From Chthoniobacter flavus (GTDB lineage: Bacteria > Verrucomicrobiota > Verrucomicrobiia > Chthoniobacterales > Chthoniobacteraceae): a stretch of 64,000 nucleotides of DNA. A model generated the notes under the pieces. It worked only from the letters and a program-made list of their open reading frames with translations, was not told the origin of the DNA and searched no databases. Below, in pieces: positions 1 to 64,000 of this stretch (within the stretch, counting starts at the first letter, position 1; each line of letters opens with the position of its first letter). The stretch covers positions 1-64,000 of the forward strand of contig CAMAUX010000018.1 in assembly GCA_945861435.1 (NCBI GenBank), given 5' to 3'. The position numbers and the translations under genes were made by a program.

Positions 1-1
1 T

Positions 2-85
2 TCTCGGTATGAAGTTGAGAAGCTGCTTGAGAACGATAATGTCGGTGCGGGCTGGTTTTTGGTTCACACCCCTACTGAGTGGTAG
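2..85 (+). CDS. C-terminal end of an unidentified gene entering from the left
   Basis: The frame beginning at base 2 is open from the window edge and ends at TAG 83-85. It encodes about 27 residues ending in ...GWFLVHTPTEW, with a mixed, protein-like composition (YEVEKLLENDNVGAG). I do not recognise the family and the visible part is too short to assign a role. It could also be a chance open frame; the case for coding is only composition and the clean stop before an AT-richer spacer with a T run. Confidence 0.4.
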   Translation, partial: SRYEVEKLLENDNVGAGWFLVHTPTEW

Positions 86-553
86 GGATCCTTTCTCCAG
101 CCCAACTTTTTTTACCCTGCCACGTCATTCCTATGGGACGGCTGTGAAAATGGTGCTCAGGCTTATCCGCAATCGCCGCGGGTGGACTGCGGCGAGAACG
201 CCCCGCAGGGGTCCGTTACACCGCAGCAGCAGTCAGGGCCGGAAACAGGCGATTGTTGGGTAAGTTGTGAATTGAGACCGCCACTGGCCAAGCGCGCCTC
301 CGCTCCTGCCGCGCTTTGAGTCCTTACCCATCCCAAACTGCGAGGAGCCCTTTTTAGCAGGGGAACCGGCGCATCACATCAGTCCGGCGGGTTGAAGGTG
401 CGCGTGCGGTGCGTCCAGATGTTCGGTGTCTGGGTTCTCCCTTGCTTTCGCAGGGAGAGGTGTTGGCGGGCGTGTGTGAAGTTAGGGTTGTCCTCAGAGG
501 AGGGTCGGGGTAACAGGGGCGCTGAATCCCGTAATCCAGCCCCCCAATCAACC
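86..553. other. Intergenic region before acs, no gene seen
   Basis: This 468-base stretch holds a T run near 110-117 and GC-rich sequence, but no reading frame with recognisable protein character. The open frame continuing upstream of the acs ATG has Arg- and Cys-rich translation unlike any Acs N-terminus, so I treat it as leader. No convincing -35/-10 pair or riboswitch was recognised. Confidence 0.5.
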
Positions 554-2503
554 ATGAGCGCGAACATTGAGTCCCATTTGAACGAGAACCGAGTCTTCAA
601 GCCCGCGAAGGACTTCGTGAAGAAGGCGCGGGTGCAGAGTCTGGCGCAGTATCGGACGATGTGGGAGGAGTCGGTGAAGCGGCCGGACAAGTTCTGGGGG
701 CGTGAGGCGGCAGAACTCACTTGGCAGACGAAGTGGAAGAAGGTGCTCGATTGGAAACTGCCGTTTGCGAAGTGGTTTGTCGGGGGGAAGCTCAACGTTT
801 CCGAGAACTGTCTGGACCGGCATCTGGATGGGGTGCGCAGGAACAAGGCTGCGATCCTTTGGGAGGGTGAGCCAGGGGAGAAGCGAGTGCTCACTTACGC
901 GCAGTTGCACCGGGAGGTGTGCAAGTTTGCGAACGTGCTCAAGCGCAACCGTGTGAAGAAGGGCGACCGGGTTCTGATCTACATGCCGATGATTCCCGAG
1001 GCGGCTATCGCGATGCTGGCCTGTGCGCGCATCGGCGCGACGCATTCCGTGGTGTTCGGTGGATTCAGCTCCGACTCGATCCGCGACCGGATTGCGGACT
1101 GCCAGGCGAGCCTTGTGGTGACTGCGGACGGCGGGTATCGCCGCGGATCGATCGTGCCGCTGAAGAAGAACGTGGACGACGCTCTCAAGGATGGGGCTTC
1201 AACCATCCGGCGCGTGATCGTGTACCGGCGCGCCGGCAATGAGGTGGCGATGGTGGAGGGGCGCGATGTGTGGTGGCACAGCGAGGTGGAGCAGGTGGAC
1301 GCGAAGTGTCCTGCGGTGGCGCTGGACAGCGAGCACCCGCTCTTCATTCTTTACACGAGCGGGTCGACGGGAAAGCCGAAGGGGATCCTGCATTCGACGG
1401 GCGGTTATCTGCTGCAGGCTTACGCGACGTGTAAGTACGTTTTCGACCTGCGGGACGAGGACGTATACTGGTGCACGGCCGACGTGGGTTGGGTGACCGG
1501 TCATAGTTACCTCGTTTACGGACCGCTGGCCTGCGGGGCCACGTCGCTGATGTACGAAGGGGCGCCAAACTGGCCTGAGAACGATCGGTTCTGGAAGCTG
1601 ATCGCGGAGTACGGCGTGACCGTCTTTTACACCGCACCGACGGCGATTCGTTCGTTTATCCGCTGGGGGGACGAGTGGGTGACCAAGCATGATCTTTCCT
1701 CGCTGCGTCTGCTTGGTTCCGTGGGCGAACCGATTAATCCGGAGGCATGGATGTGGTATCACGAGCGGATCGGCGGCGGTCGCTGCCCGATCGTGGACAC
1801 ATGGTGGCAGACGGAGACGGGGGCGATCATGATTTCACCGCTGCCGGGTGCGACGCCGACGAAGCCGGGGTCCGCGACTCTTCCCTTCTTCGGGGTGGAT
1901 GCTGCGGTGGTGGATGATGAGGGGCGTGAGGTGGGTGTGAACCAGGGAGGCAAGTTGGTGATCCGCGGTCCGTGGCCGTCGATGCTGCGTACCATTTACG
2001 GGGATAAGACGCGTTTCCGGAAGACCTACTGGAGCGAGGTCAAGGGGTGCTATTTTGCTGGCGATGGAGCGCGCCGGGACAAGGACGGGTACTTCTGGAT
2101 TGTGGGCCGGATCGACGATGTGCTCAACGTGGCCGGTCACAGGCTGGGGACGAGCGAGGTGGAGAGTGCGCTGGTGAGTCATCCCGCGGTGGCGGAAGCG
2201 GCTGTGGTGGGGCGTCCCGACGAGATCAAGGGTCAGGGGGTGGTGGCGTTCGTGGTGTTGAAGACCGGGGCGACGGTTACTCCCAAGCTGCGCGATGAAC
2301 TGCGCAGTCATGTGGGGCACGTGATTGGGCCGATTGCGAAGCCGGACGAGGTGCGCATCACTGAAGCGCTGCCGAAGACGCGCAGCGGGAAGATCATGCG
2401 CCGCCTGCTCAAGGAGATCGCCTGTGGCAAGGCGGTGACGGGCGATACCACGACGCTTGAGGACCTCTCGATTCTGGCCAAGCTGAGTGCAAGCGGCGAG
2501 TGA
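554..2503 (+). CDS. acs: Acetyl-CoA synthetase (AMP-forming)
   Basis: Converts acetate, ATP and CoA to acetyl-CoA, AMP and PPi in the cytoplasm, for acetate assimilation or recycling. The 649-residue product has the usual Acs length when started at ATG 554; the longer frame upstream adds non-homologous residues. Visible motifs are the adenylate-forming P-loop [11 protein letters not shown] (about residues 267-277), the central TWWQTETG, the hinge region after [20 protein letters not shown], and the C-terminal TRSGKIMRR (about 608-616). The lysine in that last motif is catalytic and is the regulatory acylation site in studied Acs enzymes. The gene stands alone, followed after 70 bases by a small membrane protein on the same strand. 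No Pat/CobB-type regulator is adjacent. Confidence 0.96.
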
Positions 2504-2573
2504 CGACCATGCCTGATGGAGCAACCTACCGCCGGGCTGGCATCGGGGGCGGGCTTCGGCTTTTGTTCTAAAC

Positions 2574-2969
2574 ATGAGTTCCACTGAGGATTTCAAGGGT
2601 GGGCGTGCCGCTGTGTACCTTGGTTCTGGGTTGATCGCGGGCTTTTGCCTGCTCGCCTTGATCGGATTTGCGGAGCATTCCGACGGGGTGGCAGTTGAGC
2701 ACACGCGGCAGCCCACGGCTCTGGGAGACGTGCGCTTTTTTGAGGCGCCCACGGGTGGGGATCGGGTGCCTGTGTTTCACCTTCACGGAAAGCCTCTTTT
2801 TCTTGGCGGGCTCAAGGAGCGGCCGATGGAGGACGTGGATATGCGCCGCGTGGTGCGTGATCCGGAGAGCGGGCTGAGCCTTTATAAGAGCGGTGTCGAA
2901 GGCGCAGAGGCCGAGTTTTTCCTTCGGACGGCCCCCGGTATTTTTCTGAAGGTGACCGCGGAGCCCTGA
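2574..2969 (+). CDS. Small single-pass membrane protein, unknown function
   Basis: 131 residues from ATG 2574. After a short polar N-terminus there is one hydrophobic segment (about residues 15-32, YLGSGLIAGFCLLALIGF), then a soluble domain of about 95 residues containing FFEAPTGGDRVPVFHLHGKPLFLGG and ending in PGIFLKVTAEP. The layout suggests a membrane-anchored protein with an extracytoplasmic domain. I do not recognise a family. It lies 70 bases after acs on the same strand and converges with the rodA-like gene (37 bases apart), so co-transcription with acs is possible but not shown. Confidence 0.65.
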   Translation: MSSTEDFKGGRAAVYLGSGLIAGFCLLALIGFAEHSDGVAVEHTRQPTALGDVRFFEAPTGGDRVPVFHLHGKPLFLGGLKERPMEDVDMRRVVRDPESGLSLYKSGVEGAEAEFFLRTAPGIFLKVTAEP

Positions 2970-3006
2970 GTCTCCACGCAGAGCCCATCCCTCCACTCCC
3001 TCGGGG

Positions 3007-4119
3007 TTATTCCGGGACCACCTTGCGGTGAATCCAGACGCTGTTCACGAGGCCGAGCGAGAACATCAGCATAATCACGAAGGTGCCCCCGTAACTGATG
3101 AGCGGGAGTGGGAGGCCGGTGATGGGCATGAGGGCGACGGTCATGCCGATGTTCTGGTAGACGTGGAAGAAGATCTGGGTCGTGAATCCTGCGGTGATCA
3201 GGAGGCCGAATTCGTCGGCGGACTGGGAGGCTGTGAACAGACAGCTGAGCAGGAGTACGGTGAAGACGCCTAGGAGGAGGACGCCGCCCAGGAATCCCCA
3301 CTGCTCGCCGATGGCGGAGAAGATGTAGTCGGTGTGCACGGTGGTTCCTGGGAGGAACCCTTGTTCGATTTGGGTGTTGGGGGCCTTGAATCCCTTGCCA
3401 TTGAGTCCACCGGAGCCGATGGCGATCATCGATTGGTTGATGGCCCAGCCTGAGCCGTGGGGGTCGATTGCCGGGTCGAAGAAGGTGACGATGCGTTTGC
3501 GCTGATAATCCTTGAGGCCGAAGTTCATGGCGAGGGGCAGTGCGATGCCCATGCCGAAGATCAGGAGCGCGATGAGGTAGCGTTTGGGGACGCCGGCGAT
3601 GAAAATGAGGGTGATCACCACGGGTACCCAGACCATGGTCATGCCGAAGTCGGGTTGTTTGAGGATGAGCGCCATCGGTCCGCCGATGATCACGCCCACG
3701 AGGCTCAGCTTCAGGAGGGGGGGCAGGCGTCGGAAGTAACTCAGAAAAAGTGCGAGAACCACCACGCCGCTGATCACACAGAGTTGGGAGGGTTGAAAGG
3801 TGCCAACGCCGGGAATGCGCAGCCAGCACTTGGCGCCCCCGTGTTCTTCTCCGAGGCTGGTGTAGGTGAGGATGATCGCGGCGACGCTGATCAGGTACAG
3901 GGGGAGGGAGGCCCAGCGCACCCAGCGGTAGTCGATGAGGCTGGTGGCAAGGAAGACGCCTAGCCCGAGGGCGACCCAGATGGCCTGCCTGTGCCAGTAC
4001 TCATCGGTTTTGAAATACGTGGTGCTGTAGACGGCCACCACGCCGAAGATGGACAGGAAGAGCACGCTGGCGACCAAGGGCCAGTTCATGCCGAGGAGTT
4101 TCCTGAGGAAGGGCGTCAT
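3007..4119 (-). CDS. rodA: RodA/FtsW/SpoVE (SEDS) peptidoglycan polymerase, RodA type
   Basis: SEDS glycosyltransferases polymerise lipid II into glycan strands together with a class B penicillin-binding protein; RodA serves side-wall elongation. The 370-residue protein is a polytopic membrane protein of typical RodA length, with about ten hydrophobic segments. Family signatures are GSGGLNGKGF, the HTDYIF motif carrying the conserved essential Asp, and PLPLISYGGT near the C-terminus. The usual QPSE motif reads QPSQL here, a Glu-to-Gln change at a normally strongly conserved position. No PBP2, mreB or mreC gene is adjacent, which is unusual because rodA often sits with mrdA/mreBCD. RodA rather than FtsW is inferred from the length and loop motifs. 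Confidence 0.9.
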   Translation of the reverse strand: MTPFLRKLLGMNWPLVASVLFLSIFGVVAVYSTTYFKTDEYWHRQAIWVALGLGVFLATSLIDYRWVRWASLPLYLISVAAIILTYTSLGEEHGGAKCWLRIPGVGTFQPSQLCVISGVVVLALFLSYFRRLPPLLKLSLVGVIIGGPMALILKQPDFGMTMVWVPVVITLIFIAGVPKRYLIALLIFGMGIALPLAMNFGLKDYQRKRIVTFFDPAIDPHGSGWAINQSMIAIGSGGLNGKGFKAPNTQIEQGFLPGTTVHTDYIFSAIGEQWGFLGGVLLLGVFTVLLLSCLFTASQSADEFGLLITAGFTTQIFFHVYQNIGMTVALMPITGLPLPLISYGGTFVIMLMFSLGLVNSVWIHRKVVPE

Positions 4120-4265
4120 GAGGACGGAAGACGGTGCGAGGGAGGCCTATTGAGAGCCGCGTGGGCGAGGGCGGCCCCCACGTGTCCGCGGTCGAGCCCT
4201 TGGAGCGCGCTTTGGTGCGTGCTTTGGTGCGTGCTGCGGAGTCGCAGTCAGATGGGATTTTTGGT

Positions 4266-5054
4266 TCATCCGAAGGAGGGCACCGCGGAGAGCAGCTTGC
4301 GTGTGTACTCGTGCTGGGGGGACTGGTAGATGGCCTCTGCGGGGGCGGACTCGACGATTTTGCCGCGATGCATCACGAGCACATGGTCGCTGATGTGTTC
4401 CACCACGGCGAGGTCGTGAGCGATGAAGAGGTAGGTGAGGCCGAGTTCCTCCTGCAGGTCCTGAAGCAGGTTGACGATCTGGGCCTGAACGGAGACGTCC
4501 AAGGCACTCACCGCTTCGTCGCAGACGATGAAGCGGGGTTTCACCGCGAGGGCGCGTGCGATGCCGATGCGCTGGCGCTGGCCGCCGCTGAACTCGTGGG
4601 GGTAACGGGTTCCCATCTCGGGCTGGAGGCCGACCTGACGCAGGAGTTCCGCGACGCGGTCTGCGCGTTCGCCGCGTGTCATTTTTGGGAAGTGAATTTC
4701 CAGAGCCTCCCCCACGATCTGGCGCACCGGGTGGCGCGGGTTGAGTGAGCCGAAGGGGTCTTGGAAGATCATCTGCATCTCGCGTCGCAGAGGGCGGAAT
4801 TCGCCCTCGGACATTGGCAGGATTTCCTGTCCGCGGAACAGGACGCTGCCGCCGGTGGCGGGTACGAGCTTGAGGATGGTCTTGCCGATGGTGCTTTTGC
4901 CGCTGCCGCTCTCGCCGACGAGGCCGACGGTCGTCCCCTCCTCGATAGTGAAGCTGACGTCGTCCACCGCCTTGATGTCGTCCACGTGTCTCCTGAGCAC
5001 GCCGGAGCGCACGGGGAAGTAGGTGCGGAGGTTCTGGACTTCGAGGAGGGCCAT
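4266..5054 (-). CDS. ABC transporter ATP-binding protein, OppF/DppF type
   Basis: The ATPase subunit of a peptide/nickel-type (Opp/Dpp) importer. It has Walker [10 protein letters not shown] (residues 47-55), Q-loop region [13 protein letters not shown] typical of OppF/DppF, signature SGGQRQR, Walker [13 protein letters not shown] and switch His in IAHDLAVV. Start chosen at ATG 5054 (MALLEVQNL), giving 262 residues. It ends soon after the ABC domain (LLSAVPSFG), so it lacks the C-terminal oligopeptide (oligo_HPY) extension common in OppF proteins of about 320 residues. No permease, OppD or binding protein is adjacent, so it is an orphan subunit within this window. Confidence 0.92.
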
Positions 5055-5167
5055 GGGGAGTGGGCGTTGCTTAACGAATTGAACCAATCAAGCACCGGAC
5101 CGGGCTCGGTGCAAAAAGCTTTGGGAGTGGAGTGCGGGCGGTGAGAAAAAGGGGTGGGGGAAAATGT

Positions 5168-5962
5168 TCAGGCGCTGCGGAGGAATCCCGTGAGCGGACT
5201 GGTGGGCGATGCGGTGGCTGAGGCGAGTGGAGCGCCCATGCCGATCTCGTGGGCCATGCGGCCGGCTTCGACGGCCATCCGGAATGCGCGGCCCATGCCC
5301 GCGGGATCCGGGGCGATGGCGATGGCGGTGTTGACGAGCACGGCGGCAGCGCCCATTTCCATGGCGAGTGCCGCGTGGCTGGGGGCTCCGATCCCGGCGT
5401 CGACGACCACGGGCACGCGGGCTTGTTCGATGATGATCTCAAGCTGCGCGCGGGTCTCGAGGCCGCGGTTGGAGCCGATGGGCGATCCCAGGGGCATGAC
5501 GGTGGCGGTGCCGACCTCTTCAAGTCGTTTGGCCAGCACGGGGTCGGCGTTGATATAGGGCAGGACGATGAACCCTTCTTTCACAAGAATCTCAGCCGCC
5601 TTCAGGGTCTCGATCGGATCGGGAAGCAGATGCCGCGGGTCGGGATGGATCTCAAGTTTCACCCAGTCCGAGACGCCGGCCGAGCGCGCAAGACGGGCAA
5701 GGCGCACGGCTTCCTCGGCGTTCATGGCACCGCTGGTGTTGGGCAGCAGCAGGTATTTCTTGGGGTCGATGAACTCGAGGATGTTGGCAAAAGGATCGCG
5801 TTTGCCGCTCAGGTCGGCCCGGCGCAGCGCCACCGTCACGATCTCTGTGCCGCTCGCCTGAAGCGCTTCCGCCATGGTCTCCGGCGACGAAAATTTGCCC
5901 GTCCCCAGGAGGAGTCGGGAGGAGAAGGCGCGGCCGGCGATGAGCAGGGGTTTTCCGTCCAT
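5168..5962 (-). CDS. thiG: Thiazole synthase ThiG
   Basis: Forms the thiazole phosphate moiety of thiamine from 1-deoxyxylulose 5-phosphate, dehydroglycine or iminoglycine, and ThiS thiocarboxylate. The 264-residue TIM-barrel protein carries the family landmarks [26 protein letters not shown] and [14 protein letters not shown], the last two in the phosphate-binding half. Start is ATG 5962. ThiS, ThiH/ThiO, ThiE and ThiC are not next to it, so the other thiazole genes must lie elsewhere. It is 113 bases from the ABC ATPase on the same strand. I saw no TPP riboswitch immediately upstream by eye. Confidence 0.95.
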
Positions 5963-6123
5963 GAGAGATCAGGCGCGCACCGTACCGGGAGCAGGGGGGG
6001 GATGCAAGTGGAGCGGCGTGGAGTGGGGGGGGCGCTTTCCAGCGCGAGTTTGTGTCGGGCAGCAGGCCGGGGGGACAGGCTTGAGGAGCTTGAGAAATGG
6101 GGCCGTCCGGTTAAGGTGAACGG

Positions 6124-6714
6124 GTGCTCGATTTTGGTTCCTCACCTGCGGGATTAGCGGGGGCGCTGCTGATCGCCCACCCGAACCTTGGAGATCCGAA
6201 CTTCCGGAAGACGGTGCTTCTTCTCTGCGAGCACGATTCGGAGGCGGGTTCCTTTGGGCTCATTCTGAACCGACCCGCCGAGAACAAGACGGTGGCGGAA
6301 CTCGTGGGCAGCCGGGAGGGGACCGGTGGCGAGTCCATGGAGCAGCTGGGGCCGCTGAGCCGTGTGCCCGTGTATTTCGGGGGGCCCGTGTCGCCGGATC
6401 AGCTTACCTTCGCAGCGTTCAGCTGGCATGCGCCGAGTGGACGCATGGAGTGCAGGCATCATTTGAATCTGGACGCCGCGCGCGAGAGTTTGCGCGGTGA
6501 AAACACCGTGGTGCGCGCCTACATTGGGTACTCGGGCTGGGGCAAGGGACAGTTGGAGGCCGAGCTCGCGCAGAATGCATGGATGCTGGCGCCGCCGGAG
6601 CCGCAGGTGCTGGAGCCGGGGGCTTCCGGACAGATGTGGCGTCAGAGCCTCAGTGCCTTCGGCCCATGGTTCCGGCTCGTGGGTGATGCGCCGGACGATC
6701 TCTCACGCAACTGA
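6124..6714 (+). CDS. YqgE/AlgH family protein (DUF179)
   Basis: A small cytoplasmic family of uncertain biochemical role. The hallmark N-terminus is present: GALLIAHPNLGDPNFRKTV, followed by LLLCEHDSEAGSFGLILNRP and, later, PVYFGGPV and YIGYSGWGKGQLEAEL. At 196 residues it is close to the usual length. The frame starts at GTG 6124; the conserved block begins at about residue 12, so this start fits. It is followed 28 bases later by alanine dehydrogenase on the same strand, and the pair may be co-transcribed. Confidence 0.88.
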   Translation: MLDFGSSPAGLAGALLIAHPNLGDPNFRKTVLLLCEHDSEAGSFGLILNRPAENKTVAELVGSREGTGGESMEQLGPLSRVPVYFGGPVSPDQLTFAAFSWHAPSGRMECRHHLNLDAARESLRGENTVVRAYIGYSGWGKGQLEAELAQNAWMLAPPEPQVLEPGASGQMWRQSLSAFGPWFRLVGDAPDDLSRN

Positions 6715-6742
6715 AGCAGGCTTCGTTTTCAAGAATCCACCT

Positions 6743-7849
6743 ATGAATGTCGGAGTCCCAAAGGAGATCAAACAGCAGGAGAAGCGGGTGGCGCTGCTGC
6801 CTGCCGGTGCTTATCAACTCGCGCGTCACGGGCACCGGGTGTTGGTCCAAAGGGAGGCCGGGATCGGTTCTGGTTACAGCGATGCCGAGTACGAGCAGGC
6901 GGGCGCGGAACTGGTGGACAGTGCCGAGGAGGTGTTCGCGCGTGCGGACATGATCGTGAAGGTGAAGGAGCCTTTGCCCGCGGAGTACGCGCTGCTGCGC
7001 CGGGGGCAGATCCTCTTCACCTATCTGCATCTTGCGGCGAGCCGTGGGCTCACGGAGGCGCTGCAGCAGGCGGGGGTGGTGGGGATCGCTTACGAGACTG
7101 TGGAGGTGAACCGGCGTCTGCCTCTGCTCGAACCGATGAGCGAGATTGCGGGGCGGATGGCGGTGATTATGGGCGGATATTTTCTCGCCAACCATTGCGG
7201 CGGCACAGGGGTGCTGCTCGGCGGCGTGCCGGGCGTGCTGCCGGGCCGGGTCGTGGTGGTCGGGGGCGGCGCGGCCGGGGTCAATGCCGCGCGGATGGCC
7301 ACGGGGCTGGGAGCGGACACGACGATCCTTGAGGTGGACATGGAGCGGATGCGTTTTCTGGACATCACCATGCATGCGGCGCACACGCTTTATTCCAGCG
7401 CCGCGCATTTGATGGAACTCCTGCCACGTGTGGATCTCTTGATCGGCGCGGTGTTGGTGCCCGGTGCGCGTGCACCGAAGCTCATCAGCAGAGAGATGCT
7501 GCGGGTGATGAAGCCTGGAAGCGTGCTGGTGGACATCGCGATCGATCAGGGTGGATGCGCGGAGACGTCGCGTCCCACGACCCATCACGACCCGGTGTAT
7601 GTGGAGGAGGGGGTGACGCATTATTGCGTGGCGAACATGCCGGCCGCCTATGCGCGCACGGCCACGCAGGCGCTTACCAACGTGACTTATCGTTACATCG
7701 AAACACTCGCCGATCACGGAGTGCCGGGCGCTTTCGTGCGCGATCCGCATCTGCTCTCGGGTCTGAATCTTTTCGAAGGAAAAGTCGCCTGCCGCGGAGT
7801 GGCGGAGGCGCATGGGCTCGAACTGCACGCGGCCTCATCCCTCGTGTAA
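6743..7849 (+). CDS. ald: Alanine dehydrogenase
   Basis: NAD-dependent reversible oxidative deamination of L-alanine to pyruvate and ammonia. From ATG 6743 the protein has 368 residues, the normal Ald length. It begins MNVGVPKEIKQQEKRVALLP as the family does (catalytic-region Arg and the substrate Lys in VKVKEP). It has a Rossmann loop VVVGGGAAGVNAARMA, TILEVDMERM after it, and the C-terminal segment VANMPAAYARTATQALTN. An in-frame extension upstream to 6497 overlaps the yqgE-like gene and is not homologous, so it was excluded. Confidence 0.95.
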   Translation: MNVGVPKEIKQQEKRVALLPAGAYQLARHGHRVLVQREAGIGSGYSDAEYEQAGAELVDSAEEVFARADMIVKVKEPLPAEYALLRRGQILFTYLHLAASRGLTEALQQAGVVGIAYETVEVNRRLPLLEPMSEIAGRMAVIMGGYFLANHCGGTGVLLGGVPGVLPGRVVVVGGGAAGVNAARMATGLGADTTILEVDMERMRFLDITMHAAHTLYSSAAHLMELLPRVDLLIGAVLVPGARAPKLISREMLRVMKPGSVLVDIAIDQGGCAETSRPTTHHDPVYVEEGVTHYCVANMPAAYARTATQALTNVTYRYIETLADHGVPGAFVRDPHLLSGLNLFEGKVACRGVAEAHGLELHAASSLV

Positions 7850-7886
7850 GGCCTCATCCGCGGATGTCGGCCTGCGCGGCTTGCTT

Positions 7887-8381
7887 TTATGGAAGGGCCT
7901 GCGAGGGCGCCGGGAGGAAGGCGAGTTCCTTGCTGAGCATCCGTTCGCCATCGAACACAAAGCGGCCGGTGGCGTGGAATCCTGCGAGCATCTGCGGAAG
8001 CCAGTGTTGGTCGTCCTCCCACATCCGTTCGTAGGGCACGGCGTCTGCGGGAACCCAGAAGGGCTCGGCTTCCACGGTGTTCACCGGGGAGCCCTCGAGG
8101 TCTTGGGCGAGGAAGACGGTGCAGGCGAGGCTGTATCCATCGGTGAATTGGAAGCTGAGTGCGCCGTGTTCGCTCAGATGCAGCGGCGTCACGCCCACCT
8201 CCTCCTGCGTCTCGCGGACAGCCGCCTGCAGGGGGGTCTCGCCCGGTTCAACCTTGCCGCCGGGGGCGTTCACCTTGCCCGCGCCGAGGCCCCGCAGCTT
8301 GTGGATGAGCAGCAGTTGGCCGTCCTTGCGGATGAAGCAGAGGACGGCGCGTTCGCGCGGCGACCATTGGGACCAGTCCAT
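7887..8381 (-). CDS. Nudix hydrolase, MutT/8-oxo-dGTPase-like
   Basis: Hydrolyses nucleoside-diphosphate-linked substrates; the similarity is to MutT/MTH1-type nucleotide-pool sanitising enzymes. The Nudix box is complete (GGKVEPGETPLQAAVRETQE, followed by EVG), matching Gx5Ex7REUxEExGU. The 164-residue protein starts at ATG 8381 (MDWSQWSPRERAVLCFIRK). A longer frame upstream overlaps the divergent DUF423 gene and lacks homology. The following WVPADAVPYERMWEDDQHWLP resembles the C-terminal segment of MTH1-like 8-oxo-dGTP diphosphatases. It is convergent with ald and divergent from the next gene. Confidence 0.9.
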   Translation of the reverse strand: MDWSQWSPRERAVLCFIRKDGQLLLIHKLRGLGAGKVNAPGGKVEPGETPLQAAVRETQEEVGVTPLHLSEHGALSFQFTDGYSLACTVFLAQDLEGSPVNTVEAEPFWVPADAVPYERMWEDDQHWLPQMLAGFHATGRFVFDGERMLSKELAFLPAPSQALP

Positions 8382-8492
8382 GGGGTGATGCGGTGGGACG
8401 TTAGGGTGCGGGGGGTGGAAAAAACAAGCCGGCTTCATGGGAACCGGGCAGCGGCTTGCGCGGCAGCCGTGTGGTGGTGCAAAGAAGGGGCC

Positions 8493-8855
8493 ATGAATTC
8501 CAACGTCTATTACCGGGTGTCGGCCGTGGTGGGGTTTCTCGCGGTGGCGTTGGGTGCGTTCGGTGCGCACGGGTTGAAGGAAGTGCTGCTGCGCAATGAT
8601 GCGGTGGCGGTATGGCAGACGGGCGCTTTGTATCATCTAGTGCATGCCGTGGTGCTGCTGCTGGTGGCCGGGCGAGCGCCTTTTGCGCGTGCGGCGTGGT
8701 GGTGTTTTGGTTGCGGTACCGTGGTGTTCAGCGGCAGCCTTTATGTGCTGGCGCTCACGCAGCTGAAATGGCTGGGGATGATCACGCCGCTCGGAGGCAC
8801 GCTGCTGCTCGCCGGTTGGGTGCTGCTGGCCCTGCGGAGTGAGCATACGGCTTGA
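8493..8855 (+). CDS. DUF423 family membrane protein
   Basis: 120 residues from ATG 8493 with four hydrophobic segments. The family signature is visible: LGAFGAHGLK near residue 20, VWQTGALYHLVHAV in the middle, and FSGSLYVLALTQ plus TPLGGTLLLAGW at the end. DUF423 (YgdD-like) proteins are small inner-membrane proteins of unknown function. The gene is divergent from the Nudix gene, with a 111-base shared upstream region, and is the last intact gene before the repeat region that begins a few bases after its stop. Confidence 0.9.
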   Translation: MNSNVYYRVSAVVGFLAVALGAFGAHGLKEVLLRNDAVAVWQTGALYHLVHAVVLLLVAGRAPFARAAWWCFGCGTVVFSGSLYVLALTQLKWLGMITPLGGTLLLAGWVLLALRSEHTA

Positions 8856-8861
8856 GAGAGG

Positions 8862-9303
8862 TTCTCACACCAAGGCGCCGGGGCACCAAGGAGGAAGGAG
8901 TGGGGGGAATGCAGATCCCTGTCCCTCCGGTCCTTCACGCAAGATACAGATATCCAGAAACGGAGATTTTGCCTGTCCCTCGCGTGCGCCCGTGGTTGTT
9001 GGAAAAGGAACGTTTGAGGCGGTTGTGATCGTCGTTCCGGTGACATCCCGCATTTTTCAATCCGACCTCATTTTGCAGGACTGGTCGGAGGCGGGGTTGA
9101 ATGTCCCAAGCGGAGTGAAAGGGCAGATCGCCACAGTGGATCAATCCTTCATTCGTCAGGTGCTCGGCCAACTCTCACGCTCCGACACCCGACGGTTGGA
9201 TGATCAAATGCGCGGCTGGCTTGAGCTGTGAAGCTCCGAGGCGTTGCGTGTCGATTTGCCGTCTTCAGCGTTCCGGCTTGGTGCCGTTGTGCTTTTGTGT
9301 GAG
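8862..9303. repeat. Segment bounded by inverted GGCACCAAG/CTTGGTGCC arms
   Basis: A left arm beginning TTCTCACACCAAGG near 8862 (continuing through GGCACCAAG to about 8891) and a right arm reading CTTGGTGCC...TTTTGTGTGAG (about 9275-9303) are reverse complements with a few mismatches. They enclose about 440 bases, including the truncated MazF-like frame. The same arms recur four more times in the next 800 bases. The arms are seen in the sequence; that they are ends of a mobile or amplifying element is inference. No transposase is encoded. Confidence 0.6.
8985..9231 (+). pseudogene. Truncated MazF/PemK-family toxin (C-terminal part)
   Basis: The frame encodes the last two-thirds of a MazF/PemK-like endoribonuclease toxin: VVIVVPVTS, then DWSEAGLNVPSGVKGQIATVD, then FIRQVLGQLS and a C-terminal RLDDQMRGWLEL. 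This spacing matches the family (central VVPLTS strand, AGL..PS, QI.T.D, IG.LS). The N-terminal strand with the RGDVxxVDF-type motif is missing. Upstream of about 8984 the reading frame runs into repeat sequence also found near 9440, 9788 and 9998. No antitoxin frame is seen beside it. Most likely a dead remnant; a short active peptide cannot be excluded. Confidence 0.6.
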
Positions 9304-9608
9304 CCCTTGCGATGCGGGTTCTCACACGGAGGCACCAAGCACACCAAGGGTGGAAGATAGAGGGAGAATGCGGGATCCTGTCTGTCGCTTTTGTTGGGGC
9401 CATGGATGGCAGAAAGGGGGCGGACACGAGCGCGGTGGAAACGGAGATTTTGCCTGTCCCTTGCGGGCGGTCCCCCAAACCTTCGACGGCCTCAAATTCC
9501 TGCATCTTGCGCCGTCGTAAGCCGCTCTTCACAGGAGCTCAACGCGAGCGGGTGGCGCGCTGCCTAACCGAGATGTTGCATGTCCCTTGTGGCACTCCTT
9601 GTCCCTGA
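9232..9608. other. Non-coding spacer with one additional repeat arm
   Basis: No protein-like frame was recognised. A left-type repeat arm (GTTCTCACACGGAGGCACCAAG) occurs near 9319-9340 without an obvious matching right arm before 9609. A copy of the motif AACGGAGATTTTGCCTGTCCC lies near 9440, shared with the upstream boundary of the MazF remnant and with the array that follows. Confidence 0.5.
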
Positions 9609-10157
9609 TTCTCACACCAAGGCACGGAGGCACCAAGAAGAACTCCCAATCACCAGAACGCCCCTCCCTCTCAACCTCTCTCTTGGTGCCGTTGTGCCTC
9701 CGTGTGAGATCCCTCAACTGCACTTCATGCCATGGCTCCATGCCGATTTTGTGAGATGCAGTGGCGGACAGGATGGCGGTGGGAACGGAGATTTTGCCCT
9801 AGTTCTCACACCAAGGCACGGAGGCACCAAGAAGAACTCCCAATCACCAGAACGCCCCTCCCTCTCAACCTCTCCCTTGGTGCCTTTGTGCCTTTGTGTG
9901 AGAACCCTCAACTGCACCTCATACCATGTGCTTCATGCCGATTTTGTGAGATGCAGGGATGCTGGAAGGGTGGCGGACAGGATGGCGGTGGGAACGGAGA
10001 CGTTGCCCTTTTTCTCACACCAAGGCACGGAGGCACCAAGAAGAACTCCCAATCACCAGAACGCCCCTCCCTCTCAACCTCTCCCTTGGTGCCTTTGTGC
10101 CTTTGTGTGAGAACCCTCAACTGCACCTCATACCGTGTGCTTCATGCCGATTTTGTG
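9609..10157. repeat. Three-copy array of inverted-repeat elements
   Basis: Three elements of about 101-102 bases lie at 9609-9709, 9803-9904 and 10012-10113. Each starts TTCTCACACCAAGGCACGG and ends with the near reverse complement (CTTGGTGCCTTTGTGCC...GTGTGAGA). Between the arms is a common core that reads AGAACTCCCAATCACCAGAA and then a CCCTCCCTCTCAACC tract. The spacers also share sequence (CCCTCAACTGCACNTCAT..., CATGCCGATTTTGTGAGA), giving a direct-repeat period of 194 and 209 bases. RNA from either strand could fold into a long hairpin. No coding capacity is evident. Confidence 0.8.
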
Positions 10158-10158
10158 A

Positions 10159-11124
10159 GACGCAGGGATGCTGTACACGGTGGCGGTGAGTAACGCCGCG
10201 GGGACGGTGGTGAGCAGCGGGGCGCGGTTGACGCTCAATGATTTTGGGATCACGACGCAGCCGGTGTCGCGCAGTGTGATGCCGGGTGGGGCGGCGAGTT
10301 TCAGTGTGGCGGCGAGTGGGGCGACGGGTGCGGGGTATCAGTGGCGGCGCAACGGGGTGGTGTTGTCCGGGGCGGTTTCGGCGACGCTGGCGTTCACGGG
10401 GGTGTTGGCGGCGGATGCGGGGGAGTATAGTTGCGTGATCACGGCGTCGCAGGGGGTGGCGGTGTCGAACGGAGCGTTGCTGACGGTGGGGCCGGCGATT
10501 GTGGTGCAGCCCAGCGGTGGTTCTGCGGTGACCGGGAACTCGCTGGCGCTCAGTGTGACGGCGCAGGGCTCGGAGCCGGTGAGTTATCAGTGGCGCAAGG
10601 GCGGGGTGAACATCGCGGGGGCGACGGGTGCGGGGTACACGGTGCGGGTGCTGCAACTGTCAGACGCAGGGACGTATGATGTGGTGGTGAGTAATGCGGC
10701 GGGCAGCGTGACGAGTGCGGCGGCGGTGGTGGGGGTGTCCGTGCGGACGGTGTCGTTTTCGGAGTGGATCGTGTCGTGGCCGGGGATCGCGGATGTGCGG
10801 CCGGAGGGGGATCCGGACGGCGATGGGGTGAGTAATTTGATGGAGTATTTTGCGGGGAGCAGTCCGGTGGCGGCGGGGGTGGAGGGGCGTCCGGTGCTGG
10901 GGATGGAGGCGGGTGGGATGCGGTTTTTGTATCGGCGTTCGAAGGCGACGAGCGGGGTGAGCGGGGTGGTGGAGTTTGCGGGCGGGTATCCGGATCCGGT
11001 ATGGGGCAGCGCCGGGGTGACGGAGACGGTGGTGGACCGCGGGATTTACGAGGAGGTGACGGCGCGGATTCCAGTGGCGGCGGGAGACCAGCGGATGTTG
11101 GTGCGGTTGCGGGTGAGCCAGTGA
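10159..11124 (+). pseudogene. 3' remnant of an Ig-domain-repeat surface protein gene
   Basis: The frame enters in the middle of an Ig-like domain (DAGMLYTVAVSNAAGTV), then has a full Ig-like domain with YQWRRNGVVLSGA...DAGEYSCVITAS, a second with YQWRKGGVNIAGATGAGY...DAGTYDVVVSNAAGSV, and a C-terminal region. The C-terminal region contains DPDGDGVSNLMEYFAG, a Ca-binding-like motif common near the ends of verrucomicrobial extracellular proteins. An in-frame TGA at 10156-10158 and the 3-copy repeat array lie directly upstream, so the signal peptide and most of the protein are missing. The first ATG (10168) falls inside a domain core strand. Expression of a 318-residue fragment is possible, but nothing suggests secretion. 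Confidence 0.7.
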
Positions 11125-11494
11125 GCGGGTGGAGCGGGTGCGTTTGGGGGATGGCGTGTGCGGTGGGGTGGAGCGTTTCTTGCGCCCCATGCCGGGGCGC
11201 GTCGCGTGGGGTGTGGCGATCCGGTGGTTCCCTTCGTCCGCGTTGCGGACTGCGTCCACCACCGGCTAATCGCTCCCGTGCCTCCGGCACGGCGGTGGTG
11301 CGAAGGGAGTGGGGTGGTGCGGAGGATGTGGAGGATGTGGAGGATGTGGAGGATGTGGAGGATGTGGAGGATGTGGTGGAGGTGGTGGAGGTGGTGGAGG
11401 TGGTGGAGGTGGTGGAGGTGGTGGAGGTGGTGCGACGGGGCTTCGGTGGCGTGCGGGGTTGCGTGTGCGGGCGGGTCGTTTGTAACATCGCCGG
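11125..11494. other. Intergenic region with nested palindromes and minisatellite
   Basis: No credible gene. From 11221 to about 11264 an imperfect palindrome has outer arms CCGGTGG/CCACCGG and an inner hairpin GTCCGC-GTT-GCGGAC. A second hairpin, GTGCC-TCC-GGCAC, follows near 11278-11290, then CGAAGGGAG, which complements CTCCC-TTCG elements on the left side. This nested structure resembles REP-type elements. It is followed at once by the 9-bp tandem repeats annotated separately. Confidence 0.55.
11322..11432 (+). repeat. 9-bp minisatellite, two variants in series
   Basis: Six exact copies of GAGGATGTG (11322-11375) are followed by GTG and six exact copies of GAGGTGGTG (11379-11432). Read on the plus strand the whole stretch contains no C, so it is strongly strand-asymmetric. 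It ends about 60 bases before the alcohol dehydrogenase start. Long frames across it translate to simple repeats and are not convincing genes. Confidence 0.95.
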
Positions 11495-12538
11495 ATGAAG
11501 GCTCTGCTCCTCTCCGAATACAAAAATATCTCTTACACTTCCGTGGATGATCCGGTCATCGGAGCCGATGACGTGTTGGTGCGAGTGAAGGCGTGCGGGA
11601 TCTGCGGCTCGGATATCCATGGATATGATGGGTCCACCGGCCGCCGGGTTCCCCCGCTGGTGATGGGACACGAGGCGGCGGGACTCATCGCAGAGGTGGG
11701 GGCGAATGTGCGCGGGTTGAAGGTGGGGCAGCGCGTTTCGTTCGATTCCACGGTGTCGTGCGGGTATTGCCGGTTTTGTCAGGCGGGGCAGATCAATCTT
11801 TGCGACAACCGGCAGGTGCTCGGTGTGTCGTGCGGGGAATTCCGACGGCACGGGGCGTTTGCGGAGTTTGTGTCGGTGCCGGCGCGCATCGTGTATCCGT
11901 TGCCGGACGCGCTGGGGTTTGCGGAGGCGGCGATGCTGGAGGCGGTGTCGATCGGGGTGCATGCGGTGCGTCTGACGCCCGTGACGTTGAATGACACGGC
12001 GGTGATCATCGGCACGGGGATGATCGGGTTGCTGACTTTGCAGGCGGCGCGGTTGGCGGGGTTCCGTTCGATCATTGCGGTGGATACGGACGACTCGCGT
12101 CTGGCATTGGCGCTGGAGTTGGGGGCGACGGTGGCGTTTAACGCAAAGAACACCGATGTGCCGGAGGCGGTGCGCGGGGTGACGGGTGGTGCGGGTGCGG
12201 ACGCGGCGTTTGAGTGCGTGGGTGCGAATGCGACGGTGCTTTCTGCGATTCATTCGGTGCGCAAGGGAGGGTCGGTGACGTTGGTGGGCAATCTTGCGCC
12301 GAAGACGGAGTTGCCGCTGCAGGTGGTGGTGACGCGGCAGTTGCGGCTGCAGGGTTCGTGCGCGTCGTCGGGAGAGATTCCGGCGTGCATCGAGATGCTG
12401 GCGCGCGGGGATATCAAGGTGGACAAGATCATCTCGGCGGTGGTGCCGCTTTCGGACGGGCCGGCGTGGTTTGAGCGTTTGTACAAGGGCGAGCCCGGGT
12501 TGATGAAGGTGATCCTGACTCCCGAAGGAGTCGCCTGA
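11495..12538 (+). CDS. Zinc-dependent alcohol/polyol dehydrogenase (MDR family)
   Basis: NAD(P)-dependent oxidation of a secondary alcohol or polyol, of the sorbitol/threonine/galactitol-phosphate dehydrogenase type; the exact substrate is not readable. The 347-residue protein has catalytic zinc ligands in CGICGSDIHGYDG and GHEAAG, structural zinc cysteines in CGYCRFCQAGQINLC, and a nucleotide-binding loop IGTGMIGLLTLQAARLAG with acidic VDTDDSRL after it (Asp suggests NAD). Start is ATG 11495. The next gene, an SDR, begins 48 bases later on the same strand, so the two probably act on the same sugar or sugar acid. Confidence 0.92.
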   Translation: MKALLLSEYKNISYTSVDDPVIGADDVLVRVKACGICGSDIHGYDGSTGRRVPPLVMGHEAAGLIAEVGANVRGLKVGQRVSFDSTVSCGYCRFCQAGQINLCDNRQVLGVSCGEFRRHGAFAEFVSVPARIVYPLPDALGFAEAAMLEAVSIGVHAVRLTPVTLNDTAVIIGTGMIGLLTLQAARLAGFRSIIAVDTDDSRLALALELGATVAFNAKNTDVPEAVRGVTGGAGADAAFECVGANATVLSAIHSVRKGGSVTLVGNLAPKTELPLQVVVTRQLRLQGSCASSGEIPACIEMLARGDIKVDKIISAVVPLSDGPAWFERLYKGEPGLMKVILTPEGVA

Positions 12539-12586
12539 GCCGAGTCGCACACGGAGAATTGAGAAACCCCCATTGATTTCAAAAAG

Positions 12587-13375
12587 ATGAGTTCCTTCGA
12601 CCTTACCGGAAAAGTGGCGCTGGTGACCGGGACCAGCCGCGGCCTTGGACAGTACTTTGCACGGGCGCTGGCGCGTGCGGGTGCGGACATTGCGATGACG
12701 AGCCGGGATGCGGACAAACTGGGTGCGTTCAGGAGCGAGATCGAGGGGCTTGGGCGGCGGACATTTTCGGTGGCGCTGGATGTGCGCGATCACGCGAGCA
12801 TTCAGGCGGCGGTGGCGGAGGTGGAACGGCAGGCGGGGCAGATCGACATTTTGGTGAACAACGCGGGCTGCAACATCCGCAAGCCCGCACTGGAGGTGAC
12901 GTGGGAGGATTGGAACACGATTCTGGATACGAACCTGCGCGGGACGTTCTTCGTGTCGCAGGCGGTGGTGCGTGGGATGATCGAGCGCGGCTACGGGCGC
13001 ATCATCAATGTGGGTTCGGTGACGTGCGTGGCGGGATACGCGGGGCTGGCGCCGTATGGGGCAAGCCGCGGCGGCGTGAAGCAGCTGACGATGAGCCTCG
13101 CGGACGATTGGGGCCGGCACGGGGTGACGGTGAACTGTCTCGCACCGGGTTGGTTCAAGACCGCGCAGAATGCGGTGATGTACGAGGATCCGACTTGGGT
13201 GGAGTATTTGTGCGACCGGATTCCGGTGAAGCGGCCGGGACGTCCGGACGACTTGGACGGTGCGGTGGTGTTTCTCGCATCGGAGGAGAGTCGTTATGTG
13301 ACGGGACAGACGCTGCTGGTGGACGGCGGGATCAGCACCGGGGCGACGCGGGCGACGGTGCAGAAGAAGAGTTGA
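12587..13375 (+). CDS. Short-chain dehydrogenase/reductase (gluconate 5-dehydrogenase-like)
   Basis: 262-residue classical SDR. Cofactor loop TGTSRGLGQYFA, NNAGCN, and catalytic Ser in GSVTCVAGYAGL followed by YGASRGGVKQ. That motif keeps the Tyr, but the residue four after it is Arg in YGASR rather than the Lys of YxxxK. This substitution at a catalytic position is unusual and may affect activity. C-terminal ESRYVTGQTLLVDGG is typical of the family. Overall similarity by eye is to gluconate/2-keto-sugar reductases. It sits 48 bases downstream of the alcohol dehydrogenase, consistent with a two-gene operon. Confidence 0.88.
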   Translation: MSSFDLTGKVALVTGTSRGLGQYFARALARAGADIAMTSRDADKLGAFRSEIEGLGRRTFSVALDVRDHASIQAAVAEVERQAGQIDILVNNAGCNIRKPALEVTWEDWNTILDTNLRGTFFVSQAVVRGMIERGYGRIINVGSVTCVAGYAGLAPYGASRGGVKQLTMSLADDWGRHGVTVNCLAPGWFKTAQNAVMYEDPTWVEYLCDRIPVKRPGRPDDLDGAVVFLASEESRYVTGQTLLVDGGISTGATRATVQKKS

Positions 13376-13465
13376 GGATTGCGGGTTGTCGCGTTGGCCC
13401 GAGGCTGGTTTTGTCTGGGTGCGCTGACTTCAACAACCACTTCAACAACCACCCCGCTGATTTTT

Positions 13466-13867
13466 ATGAATCCTTCTCCTGAATCCCGTCCCGGTCCGCA
13501 GACTCTCGTTTGGTGGGTGCTATGGTTTGCTATGCAGACGGGGGTGTTCGTGCAGTATCACTTTCTGTCCCAAGGGCGGCCCGTGCCGGCGGGTGGGGAT
13601 TCCGGGCCGTGGATGGTGGCGTTGTTGCCGCTGGCCGTGAGTGCGGTGATGCGCTGGGTTGTTCTGGGTCGCGTGAAGACCGCGGCGCAGGCGTTGCCGC
13701 TTTTCATCATGGGGATCGCGATGGCAGAGGCGACGAACTTGGTGGGGCTTTTTGTTTTCCCGGCGCACCGCTTGGATCTGTTTGTGTTGAGCGTGCTTGG
13801 TGTGGGGCAGTTCGCGCCATTTTTTGCGGGGCGCTATGCGCAGGCGCAGGATGGGGGCGGGCGGTAG
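13466..13867 (+). CDS. Small integral membrane protein, unknown function
   Basis: 133 residues from ATG 13466 (MNPSPESRPGPQ). Four hydrophobic stretches are visible: LVWWVLWFAMQTGVFVQY, WMVALLPLAVSAVMRWVVLG, ALPLFIMGIAMAEATNLVGLFVF and LFVLSVLGVGQFAPFF. I do not recognise the family. A direct repeat of TTCAACAACCAC lies just before the start, and an upstream in-frame extension to 13379 is probably leader. It is on the same strand as the SDR, 90 bases downstream. Confidence 0.65.
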   Translation: MNPSPESRPGPQTLVWWVLWFAMQTGVFVQYHFLSQGRPVPAGGDSGPWMVALLPLAVSAVMRWVVLGRVKTAAQALPLFIMGIAMAEATNLVGLFVFPAHRLDLFVLSVLGVGQFAPFFAGRYAQAQDGGGR

Positions 13868-14059
13868 GCGGGGGGGCGGTCAGCCAAAGTGCGGGAGGAG
13901 TTGCCGGGCCGAGCCGGCACTGGTTCGCAGGTGGCGCCGGGCGCGATTGAGGTGGTGGGATGATTCCCCGGTCACTTGTCCTCAGCGTCCGATCCGCCGC
14001 CCTTACTTCTTCAGCATGCGTGGTTGGGCGAACTGCAGTCGCTGCGGAAGCGGCGTGGA

Positions 14060-14842
14060 TCAGCGGCCGGCTTCTGCGTAGGCCTTGCCGGTGGCGGTGA
14101 GGGCGCCGGATTTGTCGAAGAGGGAGGAGGTTCCTGTGACACCGCCGCGCGGGTGGTGCCATGCGTAGCGGTGGATGTAGTTGGTGGACTCCATCCAGCG
14201 GGTGGTTTCCTTGATGAATTCCTCGACCTGTTGTTGGGAGAACTTGGCGGGGTTTTGCTGGGTGCTTTCGTCGGTCTGGGGAGCGAACTCGGTGATCCAG
14301 ATGGGTTTGTCGTACTTCTGATGGATCTGCTCCATGTCGTTGATGAATTTGCGGGTGTCGGCGCCCTTGTACCAGTGGACGCAGATGAAGTCGGTCTGGT
14401 GCTTGTTGCGCATGAAGGCGGGAAGCCAGTCGCCGGTGACAGGGTTTCCAGCCATGGCGGGGCTGCCGATTTGTTTGCCCTTGGACTTGATGGCGGGCCA
14501 GCGGGCGAGGGCGTCTTTTACGGGGATGTTGGACTGCTTCTCGTGGTCGGGTTCGTTGAAGCCGAGGACGTAGTCGGCGCGGATATTGGCATCGAGGGTT
14601 TTGAGCGAGAAGATCATCGGCACGAATTGGGCCGGGGTGGAGAGCTTCGAGGCCGGGCTCCAGTTGTAAAACCAGCCGACGTTGAGGGAGTTGATGTGGT
14701 CCGCGCCGAAGCCGTGTTTTTCCGAAAGACCGATGCCTTTTTTCTTCACCGGGCCGGAGGGATCCTTGGCGGCGGCGGTGTGCAGGAGGAGGGCGCAGAG
14801 AGACGCGAGGAAGGGGAGGAGGGTCCGGGGGAGGAGGGGCAT
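14060..14842 (-). CDS. Secreted glycoside hydrolase, Asl1-like (GH128-type)
   Basis: 260 residues from ATG 14842, starting with a signal peptide (MPLLPRTLLPFLASLCALLL then HTAAA). The mature protein matches the Asl1-like glycosyl hydrolase family: NVGWFYNWSP, ADYVLGFNEPDH (candidate acid/base Glu), FICVHWYKG, KPIWITEFAPQ (candidate nucleophile Glu) and YAWHHPRGG near the end. GH128 enzymes cleave beta-1,3-glucans, so a secreted laminarinase-like role is plausible. It is a single-domain protein with no carbohydrate-binding module. The 192 bases between its stop and the convergent membrane-protein gene hold nothing I recognise. Confidence 0.82.
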   Translation of the reverse strand: MPLLPRTLLPFLASLCALLLHTAAAKDPSGPVKKKGIGLSEKHGFGADHINSLNVGWFYNWSPASKLSTPAQFVPMIFSLKTLDANIRADYVLGFNEPDHEKQSNIPVKDALARWPAIKSKGKQIGSPAMAGNPVTGDWLPAFMRNKHQTDFICVHWYKGADTRKFINDMEQIHQKYDKPIWITEFAPQTDESTQQNPAKFSQQQVEEFIKETTRWMESTNYIHRYAWHHPRGGVTGTSSLFDKSGALTATGKAYAEAGR

Positions 14843-14982
14843 GACGGTGGGATAAAGCTTGGCTGACGGGAGTGTCAACGCGGCGTGAATCGACGCGCAA
14901 ACCCGTGGGTAACGGGGATGCGGCGGGTTGGGATGGAACGGTCCGCTAGAGACTGCTGGGTTGCGTGGGCAACGGGGAGGGC

Positions 14983-16467
14983 TTAGGGCAGCTCGGTGCG
15001 GCCCATGAGGTAGCGGTCGCATTCGCGAGCGGCGCCGCGGCCCTCGTTGAAGGCCCAGACGACGAGGCTCTGTCCACGACGGCAGTCCCCTGCGGCAAAG
15101 ATGCCGGGGACGGTGGTGGTGTACTTCTCGTGTTCGGCCTTCACGTTGGAGCGAGCATCGCGGTCGATGCCGAGCGCGTCGAGGAGCGGTTGTTCGGGTC
15201 CAAGGAAGCCCATGGCGAGAAGGACGAGTTGCGCGGAGCGCACTTTTTCCGTGCCGGGAACGGGTTGGGGGATGAACTGTCCCTTGTCGTTTTTGGTCCA
15301 CTGGACTTCGACGGTGTGGACGGCTTTGACCTGTCCCTTTTCGTCGGCTTCCACCTTGGTGGCGGTGGTGAGATAGACGCGGGGATCGTTGCCGAACTTG
15401 GCGGCGGCTTCTTCCTGGCCGTAGTCGACCTTGTAGGTCTTGGGCCATTCGGGCCAGGGGTTGTCCTTGGCGCGTTCGAGGGGCGCCTTGGCCATGATCT
15501 CGACTTGGATGACGGATTTGCAGCCGTGGCGGAGGGAAGTGCCTACGCAGTCGGTGCCGGTGTCGCCGCCGCCTATGATGATGACGTCCTTGTCCTTGGC
15601 GTCGATGAAGTCGGCGGTGGGCTGGCCGTCGAGGAGGCTCTTGGTGTTGGCGTGGAGGAACTCCATCGCGAAGTGGACGCCGCTGGCTTCGCGGCCCGAG
15701 ACGGTGAGGTCGCGGGGCTTGGTGGCGCCGGTGCAGACGACGATGGCGTCGAAGTCTTTGCGGAGTGCTTCAACGGGGAGATCGGAGCCGACGCTGACGC
15801 CGCACTGGAAGCGGACGCCTTCGTCCTCGAGGAGCTTGATGCGGCGCAGGACGACTTCCTGCTTATCGAGCTTCATGTTCGGGATGCCGTACATGAGAAG
15901 CCCGCCCGGGCGGTCGGCGCGTTCGAAGACGGTGACGCTGTGGCCTGCGGAGTTGAGCTGCGCCGCGGCGCTGAGGCCTGCGGGGCCGGAGCCGATGACG
16001 GCGACCTTCTTGCCGGTGCGCCTGGCGGGTGGACGCGGGATGATCCAGTCGTTTTCCCAGCCCTTGTCGACGATGGAGACCTCGAGGTTTTTGATGGTGA
16101 CCGGGGGCTTGTTGATGCCCAGCACGCAGGAGCCCTCGCAGGGGGCGGGGCAGACGCGTCCGGTGAACTCGGGGAAGTTGTTGGTCTTGTGGAGACGCTC
16201 GAGGGCTTCGCGCCAGAGGCCGCGGTAGACGAGGTCGTTCCACTCCGGGATGAGATTGTTGATCGGGCATCCGCTGGCCATGCCGCCGATGAGCTTGCCG
16301 GTGTGGCAGAAGGGGACGCCGCAGTCCATGCAGCGAGCGCCTTGGGTGCGGAGCTTTTCGTCGGAGTGATGCTCGTGAATCTCCTTCCAGTCGCCGATGC
16401 GGGAGACGGGATCGCGATCCTTGGGCAGTTCGCGTTCGAATTCAAAGAAGCCAGTAGGTTTTCCCAT
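14983..16467 (-). CDS. gltD: Glutamate synthase small subunit
   Basis: The NAD(P)H-oxidising beta subunit of glutamate synthase, which passes electrons through FAD and Fe-S clusters to GltB. The 494-residue protein has N-terminal cluster cysteines [15 protein letters not shown] and [12 protein letters not shown]. It has an FAD loop [12 protein letters not shown] (about residues 152-163) and an NADPH loop [14 protein letters not shown]. The C-terminal segment is [18 protein letters not shown]. It lies 44 bases downstream of gltB on the same strand, the usual operon arrangement. Confidence 0.96.
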
Positions 16468-16511
16468 GGTTTCGGTAAGGTGCGTGTTGGGTTCCGGAGT
16501 GCGGTGGAGTG

Positions 16512-19500
16512 CTAGCCGCCGCCGACGCGGGACTCGTCACGGGCGTTGATTTCGAAGGCTTCCTGGAGGGCGGCGTCGCCGCTGAGTCCCTTGGCCTGGG
16601 CGGTGGCGATGGCTTGGAGGACGCGTTTGTAGTCCTTGGGCATGACCTTGACGAATTTGGGGAGCGTGGCGTCCCAGTCGCTGAGGATCTCGCTGGCGCG
16701 TTCGCTACCGGTGAGATCGGCGTGGCGCTGGATGAGGGCGCGGAGATCTGCGGCGTCCTTCTCATCGACTTTCTCGAGGCCGACCATCTGCTTGTTGCAG
16801 CGGGTGGCGAAGTCGCCCTTTTCGTCGAGGACGAAAGCGACGCCACCGCTCATGCCTGCGGCGAAGTTGCGTCCGGTGGAACCGAGGACGACGACCTTGC
16901 CGCCGGTCATGTATTCGCAGCCGTGGTCGCCGACGCCTTCGACGACTGTGGTGACGCCGGAGTTGCGGACGCCGAAGCGTTCGCCGGCGACGCCGCGGAA
17001 GAAGGCCTCGCCTGCGGTGGCGCCGTAGAGGGCGACATTGCCGAGGAGGATGTTTTCGTGGGCGGGGAAGGTGGCTGCCTTGTCGGGATAGATGACGATG
17101 CGTCCGCCGGAGAGGCCCTTGCCGACGTAGTCATTGGCATCGCCCTCGAGTTCGATGGTGACGCCCGGTGGGACGAAGGCGCCGAGGCTCTGGCCTGCGC
17201 TGCCGTTGAACTTGAGGTGGACGGTGCCGTCCGGGAGGCCGTTCCAGTGGCGCTTGGTGATCTCGTTGCCGACGATGGTGCCGACGACGCGGTGCGTGTT
17301 CTTGATGGGCATCTCGAGGCGGACAGACTCGCCGCGTTCGATGGCGGGCCTGCATTTTTCGAGGAGCACGGAGAGGTCGAGGCCCTTTTCGAGGCCGTGA
17401 TCCTGGATCTCGGTGCAGAAGCGGCCGACCTCCGGGCCGACGTTCGGCTGATAGAGGAGGTTGGAGAGGTCGATGCCCTTGGATTTCCAGTGGGCAACGG
17501 CGTGGCGCGCCTCGAGGACGTCGGTGCGGCCGACCATTTCGTTGAGGGAGCGGAACCCGAGGGAGGCCATGATTTCACGGACTTCCTGGGCGATGAACTT
17601 CATGAAGTTGACGGTGTGCTCCGGGTCGCCTTGGAAGTTGGCGCGCAGGGCGGGATCCTGAGTGGCGACGCCGACGGGGCAGGTGTTGAGATGGCAGACG
17701 CGCATCATGATGCAGCCGAGCGTGACGAGCGGTGCGGTGGCGAAGCCGAATTCTTCGGCGCCCAACAGAGCGGCGACGACGACATCGCGGCCGGTTTTGA
17801 GCTGGCCGTCGGTTTCGACGACGATGCGGGAGCGGAGGTTGTTGAGAACGAGGGTCTGGTGGGTTTCGGCGAGACCGAGTTCCCACGGGAGGCCTGCGTG
17901 CTTGATGGAGGTCTGGGGGGAGGCGCCGGTGCCGCCGTCAAAGCCCGAGATGAGGACTACATCGGCGTGTGCCTTGGCGACGCCCGCGGCGATGGTGCCG
18001 ACACCGACTTCGGACACGAGCTTGACGCTGACACGCGCTGCGCGGTTGGCGTTTTTGAGGTCGTGGATGAGTTCGGAGAGATCCTCGATGGAATAGATGT
18101 CGTGGTGCGGAGGCGGGGAGATGAGGCCGACGCCTGTGGTTGAGTGGCGCACCTTGGCGATCCACGGATAGACTTTGCCACCGGGAAGCTGGCCGCCTTC
18201 ACCGGGCTTGGCGCCCTGTGCCATCTTGATCTGGAGCTCGCGCGCCTGCGTGAGGTAGAGGCTGGTGACGCCGAAGCGGCCGGAGGCGACCTGCTTGATG
18301 GCGGAGTTTTTGGAGTCGCCGCGGTCGTTGGTCCACGTGAAGCGTTCGGGATCTTCGCCGCCCTCGCCGGTGTTGGATTTGCCGCCGATGCGGTTCATCG
18401 CGATGGCGAGGCTTTCGTGGGCTTCCTTGGAGATGGAGCCGTAGCTCATGGCGCCTGTTTTGAAGCGCTTGAGGATGGAGTCCACGGGTTCGACCTCGTC
18501 GATGGGGACGGGGGTGCGCGCCTTGAACTGGAGGAGGCCGCGGAGGGTGAAGACCTGTTCCATCTGGGTGTTCACCAGAGTGGAGTAGGTCTTGAAGGTC
18601 TCGTAGTTGTTGGTGCGGACGGCCTTCTGGAGGGAGTGGATGACCTGCGGGCTGAAGAGATGGGCTTCGCCTTCGTTGCGCCATTGGTAATCGCCGCCGA
18701 CCTCGAGGGTGGCGGGAGTTTCGACGCGTTCCGGGAACGCGAGGCGGTGGCGGCTGAGGGTTTCCTCGGCGATGGCTTCAAGGCTGGCGCCTTCGATGCG
18801 GGAGGCGGTGCCTGTGAAGTATTTGTCGACGAGTGTTTTTTGAAGGCCGACGCATTCGAAGATCTGTGCGCCGAGGTAGCTCTGGATGGTGGAGATGCCG
18901 ATTTTGGAGGCGACCTTGACGATGCCCTTGGTGGCGGCCTTCACGTAGTTCTTGCAGGCGGTGTAGTGATCGACGCCGACCAGGAGGCCCTGGCGGATCA
19001 TGTCGTCGAGCGTCTCGAAGGCGAGGTACGGGTTGATGGCCGCGCAGCCGTAGCCGATGAGGGTGCAGAAGTGATGAACCTCGCGGGGTTCACCGGACTC
19101 GAGGACGAGGCCGACCTTGGTGCGTTTGCCCTCACGGATGAGGAAGTGGTGGAGGCCGGAGACAGCAAGGAGCGGGGGAATGGCCGAGTTGTGGCGATCG
19201 ACCCCGCGGTCGCTGAGGATGATGATGTTGATGCCGGCGTCGATGTGGAGGCTGGCCTGATGGCAGACTTCGGCGAGCGCCTTTTCCAAACCCGCGGCGC
19301 CTTCCTTGGCGTCGAAGAGGGTGGGTATGGTCACCGAACGGAACTGGCCGTGTGCGACGTGGCGCAGCTTGGCGAGTTCCTCGTTGGTGAGGATGGGCGT
19401 GGGGAGCTCAATGAGGTGGCAGCTCTCGGGCGAGGGATCGAGGAGGTTGCGCTCGGGTCCGATGGTGGTGACGGAGGAGGTGACGATTTCCTCGCGGATG

Positions 19501-21101
19501 CAGTCGATGGGCGGGTTGGTGACCTGCGCGAAGAGCTGCTTGAAGTAATCGTAGAGGAGTTTGGATTTGTTGGAGAGGACAGCGAGTGGGATGTCGGTGC
19601 CCATGGAGCCGGTGGCTTCCACGCCGTCCTTGCCCATGGGGACGAGGATCTTGCGCTCATCTTCGAAGGTGTAGCCGAAGGCGAGTTGGCGCTCGACGAC
19701 GGTCTCGTGGTCGGGGACCGGGACCTCTGGTGCGTCGGCGATGTTGGCCAGCTTGATGAGGTTCTCATCGAGCCACTGGCGGTAAGGTTTCTGAGAAGCA
19801 ACGCGTGCCTTGATCTCCTCGTCGGCGACGATGCGGCCTTCCTGCATGTCGACAAGGAACATGCGTCCCGGCTGGAGACGGCCTTTGGAGGCGACGTTGG
19901 CGGGGTCGATCGGGAGGACGCCGGCTTCGGAGCCCATGATGACGTAGTCGTCCTTGGTGACGTAATAGCGGGAGGGGCGCAGGCCGTTGCGGTCGAGGGT
20001 GGCGCCGATCATGGTGCCGTCGGTGAAGACGACGGAGGCGGGGCCGTCCCATGGTTCCATGAGGCAGGACTGGTATTCGTAGAACGCCCGTTTTTCGGGG
20101 CTCATGGATTCGTGGCCGCTCCACGGTTCCGGGATCATCATCATCATGGCCTCCGGGAGGGAGCGTCCGCCGGCGACGAGGAGTTCGAGGACGTTGTCGA
20201 ACTTGGCGGAATCGGAGCCGTTGGGGTTGACGATGGGAAGGATGGAAGGGAGGTGGGGGCCGAAGAGAGGGCTGGCGAGGAGAGGCTCGCGAGCCTTCAT
20301 CCAGTTAACGTTCCCGTTGAGGGTGTTGATCTCGCCGTTGTGCGCGATGTGGTGGTACGGATGCGCACGTTCCCATGCGGGGAAGGTGTTGGTGGAGAAG
20401 CGGGAGTGGACGAGCGCGAGCGCGGTGTCCATGGCCGGGTCGGCGAGGTCGGGGAAGTATTTTCCGACCTGTTCGGGCATGAGCATGCCCTTGTAGATGA
20501 CGGTGCGGCAGGAGAGGCTGCTCGCGTAATAGAAGGGATCCCTGCCCGAGGCGCGGAGTTGGTGGTGCGCCTGCTTGGAGAGGATGAAGAGTTGGCGATC
20601 GAAGTCCTGATCGGTGGCGCAGGATGCCGGGCGTCCGAGGAATACCTGGCGTGAGCAGGGCTCGCTCTCGACGGCGGTCTTGCCGAGGGAGGAGTTGTCC
20701 GTGGGGACAGTGCGCCAACCGAGGACGGGGAGGCCGAGGGCTTCGGCGAGCGCGGTGAAGGAGCGTTCAGTTTCCGCGCGGACCGTGGCGTCCGGAGAGA
20801 CATAGAGCATGCCCACGCCGTACTGGCCGGGGGGCGGGAGCTTTGCGATGCCTGCCGCGGGAGCGGATTTGGAGAAGAAAGCGTGCGGGAGTTGGAGGAG
20901 GATGCCGGCGCCGTCTCCGGTGTTGGCTTCGCAGCCGCAGGCGCCCCGGTGGTCGAGGTTGACCAGGATGGTGAGGGCTTGCTGGATGATCTCGTGCGAG
21001 CGTTTGCCTTTCATTTGGCAAACGAAACCGACGCCGCAGGCGTCGTGCTCAAACTGCGGATCGTAGAGGCCCTGTTTCTCGGGAAGTCCGGGATTCTTCA
21101 T
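16512..21101 (-). CDS. gltB: Glutamate synthase large subunit
   Basis: Transfers the glutamine amide to 2-oxoglutarate to give two glutamates; with GltD it forms the GOGAT step of ammonium assimilation. The 1,529-residue length is standard. The class II amidotransferase nucleophile Cys is in [10 protein letters not shown] (Cys22), so a propeptide of about 21 residues is expected to be removed. The FMN domain includes [10 protein letters not shown] and [10 protein letters not shown], the 3Fe-4S cysteines are in [14 protein letters not shown], and the C-terminal beta-helix carries the repeated GGxxG motifs ([22 protein letters not shown]). Start is ATG 21101. Confidence 0.97.
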
Positions 21102-21369
21102 TTCTTTTTGCGGGACGGAATCATTGTCTCAAGCGGCGGGTTGCGGCCCTAGACGGGTATAAGGGGGGGGAATGTAGTAGGAGGGACCCCCCCCCCTGTC
21201 AAAGCGAACTTCACAGAAACCTGAGGTGGATGGGGGTGGGGGGCAACGTGGCGGCGCGTCACAAGCGTGAACCGCCGGCGGTGCGTGGCGTTGGTGTGCG
21301 CCGCTGGATGGCCTGTGGGACCGCGGCGTGATGATGTGGCGCCGGCGATTGGGCCGGGGGTCTTCCGGA
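21102..21369. other. gltB upstream region with G8/C10 tracts
   Basis: On the plus strand a run of eight G (21164-21171) and a run of ten C (21188-21197) are separated by 16 bases, so the gltB leader (minus strand) could fold a pure G-C hairpin about 60-95 bases upstream of the start codon. This could act on gltB expression or end transcription from the oxidoreductase gene behind it; there is no U run to mark it as an intrinsic terminator. The rest of the interval has no gene-like frame. Confidence 0.5.
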
Positions 21370-22527
21370 TCAGCGGCGGAAGGACTTGGTGAAGTCCTCG
21401 GTCTGGACCGTGGCGACCTTTTTCTCGTGCCTTGAAGCGGCGATGAGCTCGTTGAGCTTGGACTCCCATGCTTTGCCATCCATGGGGAGGTCGATGCTTT
21501 GGTTGATGAGGGAGGAGTAGAGGAGGACGTTGGCGAGTTCTACGGAGCCCATGCCTTCGTAGCCCGGGGCGGTGAGAGGGGAGCCATCGAGGATGGCGTC
21601 GACGAAGTTCTGCATGAGAGAGGCGTGGGCGTTGGAGGCGTTGTCGAAGGGGATCTCGACGTTCCAGACTTCTGGTTTGGCGAAGCCGCTTTTGACGGTG
21701 CGGCTGAATTCGAGCATGTCGGCGTCGTTGCGGGTGAAGGTGAGGCGGTTGTTTTCGAGGACGACCTTGCCGCGGGTGCCGCAGAGTTCGAGGCGGTTGG
21801 AGCCTGGGGCCTCGCCGGTGGAGGAGATGAAGACGCCGGTGGCGCCATTGGGCCACTCGAGGTAGCAGGTGACGTTGTCCTCGACCTCGATATCGTGGAA
21901 CTGGCCGAGTTGGCAGAATCCACGGACGCGCGCGGGCATTCCGCAGAGCCACTGGAGCATGTCGAGCTGGTGGAGGCACTGGTTGAGAAGGACGCCGCCG
22001 CCCTCGCCCTTCCACGTGGCGCGCCAGCCGCCGCTGGCGTAGTAGGCTTCGGTGCGGAACCAGTCAGTGATGATCCAGTTGACGCGCACGAGTTTGCCGA
22101 GTTCCTCCTCGATGAGTTTGCGGATCTTGAGGTAGCGGGGTTCGACACGCATCTGGAACATGCCTGCGAAGACCTGCTTCGGGTGTTCGCGCGCGACGGC
22201 GCAGAGCTTTTCGGCATCGGCCTTGTGGGCGGAGATGGGCTTCTCGATCATCGTGTGCAGGCCGTTCTGGAGCGCATCGATGCCGAGCGTGGTGTGGAGG
22301 AAGTGCGGGGTCGCGACGACGATGGCGTCGATTTTACCGGAGCGGATCATGTCCTCGCACTTTTCGAAGGTGGCGATGCCTCTGGCCTTGAAGGGCTCGA
22401 GGTTGGGGGTGAAGGCGTCGCTGACCGCGGTGAGTTCGCAGCGCGAGATTTTCCCTTCGAGGAGGTAGTTGGTGTGGAACTTGCCGATGTTGCCGAGACC
22501 GACGATGCCGAGGCGGACTTGTTTCAT
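21370..22527 (-). CDS. Gfo/Idh/MocA family oxidoreductase
   Basis: NAD(P)-dependent sugar or inositol-type oxidoreductase. The 385-residue protein starts at ATG 22527 with the Rossmann loop LGIVGLGNIGKFHTNYL, followed by AVVATPHFLH-type sequence (IVVATPHFLHT) and the family motif EKPISAHKADAEKL, in which the Lys of EKP is catalytic. The C-terminal GFO_IDH_MocA_C domain includes GGGVLLNQCLHQLDMLQWLCG with the conserved His. The upstream frame extension into the divergent hydrolase gene is not homologous. Substrate is not readable; Verrucomicrobia carry many paralogues. Confidence 0.92.
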   Translation of the reverse strand: MKQVRLGIVGLGNIGKFHTNYLLEGKISRCELTAVSDAFTPNLEPFKARGIATFEKCEDMIRSGKIDAIVVATPHFLHTTLGIDALQNGLHTMIEKPISAHKADAEKLCAVAREHPKQVFAGMFQMRVEPRYLKIRKLIEEELGKLVRVNWIITDWFRTEAYYASGGWRATWKGEGGGVLLNQCLHQLDMLQWLCGMPARVRGFCQLGQFHDIEVEDNVTCYLEWPNGATGVFISSTGEAPGSNRLELCGTRGKVVLENNRLTFTRNDADMLEFSRTVKSGFAKPEVWNVEIPFDNASNAHASLMQNFVDAILDGSPLTAPGYEGMGSVELANVLLYSSLINQSIDLPMDGKAWESKLNELIAASRHEKKVATVQTEDFTKSFRR

Positions 22528-22713
22528 GGGGAGCGAGGTGGTGGGGGTGGCTGCGCAGAGCAGCGGGCCTGCAAAACGCCACATCGGTGGGCGGGTCGCA
22601 ATCCTTTTTGGGCTTGGCAGGTCCGGGCTTGAATGGGCTGCGGGATGGAGAGGGCGGCCTGAGGCGACGTAAAACGGATTGAATTCCCGCCATTCAGCGT
22701 GGATGGCTTGTGC

Positions 22714-23649
22714 ATGTCGCACCTGCCTGTTCACAAGATTTGCCGGAGGGGCTTTCTGTCCGTGCTTGCGGGAATGGCGGCCTCCGGGTGTGCGGGTGGG
22801 CGTGCGGATGGGGCTGGAGCCGATGCTTCGCGTGGGGTGGGGAGGGAAGTGGCTGTGGGGCCGGTGGATCGTTTCTTCACTGCATCGGATGGAGTGCGTC
22901 TGCATTACGTGGAGGCGGGCGGCGGTCCGGACACCATCGTGCTGGTGCCCGGGTGGTTGATGCCGGCCGCGGTGTTCGAGCCCCAGTGGAAGGGGTTGTC
23001 GAAGCAGTTCCGAGTGATCGCGTTTGATCCGCGATCGCAGGGGCGCTCGGAGGTGTTCAAGGGGCGGCACACACCGGAGCGTCGTTCTCTGGATTTGAAG
23101 GAGCTGCTGGTGGCGGCCGATGTGGAGCGCTGTGTTCTTGGCGGCTGGTCGCTTGGGGTGATGGAGGTGCTGGATTTTTTGGCGAAGCATCAGCCGCAGC
23201 AGATCCGAGGGTTGGTGCTCATCGACAACTCGATTGGAGAGGGGCGGCCGCCGGCGCCTTCCAAACCCGATTCTGGGCCGCCGCCGCGGAACCGGGCGGA
23301 GCGGATGCGGAGTTTTGCGTTGAGTCTCACGAAGAAGCCGATGGAGGAGCGGATGCTGGAGGCGGTGTTCCAGTCGGCGATGCGGGTGCCGGAGGGGGCG
23401 GCTTCGGAGCTCCTGCACAAGCCCTTTCCGCGTGAGTACTGGCGGGATACGTTGCTAGCGCAGAGGGTGCCCGTGCTTTATGCGATCCGGCCGCGATTTT
23501 CCGAGCAGGGCGCGGCGTTGGTGGCGAAGCGGCCGGGGCTTGCGAGGGTGGAGGTTTTCCCGGCGGCCGGGCACGCGTTGTTCCTGGACGAACCGACGCG
23601 GTTCAACTCGGTGGTGAGCACGTTTGCGCAGGGGGCATTCCGGCGCTGA
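22714..23649 (+). CDS. Lipoprotein alpha/beta hydrolase
   Basis: From ATG 22714 the 311-residue protein begins with an apparent signal (basic KICRRG, then FLSVLAGMAASGC), and ASGC fits a lipobox, so it may be a lipid-anchored exported protein. The hydrolase fold follows: FFTASDGVRLHYVEAGGG, oxyanion region VPGW, nucleophile elbow GGWSLGV and catalytic His in AAGHALFLDEP. An alternative start at 22699 adds five residues. Divergent from the Gfo/Idh gene. Substrate unknown; the family includes esterases, haloperoxidase-like enzymes and C-C hydrolases. Confidence 0.85.
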   Translation: MSHLPVHKICRRGFLSVLAGMAASGCAGGRADGAGADASRGVGREVAVGPVDRFFTASDGVRLHYVEAGGGPDTIVLVPGWLMPAAVFEPQWKGLSKQFRVIAFDPRSQGRSEVFKGRHTPERRSLDLKELLVAADVERCVLGGWSLGVMEVLDFLAKHQPQQIRGLVLIDNSIGEGRPPAPSKPDSGPPPRNRAERMRSFALSLTKKPMEERMLEAVFQSAMRVPEGAASELLHKPFPREYWRDTLLAQRVPVLYAIRPRFSEQGAALVAKRPGLARVEVFPAAGHALFLDEPTRFNSVVSTFAQGAFRR

Positions 23650-23703
23650 TGCGATAGCGACGGTCTGTGCGGGACGGGGAAGGGGGCGGCTTGGAGGGGG
23701 GGG

Positions 23704-24771
23704 TTATTTGAGGGCGCGGACGCGGTGGGTTTCGCTGTCGCCGATGAAGAGGGTGCCGTCCTTGTCGATGAAGATGCCGTGAAGGCGCGCCATCTTGCAC
23801 TGGAGAGGGTTGCCCTCGGGGCCGTCGCCCTTTTCACCGGTGCCGGCGATGAGTTCAAGGGTGCCATTCTTAATGTCGATCATGCGCACGGAATGGCTTT
23901 CCGTGTCGGCGAGGTAGACGTTGCCGTTGGGGGCGATGGCGATGCCTTTGGGGCCGGAGAGTGTGGCTTCTTTCGCTGGGCCGCCATGGCCGGTGAAGCC
24001 CTTTTTTCCGGTGCCGGCGACGTGATGGATGATGCCGGAGGGCAGGTCGAATTTGAAGACTTGGTTGCCTTCGCGGGTGGCGAGCCAGAGGTTGCCTTGG
24101 GCATCGAAGTCGATCGAGCGCGGTCCGTTGAGGGGGGTGCCGGCGATGGGGGCTCCGTCCGGAGTGGGGCCGGGTTTGCCGGTGCCTGCGAAGGTGGAGA
24201 TGAGGCCGGTCTTTGCGTCGACTTTGCGGATGGCATGGTTGCCGATGTCGCAGATGTAGAGGTTGCCCGCGGGATCGAACTGGATGGAGTGGGGTTGCCT
24301 GAACTGGGCGTTTGCGGCGGGACCGCCGTCGCCGCTGTAGGCCGGTTTGCCGTTGCCCGCGAAGGTGGTGATGATGCCGGTCTTCGCGTCGACGCGGCGC
24401 ACGGCGTGGTTGGTCATGTCGACGATGTAGAGGTGGCCGTCCCGGTCGAACCGGATCTCATGGGGGAGGTTGAATGTGGCCTGCAGCGCGGGGCCTCCAT
24501 CGCCGGAGTAGCCCTTCTGGCCGGTGCCTGCGACGACGTGCAGGATGCCGTCGGCGGTGATCTTGCAGACGCGCTGGCCGGTGTATTCGCAGAACCAAAG
24601 GCTGCCGTCCGGCCCTCGGGTGACGCCGAAGGGGTTGTCGATCTGTGCGGCGGTGGCGGGGCCGCCGGCGCCTGTGGAGCCTTTGGTGCCGGTGCCGGCA
24701 ACGGTGTGGATTTCTGCGGCTTTGAGATGGAGGCTCAGCAGGAGGGCGAGGAGGAGAGGGGTGGTGCGCAT
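23704..24771 (-). CDS. Secreted NHL-repeat beta-propeller protein
   Basis: 355 residues from ATG 24771 with a signal peptide (MRTTPLLLALLLSLHLKAAE). The mature part is a series of NHL-type blades of the form TVAGTGxKGxxGDGGPAxxAxxxxPxGxxxDxxGxLYxxDxxNHxVR, seen about six times. The most regular blades are GYSGDGGPALQATF, AYSGDGGPAANAQF and GFTGHGGPAKEATL. Such propellers are common in Verrucomicrobia and Planctomycetes and are thought to bind ligands or proteins; no enzymatic residues can be read. It converges with the hydrolase gene. Confidence 0.85.
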   Translation of the reverse strand: MRTTPLLLALLLSLHLKAAEIHTVAGTGTKGSTGAGGPATAAQIDNPFGVTRGPDGSLWFCEYTGQRVCKITADGILHVVAGTGQKGYSGDGGPALQATFNLPHEIRFDRDGHLYIVDMTNHAVRRVDAKTGIITTFAGNGKPAYSGDGGPAANAQFRQPHSIQFDPAGNLYICDIGNHAIRKVDAKTGLISTFAGTGKPGPTPDGAPIAGTPLNGPRSIDFDAQGNLWLATREGNQVFKFDLPSGIIHHVAGTGKKGFTGHGGPAKEATLSGPKGIAIAPNGNVYLADTESHSVRMIDIKNGTLELIAGTGEKGDGPEGNPLQCKMARLHGIFIDKDGTLFIGDSETHRVRALK

Positions 24772-24833
24772 GGGATGGAGGAAAACCTTTGGGTGAAGAG
24801 CGGCCAAGTTTGGAGTGGCGGGGGCTGGGCGCG

Positions 24834-26387
24834 TCAGTGCGCAATTTTCCATGGAGCGCGGAAGGCGGGGAGGTCGCCTTCGTGCTTGGTCTTGATGAAA
24901 CACGGAATGACGTCTGGTGGATGGGCGAGGGAATGGAGGGTGGTCGGGCCGAGGATGATTTCGCCCGCGCCTGCGCCGTCGCAGTAGCGGGAGGCCATGT
25001 TCACCGTGTCGCCGATGACGGTGTACTGGAGGTGGTCTGTTGCGCCGATGAAGCCGTGGAGCACTTCGCCGGTGTAGACGCCGATGCCCAGTTCGCAGAA
25101 AGCGAGTCCCTCGGCTTTGCGGCGCGCGTTGACGGCCTCCATGCGGTGTTGCATGTGGACTGCCGCCTCGAGGGCCTTGGCCGCGTGGTCCTCGTCGGGT
25201 TCAGGGCTGCCGAAGACGGCGAGGATGGCGTCGCCGATGAACTTGTCGATGGTGCCGTCGTGTCGGAAGATTTCCGGGCCGAGGATCTGGAAGTAGTCGT
25301 TGAGCATCTCGACGACGAGTGCGGAGTCCATGGAGGAGCTCGTCTTGGTGAATCCGCGCAGGTCGGAGAGGAGGACGGTGACCGTGGATTTTTCGCCGCC
25401 CGGTTGAAGGCTGCCGGCGCGTGACTTTTCCAAGAGGCGGTTGCGGACTTTCGGGGAAAAGTTGGTGAGGAGGTGTTCGAGCGTGCGGTTGTTGTGCTCG
25501 ATGGTGGACTGAAGGAGTTGGTTGGCGACTGCGGCGGCGGCGTAATTGGCCACGGAAAGCAGGAACTGGAGGTCTTCGCGGGAGAAGGCTTTCGGGGTGG
25601 AGGGGTTGTCGACGAAAAGCAGGCCGATGACGTCGTCTTTCCAGATGAGCGGGGCATACATGCCGGTGCGGATGCCGATGGCGATCATGCTGGCGGACAT
25701 GTCCTGAAGTTCGCAGGGTTTCTCCTCCCAGATGAAACCCTGTCGCTCAGTGATCGCGCGCAGGATGAGAGAGCGGCTGATGGGAGGGAGGTTTTCGGGC
25801 ACGCTTGCGCGGAGAGCCAGTTTGCCGGAGTCCGACTCTTTGAGGAGAATCGCACCGCGGACGGCGCCCGGGATGAGGGCCATAAGGCGGTCGAGGATGA
25901 GGCGGTAGAGTCGCCTGAGGTTGGACTCTGCGGCGAACTGGAGGGGTAGTTCGTAAAGCATCTCCAGACGCTGCTGGGACTGTGCTGCGAAGCCGCCGGC
26001 GAAGAAGTGGCCGGGAGCGGGTTTCACGTTGAGGCTGTAGCCGATCTCGTAGTTCCCCTTTTGAGAGGTGGATGAAGAGGTGGGCTCCGGGCTTGATGGG
26101 GAGAGAGTGAATGGCAGGTGGCCAAGATGAAGGGACGCGGGCGTCTGCAGTTGGGTGCGGCCGCTGAGTTGAGCGCCGCTGAGAAAAGTGCCTGAAGTGC
26201 TGTTGAGGTCTTCGATTTCCACGGATGTCTCAGCCACGGTGAGACGGGCGTGTCGGCGCGAGACGCCCTGTGAATTGACGATCACATCGCATCCCGGCTC
26301 GCGTCCGATGACGTAGGTGCCTGCCGGAAGCGAGTGGGATTGCGTGGTGCCATCGTCGAGCTGGATGCAGAGGAGGAGGGGGGGCAT
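24834..26387 (-). CDS. FHA-GAF-class III adenylate/guanylate cyclase
   Basis: 517 residues from ATG 26387; a TTG at 26456 would add 23 residues. The N-terminal FHA domain (about 5-100) has GREPGCDVIVN, SRRHARL and LNSTSGTFL, indicating phosphothreonine binding. A GAF domain follows (about 150-310; FVDNPSTPKAFSREDLQFL). The C-terminal class III cyclase has metal-binding Asp in LLSDLRGFTK, IDKFIGDAILAVFG (second Asp; Lys at the purine-specifying position), and VIGDTVNMASR with the transition-state Asn and Arg. The residues look intact and favour ATP as substrate. It likely links phosphoprotein and small-molecule sensing to cAMP. It is divergent from the PfkB gene. Confidence 0.9.
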   Translation of the reverse strand: MPPLLLCIQLDDGTTQSHSLPAGTYVIGREPGCDVIVNSQGVSRRHARLTVAETSVEIEDLNSTSGTFLSGAQLSGRTQLQTPASLHLGHLPFTLSPSSPEPTSSSTSQKGNYEIGYSLNVKPAPGHFFAGGFAAQSQQRLEMLYELPLQFAAESNLRRLYRLILDRLMALIPGAVRGAILLKESDSGKLALRASVPENLPPISRSLILRAITERQGFIWEEKPCELQDMSASMIAIGIRTGMYAPLIWKDDVIGLLFVDNPSTPKAFSREDLQFLLSVANYAAAAVANQLLQSTIEHNNRTLEHLLTNFSPKVRNRLLEKSRAGSLQPGGEKSTVTVLLSDLRGFTKTSSSMDSALVVEMLNDYFQILGPEIFRHDGTIDKFIGDAILAVFGSPEPDEDHAAKALEAAVHMQHRMEAVNARRKAEGLAFCELGIGVYTGEVLHGFIGATDHLQYTVIGDTVNMASRYCDGAGAGEIILGPTTLHSLAHPPDVIPCFIKTKHEGDLPAFRAPWKIAH

Positions 26388-26468
26388 GGCAGTGCTAGCT
26401 GATATCAGTGTTGAAGCTGGCGCGGAATCTTGAATAGTGACCGTCCTATTTTCCAACCCGCCTAACCC

Positions 26469-27383
26469 ATGCCTGTACTTGTTGTCGGATCGATTGCCTT
26501 AGATACTGTGAAAACTCCTGTGGAGGAGCATGCCGACTTGCTGGGCGGGTCTGCATCGTATGCATCGGTGGGGGCGAGTTTCTTTTCCGCGGTGAATCTA
26601 GTCGGGGTGGTGGGGGATGATTTTCCCAAGGCGCATATTGAGTTCTTTAGTCAGCGTGAGATCGATCTGACGGGTCTTCAAAAGGCGCAGGGGCGCACGT
26701 TCCGCTGGTCTGGCGAGTATCTCTGGGACCTAAACACGCGGGAGACGCGGAGCGTGGAGCTCAATGTGTTTGAGCACTTCACGCCAACCCTTCCAGCGGA
26801 CTACCGTCAAACGCAGGTGGTGCTTTTGGCGAACATTGCTCCGAAGCTGCAGGGACACGTGCTCGATCAGATGGAGCGGCCACGCTTTGTCATCGCCGAC
26901 ACGATGGACCTGTGGATCAACATTGCCCGGGAGGATCTGGAGGCTCTTCTGCCAAGGGTGGATATGCTGATTCTTAACGACAGCGAGGCCCGCCAGTTGA
27001 CCCAGGAGACGAGCCTGATCAAGGCCGGGGCGCGGATCCGGGCGATGGGTCCTCGCTATGTGGCGATCAAGAAGGGCGAGCACGGCTGCCTGCTTTTTGG
27101 GGACGGGCGTTTCTTTAGTTGCCCTGCCTATCCTCTGGAGGACATCCACGATCCGACCGGGGCCGGGGACACCTTTGCTGGTGGGTTGGCGGGTTATCTG
27201 GTTTCCCAGGGAGGCGAGGTGGGGTTCGAGCAGTTGCGCAAGGCGGTGGTGATGGGCAGCGTGCTGGCAAGTTTCAATGTGGAGGCGTTCAGTCTGGAGC
27301 GCCTGCGGACGCTCTCGGCGGCCGACATTCAGGCCCGCTACGAGATGTTCCGCCTGATGAGCCAGTTTGAGGTGGTTGAATAA
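26469..27383 (+). CDS. PfkB family carbohydrate kinase
   Basis: ATP-dependent sugar or nucleoside kinase of the ribokinase family. The 304-residue protein has the N-terminal GGSASYASVGASFF region and the C-terminal catalytic motif DPTGAGDTFAGGLAGYL, with the catalytic Asp in GAGD. ILNDSEARQLT and VAIKKGEHGCLLF are also typical. The substrate cannot be assigned; the ELNVFEHFTP lid region is not that of ribokinase or fructokinase. It starts 81 bases from the cyclase gene on the opposite strand and is followed 87 bases later by the UDP-glucuronate decarboxylase gene. Confidence 0.9.
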   Translation: MPVLVVGSIALDTVKTPVEEHADLLGGSASYASVGASFFSAVNLVGVVGDDFPKAHIEFFSQREIDLTGLQKAQGRTFRWSGEYLWDLNTRETRSVELNVFEHFTPTLPADYRQTQVVLLANIAPKLQGHVLDQMERPRFVIADTMDLWINIAREDLEALLPRVDMLILNDSEARQLTQETSLIKAGARIRAMGPRYVAIKKGEHGCLLFGDGRFFSCPAYPLEDIHDPTGAGDTFAGGLAGYLVSQGGEVGFEQLRKAVVMGSVLASFNVEAFSLERLRTLSAADIQARYEMFRLMSQFEVVE

Positions 27384-27470
27384 GTTGGTATGAATAAGTT
27401 GGTGAGATTTGGAGGGAGGCTGCATTTTGCGCTTTCACCCCCGATGGCGCGCACTTAGATAAGGATTCCC

Positions 27471-28427
27471 ATGTTTACACGTTCAGATTCGCGTCCGATT
27501 TCTGTGGTGACAGGCGGTGCCGGTTTTCTTGGTTCGCATCTGACCGACCGATTGCTTTCCGAGGGGCACCGGGTGATTGGTGTGGACAACCTCATTACGG
27601 GCAGTTGCGCCAATATTGAGCATCTTGCCGGGAACGACTGCTATCGCTTCATAAAGCACGATGTTTCCAACTATATCTTCCTGCCCGACGACGTGGACTT
27701 TGTGTTCCATTTCGCATCGCCTGCGAGTCCGATCGACTATTTGGAGTTGCCGATTCCGACACTGAAAGTGGGTGCTCTGGGTACGCACAACACTTTGGGT
27801 TTGGCGAAGGCCAAGGGAGCGAGGTTCCTGCTGGCGTCCACCTCTGAGTGTTACGGGGATCCGCTGGTGCATCCGCAGCGCGAGGATTACTGGGGCAACG
27901 TCAATCCGATTGGACCTCGGGGGGTCTATGACGAAGCCAAGCGTTTCGCGGAGGCGATTACGATGGCGTATCATCGCTTTCACCATGTGGACACCAAGAT
28001 TGTCCGAATCTTCAACACGTACGGCCCGCGGATGCGGCTTCGCGATGGGCGCGTGGTTCCGGCCTTCATTGGACAGGCGCTGCGCGGTGAGTCGCTGACT
28101 ATCTTCGGGGATGGCAGTCAGACGCGGTCGTTCTGTTATGTGAGTGACCTGATTGACGGGATCTTCCGCTTGGCGAAGTCCGATTTTCACGAGCCTGTGA
28201 ACATTGGCAATCCGAGGGAGATGACCATTCTGCAGTTTGCCCAGCAGATTCAGAAGATCACGGGGACGAAGTCGCAGATTGAGCACCGTCCGCTTCCTGT
28301 GGATGATCCGAAAGTGCGGCAACCGGACATCGGTCGGGCGAAGGCGGTGTTGCATTGGGAGCCCAAGGTGGATTTCGACGACGGGATCCGGCGGACGATC
28401 GATTATTTTCAGTCTCGCCTAGATTAA
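27471..28427 (+). CDS. UDP-glucuronate decarboxylase (UDP-xylose synthase)
   Basis: NAD-dependent extended SDR that decarboxylates UDP-glucuronate to UDP-xylose, a glycan precursor. The 318-residue protein has [18 protein letters not shown] at the N-terminus, [20 protein letters not shown] (a UXS hallmark), [10 protein letters not shown], and the catalytic [19 protein letters not shown] and [17 protein letters not shown] then match the UXS family closely. It precedes the pilus-like locus by 116 bases on the same strand and could supply sugar for surface glycans. Confidence 0.93.
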
Positions 28428-28543
28428 GGCGCGCTGGCCCTTGGTTGCGGTTTTTTCTTTCCAGAAGGAAATAAATTCATCAGAAAATATATCTAATACG
28501 CGCTTGTTGTTCCCCTTCTAGTGCCCGCTTTTCTCCCCAGAAC
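28428..28543 (+). promoter_or_regulatory. Likely promoter region of the pilus-like locus
   Basis: This spacer is much more AT-rich than its surroundings, with a T6 run near 28451, then AAATAAATTCATCAGAAAATATATCTAATACG. TATATCTAAT is a plausible extended -10 region. I cannot fix a -35 element. The position before the Amuc_1102-like gene supports a promoter here. Confidence 0.35.
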
Positions 28544-29107
28544 ATGAAAACCACCCTCCTTGTCCTTGCCGCTATGGCGGCTTTCTCGTCTGCAGTAATC
28601 GCCCAGGGTCAGGTATCCCCTGGGGCGGTGAAAGTATCCAAGTGCGAGCATAAGTTGGTGCCGACGCCTCAGTTTCAGATCACTGGCGGGCAGAACAAAC
28701 GGTATAAAGTAGGGGAGTGGCTGGAGGTGGAGGTGGAGTTTGAGTCCACCCCGGAGGAAATCGACGAACTAACTTTCAAGTACACGGTTTTGATCGATAA
28801 GAAAGTCGTGGAAGGCGAGGTGACCCACGTGAATATCCCGAAGGGGAGGGATCATTTCTCGGTGGTTTATATTGCGCCCCGTTCGTTGGAGAAACTGGTC
28901 GGGAGCAAGATCGTGAACGCCGCTCACATTCAGGCCGTCTGGGTGGAGGTTTCCAGGCAGGGACAACTTCTCGCGAAGTTTCCGCAGCAAGGGCCTGCGA
29001 TCCCCAATGTTCAACGTTTTCCGGGGGTGCAACTCCTGAACAAATTACAGACCCCATTTGCGCCGCTTTACTTTGACCGATACGAGGCAATCAAGCAGCA
29101 GCGGTAA
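28544..29107 (+). CDS. Amuc_1102-family pilus-like protein
   Basis: 187 residues with a signal peptide (MKTTLLVLAAMAAFSSAVIA). The mature domain is all-beta in character: KRYKVGEWLEVEVEFESTPEEIDELTFKYTVLID with VEGEVTHVNIPKGRDHFSVVYIAPRSLEKL. This, together with its position before a PilM-like gene and Amuc_1100/1099/1098-like genes, matches the Akkermansia locus, in which Amuc_1102 is a periplasmic OB-fold-like protein of the pilus-associated system. The assignment rests mainly on gene order and size. It is 34 bases from the next gene. Confidence 0.72.
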   Translation: MKTTLLVLAAMAAFSSAVIAQGQVSPGAVKVSKCEHKLVPTPQFQITGGQNKRYKVGEWLEVEVEFESTPEEIDELTFKYTVLIDKKVVEGEVTHVNIPKGRDHFSVVYIAPRSLEKLVGSKIVNAAHIQAVWVEVSRQGQLLAKFPQQGPAIPNVQRFPGVQLLNKLQTPFAPLYFDRYEAIKQQR

Positions 29108-29141
29108 CCTAGTCCGCAACGGCGGACTTTGAAACTGCCCC

Positions 29142-30830
29142 ATGGCATCTTCGAAGCGTATTTTTAGTCTCGATCTGGGAACCCAGACGGTGGGGTTGGC
29201 AGAGTTTCAGGCCGGTAAAACCGGAGGCCTGACACTTGTGGCCTATCGCGCGAGTGGTTTGCTCGCTGATCCCTCTGCTGATGGGACTCGCGTGCGCCAG
29301 ACGCAGATGGCTTTGGGCGAACTGGTGGAAGGAATGCGGGCGCGTGGGGCGACGGTGAACTATGCGATCTCGGCGCAATCGGTGTTCACGCGCTTTGTGA
29401 AACTCCCGGTGGTGGGGGAGGAGCAGGTGGATCAGATTGTCGGGTTCGAGGCTCAGCAGAATGTCCCGTTCCCGATCAATGAGGTGGTTTGGGACTATCA
29501 GTTGGTGGACGCGGGATCCGCGGAGATGGAGGTGGTGTTGGCGGCGGTGAAGTCGGATCTTTTGGAAGAGATCAACGGGGCGGTGGAGAGTGCGGGGTTG
29601 AGGACTGGCGTGGTGGATGTGTCGCCCGTAGCGCTCTACAACGCTTATCGGTATAACTATAGCAATGAGGACGGGTGCGTGCTTCTGGTCGACATGGGCG
29701 CGAGGACCACAAACCTTGTGTTTATTGAGGGGAGAAAAGTCTTCAGCCGGAGCATCCCGATTGGCGGGGCGAAGATCACGGAGGTGATCGCGAAGGATTT
29801 CACTGAAAACTTCAGCGAGGCAGAGGAACGCAAGAAGCGCGATGGGTTTGTGAGTCTGGGCGGCGCGTACGCGGATCCGGATGACGCGGACGTGGCCCGG
29901 GTTTCTAAGATGATCCGCAACTCGATGACGCGGTTGCACGCGGAGATCGGCAGGTCGATCAGCTTTTACCGCTCGCAGCAGGGAGGGTCGGCGCCGGGGC
30001 ACGTTTTTCTGTGTGGGGGGAGCGCTTCCCTTCCCTACATGAAGGAGTTCTTTCAGGAGAAACTTCAGGTTCCTGTGGAGTATTTCAATCCGCTGAGGAA
30101 TGTGGCTGTGGGCCCCGGACTCAATGCGGAGGAGATTGGGCGTCAGGCCTACATGCTGGGAGAGGTGGTGGGGTTGGCGCTGCGCCGCATCGCGAGCTGC
30201 CCGATGGAATTGGATTTGGAACCGCCCGGTGTGGCTCGGCGTAAGGCAGTGGCGAGAAGAGTGCCGCCACTTGTGCTGGCGGTGCTGTGCGTGCTGATGG
30301 CGCTCGCCGCTGGCTGGCTCTATTTTGAGCGGGCTGCGGCTCTGGCCGTTGAGATGGCGGAGAAGGTTGATCAGCAGTCGCTGCCTCTCAAGGATGTGGA
30401 GCGGAAGATTGCTGCGGCGCGGAAGTCCAGCAAGGCGCTGGAGGATGGGGTGGTGCCCCTTTTGCGGCTAGCGGAGGAGCGCGAGCACTGGGTCCGAATC
30501 ATCAATGACATCAACTCGCGCCTTACGGGCGATCTGGTGTGGCTGGTGGGATTCCGGATGGAGAGCGGTGTTGCAGATGCGAAGCCGGGCAGGCAGGGGA
30601 AATCCGGTAAGTCGGCTGCCAAACAGGTGACAGTTCCGCATCTGCTCCTAAGCGGCTTGTACCTGAGCAACCCAGCGGACGCGAAAGTGGTGGATGACTT
30701 TGTGGGAAAACTCAATGAGTCCGGCCTCTACACCGTGGGTGATGGGGGGGGGCGCTCAGTGCCAAACGATACGGAGTGGGCGCACGAGTTCTCCGTGCCG
30801 CTGATCCTTAAGAAGCCGGACGAAAAATGA
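29142..30830 (+). CDS. Amuc_1101-family PilM-like protein fused to a PilN-like segment
   Basis: 562 residues. The first part (to about residue 365) is an actin/FtsA-fold PilM ATPase: FSLDLGTQTVGLAEF phosphate loop, FVKLPVVGEEQVDQIVGFEAQQNVPFP, VLLVDMGARTTNLVF and HVFLCGGSASLPYM. A transmembrane helix follows (about 374-394). After it come a predicted coiled region and a periplasmic domain with LLLSGLYLSNPADAKVVDDFVGKL, like PilN. In type IV pilus systems PilM and PilN are usually separate proteins of the inner-membrane alignment complex. The stop overlaps the next start (ATGA), indicating translational coupling. Confidence 0.88.
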   Translation: MASSKRIFSLDLGTQTVGLAEFQAGKTGGLTLVAYRASGLLADPSADGTRVRQTQMALGELVEGMRARGATVNYAISAQSVFTRFVKLPVVGEEQVDQIVGFEAQQNVPFPINEVVWDYQLVDAGSAEMEVVLAAVKSDLLEEINGAVESAGLRTGVVDVSPVALYNAYRYNYSNEDGCVLLVDMGARTTNLVFIEGRKVFSRSIPIGGAKITEVIAKDFTENFSEAEERKKRDGFVSLGGAYADPDDADVARVSKMIRNSMTRLHAEIGRSISFYRSQQGGSAPGHVFLCGGSASLPYMKEFFQEKLQVPVEYFNPLRNVAVGPGLNAEEIGRQAYMLGEVVGLALRRIASCPMELDLEPPGVARRKAVARRVPPLVLAVLCVLMALAAGWLYFERAAALAVEMAEKVDQQSLPLKDVERKIAAARKSSKALEDGVVPLLRLAEEREHWVRIINDINSRLTGDLVWLVGFRMESGVADAKPGRQGKSGKSAAKQVTVPHLLLSGLYLSNPADAKVVDDFVGKLNESGLYTVGDGGGRSVPNDTEWAHEFSVPLILKKPDEK

Positions 30831-31885
30831 ACTGGTTCAAGGAAAACAAGTTTCTGGCCGTGGGGTTGGTCGTGGGTGTCTTGGGGGCTGCGGCTCTTGG
30901 TTATTTTCTCTGGGATGCTTCTGATCGGTACGCGGAGGCGGTGAATGATTTCCAAGGGAAATCTGCTGAGTTGGCCCGCTTGCGCGGCCTCTCGCCGTAT
31001 CCTGACCGTAAGAACTTGGATGTGATGGAGGCTCAGCGTGCCGATCTTCAAGATTCCATCGATAAACTCCATTCCTCCATTTCCTCGGCGCAGTTTCCAC
31101 TGGAGACGATGAGCGAGGTGGAGTTTCAAGACCGCCTCAAGGCGGCTGTAGTTCGTATTTCCGGCAACGCCGGGAAGGCTGGGGTGACGCTGCCTGAAAA
31201 GTTTTACCTTGGCTTCGATCAGTACCAAGCTGAACCGCCGAGGAAGGAGACCGCTCCGCAACTGGGCCGCCAGTTGAAGGCCATCGAGTGGGTGGTCGAT
31301 CTCATGATTTCCCAGCGGGTGAAGTCTCTGGATCGATTGGATCGCGTGGCTTTGCCCGAGGAGGAGAGTAAAGAAGGCAAGGGGAGGGGGAAGAACGCGA
31401 AGGCCGGGGAAAAGGCTGAGCGGGTTGAGAAAGCTGAAAAGGCGGAGGGGGCGGAGAAGGCTGAGAAGGAGGAGGGATCGCTAGTGCGGCGGGAGACATT
31501 TGAGATTCATTTTCGTTCTGAGCAGCCGGCCTTCCGGGAAATTCTGAACCAAATCGCCCGTTCTTCGCAGCAGTTTTATGTGGTGACTGAGTTGGAGGTG
31601 AAGAACGAGAAGGACAAGGGACCTCTGCGAGCGACTGATGCCCCTGATGCTCCTTCCGCGGAGTCGGTGCCTCCTGCTGTTGGGGGGACGGAACCGGCCC
31701 CTACGGGTGATGGGACGCCGTCTAAATTGGGGAAGGCTTTGAAGTCGCCGCCAAAGGGGGATGGGTTGAGGTCGATCGTTGGGGACGAATTGATCGAGGT
31801 GAGCCTCCGAGTGGACGCGGTGCACCTACAAGAGGGCAAGCAACCTGATAGCGGAACAGCCAAGAAGGGTGGCAAGGGCAGGTGA
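30827..31885 (+). CDS. Amuc_1100-family pilus-like membrane protein
   Basis: 352 residues. Short cytoplasmic MNWFKENKF, one transmembrane helix (about 8-28), then a coiled segment with SAELARLRGLSPYPDRKNLDVMEAQR and a periplasmic domain, the layout of Amuc_1100 and of PilN/PilO-type proteins. The Akkermansia protein is the well-known host-interacting surface protein; no such activity can be inferred here. An unusual Lys/Glu/Ala-rich stretch (about 178-220) with repeats of the EKAEKAEG type sits between the two halves of the periplasmic domain, and a Pro/Ala/Gly-rich linker precedes the C-terminal strand EVSLRVDAVHLQEGK. Overlaps both neighbours by a few bases. Confidence 0.82.
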   Translation: MNWFKENKFLAVGLVVGVLGAAALGYFLWDASDRYAEAVNDFQGKSAELARLRGLSPYPDRKNLDVMEAQRADLQDSIDKLHSSISSAQFPLETMSEVEFQDRLKAAVVRISGNAGKAGVTLPEKFYLGFDQYQAEPPRKETAPQLGRQLKAIEWVVDLMISQRVKSLDRLDRVALPEEESKEGKGRGKNAKAGEKAERVEKAEKAEGAEKAEKEEGSLVRRETFEIHFRSEQPAFREILNQIARSSQQFYVVTELEVKNEKDKGPLRATDAPDAPSAESVPPAVGGTEPAPTGDGTPSKLGKALKSPPKGDGLRSIVGDELIEVSLRVDAVHLQEGKQPDSGTAKKGGKGR

Positions 31886-31887
31886 CT

Positions 31888-32976
31888 ATGGAGTGGATCA
31901 AAAAAAACTACGATCGCGTGGTGCTCGGCCTTGCTGGAGGGCTTCTGGCGGGTGTCTCGGGAGTGCTATACATTTGGATTCAGGATTTTGGAGCCACCTT
32001 TGATTCTGCCCGCACCCCGCCTGTCCGGAGCGACAAGATCGCGCCATTGGACAAGCAGCCTTTGGTGGATGCTATTCGACGGGTTTCTGAGCCGGCAAAA
32101 TGGGCGGTGGAAGAGAATGGAGGATCTTTGTTTGTTGCGAAGCCCCACTTCATTGATCCCAGCACAAAGCGGCCGCGGCGTGTGGGCGACAGTGGAGGAA
32201 TGGTGCATCCGCCGGTGCCGGACAAGTGGCTCCTGGCGCATGGGCTCAAGGTCCTATCCCCAGGGGTGCTTGAAGAGGACCCGGACAAGGATGGTTTCAC
32301 CAATCTGGAGGAGTATCTGGGGGGGATGGCCGCTCCGCCTCCAGCCGGCGAGGCGCTGAGTTCGACGGATCCGATGGACCCCAATTCGCATCCTGAGTAC
32401 CGCAGCAAGCTGTTCTACAAGCAATTCATTCTGCAGGTGTTCAAGTTCAAGTTTGAGACTTACAACGGGGATCCGAAGAAGGAGGTGGAGGCTTTGCGGT
32501 TTCAGATCAATCCATTGGGGCGTGGCAAGTCACAGTTTCTCCGAATGGGCGAAACGGTGGCGGGGACGATGTATAAGGTGGACAAGTTTGAGTACAAAAC
32601 CCGCGCCAACCCAAAGACGGGGGCCACGGATGATGTTTCGGTGATCACCCTGCGCAGCGGGGATACGGATCAAACGGTGGAACTGGCACAGGGGTCGGTG
32701 GTGGAGTCTCCAGATTCCTACGCGGTGCTCACCTACGCTGTTCCCAAGACCCCGGTGGACTTCAAGGTGGTTCGGGACAGGGAGTTCGTGCTGGATCCGC
32801 TTTCTGCCAGCCCTCTTCAGGCAGGGGCGACCGTTCCCGATGGGGCTGAGGCGTACAAGATCGCTGATATCAAGAAAGATCAGGTCATTATTCGCCGGCC
32901 TTCGGGTGAGGAGTTTGTTTTGACTTTGCAGGTGGTTTCCGGCGCGAGTCCGGCTGGAGTTATCCCTGCGAAGTGA
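31888..32976 (+). CDS. Amuc_1099-family pilus-like protein
   Basis: About 362 residues from ATG 31888 (an overlapping GTG at 31882 would couple it to the previous stop). One N-terminal transmembrane helix (YDRVVLGLAGGLLAGVSGVLYIW), then a periplasmic region. A Ca-binding-like motif DPDKDGFTNLEEYLGG lies at about residues 130-145. The second half is beta-rich with two similar blocks (YKVDKFEYKTRANPKTGATDDVSVITL and EAYKIADIKKDQVIIRRPSGEEFVLTL), which look like a duplicated PilP-like or homology-region domain. Role inferred from locus order between Amuc_1100- and Amuc_1098-like genes. Confidence 0.8.
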   Translation: MEWIKKNYDRVVLGLAGGLLAGVSGVLYIWIQDFGATFDSARTPPVRSDKIAPLDKQPLVDAIRRVSEPAKWAVEENGGSLFVAKPHFIDPSTKRPRRVGDSGGMVHPPVPDKWLLAHGLKVLSPGVLEEDPDKDGFTNLEEYLGGMAAPPPAGEALSSTDPMDPNSHPEYRSKLFYKQFILQVFKFKFETYNGDPKKEVEALRFQINPLGRGKSQFLRMGETVAGTMYKVDKFEYKTRANPKTGATDDVSVITLRSGDTDQTVELAQGSVVESPDSYAVLTYAVPKTPVDFKVVRDREFVLDPLSASPLQAGATVPDGAEAYKIADIKKDQVIIRRPSGEEFVLTLQVVSGASPAGVIPAK

Positions 32977-33083
32977 GCTTGGCGAATATGATAAGATTAA
33001 GGAATCTTGACCGGCATCACTAGACTTGCCCCCCAATCGATGAACGTCCACCCTCACTGGCTACAAAACGCGGAGATCTTTCC
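32977..33083. promoter_or_regulatory. Spacer before the secretin gene with a short hairpin
   Basis: A 107-base gap interrupts an otherwise tightly packed operon. It contains a perfect inverted repeat AAGATT-AAGG-AATCTT (32993-33008) in AT-rich sequence. This could be an operator, an mRNA processing site or a weak attenuator adjusting secretin dosage; nothing further is visible. Confidence 0.3.
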
Positions 33084-35888
33084 ATGACCAGCCCCCTCCA
33101 GACAAAGATTTTAGCTACTCTCACCTGTTTGCTGGGGCTTTCTCGGTTGGTGAGTGCTGCGCCTCCGGCCAAAAACCTCGATCATGTCTCTCGCGCCTTG
33201 GAAGTGAGTGCTGCGCCTCCGGCCAGAACCCTCGATCATGTCCCTCGCGCGTTGGAAGTGAGTGCTGCGCCTCCGGCCGGAAACCTCGACCGTGTCTCTC
33301 GGGCGGGTGAGACGGACGCCTACCGAGCGAATCTGCAAATGGGCCTTGAGATGGTCGATAGGATGAGTGCAGAGGCAAGGGGGATGGAGGCGTCGAAAGA
33401 TTACTTCAACGCCTTCTATCGTTATCAAGACGCCTGCGATCGGGTGAAGAAGGATAGCAAGGAGGGGGCGCCTGCATTTGTCTCTGTGTACAGCTCACTC
33501 GTGGAGGGAATGTACCGGACGGGTGTGAAACTCGCTGAGCAGCGCATTACCGAAGGGCGTTATGCGGACGCTGAGGAGACCCTGAACATCATTCTTTCCG
33601 GGAAGTACATCGTTGGCAACGGTCGAGTCCCCCGGGATGCGGTGGTCCTGATGGCCCGCCTTGAGACCCCGGGCTATTTCAACAAGACGATCACCCCGAA
33701 GTTTCGTGCGAGCATTGAAGACGTCAAAAAGTGGTTGATGGAGGCGAACGACTTCTACAACACCGGGCGTTTCGACATGGCATTCAAACGTTGCGAGCAG
33801 GTGCTTGGAGTCGACAAGTATAACATCGCGGCGCGGCGCATGGAGGAGAAGATCAATGACGCGCGTTCCCGCTATGCAGCAAACGCCTACAACGAGGCGC
33901 GATCCCGTGCGATCTGGAAGGTGGACGATGCCTGGGGCAGCCCGGTTCGTAAGTTTGGAACCAAGCAGCAGGGGACCGTGGTTCAGGAGGGCACAGATAC
34001 TGCAGGAACGGCCAAGATCAACGCGAAGCTGAGTAGAATCATTATTCCGAAGTTGGACTTTAAGGAGGCCAGCATCCGCGAAGCGGTGAAGTACCTCACG
34101 GAGGAGAGTCAGAGGCTTGATGTGACGGAGCAGGATCCGTCGCAGAAAGGCGTTAATATCGTCCTGAAGCTGGATGGTGGAATGGCTATTCCCGCCCCAG
34201 GCGGAGCGGCCGGGATTGCGCCCCCGGCGGATGCGGCCGGTATGGCTGCTGCGGCGATTCCTGGTTTGGAGGCGCCTCCTGCTGGTGCCATGGGTGGAGG
34301 GGCGATGGGTGTCGGCGGGATGGGGGGGGGGAATCCAGCCGATACGCCTATTACTCTGAGTCTTCAGCAGGTGCCTTTGCTAGCCGCGTTGAAATACGTC
34401 ACGCAGATGGCGAACCTCAAATACAAGGTGGAGACCTTTGCGGTTTCTGTGGTTCCGATGAACGTGAACACGGACACGCTGGTGACGAAGACTTACAAGG
34501 TGCGTCCAGGATTCATCGGTACGAAGCCGATCGGCGGAGGAGGTGGAGCGCTTGATGCGGGGCCTGCGGCGGACCCCACCAAGGGTGGCACCGCGATTGC
34601 GGGACGTTTGGACGCAAAGGAGTACCTTATGGCGAGCGGTGTCAATTTTCCGCCCGGCGGTGCTGCGAACTATCAGGCATCGACAAGCCAGTTGATGGTG
34701 CGCAACACGCCGGAGAATTTGGAACTGGTGGATGCGCTTGTTGAGAACAGCGAGGGGACTGCGATTCCCGCGCAGGTGGAAATCGAGGCGAAGTTCGTTG
34801 AAATCACCCAGAACAACCTCAAGGAACTCAGCTTCGACACCTTGTTAGGACGATTCAACATCGGGAACGACAACCTTGCCGGAAGCGGTGGAACCCAGGG
34901 CACCTCGCCGCAGTTGAACAACGCAGACTATCCATTTGTTCGACCCGGTGTCACCCCCACGGCTGTGGGAACCTATCCGGTGACTGCGGGCAACCGTTCC
35001 GGCGGCAACGCGCTCAGCTCGAATGCGATTGACGCGCTGCTTTATGGGGTCAAGGGGAACTCGGCTGTGGCTCCCGGGATTTTTGGTCTCGCGGGGATCT
35101 TCACGGATCCGGAGTTCCAAATTGTGATCCGGGCTTTGAATCAGAAGAAGGGCGTGGATCTTCTTTCCTCACCGCGCGTCACGACGAAGAGCGGGAACAA
35201 GGCCCAGATTGAGATCATCCGGGAATTTAGGTACCCGACGGAATTCGACCCTCCTCAACTCGGGGGTCAGGGTGGTGGTGGTGGAGCCGCGGCTGGAGGG
35301 GCTGCCGTTGTGGGTGTGGGTGGGCCGCAGTTCAGCCAGCCTGTGACGCCAACCACGCCCACAGCCTTTGAAACCCGCAACACGGGCGTGACTTTGGAAG
35401 TGGAGCCCGTGATTGGACCGGATGGATACACCATTGACCTGACTCTCCAGCCCCAGGTGGTGGAGTTCGAGGGTTTCGTGAATTATGGCAGTCCTATTCA
35501 GACCACTTCGGTGACTGCGCTGGGGATCTCGCAGACGACTATCCTCACACCGAACGTGATCAATCAGCCGATTTTCAGCGTGCGGAAAGTGACCACGTCT
35601 GTGACTGTCTTCGACGGTGCGACGGTGGTTCTTGGCGGCTTGATGCGTGAGGATGTGCAGAAGGTGGAAGACAAGGTGCCTGGATTGGGCGATATCCCGC
35701 TGGTGGGGCGCCTGTTCCGCTCCAGTATTGATCAGCATGTAAAGCGCAATCTCATCATCTTCATTTCCGCGAGGCTCTTTAGTCCCACGGGTGATCCCGT
35801 CCACCCTGAGGATGAGTCTGAGGAGATGGTGGAGGTGATTTCCCGACCGGAGGTCAGCGCTCCTGAGTTGCCGCTGATGCCCAAGTAG
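33084..35888 (+). CDS. Amuc_1098-family secretin (type IV pilus-like outer membrane channel)
   Basis: 934 residues. Signal-like N-terminus (TKILATLTCLLGLSRLVSA), three 18-residue repeats (23-76), then a helical TPR-like region (about 80-300), N-domains (FKEASIREAVKYLTEE) with Gly/Ala/Met-rich linkers, and the secretin core. The core has VEIEAKFVEITQNNLKEL, DLLSSPRVTTKSGNKAQIEI and the signature VFDGATVVLGGLMRED...VPGLGDIPLVGRLFR (about 842-890) ending in NLIIFISARLF. This is the outer-membrane pore of the system. Gly-rich insertions at about 395-420 and 730-750 are striking. CoaE begins 7 bases after its stop. Confidence 0.92.
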   Translation: MTSPLQTKILATLTCLLGLSRLVSAAPPAKNLDHVSRALEVSAAPPARTLDHVPRALEVSAAPPAGNLDRVSRAGETDAYRANLQMGLEMVDRMSAEARGMEASKDYFNAFYRYQDACDRVKKDSKEGAPAFVSVYSSLVEGMYRTGVKLAEQRITEGRYADAEETLNIILSGKYIVGNGRVPRDAVVLMARLETPGYFNKTITPKFRASIEDVKKWLMEANDFYNTGRFDMAFKRCEQVLGVDKYNIAARRMEEKINDARSRYAANAYNEARSRAIWKVDDAWGSPVRKFGTKQQGTVVQEGTDTAGTAKINAKLSRIIIPKLDFKEASIREAVKYLTEESQRLDVTEQDPSQKGVNIVLKLDGGMAIPAPGGAAGIAPPADAAGMAAAAIPGLEAPPAGAMGGGAMGVGGMGGGNPADTPITLSLQQVPLLAALKYVTQMANLKYKVETFAVSVVPMNVNTDTLVTKTYKVRPGFIGTKPIGGGGGALDAGPAADPTKGGTAIAGRLDAKEYLMASGVNFPPGGAANYQASTSQLMVRNTPENLELVDALVENSEGTAIPAQVEIEAKFVEITQNNLKELSFDTLLGRFNIGNDNLAGSGGTQGTSPQLNNADYPFVRPGVTPTAVGTYPVTAGNRSGGNALSSNAIDALLYGVKGNSAVAPGIFGLAGIFTDPEFQIVIRALNQKKGVDLLSSPRVTTKSGNKAQIEIIREFRYPTEFDPPQLGGQGGGGGAAAGGAAVVGVGGPQFSQPVTPTTPTAFETRNTGVTLEVEPVIGPDGYTIDLTLQPQVVEFEGFVNYGSPIQTTSVTALGISQTTILTPNVINQPIFSVRKVTTSVTVFDGATVVLGGLMREDVQKVEDKVPGLGDIPLVGRLFRSSIDQHVKRNLIIFISARLFSPTGDPVHPEDESEEMVEVISRPEVSAPELPLMPK
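33150..33311 (+). repeat. Three 54-bp in-frame repeats in the secretin gene
   Basis: Three consecutive 54-base units encode VSAAPPAKNLDHVSRALE, VSAAPPARTLDHVPRALE and VSAAPPAGNLDRVSRAGE, immediately after the predicted signal sequence. DNA identity between units is very high, so the expansion is recent. The unit includes GAGTGCTGCGCCTCCGGCC, which looks more like an intergenic repeat captured in frame than like conserved protein. Confidence 0.9.
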
Positions 35889-35894
35889 TCCGGC

Positions 35895-36497
35895 ATGCCG
35901 GTGCTGGGAATCACCGGGGGGATAGGCACGGGCAAGTCTTCGGTGACGGAGATCTTGGCTGGGCAACTTGGGGCCGAGGTGTTTGATGCGGACGCTGAGG
36001 CGCACCGGTTGATTGCGGGTGATGCGGCTGTGCGTGAGGGGATTCAAGGGTTGCTTGGAACTGGGGTTTTTGGGGGAAGCCCTGCCGAGGAGCGGCGCCG
36101 CATCCGGGACAGGGTTTTTGGGAATGCCGATCTGAGGAGGGAGTTGGAGGGGATACTTCACCCGCGGATTCGTCTGGCGTGGCAGGGGCGAGCGGAGGCA
36201 GTGAGGGCGAAAGGGGGCTGGCTTTGTGTGGACATCCCGCTATTATTTGAGACTGGAGCGGGAGCCTTGTTTGAGCGGACCATAGTGGTGGCCTGTTCGG
36301 CGGAGGTGCAACGTTCCCGGCTGCGGGAGCTGAGAGGGTTGAGTGAGGGACTGGCAGATAAGATCATTGCCAGTCAGGCTGACTTGCGTTTGAAGATCCG
36401 CGCCGCCGACCATGTGATATGGAATGATTGGACTCTGGCCGTGGCGGGCAGCCAGTGTGAGTTGCTCAGCGCCTGCCTGAAAGCATGTTATGGATGA
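35895..36497 (+). CDS. coaE: Dephospho-CoA kinase
   Basis: Final step of coenzyme A synthesis: phosphorylates the 3'-hydroxyl of the ribose in dephospho-CoA. The 200-residue protein has the P-loop GITGGIGTGKSSV, the FDADAEAHRL substrate motif, LEGILHPRIR and VDIPLLFETG, all typical. It starts 7 bases after the secretin stop and its last eight bases overlap the rho start, so it is probably translated from the same transcript as the pilus-like genes or a shared operon. Confidence 0.94.
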   Translation: MPVLGITGGIGTGKSSVTEILAGQLGAEVFDADAEAHRLIAGDAAVREGIQGLLGTGVFGGSPAEERRRIRDRVFGNADLRRELEGILHPRIRLAWQGRAEAVRAKGGWLCVDIPLLFETGAGALFERTIVVACSAEVQRSRLRELRGLSEGLADKIIASQADLRLKIRAADHVIWNDWTLAVAGSQCELLSACLKACYG

Positions 36498-37806
36498 ACC
36501 CCTTGTGACTGATGAAGTGGATGCGGCCGCCGAGGCGCGCACCCGTATTCCTGCGGAGTTGTGGATGGACGAGCTGAATGCCGAGCCTTTGAACGGGCTT
36601 CTGGAGAGGGCGGAGACCCTCGGGCTTCGTCTCAATGCGGATAAGACGCGCCATCAGATCGTGGTGGAATTGTTGCGCGCTTACGCCGGAAGAGGCACGC
36701 AACTCTATGCGGAGGGGATCCTGGAATTGGGTCCGCAGGGGAGCGGGTTCCTGCGTTGGCCGCGCTTCAACTTTCGTTCGCTGCCGCAGGACGTGTACGT
36801 GCCTGTTCAAGTCGAGCGCCAGTTTGGGTTGCGCGCTGGCAACAAGGTCGCGTGCAGGATCCGGATGGCTCGTGACCGTGAGAAGTTCATTGCGCTGGAT
36901 GAGGTGCTGAGCATTGAAGGCGTGCCAGTCGGACAGTGGCAGGAGACCACGGAATTTGAGCGTTTGACGGCGCTGCACCCGTGCGAGCGCATTGTTTTGG
37001 AGCGACCCGGTTCCATTACCACGAGGGCGGTGGATTTGGTGGCTCCGCTTGGACGCGGGCAGCGGGGGCTGATTGTGGCCCCGCCTCGTACGGGGAAGAC
37101 GATTCTGTTGAAGGATATCGCGCGGGCGATTCTTGCTAATTCGCCGGAGACCTGCCTGATCCTGCTGCTCATTGACGAGCGGCCGGAGGAGGTGACGGAC
37201 TTCAAGAACTCGCTGGAGAACTGCGAGATCTACAGCTCGACGTTTGACGAGAACGCGCAGCGTCACACGCAGGTGGCGGAAATGGTCAGCGAGCGGGCCA
37301 AACGTCTCGTGGAGTTGCACCGTCATGTGGTCATTCTTCTGGACTCCATCACCCGCCTTTCGCGGGGGTATAACAACATGATGGGGGGGAAGGGGCGCAC
37401 GATGTCCGGGGGTATCGATTCGAAGGCGCTGGTCAAACCGAAGAAGTTCTTCAGCGCTGCGCGCAACACGGAGGAGGGGGGGAGTCTGACGATTCTTGCG
37501 ACGGCCCTGATTGAGACGAACAGCCGTATGGATGATCTGATTTTCGAGGAGTACAAGGGGACGGGAAATATGGAGATCCGTCTGGATCGGCATCTGGCGG
37601 ACAAGCGGTTTTTCCCGGCGCTGAATATTCTCGCGTCGGGCACCCGCCGGGATGAGTTGCTGTATCATCCGCAGGAGTTCGCCAAGATTCAGGTGTTGCG
37701 CAAGCAGTTGGCGGCGCTGCCTCCCATGGAGGCCACTGAGATCCTGCTGCATGCAGTGCGTTCGACGAAGTCCAACGCGGAGCTTCTTCTCACAGGTTTG
37801 CGCTGA
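36490..37806 (+). CDS. rho: Transcription termination factor Rho
   Basis: Hexameric RNA-dependent ATPase that ends transcription. The 438-residue protein has an N-terminal Rho-N helical part (LNGLLERAETLGLRLNADKTRHQIV), the RNA-binding cold-shock domain (EGILELGPQGSGFLRWPRFNF), Walker A APPRTGKT, Walker B ILLLIDERPEEVTD, the Q-loop GGIDSKALVKPKKFF and R-loop GTGNMEIRLDR. It lacks the long insertions of some GC-rich lineages. It overlaps coaE by eight bases, and its stop codon overlaps the start of the next gene. Confidence 0.96.
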   Translation: MDEPLVTDEVDAAAEARTRIPAELWMDELNAEPLNGLLERAETLGLRLNADKTRHQIVVELLRAYAGRGTQLYAEGILELGPQGSGFLRWPRFNFRSLPQDVYVPVQVERQFGLRAGNKVACRIRMARDREKFIALDEVLSIEGVPVGQWQETTEFERLTALHPCERIVLERPGSITTRAVDLVAPLGRGQRGLIVAPPRTGKTILLKDIARAILANSPETCLILLLIDERPEEVTDFKNSLENCEIYSSTFDENAQRHTQVAEMVSERAKRLVELHRHVVILLDSITRLSRGYNNMMGGKGRTMSGGIDSKALVKPKKFFSAARNTEEGGSLTILATALIETNSRMDDLIFEEYKGTGNMEIRLDRHLADKRFFPALNILASGTRRDELLYHPQEFAKIQVLRKQLAALPPMEATEILLHAVRSTKSNAELLLTGLR

Positions 37807-38864
37807 TGGCTCCGTTTCTGGATACCGCGGAGAAAGTGGGCGCCTGGCTTCCTGTGCTTGCGGGGGAACCGCGGGTGGCGGTGGATACGGAGGCAGACAG
37901 CCTGCACTGCTACTTTGAAAAGCTTTGTCTCATTCAAGTCAGTGCGGCGGGACAGGACGTGCTGATCGACCCGCTTGCGGGGTTCCCCTTGGAGCCGCTT
38001 TTCGCGTCATTGGCTGGCAAGGAATTGATTTTCCATGGTGCCGATTATGACCTGCGCTTGCTGCGGCGCGTCGGCTATGGGGGACCGGAGCGGATCTTCG
38101 ACACGATGATTGCCTCGAGACTTTGCGGGGTGACGGAGTTTAGTCTGGCTGCACTGATTTTGCGTCACTTCGGGCTGACTATTGCCAAGGGCTCGCAGAA
38201 GGCCAACTGGGCGCGCCGTCCCCTGCCTGCCGAGATGGCGGAGTATGCAGTGAAGGACACTCAGTACCTGCATCGGTTGGCGGATATCTTCACGGCGGAG
38301 CTCCATGGATTGGGACGGTGGGAGTGGTTTGCCCAGTCGTGTGAGCGTGCTATTCGTGTGACGGAAGTGCTCAAGGAGAAGGATTCGGAGGACGCGTGGC
38401 GGATCGCTGGGAGTGGATTGCTGCGTGGGAAGTCGGCGGCGATTTTGCGTGAGTTGTGGAAGTGGCGGGATCAGGAGGCGCGCATGGCGGACCGGCCGGC
38501 GTTCCATGTCCTGCACAATGATCAACTCATCTACGCAGCCAACCGGCTGACGCAGGAGCAGGGAGTCGATTTTCATCACCTGAGGGGTTCGAGGCTGCGG
38601 CGCTTTGAGCAGGCCGTGGAGCGTGCATTGGCGATGCCGGAGAGCGAGTGGCCGGTGTTTATCCGCCAGCCGCGACTGCGTCCCTCAAAGGAAGAGGAAT
38701 CACGGTTTCGTGAGCTCAAGCAAGTGCGCGATCGGGTGGCGGGGGATCTGGCATTGGATCCTTCCCTGATCGCTCCGAAGGCGGCGCTGGAAGCGATTGC
38801 GTCGGATGCGGTGGATGGATCAGCCCGTCTGATGGCATGGCAGCGGGAGCTGCTTGGCCTTTGA
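37806..38864 (+). CDS. rnd: RNase D-like 3'-5' exoribonuclease (DEDD, HRDC)
   Basis: 352 residues. DEDD exonuclease motifs: VAVDTEADSLH (Exo I, Asp and Glu), IFHGADYDLRLL (Exo II Asp) and YAVKDTQYLHRL (Exo III, Asp). LIQVSAAGQDVLIDPL between them is typical for RNase D. A C-terminal HRDC-like helical region follows (WKWRDQEARMADRPAFHVLHNDQLIYAANRLT). Role: tRNA 3' maturation or RNA turnover. The start ATG overlaps the rho stop, giving a coaE-rho-rnd run with no gaps. Confidence 0.9.
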   Translation: MAPFLDTAEKVGAWLPVLAGEPRVAVDTEADSLHCYFEKLCLIQVSAAGQDVLIDPLAGFPLEPLFASLAGKELIFHGADYDLRLLRRVGYGGPERIFDTMIASRLCGVTEFSLAALILRHFGLTIAKGSQKANWARRPLPAEMAEYAVKDTQYLHRLADIFTAELHGLGRWEWFAQSCERAIRVTEVLKEKDSEDAWRIAGSGLLRGKSAAILRELWKWRDQEARMADRPAFHVLHNDQLIYAANRLTQEQGVDFHHLRGSRLRRFEQAVERALAMPESEWPVFIRQPRLRPSKEEESRFRELKQVRDRVAGDLALDPSLIAPKAALEAIASDAVDGSARLMAWQRELLGL

Positions 38865-38918
38865 GGGCGGGTGGGTTCGCCTTTAGGAATCTATAGGCAG
38901 CGGGGAGTCCGACTGAGC

Positions 38919-38940
38919 GAGGCATTTGCTAAGCCTCTTT
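38919..38940 (+). terminator. Possible weak terminator after rnd
   Basis: A hairpin with arms GAGGC and GCCTC and a 9-base loop is followed by TTT. A second stem further on (AAGGGTGCGAC at 38983-38993 with GTTGCGCCCTT at 39004-39014, two G-U pairs) has no T run. Either may separate the coaE-rho-rnd run from the next cluster. Confidence 0.3.
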
Positions 38941-39037
38941 GGGATTCGTGCCTAACATCCTCCCTGTGAGGGGGTGTACACGAAGGGTGCGACTCCTCTT
39001 GCGGTTGCGCCCTTGAATTTAGATAGTCTCCCTCCCT

Positions 39038-40738
39038 ATGTCCGCTGTGCCGTTGTCCCTCCCCCGTCCGGTACCCCAGCAGCGCTTTCGCGTACCGAAG
39101 AAGAACATCCCTCAGACGCTCATTGAGCGAACGCGGGTGATGGAGCGTTGCCGCGCGTATGCGGCAGAGCATCGCCCAGTGCCGCCGTTGCCAACAGAGG
39201 AGTTGAAGGTGCACGCGGACCGCCTCGTTGCGGAGTTGGGGTGCGATCCGATTTACCGGGATTACATCGGGGTGCTGCTCAATAACGAGCTCTGGCGTGA
39301 GCAACTCGCCGGGGTGCCCTTTGAGCGGCGGCTGCTGCTTTTGCCCAAGTGTTTGCGGGTGGAGAACAAATGTCCGGCCCCTTTCGACGAGTTCGGCTTG
39401 CTGTGCAAGCAGTGCGGTCTGTGCTCGATTCAGGATCTGCAGGCTGAGGCCGAGCGGCTGGGATATGCGGTGCTGGTGGCTGAGGGATCCGCGATCGTGA
39501 TGTCGCTGATCCAGACCGGCAAGATCGAGGCCATCGTGGGCGTGAGCTGTCTGAGCGTGCTGGAGCGTGCGTTCCCTTACATGGAGGCCGCGGCGATCCC
39601 GGGCGTGGCGATCCCGCTGCTGCAGGACGACTGCATCGACACGACGGTGGATCTGGATTGGATCTGGGATTACATTCACCTTACGAGCGACGACAAGACG
39701 CGCCGGCTTGATCTTGGACAAGCCCGTGACGAGGTGGACTTCTGGTTCACCCCGCTCAACTTGGAACTCATCATGGGGCCCGCTGAAGGTCGCACCGAGC
39801 AGATCGCGCGTGAGTGGTTGGGGCGTGCGGGCAAGCGCTGGCGGCCCTTCCTGACGGTGTCCGCATACCAGGCGCTCCGGACGACCCCGGGGGAACCTCT
39901 GCCGGACGACTTGCGCAAGGTGGCGGTGGCGGTGGAATGTTTTCACAAGGCTTCGTTGATTCACGACGACATCGAGGACAACGACGCGGCCCGTTACGGG
40001 GAGAAGACCCTGCATGAGGAGCACGGCGTGGCGGTGGCGCTCAATGTGGGCGATTTGCTCATCGGCGAGGGATACCGGCTGCTTGCCTCCTGCAAGGTGA
40101 GTGCTGAGCAGAAGGTGGAGCTCCTGCGCATCGCCGCGGAAGGGCAGCGGGAACTCTGTCGCGGGCAGGGTGCCGAGCTTTGCTGGGCGCGCGATCCGCG
40201 TCCTCTGAGTTCTCTTGAGGTGTTGGAGATCTTCCGCAAGAAGACGGCGCCTGCGTTTTCGGTGGCACTCAAGTTGGGTGCCGTGTACGCGGGCCAACTG
40301 GAGGAGGTGGACGAGGTTCTCGAGAATTACAGCGAGGCACTCGGCATCGCTTACCAGATCCGGGATGACCTCAGCGACTTGGGCGAGGCAGGGGAGACCA
40401 ATGACATCGAGGGCTTGCGCCCGAGTCTTCTTCTGGCGGCCGCGCACGAGCGGGCCGAGGGGGCTGACAAGGAGCGGCTGCGGGCGCACTGGGAACGGCG
40501 CGCAGGCAGCGATCCGAAGGCGGTCGAGGCGCTCTATCATGGACTGGGGATCATCGATCGGACGAACGATCTGCTTGAGCGTTACAAGGAGCAGGCTATT
40601 CGCTCGCTGCAGGACGTGGAAAATCCCAATCTGAAGGGGCTGCTGCGCCGGGTGATTGGAAAGATTTTCAACGACACGGAGATCAAGGGCTGGTGCAAGG
40701 AGTTTGAGCAGCAGAACCTCCCGGCCACGCGCGCGTAG
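39038..40738 (+). CDS. DUF116-polyprenyl diphosphate synthase fusion
   Basis: 566 residues. The N-terminal 235 residues match DUF116: LLLPKCLRVENKCPAPFDEFG...CKQCGLCSI with cysteines at 105, 112, 123, 126 and 129, then AIVGVSCLSVLERAFPYM and PLLQDDCIDTTVD. These Cys suggest a metal or Fe-S site. The C-terminal part is an all-alpha trans-prenyl diphosphate synthase with first Asp-rich motif DDIED (310-314) after FHKASLIH, NVGDLLIGEGY, and second motif DDLSD (443-447) after GIAYQIR. It should build linear C15-C20+ prenyl diphosphates; chain length cannot be read reliably. The fusion is unusual. It opens a four-gene run with a prenyltransferase-fold protein, DUF393 and a cyclase. Confidence 0.88.
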   Translation: MSAVPLSLPRPVPQQRFRVPKKNIPQTLIERTRVMERCRAYAAEHRPVPPLPTEELKVHADRLVAELGCDPIYRDYIGVLLNNELWREQLAGVPFERRLLLLPKCLRVENKCPAPFDEFGLLCKQCGLCSIQDLQAEAERLGYAVLVAEGSAIVMSLIQTGKIEAIVGVSCLSVLERAFPYMEAAAIPGVAIPLLQDDCIDTTVDLDWIWDYIHLTSDDKTRRLDLGQARDEVDFWFTPLNLELIMGPAEGRTEQIAREWLGRAGKRWRPFLTVSAYQALRTTPGEPLPDDLRKVAVAVECFHKASLIHDDIEDNDAARYGEKTLHEEHGVAVALNVGDLLIGEGYRLLASCKVSAEQKVELLRIAAEGQRELCRGQGAELCWARDPRPLSSLEVLEIFRKKTAPAFSVALKLGAVYAGQLEEVDEVLENYSEALGIAYQIRDDLSDLGEAGETNDIEGLRPSLLLAAAHERAEGADKERLRAHWERRAGSDPKAVEALYHGLGIIDRTNDLLERYKEQAIRSLQDVENPNLKGLLRRVIGKIFNDTEIKGWCKEFEQQNLPATRA

Positions 40739-40808
40739 AAGGGGACGGCGCGATGCCATCGTGGACTGCGACGGGGCATGAGTGCTTGGGAACGGGGTGG
40801 TTGAATCG

Positions 40809-41693
40809 ATGAGCCTCCGTCTCCGCATGCTTCAGGTGGCGCGCCTTGCCCGCAGGCAACTCGGCGAGGCGTCCGAGCTTGTCACGGCCTTCCTCAGCGA
40901 GCAGCGCACGGCGGAGGGTGCGGGCATGGACCGTTCGGGAAGGCCCGACCTTTACTACACGATCTTCAGTTTGGCGGGGCTGCAGAGCATGGACGCCCTC
41001 CCGGCGATGGAGCCGCTGCGCGCGCATCTCGAGAGCTTTGGGGACGGCGCCGGGCTCGACCTGGTGCATCTCGGAGCGCTCGCCCGCTGCTGGGGGGTGG
41101 CTGGTTCGCAACATGCGCCGGCCGGACGGGCCGATGCGATTCTTGCGCGGATCGAGCGTTACCGGAGTCGCGACGGGGGGTACGATGCGGATCCCGGCAA
41201 TCCCCACGGGAATGCGTATGGATGCTTTGTCGGTTTGGGGGCGTATCAGGATCTGGGGTTTCCCCAACCCGATCCGTTGCGGATGGTGCAGTGTCTGAAG
41301 TTGCTTGAGACGCCGGATGGCGCGTGGGCGAATGCGCGCGGGTTGGAGGTGGGGTCGACCAACGCGACCGCGGCGGCGGTGACCTTGCTGCGCGAGATGG
41401 ATCTTCCTGTGCATGAGCGCGTGGGGGAATGGCTGCTGGCGCAGGCGCATCCACAGGGCGGTTTCCGTGCGATGCCGGCCGCACCGCTGCCTGACTTGCT
41501 TTCCACGGCAACCACGCTGCACGCGCTGGCAAGCATGGATGTGCCGCTGCCCGAGTTCTTGCGGGAGCGGTGTCTGGACTTTGTCGACTCGCTGTGGACC
41601 GCTCGCGGCGGCTTTCACGGGCATTGGGCGGACGACGAGCTCGATGTGGAGTACACCTTTTACGGGCTGCTCGCGCTGGGGCATCTCACATGA
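40809..41693 (+). CDS. Prenyltransferase/squalene-cyclase-fold protein
   Basis: 294 residues from ATG 40809 (an in-frame TTG at 40782 is possible). The sequence shows repeated alpha/alpha-barrel motifs of the prenyltransferase beta-subunit/squalene oxidase cyclase superfamily: RDGGYDADPGNPHGNAYGCFVGL, PDGAWANARG, TNATAAAVTLL, QGGFRAMPAAPLPDLLSTATTLHAL and GGFHGHWADDELDVEYTFYGLLALG. The last resembles the C-terminal barrel of protein prenyltransferase beta subunits, but I cannot confirm a full Asp-Cys-His zinc set. It may be a terpene cyclase-like enzyme or partner of the larger cyclase two genes downstream. Its start is 70 bases from the synthase. Confidence 0.75.
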   Translation: MSLRLRMLQVARLARRQLGEASELVTAFLSEQRTAEGAGMDRSGRPDLYYTIFSLAGLQSMDALPAMEPLRAHLESFGDGAGLDLVHLGALARCWGVAGSQHAPAGRADAILARIERYRSRDGGYDADPGNPHGNAYGCFVGLGAYQDLGFPQPDPLRMVQCLKLLETPDGAWANARGLEVGSTNATAAAVTLLREMDLPVHERVGEWLLAQAHPQGGFRAMPAAPLPDLLSTATTLHALASMDVPLPEFLRERCLDFVDSLWTARGGFHGHWADDELDVEYTFYGLLALGHLT

Positions 41694-41751
41694 GTTGTGA
41701 GCCTTCGTGTGGCTTGCTGCCCGATGGGTCGCGGCTTAGTTTGGTTGTGAA

Positions 41752-42165
41752 ATGAAGGCGCACCTCGTGCTTTACGATGACCAGTGTCCGCTCTGCACGT
41801 TCCAGATGCGGGTGCTGAGTTGGCTGGACTGGTTCAACTGTCTGGCCCTCGTCCCGCTTTCGGCGCAGGAGGCCCGTGCCGCGGCGCCCCAACTCACGAC
41901 CGAAGAACTGCGCGCCGCCATTCACTGCATCGCACGCAACGGCCGCATCCACCGGGGGGCACGCTGCATCCGTTTCGCCGGGATGCGCCTTCCTCTATTG
42001 CTGCCCGTGGGGCTCCTGCTCTGGATCCCCGGGGTGATCCAGATCGCGGAGGTCATCTACCGATGGGTCGCCAAGAATCGTCACCTGCTCAGTCGTTGGT
42101 TTGGCTGCGCCGATGCCTGCGCGATCATGCCCAAGCGCGAGCGCGATCAGGATCGGTGGGTCTGA
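41752..42165 (+). CDS. DUF393 thiol-disulfide oxidoreductase-like protein
   Basis: 137 residues with the DUF393 (DCC family) signature at the N-terminus: LVLYDDQCPLCTFQMRVLSWLDW, containing the CPLC thioredoxin-like pair. The central RNGRIHRGARCIRFAGMRLP and a hydrophobic stretch LLLPVGLLLWIPGVIQIAEVIYRW are typical, as is a cysteine-containing C-terminus. Family members are small thiol-redox proteins of unclear partners. Here the gene lies between two cyclase-fold genes on the same strand, with 58 and 29 base spacers, suggesting a role in the same pathway. Confidence 0.85.
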   Translation: MKAHLVLYDDQCPLCTFQMRVLSWLDWFNCLALVPLSAQEARAAAPQLTTEELRAAIHCIARNGRIHRGARCIRFAGMRLPLLLPVGLLLWIPGVIQIAEVIYRWVAKNRHLLSRWFGCADACAIMPKRERDQDRWV

Positions 42166-42194
42166 GGGGCTGCGAGCTGCAAAAGCGTTGGAAA

Positions 42195-43997
42195 ATGGAC
42201 GCGACCGCCGCCCAAGCACGCATCCATGCAGCTCTGAGCAAGGCGTCTGCGACCCTGCTTGCGGAACGGACTGTGGCGGGGCACTGGCGCGGTGAGCTTT
42301 CGGCAAGTGCGCTCTCAACTGCCACGGCGGTGGTGGCGCTTTCGGTATGCGATCGCGAAGCCCATGCAGCCTTGATCCGCGGCGGTGCGCAGTGGCTGGC
42401 CACCCATCAGAATTCGGATGGTGGCTGGGGCGACACGACGAGGAGTCATTCCAACATCAGCACGACCGCCCTGTGCTGGGCGGCCTTCAGCGCTGCGCGT
42501 GCCGACGGGGATTTTCCACCGGTGGTCGCTCGGGCAGGGGCATGGCTTTCACACGCGGCGGGCAGCCTTGAGCCCGAGCGCCTGGCCGCAGCGATCACCG
42601 CCCGGTATGGGAAGGACCGTACGTTTTCCGTGCCGATCCTGATGACACTGGCGATTGCGGGTCGTCTGGGCTCCGACGGCTGGCGGCTCATTCCGGCGCT
42701 GCCCTTTGAACTCGCTGCGCTGCCTCCGCAGGTTTTTGGGGCGATGCAATTGCCGGTGGTGAGCTATGCGCTGCCGGCGCTGATCGCGATCGGTCAGGTG
42801 ATTCATCATCATGCACCGTCCCGCAACCCACTCCTGCGCTTGATCCGGAGGGTTGCGCGTGGTCGGACGCTTTCGGTGCTGGACGCGATCCAGCCGCCGA
42901 ACGGCGGGTATCTGGAGGCGACGCCGTTGACGAGTTTTGTGACCATGAGCCTCGGGGCCATGGGGCTTGGCGGGCACTCCGTGGTGCAGCGGGCGCTGCG
43001 GTTTCTGAAGGAGTCGGCGCGGCCGGATGGGAGTTGGCCGATCGACACGGATCTGGCGACGTGGGTCACCACGCTGTCGGTGAAGGCGCTGGCGCATCAG
43101 CCCCAGTGGGCTTCGGAGGAGGAGAGGAACAAGATCTGCGCGTGGCTGTTGGACCAGCAGTTTGAGCGGTTGCATCCCTATACCCAAGCTGCGCCCGGTG
43201 GATGGGCTTGGACGGATCTGCCCGGCGGCGTGCCGGATGCCGACGACACGGCGGGTGCGCTGCTTGCGCTTCTCAAGCTCGGGCCCGTTCGGGGCGCGGT
43301 GTTGCGTGCGGGCGTGGCTGGTTGTCGGTGGTTGATCGACCTCCAGAACCGGGATGGTGGGATGCCGACATTCTGCCGCGGCTGGGGTGCGTTGCCTTTC
43401 GACCGAAGCACACCGGATCTGACGGCGCATGCGCTGCGTGCGTGGGTGGGATGGATGCCGCATCTCTCGCTGGCACTGCGGCATGAGGCGGCTCAGGCGG
43501 TGGAGCGTGGGCTGTTGTATTTGAGCCGAGTGCAGCGGGCGGATGGGGCATGGTTGCCGTTGTGGTTCGGCAACCAGCATGTGACGGACGATGAGAATCC
43601 CGTGTACGGCACGGCGATGGTGCTGATGGCCTTGCGAGAGTTGCAGGACGGTGGAATCGAGGTTCCGTCGGCAATGTGCGGTGCGGCTGCTGCCTGGCTC
43701 GAGCGTGCGCAGGATGCGGGCGGAGGTTGGGGCGGGGGGGCGGGCGCTCCCGTTTCGGTCGAAGAGACGGCGCTGGCGGTGGAGGCGCTGGTCGCATTCC
43801 GTCCGGAGGCGGCGCGTGCTGGGGCATTGTGGCTGGCGGATCGGGTGGAGGATGGAACGTGGACGCAGCCAGCTCCCGTGGGCTTTTACTTCGCGAAGCT
43901 GTGGTACTTCGAAAGGCTGTATCCGCAGCTGTTCACGGTGGGGGCATTGGGTCGAGCCGAAGCGCTTCAACTTCGACCGGGTGATCACGGCGGATGA
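42195..43997 (+). CDS. Squalene-hopene cyclase-like terpene cyclase
   Basis: 600 residues from ATG 42195. Class II triterpene cyclase features: QW-type repeats (QNSDGGWGD at 72, PPNGGYLEA, RPDGSWPID, NRDGGMPTF, RADGAWLPLW, DAGGGWGGG) and the acid motif DADD at 348-351 within GGVPDADDTAGALLALL, matching the DxDD proton donor of hopene cyclases. That motif implies protonation-initiated cyclisation of a double bond or epoxide in a linear isoprenoid. The product cannot be predicted; sequence around the active site departs from classic hopene cyclase. No hpn genes or squalene synthase are adjacent. Supports an isoprenoid pathway with the DUF116-synthase gene. Confidence 0.88.
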   Translation: MDATAAQARIHAALSKASATLLAERTVAGHWRGELSASALSTATAVVALSVCDREAHAALIRGGAQWLATHQNSDGGWGDTTRSHSNISTTALCWAAFSAARADGDFPPVVARAGAWLSHAAGSLEPERLAAAITARYGKDRTFSVPILMTLAIAGRLGSDGWRLIPALPFELAALPPQVFGAMQLPVVSYALPALIAIGQVIHHHAPSRNPLLRLIRRVARGRTLSVLDAIQPPNGGYLEATPLTSFVTMSLGAMGLGGHSVVQRALRFLKESARPDGSWPIDTDLATWVTTLSVKALAHQPQWASEEERNKICAWLLDQQFERLHPYTQAAPGGWAWTDLPGGVPDADDTAGALLALLKLGPVRGAVLRAGVAGCRWLIDLQNRDGGMPTFCRGWGALPFDRSTPDLTAHALRAWVGWMPHLSLALRHEAAQAVERGLLYLSRVQRADGAWLPLWFGNQHVTDDENPVYGTAMVLMALRELQDGGIEVPSAMCGAAAAWLERAQDAGGGWGGGAGAPVSVEETALAVEALVAFRPEAARAGALWLADRVEDGTWTQPAPVGFYFAKLWYFERLYPQLFTVGALGRAEALQLRPGDHGG

Positions 43998-44065
43998 GGC
44001 GCAGGCGGAGTGGTCGCTGCTTTTTATGGTTCCGCGGGCGGGGTGGCGGGACTTAGATTGTGGGG

Positions 44066-45823
44066 ATGGCGCAGATCAGCAAGGAAGGCATCATCGAGAT
44101 TTTGGAGTCCATCGGGCGGCTTCTGGAACTCAAGGGAGAGATCGTTTTCAAGATTCGGGCGTACACGAATGCGGCGCGCGCTCTGGAGACGTTCAGTGGG
44201 GATCTTGAACAGCTCTCGAAGGAGGAGCGCCTCGGGGAGATCGACGGGGTGGGCAAGGCGATCGCCGAGAAGATCACCGAGATGTTGGAGACGGGGAAAC
44301 TGGGGTTTTACGAGCGGTTGAAGGCGGAGTTTCCGGCGGGTCTTTTCGAGCTGTTTGAGCTGCAGGGTCTTGGGCCGAAGAAGATCCGGGCGTTGTGGGA
44401 CAAGCTGGGGATCACGTCCGTGGCGGAGCTGGAGGCGGCCTGCAACGACGGGCGGGTCGCAACGCTTGCGGGGTTTGGGGAGAAGACGGCGGCGAACATC
44501 ACCGCGGCGATCGCCTCGCGAGCCAAGCACGCGGGACGGTTCCGGCTTGGGGAGATCGCCGGCGAGGCGGAGCAGATGCTTGCGGAGCTCAAGGAACTGC
44601 CGGAGGTGGGATTGGTGAGCCTTGCGGGCAGTTATCGTCGGCGCAAGGAGGTGGTGGGGGATTTGGATTTCATCGTGGCCACGAGCAAGCCGGAGGTGGT
44701 GTCGGAGTTTTTCGTGAAGCACACGATGGTGGAGAGCGTGATTGTCAACGGAGCGACCAAATCCAGTGTGCGTTTCAAGAGCGGTATCCAAGCCGATCTG
44801 CGCGTGGTGAAGGGTGGCGAGTATCCCTTTGCGCTCAATTACTTCACCGGTTCGAAGGAGCATAACATCGTCCTGCGTTCCCGTGCGCTGGCCCGCGGCT
44901 GGACGCTCAATGAGTACCGGCTCGCGCTCGTGGAGAATCCCAAGACCGCGCCCGAGCCGATCCCGCCGATCCATGAAGAGCGCGATCTGTACCGTGCGCT
45001 GGGGCTTGATTACATCCCGCCGGAACTGCGGGAGGACCGGGGCGAGTTTGAGGCGGCGGAGAATCACACGCTGCCGGACCTTGTGGAGGTGGAGAACCTG
45101 CGTGGGACTTTCCACAACCACACGACCGCGAGCGATGGCCGGGCGACTCTGGAGGAGATGGCGGAGGCGGCGCGGGAGTTGGGGCTGCAGTACCTCGGGA
45201 TCGCCGATCACAGCAAGTCGTCCTTTCAAGCGCACGGGCTCGATGCGGACCGGCTGCTGGCGCAGGTGGCCGAGATCAAGGCCCTCAATGCGAAATACGA
45301 CGGACACTTCCGGATTTTTTCAGGAACCGAGTGCGACATTCTGAAGGACGGTTCGCTGGATTTTCCGGACGAGGTGCTGGCGCAGTTGGACTACGTGGTG
45401 GCTTCGGTGCATGCGGCGTTCACGCAGTCGCAGGCGGAGATGACCAAGCGGATCATCCGCGCGATCAGCAATCCGCATGTGACGATGCTGGGGCATCTCA
45501 CGGGACGTCTTCTGCTTTCACGCGATGCATACCAGGTGGACGTGCCGGCGGTGATCGAGGCGGCGGCCGAGACGGGTACCATCATTGAGCTGAATGCGAG
45601 CCCATGGCGGCTCGACATGGACTGGCGCTGGTGGCCGCTTGCCAAGGAGAAGGGAGTCCGCTGCTCGATCAATCCGGATGCGCATTCCACGGGCCAGCTG
45701 CAGCAGCTTTTCTACGGGGTGGGCGCGGCGCGCAAGGGGTGGCTGACGCGCAAGGACGTCGTGAACTGCCTGCCACTTGGTAAGATCGAGGCGGAACTGG
45801 CCCGCAAACGCAGCCGAGTTTAG
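44066..45823 (+). CDS. polX: DNA polymerase X family with PHP domain
   Basis: 585 residues from ATG 44066 (GTG at 44060 also in frame). The N-terminal 8-kDa-like and HhH regions ([36 protein letters not shown]) precede the Pol X palm with [17 protein letters not shown] (two catalytic Asp) and IQADLRVV (third). A C-terminal PHP domain has [37 protein letters not shown] and [11 protein letters not shown] metal ligands, giving 3'-5' exonuclease or AP-endonuclease activity in studied bacterial PolX. It serves base-excision-type gap repair. Confidence 0.95.
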
Positions 45824-45864
45824 AAGCGAGCCCTCACCCTGTTTCTCATCCCCCCTTGGAACCC

Positions 45865-48631
<2,767 letters not shown>

Positions 48632-48643
48632 ACCGAAAAACAT

Positions 48644-49373
48644 GAATGGACGGGCCACGGAATCCACGGGCCGCACGGAAGGAATGGAGGCGAATGAGGG
48701 GGCTGAGATTCTGTTGCGTGGTCCGTGCATTCAGTGCGTTCCGTGGGCCATTGGGAACTCTCCGGGTTCAGGCGACTGCTGAGTCCCATCGGTGCCTGTG
48801 TGCTTGAGGGTAACAGCCATGTCGTTACGGACTTTGAAGATCGCTCAGAGAGACTCACCCAACGGGTGAGACTGAAACGGGATGGATTTCAGCTGCAAAT
48901 TCCGTTTCCACAAAAACTCACATCAGATACGACGAGTTTTCATCACCGCGTTGAGGCTAAAAACGTGAATGGACGGGCCACGCAATCCACGGACCGCGCG
49001 GAAGGAATGAGGGGAATGAAGGGAATGAGGAGGCTGAGAGTCTGTTGCGTCGTCCGTGCATTCAGTGCGTTCCGTGGGCCATTGGGAACTCGACGGATTC
49101 AGGCGACTGAGGAGTCCTATCGGTGCCTGGGTACTTGAGGGTAACAGCGATGTCGTTACAGACTTTGAAGATCGCTCAAAGAGACTCACCCAACGGGTGA
49201 GCCTGAAACGGGATGATTTTATTGAGGATCGCGAAATAGGGTGACCATGCAGCGTCCAGAGTATGGGCATTCCGTGTGTCACCGTAATGTACGACGCCCA
49301 ATAAGCTGCAAATTCCGTTTCCACAGAAACTCACATCAGATCCGACGAGTTTTCATCGCCGCATTGAGGCTGA
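48644..49373. repeat. Two tandem copies of a ~323-bp intergenic repeat, one with an insert
   Basis: Copy 1 starts GAATGGACGGGCCACGG at 48644 and copy 2 starts GAATGGACGGGCCACGC at 48967. Shared blocks in both: TGCATTCAGTGCGTTCCGTG, TTGAGGGTAACAGC, ATGTCGTTAC, GACTTTGAAGATCGCTC, GAGACTCACCCAACGGGTGA, GCTGCAAATTCCGTTTCCAC and CGACGAGTTTTCATC. Copy 2 carries about 85 extra bases (about 49218-49302) absent from copy 1. CACCCAACGGGTG is a short palindrome. No protein-coding frame is convincing. Position right after the ubiquitin-fusion gene may be meaningful or chance. Confidence 0.85.
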
Positions 49374-49436
49374 AGCAGCGGTGGCTGCGTGCTTTCGAGG
49401 AGCGGTGGGCTTCTGGATCGCGGTCCCCGGTGAGCC

Positions 49437-51041
49437 TCATCGATCCGCCTTGCGCGCGCTTTCACGCTGGGGAGCCGGTATCGTGGGCGGTGCGGGGCCG
49501 GGCCAGTCCCCGAGGAGGGTTTCCTCGCGCTTCTCGATGTGCACGGGGAGTCCTTCGCGCACGAAGCGTTCCATGAGCGGTTGGGGGTCGAGGGATTCGG
49601 GCATGAGCACGCCGCGCTGCGGGATGAGCCCGCAGACAAGGTGGTCGGCCACGACGGCAGGTGGGATGCCAGTCTGCACGACCGTGAGCGAGGAGCCGTA
49701 GCGCTGGAAGGCTGCGCGGTGGCTGTCCATCGTGTAGACGAAGTACTCGACGCGCCGCCCATCCTTGATTCCGCGGACTTCGGCGCCGACGCAGGAATAA
49801 CCGTCGACCGTGGCACCGAGGGCGGCGGGTTTGGGGAGGTTGGCGCAGACGACACGCAGCGGGGCGACTTCCGCTCCGTCAACGCGCACCTTGCGCCAAG
49901 TGTCGACGTCGAGCAGTGCGAGGCTTTTGGCGATGCCCACCACCTTGTCGCTGAGGGTGTATTTGAAGACGGAATGGCGGACGCCCTTTTCGACGAAAGG
50001 GGGATGGAGGCCGAGGCTCACGCCTTCCTCGTGCGCGACCGCGTAGGCTTTCATCAATCCGAGCGGCGGCGGGAACCGGATCCATTCGACCTCGGTCTCG
50101 AGAGGTTTTCCGGATGTGAGGCGGCCGGCTTGGACGAAGTACGGGACGGCACCGAGTTCTTCGAAGAGGGTTTCGGGACTGAAGAGCACGGCGAACCGGT
50201 AACCGCGGACCTCTGCGTTGTCGGCGTCGAGGACGCGGATGCTTTCGGCGTGGTCGAGGTGATCCATGGCCCAGCGAGCGAAGACGTTGACCGCGCCCGG
50301 GTCGCAGCCCATGCAGAGGACTGCGGTGAGGTTTTTTTCGCGGAAGCGGGCGTCGAAGCGTTCGATTTCGGCTTCGTAGCTGTTCTTGGTGGGGCGGCGG
50401 ACGCCGCGTGGGGAGTAGATGTCGGCGGCGAGGTCGATGTAGTGCGAACCGGCTTGGGCGCACGCTTCCAAGAGGGAGTGGTTGGAGTGCCACGTGCAGG
50501 CGTTCAGGGTGACGGCGATCTGGTGTTCGGAGAGGAAGGCCGCGACGCGCGCGGTTTCCATGGCGTTGAGGACGGCCACTTCAAAGCGGCTGTCCGGGGT
50601 TTTTTCCTGCAACTTTCGTGCGAACGCGGGATCGATGTCCGCGAGGAATATGCGGCCGAAACCTGGGTAATCGTGCAGCTTTTGTCCGATGACGGAGCCC
50701 ACTCCACCCATTCCGATGACGAGGGCGTTCGCTTTGGAATGAGTCGACACCGGGGGGCGTGGACCGGTGTTTGCCGTGGACACCGGGGGGCCGGTGGTTG
50801 CGGTGTTGGGCGCTGCGGCCCCAGTTGGTGGAGGCGGCGCGGTTTCTGTGGTTTGGGAAGAGCTGGCGGCTCCGACGTTTGTGTCTGCGCCCGTACTCGT
50901 ACCCGTACCCGTCCTCGTACTCGCAACGACACCGGCAACGACACCGGCAACGACACCGGCACCGGCACCGGGACCGGGACTAGCGAAGGCCCCTCCCTTC
51001 GTCCGCGCCGCTTCTTCTGCGTTTGGAATTGCCTTCGCCAT
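49437..51041 (-). CDS. Saccharopine dehydrogenase-family protein (carboxynorspermidine-synthase-like)
   Basis: 534 residues from ATG 51041. After a low-complexity tail of about 100 residues rich in Gly, Ala, Thr, Val and Pro (three GVVA units, TRTGTGTSTG, PPPPTG), the enzyme begins ALVIGMGGVGSVIGQKLHDYP. It then has FLADIDPAFARKLQE, LNACTWHSNHSLLEAC, YIDLAADIY and GCDPGAVNVFARWAMD. These are typical of the family that includes saccharopine reductase and carboxynorspermidine dehydrogenase/synthase (the DPG motif favours the latter). Polyamine or lysine pathway role inferred; no decarboxylase (NspC) is adjacent. The tail is encoded by simple repeats and is likely disordered; a start nearer the core cannot be excluded. 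Confidence 0.82.
   Translation of the reverse strand: MAKAIPNAEEAARTKGGAFASPGPGAGAGVVAGVVAGVVASTRTGTGTSTGADTNVGAASSSQTTETAPPPPTGAAAPNTATTGPPVSTANTGPRPPVSTHSKANALVIGMGGVGSVIGQKLHDYPGFGRIFLADIDPAFARKLQEKTPDSRFEVAVLNAMETARVAAFLSEHQIAVTLNACTWHSNHSLLEACAQAGSHYIDLAADIYSPRGVRRPTKNSYEAEIERFDARFREKNLTAVLCMGCDPGAVNVFARWAMDHLDHAESIRVLDADNAEVRGYRFAVLFSPETLFEELGAVPYFVQAGRLTSGKPLETEVEWIRFPPPLGLMKAYAVAHEEGVSLGLHPPFVEKGVRHSVFKYTLSDKVVGIAKSLALLDVDTWRKVRVDGAEVAPLRVVCANLPKPAALGATVDGYSCVGAEVRGIKDGRRVEYFVYTMDSHRAAFQRYGSSLTVVQTGIPPAVVADHLVCGLIPQRGVLMPESLDPQPLMERFVREGLPVHIEKREETLLGDWPGPAPPTIPAPQRESARKADR
50925..50960. repeat. 12-bp tandem repeat in the coding tail
   Basis: Three exact copies of AACGACACCGGC, preceded by a 6-bp-periodic CGTACC/CGTACT tract (about 50893-50922) and followed by ACCGGCACCGGGACCGGG. 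In the minus-strand gene they encode GVVA units and the TGTG-type stretch, so copy-number change stays in frame. Confidence 0.9.
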
Positions 51042-51231
51042 GCCGCCCCTCTCTCTGGCCCGCCGTTTGCACAACATCGCCCGAGATGGGCTTCTTGGCA
51101 AATGGCGGATCTCGAGACGTGGCGGCTACTCAGATCGTGAGGTTGGGAGCAAGCGACATGGACCCCCATGAACCATCGGGATCGCCCAGGCTCCGCAGAA
51201 GGCGGGCGGGCGGGTGGAGCGGGCCTGCGGC

Positions 51232-51876
51232 CTAGAGTTCGGTGATGGTGATGTTCCTGAACCAGCAGGGGTCGCCGTGCTCGGTGAGCATCAGCTTGCC
51301 GTGGCCCGGGGCGAAGTCCTGCTTGCTGCGGAACTTGCTCTTGGCGACGGCTTCCTTCCAAGCGGGGGTGTTGGTGTCGATGGAGGAACAGGCCTTGCCG
51401 TTGAGGAAGTGCTCGATGCGGCCGTCTTTGACGACGACGCGGCTGTGGTTCCATTCGCCGATGGGCTTGATCGCCTTGTCCTTGGTGGAGTCGACAAGGT
51501 CGTAGATGGAGCCGGTGTTGTGGCTGCCGCCGCGCAGGCCGTCCGGGTGCTTGTTGTCGTCGATCATCTGGTACTCGATGCCAAGCCATTCGCCGCGGCC
51601 TTTGCCGTCGGAGATTTTCGTCACCCAGTACTTGATCCCGTTGTTGCCGCCTTCAGAGAGTTTCCAGTCCCACTCGAGTTCGAAGCTTTTGTATTCGTTT
51701 TTGGAAAGCAGCATCCCCGCGCCCTTGCCGGTGAGGGCGATGACGCCGTTTTCGGTGGACCAACCCGCGGGGGGCTTGCCGCCGTTGGGATCGGTGAAGT
51801 CTTCGAGGGTGAGCGTGACTTTTTCGGCAGCGCAGAGGGAACCGGCGGCGAGGAGGGCGATGAGGAGGGATTTCAT
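51232..51876 (-). CDS. Secreted DUF1080 (3-keto-disaccharide hydrolase-like) protein
   Basis: 214 residues from ATG 51876 with signal peptide MKSLLIALLAAGSLCAAE. The mature jelly-roll resembles the DUF1080/LamG-type family abundant in Verrucomicrobia and Planctomycetes: GWSTENGVIALTGKG, LEWDWKLSEGGNNGIKYWV, GIEYQMIDDNKHPDG, GSIYDLVDSTKDKAIKPIGEWNHSRVVV and ending HGDPCWFRNITITEL. Some family members act on 3-keto-glycosides; substrate here is unknown. It starts 135 bases from the YajQ stop on the same strand. Confidence 0.9.
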   Translation of the reverse strand: MKSLLIALLAAGSLCAAEKVTLTLEDFTDPNGGKPPAGWSTENGVIALTGKGAGMLLSKNEYKSFELEWDWKLSEGGNNGIKYWVTKISDGKGRGEWLGIEYQMIDDNKHPDGLRGGSHNTGSIYDLVDSTKDKAIKPIGEWNHSRVVVKDGRIEHFLNGKACSSIDTNTPAWKEAVAKSKFRSKQDFAPGHGKLMLTEHGDPCWFRNITITEL

Positions 51877-52011
51877 GGGGAGGGTTTTGCGATAGAGGGG
51901 CGGGTGGGGGATAGTCAAAAGGCGGGTGGGGGGCGGGGGCGGACTGCAGGGATGGCGTGGAGTCGGGCGCGCGAGTGCTGGGGAGTGGCCGTGGGGGCGC
52001 CTGTGGGCTGG

Positions 52012-52503
52012 TTAGTCGCGGAAGTTTTTGTAGGCGAGGCAGACTTCAAAGTCCTTGCCACGGGTGAATGCGATGACTTCCTGGAGGTCGTCCTTTTTTT
52101 TGCCTGTGACGCGGATCTGCCGTTCTTGGAGAGCGCACTGGACCTTGAATCCGGCGTCTTTGATGGCCCGGGTGATTTCCTTGGCCTTTTCGCCCTCGAG
52201 CCCCTGCTGGATTTTGAATTCCTGGGTGGCGTGGCCGAGGGGGGAGATGACGGGGTCCTTGCGTTCGACGTTGCGGAGGTCGATGTCGCGCTTGGCGAGT
52301 TTGCCGACGAGGATTTCGTTGAGGCTCTTGAGGCGGGAATCGTCCTCGGCAGAGAGTTTGATGACGTTTTCCTTGAGGTTGAGCTCGATGGATGCGGTGG
52401 AGCCTTTGAAGTCGAACCGGGTGGCCAGTTCCTTGCGGGCTTGGTTGACGGCGTTGTCGAGTTCCTGACGGTCAACTTCCGAGACGATGTCGAAGGAGGG
52501 CAT
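52012..52503 (-). CDS. yajQ: YajQ/DUF520 family nucleotide-binding protein
   Basis: 163 residues from ATG 52503 (MPSFDIVSEVDRQELDNAV), the standard length and N-terminus of YajQ. Other landmarks are TRFDFKGS, IKLSAEDDSRLKSLNEILVGKL and VQCALQERQIRVTGKKKDDLQ. Proteins of this family bind nucleic acid or c-di-GMP in the species studied; the role here is not known. An apparent longer frame upstream is unlikely, since the conserved start is clear. It is divergent from the exonuclease III gene. Confidence 0.94.
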   Translation of the reverse strand: MPSFDIVSEVDRQELDNAVNQARKELATRFDFKGSTASIELNLKENVIKLSAEDDSRLKSLNEILVGKLAKRDIDLRNVERKDPVISPLGHATQEFKIQQGLEGEKAKEITRAIKDAGFKVQCALQERQIRVTGKKKDDLQEVIAFTRGKDFEVCLAYKNFRD

Positions 52504-52683
52504 GGGAGGAGGTGGGTGAGTGGGACGGGGGAATATAGACGGTGGGTTTCGTGAGTCGGAAGGCTGGATTTCTGGGGGGCGGTCAAGGGGTTGACCTGTG
52601 TCCATTGGATCCGCGCCCATCCGTGGCGGATATCGTGTGCTATTTAGGTGCGCGCTCGGGGTGTCATTAGATAGGGTGGAGAG

Positions 52684-53436
52684 ATGAAGCTGGTTTCATG
52701 GAATGTGAACGGGATTCGTGCGGGGTTGCGGAAGAATTTCCTGCCCTTTCTGGCGGAGGAATCTCCGGATGTTCTCTGTGTGCAGGAGAGCAAGGCGCTG
52801 CCGGACGAGGTGGGGCCGCAATGGCCGGCGGAGTACAAGGCGTTCTGGAATCCCGCGGAGCGCAAGGGCTACTCGGGAACCATGCTGCTCACGCGTGTGG
52901 AACCGTTGCAGGTGCAGAATGGGATCGGCGTGCCGGAACACGACACGGAGGGGCGTGTGCAGACGGCGGAGTTCGCAGACTTCTTTCTTGTGAACGTGTA
53001 TGTGCCGAACACGAAGCGCGATTTGAGCAGGCTCGGGTACCGGCAGGAGTGGGACCGTGCGCTGCTGGTTTACTTAAAAGCGCTGGAAACCCGCAAGCCG
53101 GTGCTGTGGTGCGGGGACTTCAATGTGGCGCACACGGAACTCGATCTCGCGCGGCCCAAGCAGAACACGCGCACCCATGGGTTCACGGCGGAGGAACGCG
53201 CGGGTTTCGATGCGTTTGTGGGCGCCGGGTTCATCGACACGTTCCGCGAGTTTGAAAAAGAGGGCGGGCATTACACTTGGTGGAGCCAGATGGGCGGCGC
53301 GCGCGGCCGGAACATCGGGTGGCGGATTGATTATTTCCTGATGTCGGCGGCGCTGCGCGGTCGCTTGAAGGCGGCGTACATCCGGCCCGGGGTGATGGGG
53401 TCGGATCATTGTCCGGTGGGCGTGGAACTGGTTTGA
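52684..53436 (+). CDS. xthA: Exonuclease III
   Basis: AP endonuclease and 3'-5' exonuclease acting in base-excision repair. The 250-residue protein has WNVNGIRAG with metal-binding Asn, VLCVQESKA with catalytic Glu, NVYVPN, WCGDFNVAHTELDLARP with catalytic Asp and Asn, YTWWSQM...GWRIDYFLMS and terminal GSDHCPVGVEL with catalytic Asp-His. Start is ATG 52684, with a GGAGAG just upstream as possible ribosome binding site. Confidence 0.95.
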   Translation: MKLVSWNVNGIRAGLRKNFLPFLAEESPDVLCVQESKALPDEVGPQWPAEYKAFWNPAERKGYSGTMLLTRVEPLQVQNGIGVPEHDTEGRVQTAEFADFFLVNVYVPNTKRDLSRLGYRQEWDRALLVYLKALETRKPVLWCGDFNVAHTELDLARPKQNTRTHGFTAEERAGFDAFVGAGFIDTFREFEKEGGHYTWWSQMGGARGRNIGWRIDYFLMSAALRGRLKAAYIRPGVMGSDHCPVGVELV

Positions 53437-53454
53437 GGCGCGGGTGGCGCGGGT

Positions 53455-53523
53455 GGACGACATGGACGACATGGACCGTGCCCTATCCGGCGCTCTCGAT
53501 CGTCCATGTCGTCCATGTCGTCC
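53455..53523. repeat. Perfect 22-bp inverted repeat of GTCCATGTC units
   Basis: The left arm GGACGACATGGACGACATGGAC (53455-53476; 12-bp GACGACATGGAC period) is the exact reverse complement of 53502-53523, with a 25-base loop. It lies 19 bases after the xthA stop. The stem is very stable but not followed by a T run, so a Rho-independent terminator is doubtful; a dispersed palindromic element is more likely. Confidence 0.85.
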
Positions 53524-53540
53524 ATGACACAGCCCTGGGC

Positions 53541-53935
53541 TATTTTTGGGGAGCAGCCTGTGTGGGTTTGCTCTGCTTGTGAGTGAAATCGGCGCGTTCA
53601 TTGCGACGGTTTGCCGGTCTTCATTAGCTACTCGTTGGCAGGGGGATGAATGTTGATGCCACCGCGCTTTCCTTGCCGATAGGTAATTTATCTAATTGCT
53701 TTAATTGGCGGTGGTTTTCACGCATGTTAAAACATGTCCGCCGGATCCCGTGGGGAAAGCTGCATTCCGGTGAATTCCACCAGAGGGCAGAAGACCTCCC
53801 GCAAAGTCCGTTTCGGATCCACCCCCCCCTCATGTTCCCCTCCACGCAGACCGCTGGGTTCAAGGCGTAGCGCTGTCCGAAACACCTCGGTAAGAGCACA
53901 CCGCCCAGAGTTCCTCTCCTGACGTTCCCCCCCCG
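53541..53935. promoter_or_regulatory. Upstream region of the giant adhesin-like gene
   Basis: Roughly 395 bases without a gene. An AT-rich part (about 53680-53740: GGTAATTTATCTAATTGCTTTAATTGG) is the likeliest promoter location. CATGTT-AA-AACATG at about 53722-53735 is a perfect short palindrome that could be an operator. The bases just before the ATG are C-rich (ACGTTCCCCCCCCG) with no clear Shine-Dalgarno. Confidence 0.35.
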
Positions 53936-56900
53936 ATGAAGCCCCCCCGCCTTCCTCGTCTCTCCCATAGTTCCGGCCTGCTGCGCGCGCCGTTGAAGGT
54001 GCCGCGCACTGATGCGTCGGCTTTGGTGAATGGCCGCAGAGGCCCGCGTCCGCTTGCGCGTTCGCTCTCCGGGTTCGCCACGACGGCCGCGATCTGTGCG
54101 GCGCTCTTCGCGGGTGTGGGATCCGGCAAAGCCGCAACACTCTACTGGGACACGGACGGCAGCACGACCGGCAACAGTTCCTCAACGGGGCTCGGACTCG
54201 GCGGCACGGGCACATGGGATACCTCCACCTCGAATTGGTGGAGCGGCAGCGCGCTGGGCGCATGGAACAACAACGACACCGCGTTCTTCTGGGGCACGGC
54301 GGGTACGGTGACCCTCGGCACGGGAATCACGGTGGGCGGGCTGCAGTTCAACACCAACGGTTACACGGTCACGGGCGCGAACACCCTCACGCTCGCTGGC
54401 GCAACGCCGGGTGTCACTCTGGGCTCCGGCGTTTCGCTGGCCGCCGTGAATGCGTTGCTGGCGGGCTCGGCGGGGATGGCATTCAATGGCGGTTCCAGTG
54501 CGGGCACGCTCTTTCTCAACGGAGCGAATGCGAACACTTACACCGGCAGCGCCACTATCGACAGTGGCACTCTGCGCATGGGCAGTCTGACGGCGCTCGG
54601 GGCGAGTGGTGCGGGCAACACGACCACGGTGAACAGCGGGGGTGCGTTGCGCGTTTCCATTGGGGGCACGGTGGCCTCGGAACAGCTGAGCCTTGCGGGC
54701 ACGGGAGTGAGCAGCGGGGGGGCGCTGGTGGTGGATGCCGCGAGCACGGCGACCACTTGGTCGGGAGCCATCACCGTTGCGGCTGGCGGGGCCACGATCA
54801 ACACGGCGAGGAACGCGAGTCTCATAGGAACCGGCGGCATCACGGCATCTGGGAATCTCATCAAGGAAGGTGCTGGCACGTTCACGTTGTCCACTGCGGC
54901 CTCGAGTGGTGCGGGGACGCTGACGGTGAACTCCGGTGTTTTCTCCGTTACCAGTTCGAGCACTACGATTGGATGGAGGGGCACGGGCAATATTACGGTA
55001 AACGGCGGGGGAACCTATCGATCCACTAGCAGCGGCACCAACTCGGTGACCGATACGCTGAGCGTGACGGTAAATTCCGGAGGCGTCATCGACTGGCAGC
55101 AAACCGGTGCGGAGACTCTGGGTACGCTCAGTCTTGTCGGTGGCGGGATCAACAACACGGGGGTACTGACAACCAACGCTGCGACGGCCGGAGGTGCGAT
55201 TACCGCGACCAGTGGGATCAGTCTGGCGGGCGACGCCACCATCGGAGCGCTCAGTGGTGGCCGCGTGACGCTCCTCACGGCCATCGCGGGCGGGGGCTAT
55301 ACTCTCACCAAAGTCGGGCTTGGCGAGTTGCGCAGCACCAACGTCACGACAGCCAGCACTCCCTTTGGGAACGGCAGCATCGTCCTTCAAGAAGGCACGA
55401 TGGGCTTGGTGCCGGGGACGGCTGGTGCCTACGCGTTCACCGGTGCCAATGCGGTGGCCGGCAGCACTTTCACCTACAGTGGCGGTGGCATTCTGGGCCT
55501 CACGAAAAACACCACCAGCCTGTCTTACACTGTGGGGAATGCCACCCCTTCGGGAGCCGTTCTCGTTCGTGTCGGCAAAGGCACGCTGGTGATTGCGCCG
55601 ACTGCGCTGGCGAACCTTGGGGCAGGGGCCAATGAAAACTTCGTGGTCAACGGTCTGACCAGTAGCGCGAACGTCAACGGCATCTACAACCCCTCCATCG
55701 TTGCCCAAGTGGCCAACGTCGGCACATTCGTGCGCTACAGCGCCACGGCGGCCAATGGATTCGAGGATGCTGCCACGGCGACCAGCAGCTACACGGCCCG
55801 CTCCACGTCCTTCACGGGAGCAAACACGGAAGTCAACGACGTCACTGGTGCTTCGACCATCACCACCGCTGCAGGCTATGCGCTCCGCGTGGGTGCGGTC
55901 ACTGCGACCCTGAGCGGCACGGTGACACTCGGCAACGGCAGTGCCCAGGCCGGGCTCATCCTGAACTCGACGGCCACCGCTTCCACCATCACCGGTGGGG
56001 TGCTGGACTTTGGCGGGGCGGAAGGTGTCATCTTCGCGGCAACCTCCGGCGCCGGCAATGGCACCATCGCCAGCCAGATCAATGGCTCGGCGGGCATCAC
56101 CAAGTTCGGCCCGGGCACTCTGGTTCTCAGCAGCACGGCCAATGCCTTCACCGGCGGTGTCAACATCAACCAAGGCACCCTCAGCGTCGGTGCGGATACC
56201 AATCTGGGTAATGCGGCCAACGGCATCACCTTCAATGGCGCGGCGAACCTGACCCTCTCCGCCAGCGGCACCTTTGCCCGTGGCATTACGCTGAACAACA
56301 ACGCCCCGGCCACCATTACGATCAGCACCACCAGCGGCACCAACACCATCAGCGGCGCGGTGACTGGTTCCGGCGGCCTTTCGCTGACTCCAACCACGAC
56401 GCTTGCCACGCTCACGCTATCCAGTGCATCAAACAACTTCACCGGCACGCTGCGGACCAATACCGGCACGGTTGCCGGAACGATCGTCGTCAACAGTCTC
56501 GCGGATAGCAGCAATCCGATCCAACTCGGCGGCACCACCACGGGCGCAGGGATTTTCCAGTATGGCACGGGTGCCAGCGCCCCCTTGAGCCTGCCGACCC
56601 GCCCGATCGAATTGATGGGAACCACGGGGACTTATTCGATCTATAACGCGAACACCACCCAGACCGTCACCCTTGGCGGGAGTCTCATCGTCACCGGTCT
56701 CGGGGCGAAAACTCTCCAACTGACCGCCGACGGGTCGATTACCAACACCTTCGGCGGAGCGATCACCGACGGCGCTTTGAGCACCGCCAGTCCGATTTCT
56801 CTCACTAAAGCAAGCACTGGCAACTGGACGCTCAGCAATGCGAACAGCAATTTCACCGGAACCATTTCCTCCTCTGGCACTACCACATCCGCCGGGACGC

Positions 56901-59900
56901 TGAGTTTTGCATCCGCCGGGGGAGCAAACGGCGTGACGGTCACGCAGACCACGTCGACGTTCAACCTCGCCTACATCGGTTCAGCAAACCAGACGTTAAG
57001 CGGTGCCTTGTCGCTCGCTGCCATGACGACCGGCACTTTCACCCTCGATGGCTCCGGGGCCGGCACTTTGAGTCTGACAAATACTGGAACGACTGGTGTG
57101 GCAGGTTCGGGTAACAAGAACTTGGTTCTCACCGGCACCAACACGGGCGACAACACTTTCGCTCCGCTCTACGTCAACAACACGGGCGGGGCGGCCACGT
57201 TGACCAAATCAGGAGCGGGCAAGTGGATTCTCGGCGGAGCCAATACGTACACCGGGGCCACCACGATCAGCGCCGGCACCTTGCAGTTCGGCAATGCCTT
57301 GGCGGTGCAGAGCAGCGCGGTGGCGATGACGCCCAACAACGGCCTCGCTTTCTCCTCCGGCATCACCAGCTTCACCCTCGGCAACCTCAGCGGCGCCGGC
57401 AACCTCGCGCTGACTGATGCCGCCTCCGCGCCGGTCACGCTGAACATCGGCGGGAACAATGCTGCCACTTCCACCTTCTCGGGGAACTTCAGCGGTGCGG
57501 GCAGCATCACGAAGACCGGCACGGGTGTGCTCACCTTGAGCGGCACGGGCAGCAGCAACAGCGGCGCGGTCACGGCGAATGGCGGAACCTTGAGCGTGCA
57601 TCCGAGTGCGATTTCTTCGGCCACCGGCAGCATCACGGTCGGATCGACCACCTCGGGCATCCTGGATCTTTATGTCGACGCGGCTGCGGCCACGACGAAT
57701 TTGGTGGCCAACACCAACCTCGTCCTCGGCGGTGCGTCCACCTCTGGCTCCTTGGGCTTCCAACTCGGGACCGCCGGCAGTCCGGGCACGTCGGACAGGC
57801 TCGTCCTCTCGGGCACCGGCACGCTGACGGTCGCTGCGGGCGGCGGTCTGATCAATGCCCAGGCGCTCGCGGGCTTTGGCGTGGGCACCTACTCGCTGAT
57901 CACCGGACCGAATGCGGCCATTTACACGGGGACTTTGGGCACCGGCGTGCTGCCTGCAGGCTTTGGTTACACCATCGACACGGCCACCACGGGCACGGTC
58001 AGCCTTGTCGTCGCCGCCGCCCCAGCCGCGATGTGGTGGAAGGGGGACCTCGGTGGCAGTTGGAACACCGTCAACTCCGGCGGCGCGTCCACGAACTGGG
58101 ACACCACCAGTTCCGATGGAACCGATGCCGCTGCGACTCCCGGCACCGGTACCACCGTGAACTTCAGCGCCACTGGCACGGGCAATTTCACCAACACCCT
58201 GGATGCCGCCTTCTCCATTGCCGGCCTGAACGTCACCAACAACGTCGCCTCCGCCGTTACGATCAACCCCGGCACCGGCGGCACGCTCCAGATCGGCGCG
58301 GGTGGGGTCACTGTGCAGACCGCCGCTCCGGGCTTGACCATTAGCGCTCCCGTGACGTTGGGAGCGGGGCAGCAATGGACGCTCGGCCAGAGCGGAGTGG
58401 CGCTCACCGTGGGGGCGGTGACCAACGACGCTCACACCGTCACCGTCACCGGACCGGGGAACCTGGCGCAGACGGGCGTTTGGGGGAGCGGGGCGGGCGG
58501 CATCACGTTTGATTCCAGCTTCAGCGGCACGGCCATCCTGAACCAGACGAACACCTTCACCGGACCGGTGACCATCAACGGGGGTTCCGTTACCGCTTCC
58601 GTCGCGGGCGCTCTGGGCTTGGGTACGGGCACCGCCACGGTGGGGACGGGTGGTGTGTTAAACCTGACTGGGGGAGCCGTCAGTTACACTGGTTTGAACA
58701 CGGTGTCGGGAGCGGGTACGATCAATGTGACCCTTGGCACGGGGGCCACTGCTACCAGTCTCGGCGGCGCCTATTCTGGCTTTACCGGCATCTTGAATAT
58801 CGGCATCGGTGCGGCGGCGGGTGCCGGCAAAGCGGTGATCAATGGGGCCGACAGTGCGTTTGCCACTGTGAATGTGCTGAGTCATGGGACTTTGTATATC
58901 CAAGGTGCCGTGACCAAGAATGCAGCCCTCTACTTGAATGGTGGCGACACGGGAGAGGCACTCGGACAACTCCGGATGGAAACCGGTGGCAATTGGGCTG
59001 GTTCTGTCACTCTTGCCGGAAATGTCACGGGATCTGGCGATGGATTTGTCGGAGCCAACACGAGCCAAACCGGCACCATCAGCGGCGTCATTGGTGAGAG
59101 TGGCGGGGCCCGGACACTCAGCAAAATTGGCGCGGGAACTATTACTCTTACCAATACCAACACTTATTCCGGCGGCACGACCATTGCTGGCATCCTGCAG
59201 ATTGGCAATGCTGGCACCACGGGCACCTTGGGCATGGGGGCCGTGGCCAATGCCGGCACGCTGGTATTGAGCCGCACCAACACCTACACCCTCGACACCA
59301 CAAACCTTGTGACCGGTGCGGGTGCCGTCACCTTGGCGAGCACAGGCGCGGTTGCCGCGGCTGTGGACAATCAGTTCAACACCACTGGTGCCTTGAACTT
59401 CGGCGGGGCGGCCTTGGCCACTGTGGCGTCCTCGCTGGACCTGACCAACGGGGGCGCGACGTTCGGGTCGCTGCTGGTCCGGACGACCTCGGCAAGCGCT
59501 GGTGGTGTGCTGAACACGATCACCATCGGAGCCGGAAAGACGCTGACGATCAACGGCGCGGTGACCATCGGTGGCGGCACCACCGCGACCAACTACACCG
59601 ATCTTGCGGTCAGCGGGGCTGGAACCCTCTCCATTGGGACTCTGGGTGCGCCCACCAACGCAAACGTCCAGTTGGGAGTGAACGCTGCCACAAACATCAG
59701 CAACAATGCCTCGCTCGACGTGTCGGGATTGGCGAATTTTTCCGCATACCTCGGCACCGGATCCTTCAACGTGGGTGAGGTGGCAAACTCTGGTGGCAAC
59801 GGGACTGGGACCACCGGATCCGTGCTGAGGCTCGCGCCCAACAGCACAATCGTCGCCAGCACGATTTCGTCCGACAGTGCCGACAACACCGTCACCCAGG

Positions 59901-62900
59901 CAATCCGGCTCGGGAGCGGAACAAACGTCTTCAACGCCAACACGATCACGATTGGTGGATCCGGCAACCGTGCGACGGGCACCTTGGATTTTCTATCCGA
60001 AACGGGAACGTTTCAGGTGCGTGCACTCGACGGTTCCGGCCGTGCCGCGATGAATGTTGGCAGTGGTGGCGCCTCCACTGGATCGACCATTTCTGGCACC
60101 ATCAATCTTTCCGGCCACAGCGTGGGTCTTCTCCTGAGCACCGTGGCGATTGGTGGCCGCAGCGCGGGCACCTCCGGGGGCGGCACGGGAAGCTTCACTT
60201 TTGACACCGGCACCCTCGATGCGACCACCGTCACTGTGGCATCCCGAACCGGCACCTCGCTCACGTCGGGTTCGGTGACCGGCACCCTGACCCTGGGTGG
60301 TGGTGCCGCGACCATCGGCACGCTGAACACGGGCATCAACTCCGCGACCACCGCGACCTCAAGCGGGGCGTCGACCGCCACGCTGAACATCAGCGGCGCT
60401 GGAACGGCCGCCATGACCACTTGGAACATGGGCAGTCTTGGGACCACCCCCGGTGCCACGGCGCAGGTGGCTGGGGGTCCCCTACAGGTCACGGCCAATA
60501 TCTCCGGCGGCACGACCACGGTGGGCACTCTGGTGATGAACGCGAACAGTTCTTCCGGAACCGGCACCAACAAGGCCTCGGCGGTGACGCTGAACCTCAC
60601 TGGCGGAACGCTGACCGTGGGGCTTGGCGGTATCAGCATGGCAAACGCCTCAAACGCCAACGCCTCGGCCTCCAGCACCATCAACATCACGGGCGGCACG
60701 CTCACGCTGGGCGCAGCGATCACCCGTGCCGGAGGCGTGGGTACCGAAAACACCACCCTGAACCTCGATGGTGGGACGCTGGACATGGGCGGATTCGCGA
60801 TCGGCTCAGCCGGTGCCCCCATCGGCTCCGGTTCTGGTTCGCTCATCTTTGCATCGGGCACTCTGCGCAACGTGGGGGCCATCAATGGCACGGGAGCCCT
60901 GACCAAGACCGGCATCGGCTCCTTGGTGCTTTCCGGGACCAACACCTATACGGGCGCCACGGTCGTCAACGGTGGCACGCTTTCCGTCGCTCCCGGGGCA
61001 CTTTCCAGCACCAGCGGCCTGCAGGTGGGCATCACAGGCAACGGCACCTTCGACCTCTATCAGGACGGCGCGGGCGCCACGACCACTCTGGCGTCGAATG
61101 CCGGCATCACGCTCGGGGGCGCCACCACCTCGGGTTCGCTCGGGTTCGAACTGGGCACCTCTTCCGACAGCATTGTGCTTTCCGGAACCGGTGCCGTGAC
61201 GATCAATGCCGGAGGCGGGATCATCAACGTCAAGCCACTGGCTGGGTTCGGCGCAGGAACCTACAATCTCATCACGGGCGCCGCCTCCATCACAGGCACT
61301 CCTACGCCTGGGGTGGTTCCGGCGGGATATGGATACAGTTTTGCCAACACCGGCGGCGTGCTTTCCATTACCGCCACTGCCGCCACCGGGACCAACTACT
61401 TCTGGTCGGGTGATGTGAATGGAAGCTGGAGCGGCTTTGGATCCTCCACCAACACCAACTGGTCCAATGCGGCGGGTTCCAACACCGATCCGGCTGCGTC
61501 GCCGGGCACCGGCCAGACGGTCAATTTTGGTGGAACGACATTTGGCGTTCAGAACTACAGCACCACGGTGGACAACACATTTGCCGTCGCCGGACTGGCG
61601 TTCGCCGATACCCGCGGGAAATTAGGGGGAGCCTTTTCCCTAGGCGCTTCCTCAGGGGGTACTCTGCAAATCAACGGAACAACGAGCGCGATCTCCCTCG
61701 TGGCTGGCGCTCCCACGGGTTCCTCCATCAGCGTTCCGGTGATCCTAGGTGCGAACAACACTTGGACCGTCACCGATGCGACCTCCACCTTCACCGTGAG
61801 CGGTGCGGTGAGTGAAACGGGGGGCGCGCGCAACCTGATTGCGGCGGGTGCGGGCACCCTCGTTCTCAGCGGGGCGAACAGCTACACCGGTACCATGACG
61901 GTGAGCGCCTCGAGCGTCCTGAACATCCAGAACAACACGGCCCTGGGAACGACGGCTGGCAGTACTTCCGTGACCTCAGGCGGTGCCCTGCAGATCCAAG
62001 GCACGGGCCTCTCCATCGCCGAACCAATCTCCCTGAACGGCACGGGTGTGGGCGCGACGGGCGCGCTGCGCAACCTCAGCGGCAGCAACACGATCACGGG
62101 CTTGGTGACGCTGGCCACCTCTGGCGTGCGCATTAATTCCGATGCGGGGCTGCTGACCCTTGATGTGAGCAGCGGCGACGCGATTTCAGGCACGGCCACC
62201 GCTTTGACGTTGGGCGGGGCCGGCAATGGCGTGATTGCGGACCCGATCGCGACCACCACCGGAACGCTCAACAAGGATGGCGCCGGCATCTGGACATTGA
62301 CCGGAGCCAATACCTACAACGGTCTCACCACCATCACCGGTGGCACGCTGCAGGTGGGCAATGGTGCCACCGGCAGCCTCAATGGCACCACGGGCACCGC
62401 GCTCACCTTCACAGACAGTGGTTCGTTCGTGGTCAGTGAAGCCTCGGGCGTCTCCCAAGGCATGGGCGCGCTGACGTTCACCAACGGCGATGGTGTCGTG
62501 CAGTCCATCAACAATGGCGGCACGAGCTCGCTGACCTTCGCCTCCCTGGCGGCGCGCGGTGCGGGCGCGACAGCGAACTTCGTTCTCACCAACGGTGGCT
62601 CCTCGAACAAGATCGTCCTGACCAGCACCACCAATGCGCCTCTAACGACCGGTTCCAACAATCCGGGCTTCTTCTTCGGTGGCGGCAGTTATGCCCGGTA
62701 CAGTGCGGCCAACGGGACTTTCCAGGCCGTGACTTACGGCACTGACAGCAATGCGCAGGCGGCAGTCGCTGGCGGTGTAACGCTCGGGTTCAATAACGCC
62801 GCTTTCGACGCGCAGATCACGGGCGCCGTAACGGCCCAGACATCCGCGGCAATCAACACGCTGAACATCAGCGGTAATAACAACTTCACGCTGGCCTCCG

Positions 62901-64000
62901 GGGCGACGGTGACGGTGAACGGCATCCTCAAGAGCGGCAATGTGGCCGGCGGAGCCGTTATCTCAGGCGGCACCGGTATCACGCCAGGGTCCGGAGCCGA
63001 AATGGTGATCCGCGCGGATGGCAGCAACGATTCTCTGCTGATCGCTACGCCGATTCTGGCCAACGTTGCGAACGTGCTCACGAAATCCGGCAGCGGCACG
63101 CTGATCCTTCAGTCCGCCAACACCTACACCGGTGCGACCAACGTGGATGGCGGCACGCTGCAACTGCGCAACCTGCTCGGCGCAGGGACCTCCGCGGGCG
63201 GCGTGGTGGTCCGCACGGGCGCGACCCTCAAGACGAGCCTGACCGGTACCTATGCGTCCGAAACGCTTTCGCTCAACGGTGCGGGCGTGGGGGGCAATGG
63301 CGCGCTCATGGTGGATGTGACGTCCACTTGGTCGGGTGCGATTACATTTGCCACACCCACGACCGTCCACGTGGCGACGGGGCAAACTTTCACAACCTCG
63401 GCGGCAAATGTGTTCACCGGTGCCGTCACCAAGAACGGTAACGGAATTTGGTCTCAGACAACTGCGAGTCCGACGGGGGCTGGGGGGGTGACCATCAACG
63501 GGGGCACTGTCCTGACGAATGCAGCCAGCGTTTCTTGGCCCGGTAATGTGGTCGTGAACAGTGGGTCCGCCTTCCAAGTCACCGGCAGCGGCACAAATGG
63601 CCTTGCTGATGGAAACATCTACACCATCAACATCGGCGGTGTCTTTGACTGGCAGGGGAGCGGTGCCACGGAAACCATAGGCACGCTGTTGCTCAACGGT
63701 TCGGGCATCAATAACGCGGGTGCCTTGGTCAACAGCGCCGCCACAACCGGTGCCGTGTGGACCGCGACCAACGGCATCATCCTGCAGTCGAACACGACCA
63801 TCGGTGCCGCTGCGGGCGGCACCTTGCGGTTCCTCACGCCAATCACCAGCAACGGCTTCACGCTGACGAAGGAAGGCCCGGGCACCCTGACCAGCACCAA
63901 TGTCACCACCGGCAGCACCGTCTTCGGTGCGGGCAGTATCGTCTTGAATGCGGGCACCTTGGCCTTGGTCCCTGGCACGTCCGGTTCGCATGCCATGGTC
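53936..64000 (+). CDS. Giant autotransporter-associated beta-strand-repeat protein, 5' part
   Basis: One reading frame starts at ATG 53936 and stays open to the window edge: at least 3,355 codons. A long signal region (arginine-rich start, then GFATTAAICAALFAGVGSGKAA) ends near residue 66. The body is Thr/Ser/Gly/Ala/Asn-rich beta sequence with many passenger repeats, for example TKSGAGKWILGGANTYTGATTISAGTLQFG, TKTGIGSLVLSGTNTYTGATVVNGG and TKSGSGTLILQSANTYTGATNVDGG-like units. Two long internal duplications are visible. It is likely an outer-membrane or secreted adhesin or matrix protein; the translocator or sorting end lies outside the window. Opposite-strand frames here are composition shadows. 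Confidence 0.88.
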   Translation, partial: MKPPRLPRLSHSSGLLRAPLKVPRTDASALVNGRRGPRPLARSLSGFATTAAICAALFAGVGSGKAATLYWDTDGSTTGNSSSTGLGLGGTGTWDTSTSNWWSGSALGAWNNNDTAFFWGTAGTVTLGTGITVGGLQFNTNGYTVTGANTLTLAGATPGVTLGSGVSLAAVNALLAGSAGMAFNGGSSAGTLFLNGANANTYTGSATIDSGTLRMGSLTALGASGAGNTTTVNSGGALRVSIGGTVASEQLSLAGTGVSSGGALVVDAASTATTWSGAITVAAGGATINTARNASLIGTGGITASGNLIKEGAGTFTLSTAASSGAGTLTVNSGVFSVTSSSTTIGWRGTGNITVNGGGTYRSTSSGTNSVTDTLSVTVNSGGVIDWQQTGAETLGTLSLVGGGINNTGVLTTNAATAGGAITATSGISLAGDATIGALSGGRVTLLTAIAGGGYTLTKVGLGELRSTNVTTASTPFGNGSIVLQEGTMGLVPGTAGAYAFTGANAVAGSTFTYSGGGILGLTKNTTSLSYTVGNATPSGAVLVRVGKGTLVIAPTALANLGAGANENFVVNGLTSSANVNGIYNPSIVAQVANVGTFVRYSATAANGFEDAATATSSYTARSTSFTGANTEVNDVTGASTITTAAGYALRVGAVTATLSGTVTLGNGSAQAGLILNSTATASTITGGVLDFGGAEGVIFAATSGAGNGTIASQINGSAGITKFGPGTLVLSSTANAFTGGVNINQGTLSVGADTNLGNAANGITFNGAANLTLSASGTFARGITLNNNAPATITISTTSGTNTISGAVTGSGGLSLTPTTTLATLTLSSASNNFTGTLRTNTGTVAGTIVVNSLADSSNPIQLGGTTTGAGIFQYGTGASAPLSLPTRPIELMGTTGTYSIYNANTTQTVTLGGSLIVTGLGAKTLQLTADGSITNTFGGAITDGALSTASPISLTKASTGNWTLSNANSNFTGTISSSGTTTSAGTLSFASAGGANGVTVTQTTSTFNLAYIGSANQTLSGALSLAAMTTGTFTLDGSGAGTLSLTNTGTTGVAGSGNKNLVLTGTNTGDNTFAPLYVNNTGGAATLTKSGAGKWILGGANTYTGATTISAGTLQFGNALAVQSSAVAMTPNNGLAFSSGITSFTLGNLSGAGNLALTDAASAPVTLNIGGNNAATSTFSGNFSGAGSITKTGTGVLTLSGTGSSNSGAVTANGGTLSVHPSAISSATGSITVGSTTSGILDLYVDAAAATTNLVANTNLVLGGASTSGSLGFQLGTAGSPGTSDRLVLSGTGTLTVAAGGGLINAQALAGFGVGTYSLITGPNAAIYTGTLGTGVLPAGFGYTIDTATTGTVSLVVAAAPAAMWWKGDLGGSWNTVNSGGASTNWDTTSSDGTDAAATPGTGTTVNFSATGTGNFTNTLDAAFSIAGLNVTNNVASAVTINPGTGGTLQIGAGGVTVQTAAPGLTISAPVTLGAGQQWTLGQSGVALTVGAVTNDAHTVTVTGPGNLAQTGVWGSGAGGITFDSSFSGTAILNQTNTFTGPVTINGGSVTASVAGALGLGTGTATVGTGGVLNLTGGAVSYTGLNTVSGAGTINVTLGTGATATSLGGAYSGFTGILNIGIGAAAGAGKAVINGADSAFATVNVLSHGTLYIQGAVTKNAALYLNGGDTGEALGQLRMETGGNWAGSVTLAGNVTGSGDGFVGANTSQTGTISGVIGESGGARTLSKIGAGTITLTNTNTYSGGTTIAGILQIGNAGTTGTLGMGAVANAGTLVLSRTNTYTLDTTNLVTGAGAVTLASTGAVAAAVDNQFNTTGALNFGGAALATVASSLDLTNGGATFGSLLVRTTSASAGGVLNTITIGAGKTLTINGAVTIGGGTTATNYTDLAVSGAGTLSIGTLGAPTNANVQLGVNAATNISNNASLDVSGLANFSAYLGTGSFNVGEVANSGGNGTGTTGSVLRLAPNSTIVASTISSDSADNTVTQAIRLGSGTNVFNANTITIGGSGNRATGTLDFLSETGTFQVRALDGSGRAAMNVGSGGASTGSTISGTINLSGHSVGLLLSTVAIGGRSAGTSGGGTGSFTFDTGTLDATTVTVASRTGTSLTSGSVTGTLTLGGGAATIGTLNTGINSATTATSSGASTATLNISGAGTAAMTTWNMGSLGTTPGATAQVAGGPLQVTANISGGTTTVGTLVMNANSSSGTGTNKASAVTLNLTGGTLTVGLGGISMANASNANASASSTINITGGTLTLGAAITRAGGVGTENTTLNLDGGTLDMGGFAIGSAGAPIGSGSGSLIFASGTLRNVGAINGTGALTKTGIGSLVLSGTNTYTGATVVNGGTLSVAPGALSSTSGLQVGITGNGTFDLYQDGAGATTTLASNAGITLGGATTSGSLGFELGTSSDSIVLSGTGAVTINAGGGIINVKPLAGFGAGTYNLITGAASITGTPTPGVVPAGYGYSFANTGGVLSITATAATGTNYFWSGDVNGSWSGFGSSTNTNWSNAAGSNTDPAASPGTGQTVNFGGTTFGVQNYSTTVDNTFAVAGLAFADTRGKLGGAFSLGASSGGTLQINGTTSAISLVAGAPTGSSISVPVILGANNTWTVTDATSTFTVSGAVSETGGARNLIAAGAGTLVLSGANSYTGTMTVSASSVLNIQNNTALGTTAGSTSVTSGGALQIQGTGLSIAEPISLNGTGVGATGALRNLSGSNTITGLVTLATSGVRINSDAGLLTLDVSSGDAISGTATALTLGGAGNGVIADPIATTTGTLNKDGAGIWTLTGANTYNGLTTITGGTLQVGNGATGSLNGTTGTALTFTDSGSFVVSEASGVSQGMGALTFTNGDGVVQSINNGGTSSLTFASLAARGAGATANFVLTNGGSSNKIVLTSTTNAPLTTGSNNPGFFFGGGSYARYSAANGTFQAVTYGTDSNAQAAVAGGVTLGFNNAAFDAQITGAVTAQTSAAINTLNISGNNNFTLASGATVTVNGILKSGNVAGGAVISGGTGITPGSGAEMVIRADGSNDSLLIATPILANVANVLTKSGSGTLILQSANTYTGATNVDGGTLQLRNLLGAGTSAGGVVVRTGATLKTSLTGTYASETLSLNGAGVGGNGALMVDVTSTWSGAITFATPTTVHVATGQTFTTSAANVFTGAVTKNGNGIWSQTTASPTGAGGVTINGGTVLTNAASVSWPGNVVVNSGSAFQVTGSGTNGLADGNIYTINIGGVFDWQGSGATETIGTLLLNGSGINNAGALVNSAATTGAVWTATNGIILQSNTTIGAAAGGTLRFLTPITSNGFTLTKEGPGTLTSTNVTTGSTVFGAGSIVLNAGTLALVPGTSGSHAMV

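Follow-up and report, generated by a model that had tools for sequence, protein, structure and literature searches.

A five-gene Amuc_1102-1098-type locus of Chthoniobacter flavus probably encodes the alignment complex and secretin of a type IVa-like pilus

The window, by which we mean the whole 64,000-nucleotide stretch of Chthoniobacter flavus DNA that was analysed, carries five genes in the order Amuc_1102-1101-1100-1099-1098 (here 1102 to 1098), all five of which score above the curated NCBIfam cut-offs against which the family assignments were judged (Table 1). The 1101/1100 and 1100/1099 junctions overlap by 4 bp each, whilst gaps of 34 bp and 107 bp lie ahead of 1101 and 1098: the genes and the order given in a preliminary description of this DNA are thus correct, with the overlapping stops and starts that it reported being present at two of the four junctions. 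Downstream of the locus follow coaE and rho, an order that is found again in relatives and is common to Akkermansiaceae, for which the locus has been published with this downstream synteny (PMC13174399). On the upstream side lies a sugar epimerase/dehydratase gene, as in 56 of 80 related loci. The five families, their order and the coaE-rho neighbours are shared with the Amuc_1098-1102 locus (MUL2) of Akkermansia muciniphila, from which the window differs in its origin from the order Chthoniobacterales, in the extra sugar-epimerase neighbour and in repeat insertions within 1098 and 1100; compared with genome G113, which we take to be A. muciniphila MucT, the subunits are approximately 19-42% identical, depending on the subunit. 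Elsewhere in the window, a predicted secreted protein of 717 aa combines two domains: at its mature N-terminus a ubiquitin domain, which agrees with the textbook eukaryotic protein at 66 of 72 residues, and, fused to it, an FGE-sulfatase-like domain. Among the 288 genomes of the phylum, PF00240 matches are scattered and limited to 10. A giant, autotransporter-like frame, over 3355 aa long and containing passenger-associated-transport repeats, is still open at the end of the window.

Table 1. Positions of features in the window (no prefix), on contig 16 of the same genome and in related genomes and loci (with contig or locus prefix).
Feature	Position	Strand	Details
Protein with FHA domain, GAF-like and nucleotide-cyclase-like parts	24834-26456	-	near the locus
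NAD-dependent sugar epimerase/dehydratase family gene	27471-28427	+	upstream neighbour; no equivalog cut-off met
Amuc_1102-type gene	28544-29107	+	187 aa; NF042424, 98.9 bits (cut-off 55)
Amuc_1101-type gene	29142-30830	+	562 aa; NF045709, 658.7 bits (cut-off 650)
PilN-like part of 1101	30207-30827	+	membrane helix, coiled coil, small alpha/beta periplasmic domain
PilN-type motif LDLEP in 1101	30210-30224	+	alignments A1 and A5
Amuc_1100-type gene	30827-31885	+	352 aa; NF038287, 262.1 bits (cut-off 180)
27/9-bp repeat in 1100	31409-31476		codes for a charged stretch
Amuc_1099-type gene	31882-32976	+	364 aa; NF042425, 156.4 bits (cut-off 50)
TSP3/EF-hand-like motif DPDKDGFTNLEEYL in 1099	32278-32319	+	conserved in relatives
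Amuc_1098-type secretin gene	33084-35888	+	934 aa; NF042912, 817.6 bits (cut-off 750)
54-bp tandem repeat in 1098	33150-33301		N-terminus; in-frame, 2.8 copies
coaE	35895-36497	+	TIGR00152, above cut-off
rho	36490-37806	+	PRK09376, above cut-off
Ubiquitin/FGE-sulfatase-like protein	46478-48631	+	
Giant open frame	53936-64000	+	
pilB1	contig 16:10004-11854		
pilT	contig 16:11904-12995		
pilB2	contig 16:13005-14681		
pilC	contig 16:14788-16074		
Pseudopilin gene	contig 16:16114-16764		
Second 1098-type secretin	L047:7658-12708		
Second 1098-type secretin	L052:8210-13501		
Second 1098-type secretin	L080:6571-10900		
Second 1098-type secretin	L084:9667-14809		
Second 1098-type secretin	L070:7147-9672		
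Apparent 1100::1099 fusion	L051:6311-7912		Opitutaceae-like
Apparent 1100::1099 fusion	L072:10897-12555		Opitutaceae-like
Apparent 1100::1099 fusion	L075:7722-9485		Opitutaceae-like
Secretin gene of genome G036	C1:254096-254572		

By sequence, Amuc_1101 is a PilM fused to a PilN: a family profile of 43 relatives aligns over aa 1-350 with PilM (3jc8_Ma, E 4.4e-61) and over aa 356-489 with residues 3-136 of PilN (3jc8_Na, E 8.6e-9), and the C-terminus searched alone matches PilN with an E value of 9.2e-11. The protein also exceeds the cut-off of TIGR01175 (type IV pilus PilM), and its predicted model (pLDDT 84.8), which matches PilM 2ych with a Z score of 36.1, shows, after the PilM part, one long helix (membrane and coiled coil) and then a small alpha/beta domain; in the PilN-like part, the helix (362-459) is followed by a beta-beta-alpha-beta-beta arrangement. 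Of 30 relatives, 10 gave a PF05137 (PilN) match, the best at 1.1e-5. Directly ahead of the membrane helix lies a PilN-type motif, of which L359 and P361 are invariant in both alignments of relatives; most relatives bear the signature as LNLRP, LNLLP, INLLP, INLRP or similar, and G113 as IDLEP. In known systems, PilM and this PilN motif couple to motors. The nearest relatives of 1101 stem from Spartobacteria/Chthoniobacteraceae MAGs and show at most 64% identity. In a limited literature search, which is no proof of absence, we found no described verrucomicrobial PilM-PilN fusion.

The 1100 protein exhibits a single N-terminal membrane helix and matches the solved Amuc_1100 structures 6lad/6kny; its profile search returned matches to Amuc_1100 structures only, with no sequence link to PilO, and weak GspM matches were present in 4 of 22 cases. 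The Amuc_1100 fold contains two alpha-beta-beta motifs, which have been likened to proteins of type IV pili and of the T2SS (PMC13119276). From this fold, together with the position and topology of 1100, we infer that it stands in for PilO; the surface location assigned to Amuc_1100 by immunofluorescence (PMC5332112), however, conflicts with an inner-membrane, PilO-like topology. In some genomes that we label Opitutaceae-like on the grounds of kinship, 1100 is 530-590 aa long and a separate 1099 is absent, such that the long protein is apparently an 1100::1099 fusion. In the window, 1099 consists of a membrane helix, a TSP3-like calcium motif and a PilP-like beta domain. Its AF2 model (pLDDT 87.4) aligns with Pseudomonas PilP (2y4x_A) at an rmsd of 2.5 over 66/87 residues with a Z score of 7.9 (next row 5.3), a value within reach of chance best hits; sequence searches with 1099 gave no PilP match, and Foldseek with the full model gave no significant match, PilP coming first only after VIA re-alignment. 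This one fold match and the position of the gene support 1099 as a putative stand-in for PilP, although one with a membrane helix and the TSP3 motif instead of the lipid anchor of type IVa PilP. Across 45 relatives, D133 and F139 of the motif are invariant and D135, D137 and E144 nearly so, with PF18884 (TSP3_bac) detected in 21 of them.

Amuc_1098 carries the PF00263 secretin domain and is, as judged from this domain, a secretin. Its C-terminus matches both GspD and PilQ structures, and its scores for GspD, PilQ and MshL are close together and all under the cut-offs, with GspD slightly higher than PilQ. An AMIN domain, which is typical of PilQ, was not listed in the domain search of 1098 and in this the protein is unlike PilQ. 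A second Amuc_1098-type secretin is found in tandem in several genomes (for example at L047, L052, L080 and L084), and G113 possesses an unlinked paralogue that is 36% identical to its own 1098. For 1102, a classical signal peptide predicts a secreted or periplasmic protein, which matches the solved Amuc_1102 (7dsz, E 2e-8). The Amuc_1102 fold has been called archaeal-pilin-like; a prepilin-like N-terminus was found in none of 71 relatives, which speaks against 1102 as a type IV pilin by processing, and we infer an extra periplasmic subunit of Ig-like type.

In order to count the system across the phylum, we used a profile of the fused 1101, since the Amuc_1100 HMM, positive in 223 of 288 sampled genomes, undercounts presence and missed carriers (G025, G146). 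At E<=1e-30, the 1101 profile was found in 256 of the 288 genomes and in 133 of 152 genera, these counts covering genomes of the phylum only. It is missing, among others, from one family with genomes of 2.2-2.5 Mb (f9, probably Methylacidiphilaceae), from the 0.9 Mb genomes of the order and from several Opitutaceae-like genomes. G036, a member of the order with a genome of 0.9 Mb, retains one secretin gene and lacks PilB/T, PilC and fused 1101. As far as contigs extend, the order 1102-1101-1100-1099-1098 is kept in the 80 related named loci with few exceptions, and its recurrence in nearly all of them argues against a chance arrangement; the synteny also appears in one Lentisphaerae and one Kiritimatiellae record. 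This breadth bears out the earlier proposal of a general verrucomicrobial envelope machine. The presence of the locus outside Akkermansia likewise stands for this Chthoniobacterales genome but is not new, and the statement that the families are described from Akkermansia is outdated: a 2026 ISME J paper describes the locus, there named MUL2, from aquatic members of the Akkermansiaceae and from further Verrucomicrobiales, so that its occurrence beyond the genus has already been published in outline (PMC13174399). The counts given here widen the known distribution from Verrucomicrobiales to nearly the whole phylum.

Neither ATPases of the PilB/PilT family nor PilC/GspF nor a prepilin-like N-terminus came up in a search of the 64-kb window, in agreement with the preliminary description; motor and pilin genes were found elsewhere in the genome, on contigs 16 and 2. 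Contig 16 carries two pilB genes, pilT, pilC and a pseudopilin gene (Table 1); the pilin of this genome is GspG-like (48 bits, cut-off 89). Contig 2 carries a tandem PilT pair, both above the PilT cut-off, and beside it a separate T2SS-like cluster of pseudopilin/L/M type. G113 displays pilB1-pilB2-pilC-pseudopilin, the order of contig 16 without the intervening pilT, as well as tandem PilT-type ATPases and a single PilC-type protein. Because the locus and the motor genes lie apart on the chromosome, their pairing rests on co-occurrence: a tandem pilB pair is present in 17/20 genomes with the locus versus 2/14 without (Fisher 6.6e-5; one contig-split genome left out), and PilT above cut-off in 252/256 genomes with fused 1101 versus 23/32 without (p 4.4e-7), both p values ignoring shared ancestry, which makes related genomes non-independent data points. 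At least four genomes (G116, G204, G207 and G136) carry PilB and PilC-type genes together with fused 1101 and have no PilT above cut-off, and thus retraction is not universal. In G207, which has PilB-type ATPases and one PilC-type protein, the sole secretin lies ~3 kb from an 1100-like gene.

Taken together, we consider it probable (roughly 0.78) that the locus specifies two parts of a type IVa-like pilus, namely the alignment complex that spans the envelope and the secretin of the outer membrane, arranged in a way particular to this phylum. The PilM::PilN fusion, 1100 in the PilO slot, the PilP-like 1099 and the 1098 secretin follow one another as in pilMNOPQ, and this M-N-O-P-Q-type gene order was found in the 80 named loci and, more widely, over the phylum. 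Likeness to the type IVa systems of Myxococcus (3jc8), Thermus (2ych) and Pseudomonas extends to PilM, PilN and the secretin by sequence, putatively to PilP by model, and to the gene order, whilst the fusion of PilM and PilN and the extra subunit 1102 set the locus apart. A closer relationship to ordinary PilMNOPQ systems had been named beforehand as evidence against the proposed machine; as the operon appears to be the phylum's collinear PilMNOPQ equivalent, this objection holds in part, changing the identity of the machine and leaving its existence unaffected. The cytoplasmic PilM part of 1101 would couple to PilB/PilC, and the PilN part, 1100 and 1099 would build a cage in the periplasm that leads to the 1098 gate; assembly of a pseudopilin fibre via PilC would be driven by PilB1/PilB2, and its retraction by PilT, with motor and pilin supplied from other loci of the same genome. 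The machine would likely serve to bind large glycans and take them up, by analogy with the mucin/glycan uptake reported for MUL2, a phenotype known from Akkermansia only (PMC13174399). The odds slightly favour a phylum-wide type IV pilus variant that unites PilM and PilN in a single protein, has a membrane-anchored, calcium-binding PilP counterpart and Amuc_1100 as its periplasmic part of PilO type, and is used without retraction by some lineages after loss of PilT.

Alternatively, the genes could form a type II secretion-like export machine, whose short pseudopilus would secrete glycan-degrading enzymes with no retraction. We regard this as unlikely, given that 1101 sides with type IV pilus PilM (above the TIGR01175 cut-off) and PilN and not with GspL, in spite of its GspL-like topology with M and N parts on one chain, and that no GspL, GspC or GspM in the five-gene operon rose above curated cut-offs. 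The presence of a secretin is likewise shared with the GspL-GspM-GspC-GspD series, and the slight preference of 1098 for GspD, the GspG-like nearest pilin, the genomes carrying fused 1101 and no PilT above cut-off and the position of the only secretin of G207 favour export; PilT nonetheless accompanies fused 1101 in almost all genomes, and with a separate T2SS-like L/M cluster in the genome the operon need not serve type II secretion. That the genes form a stand-alone scaffold for adhesion or uptake, no longer linked to pilin motors, is highly improbable: the absence of motor genes from the window and the glycan uptake phenotype of MUL2 (PMC13174399) would suit this reading, but the genome does contain motors, these track the locus, and PilM and the PilN motif are conserved.

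Returning to the type IV pilus reading, the five genes, a soil-type verrucomicrobial version of the operon behind Amuc_1100, look like the standard scaffold of such a pilus in this phylum, and Amuc_1100 is therefore probably an ordinary pilus-machine part and not a purpose-built host-signalling protein; what the purified protein does to hosts would then be a by-product of its structural role. That host activity is a later specialisation, as had been proposed, found no support: relative branch-length ratios of Akkermansia versus sister genera were 1.39 for 1100, 1.42 for 1101 and 1.0 for 1099 in a test that is blind to a few key changes, and an acceleration specific to 1100 was not seen, with the neighbouring 1101 equally faster (~1.4x). 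The contribution made here beyond the published distribution is mainly the identification of parts. Amuc_1100 is under development as a probiotic protein, with its native job described only as "pili-like": reading the operon as PilMN-O-P-Q and naming the motor operon open this native job to direct tests and suggest that the host effects of Amuc_1100 need not reflect host adaptation.
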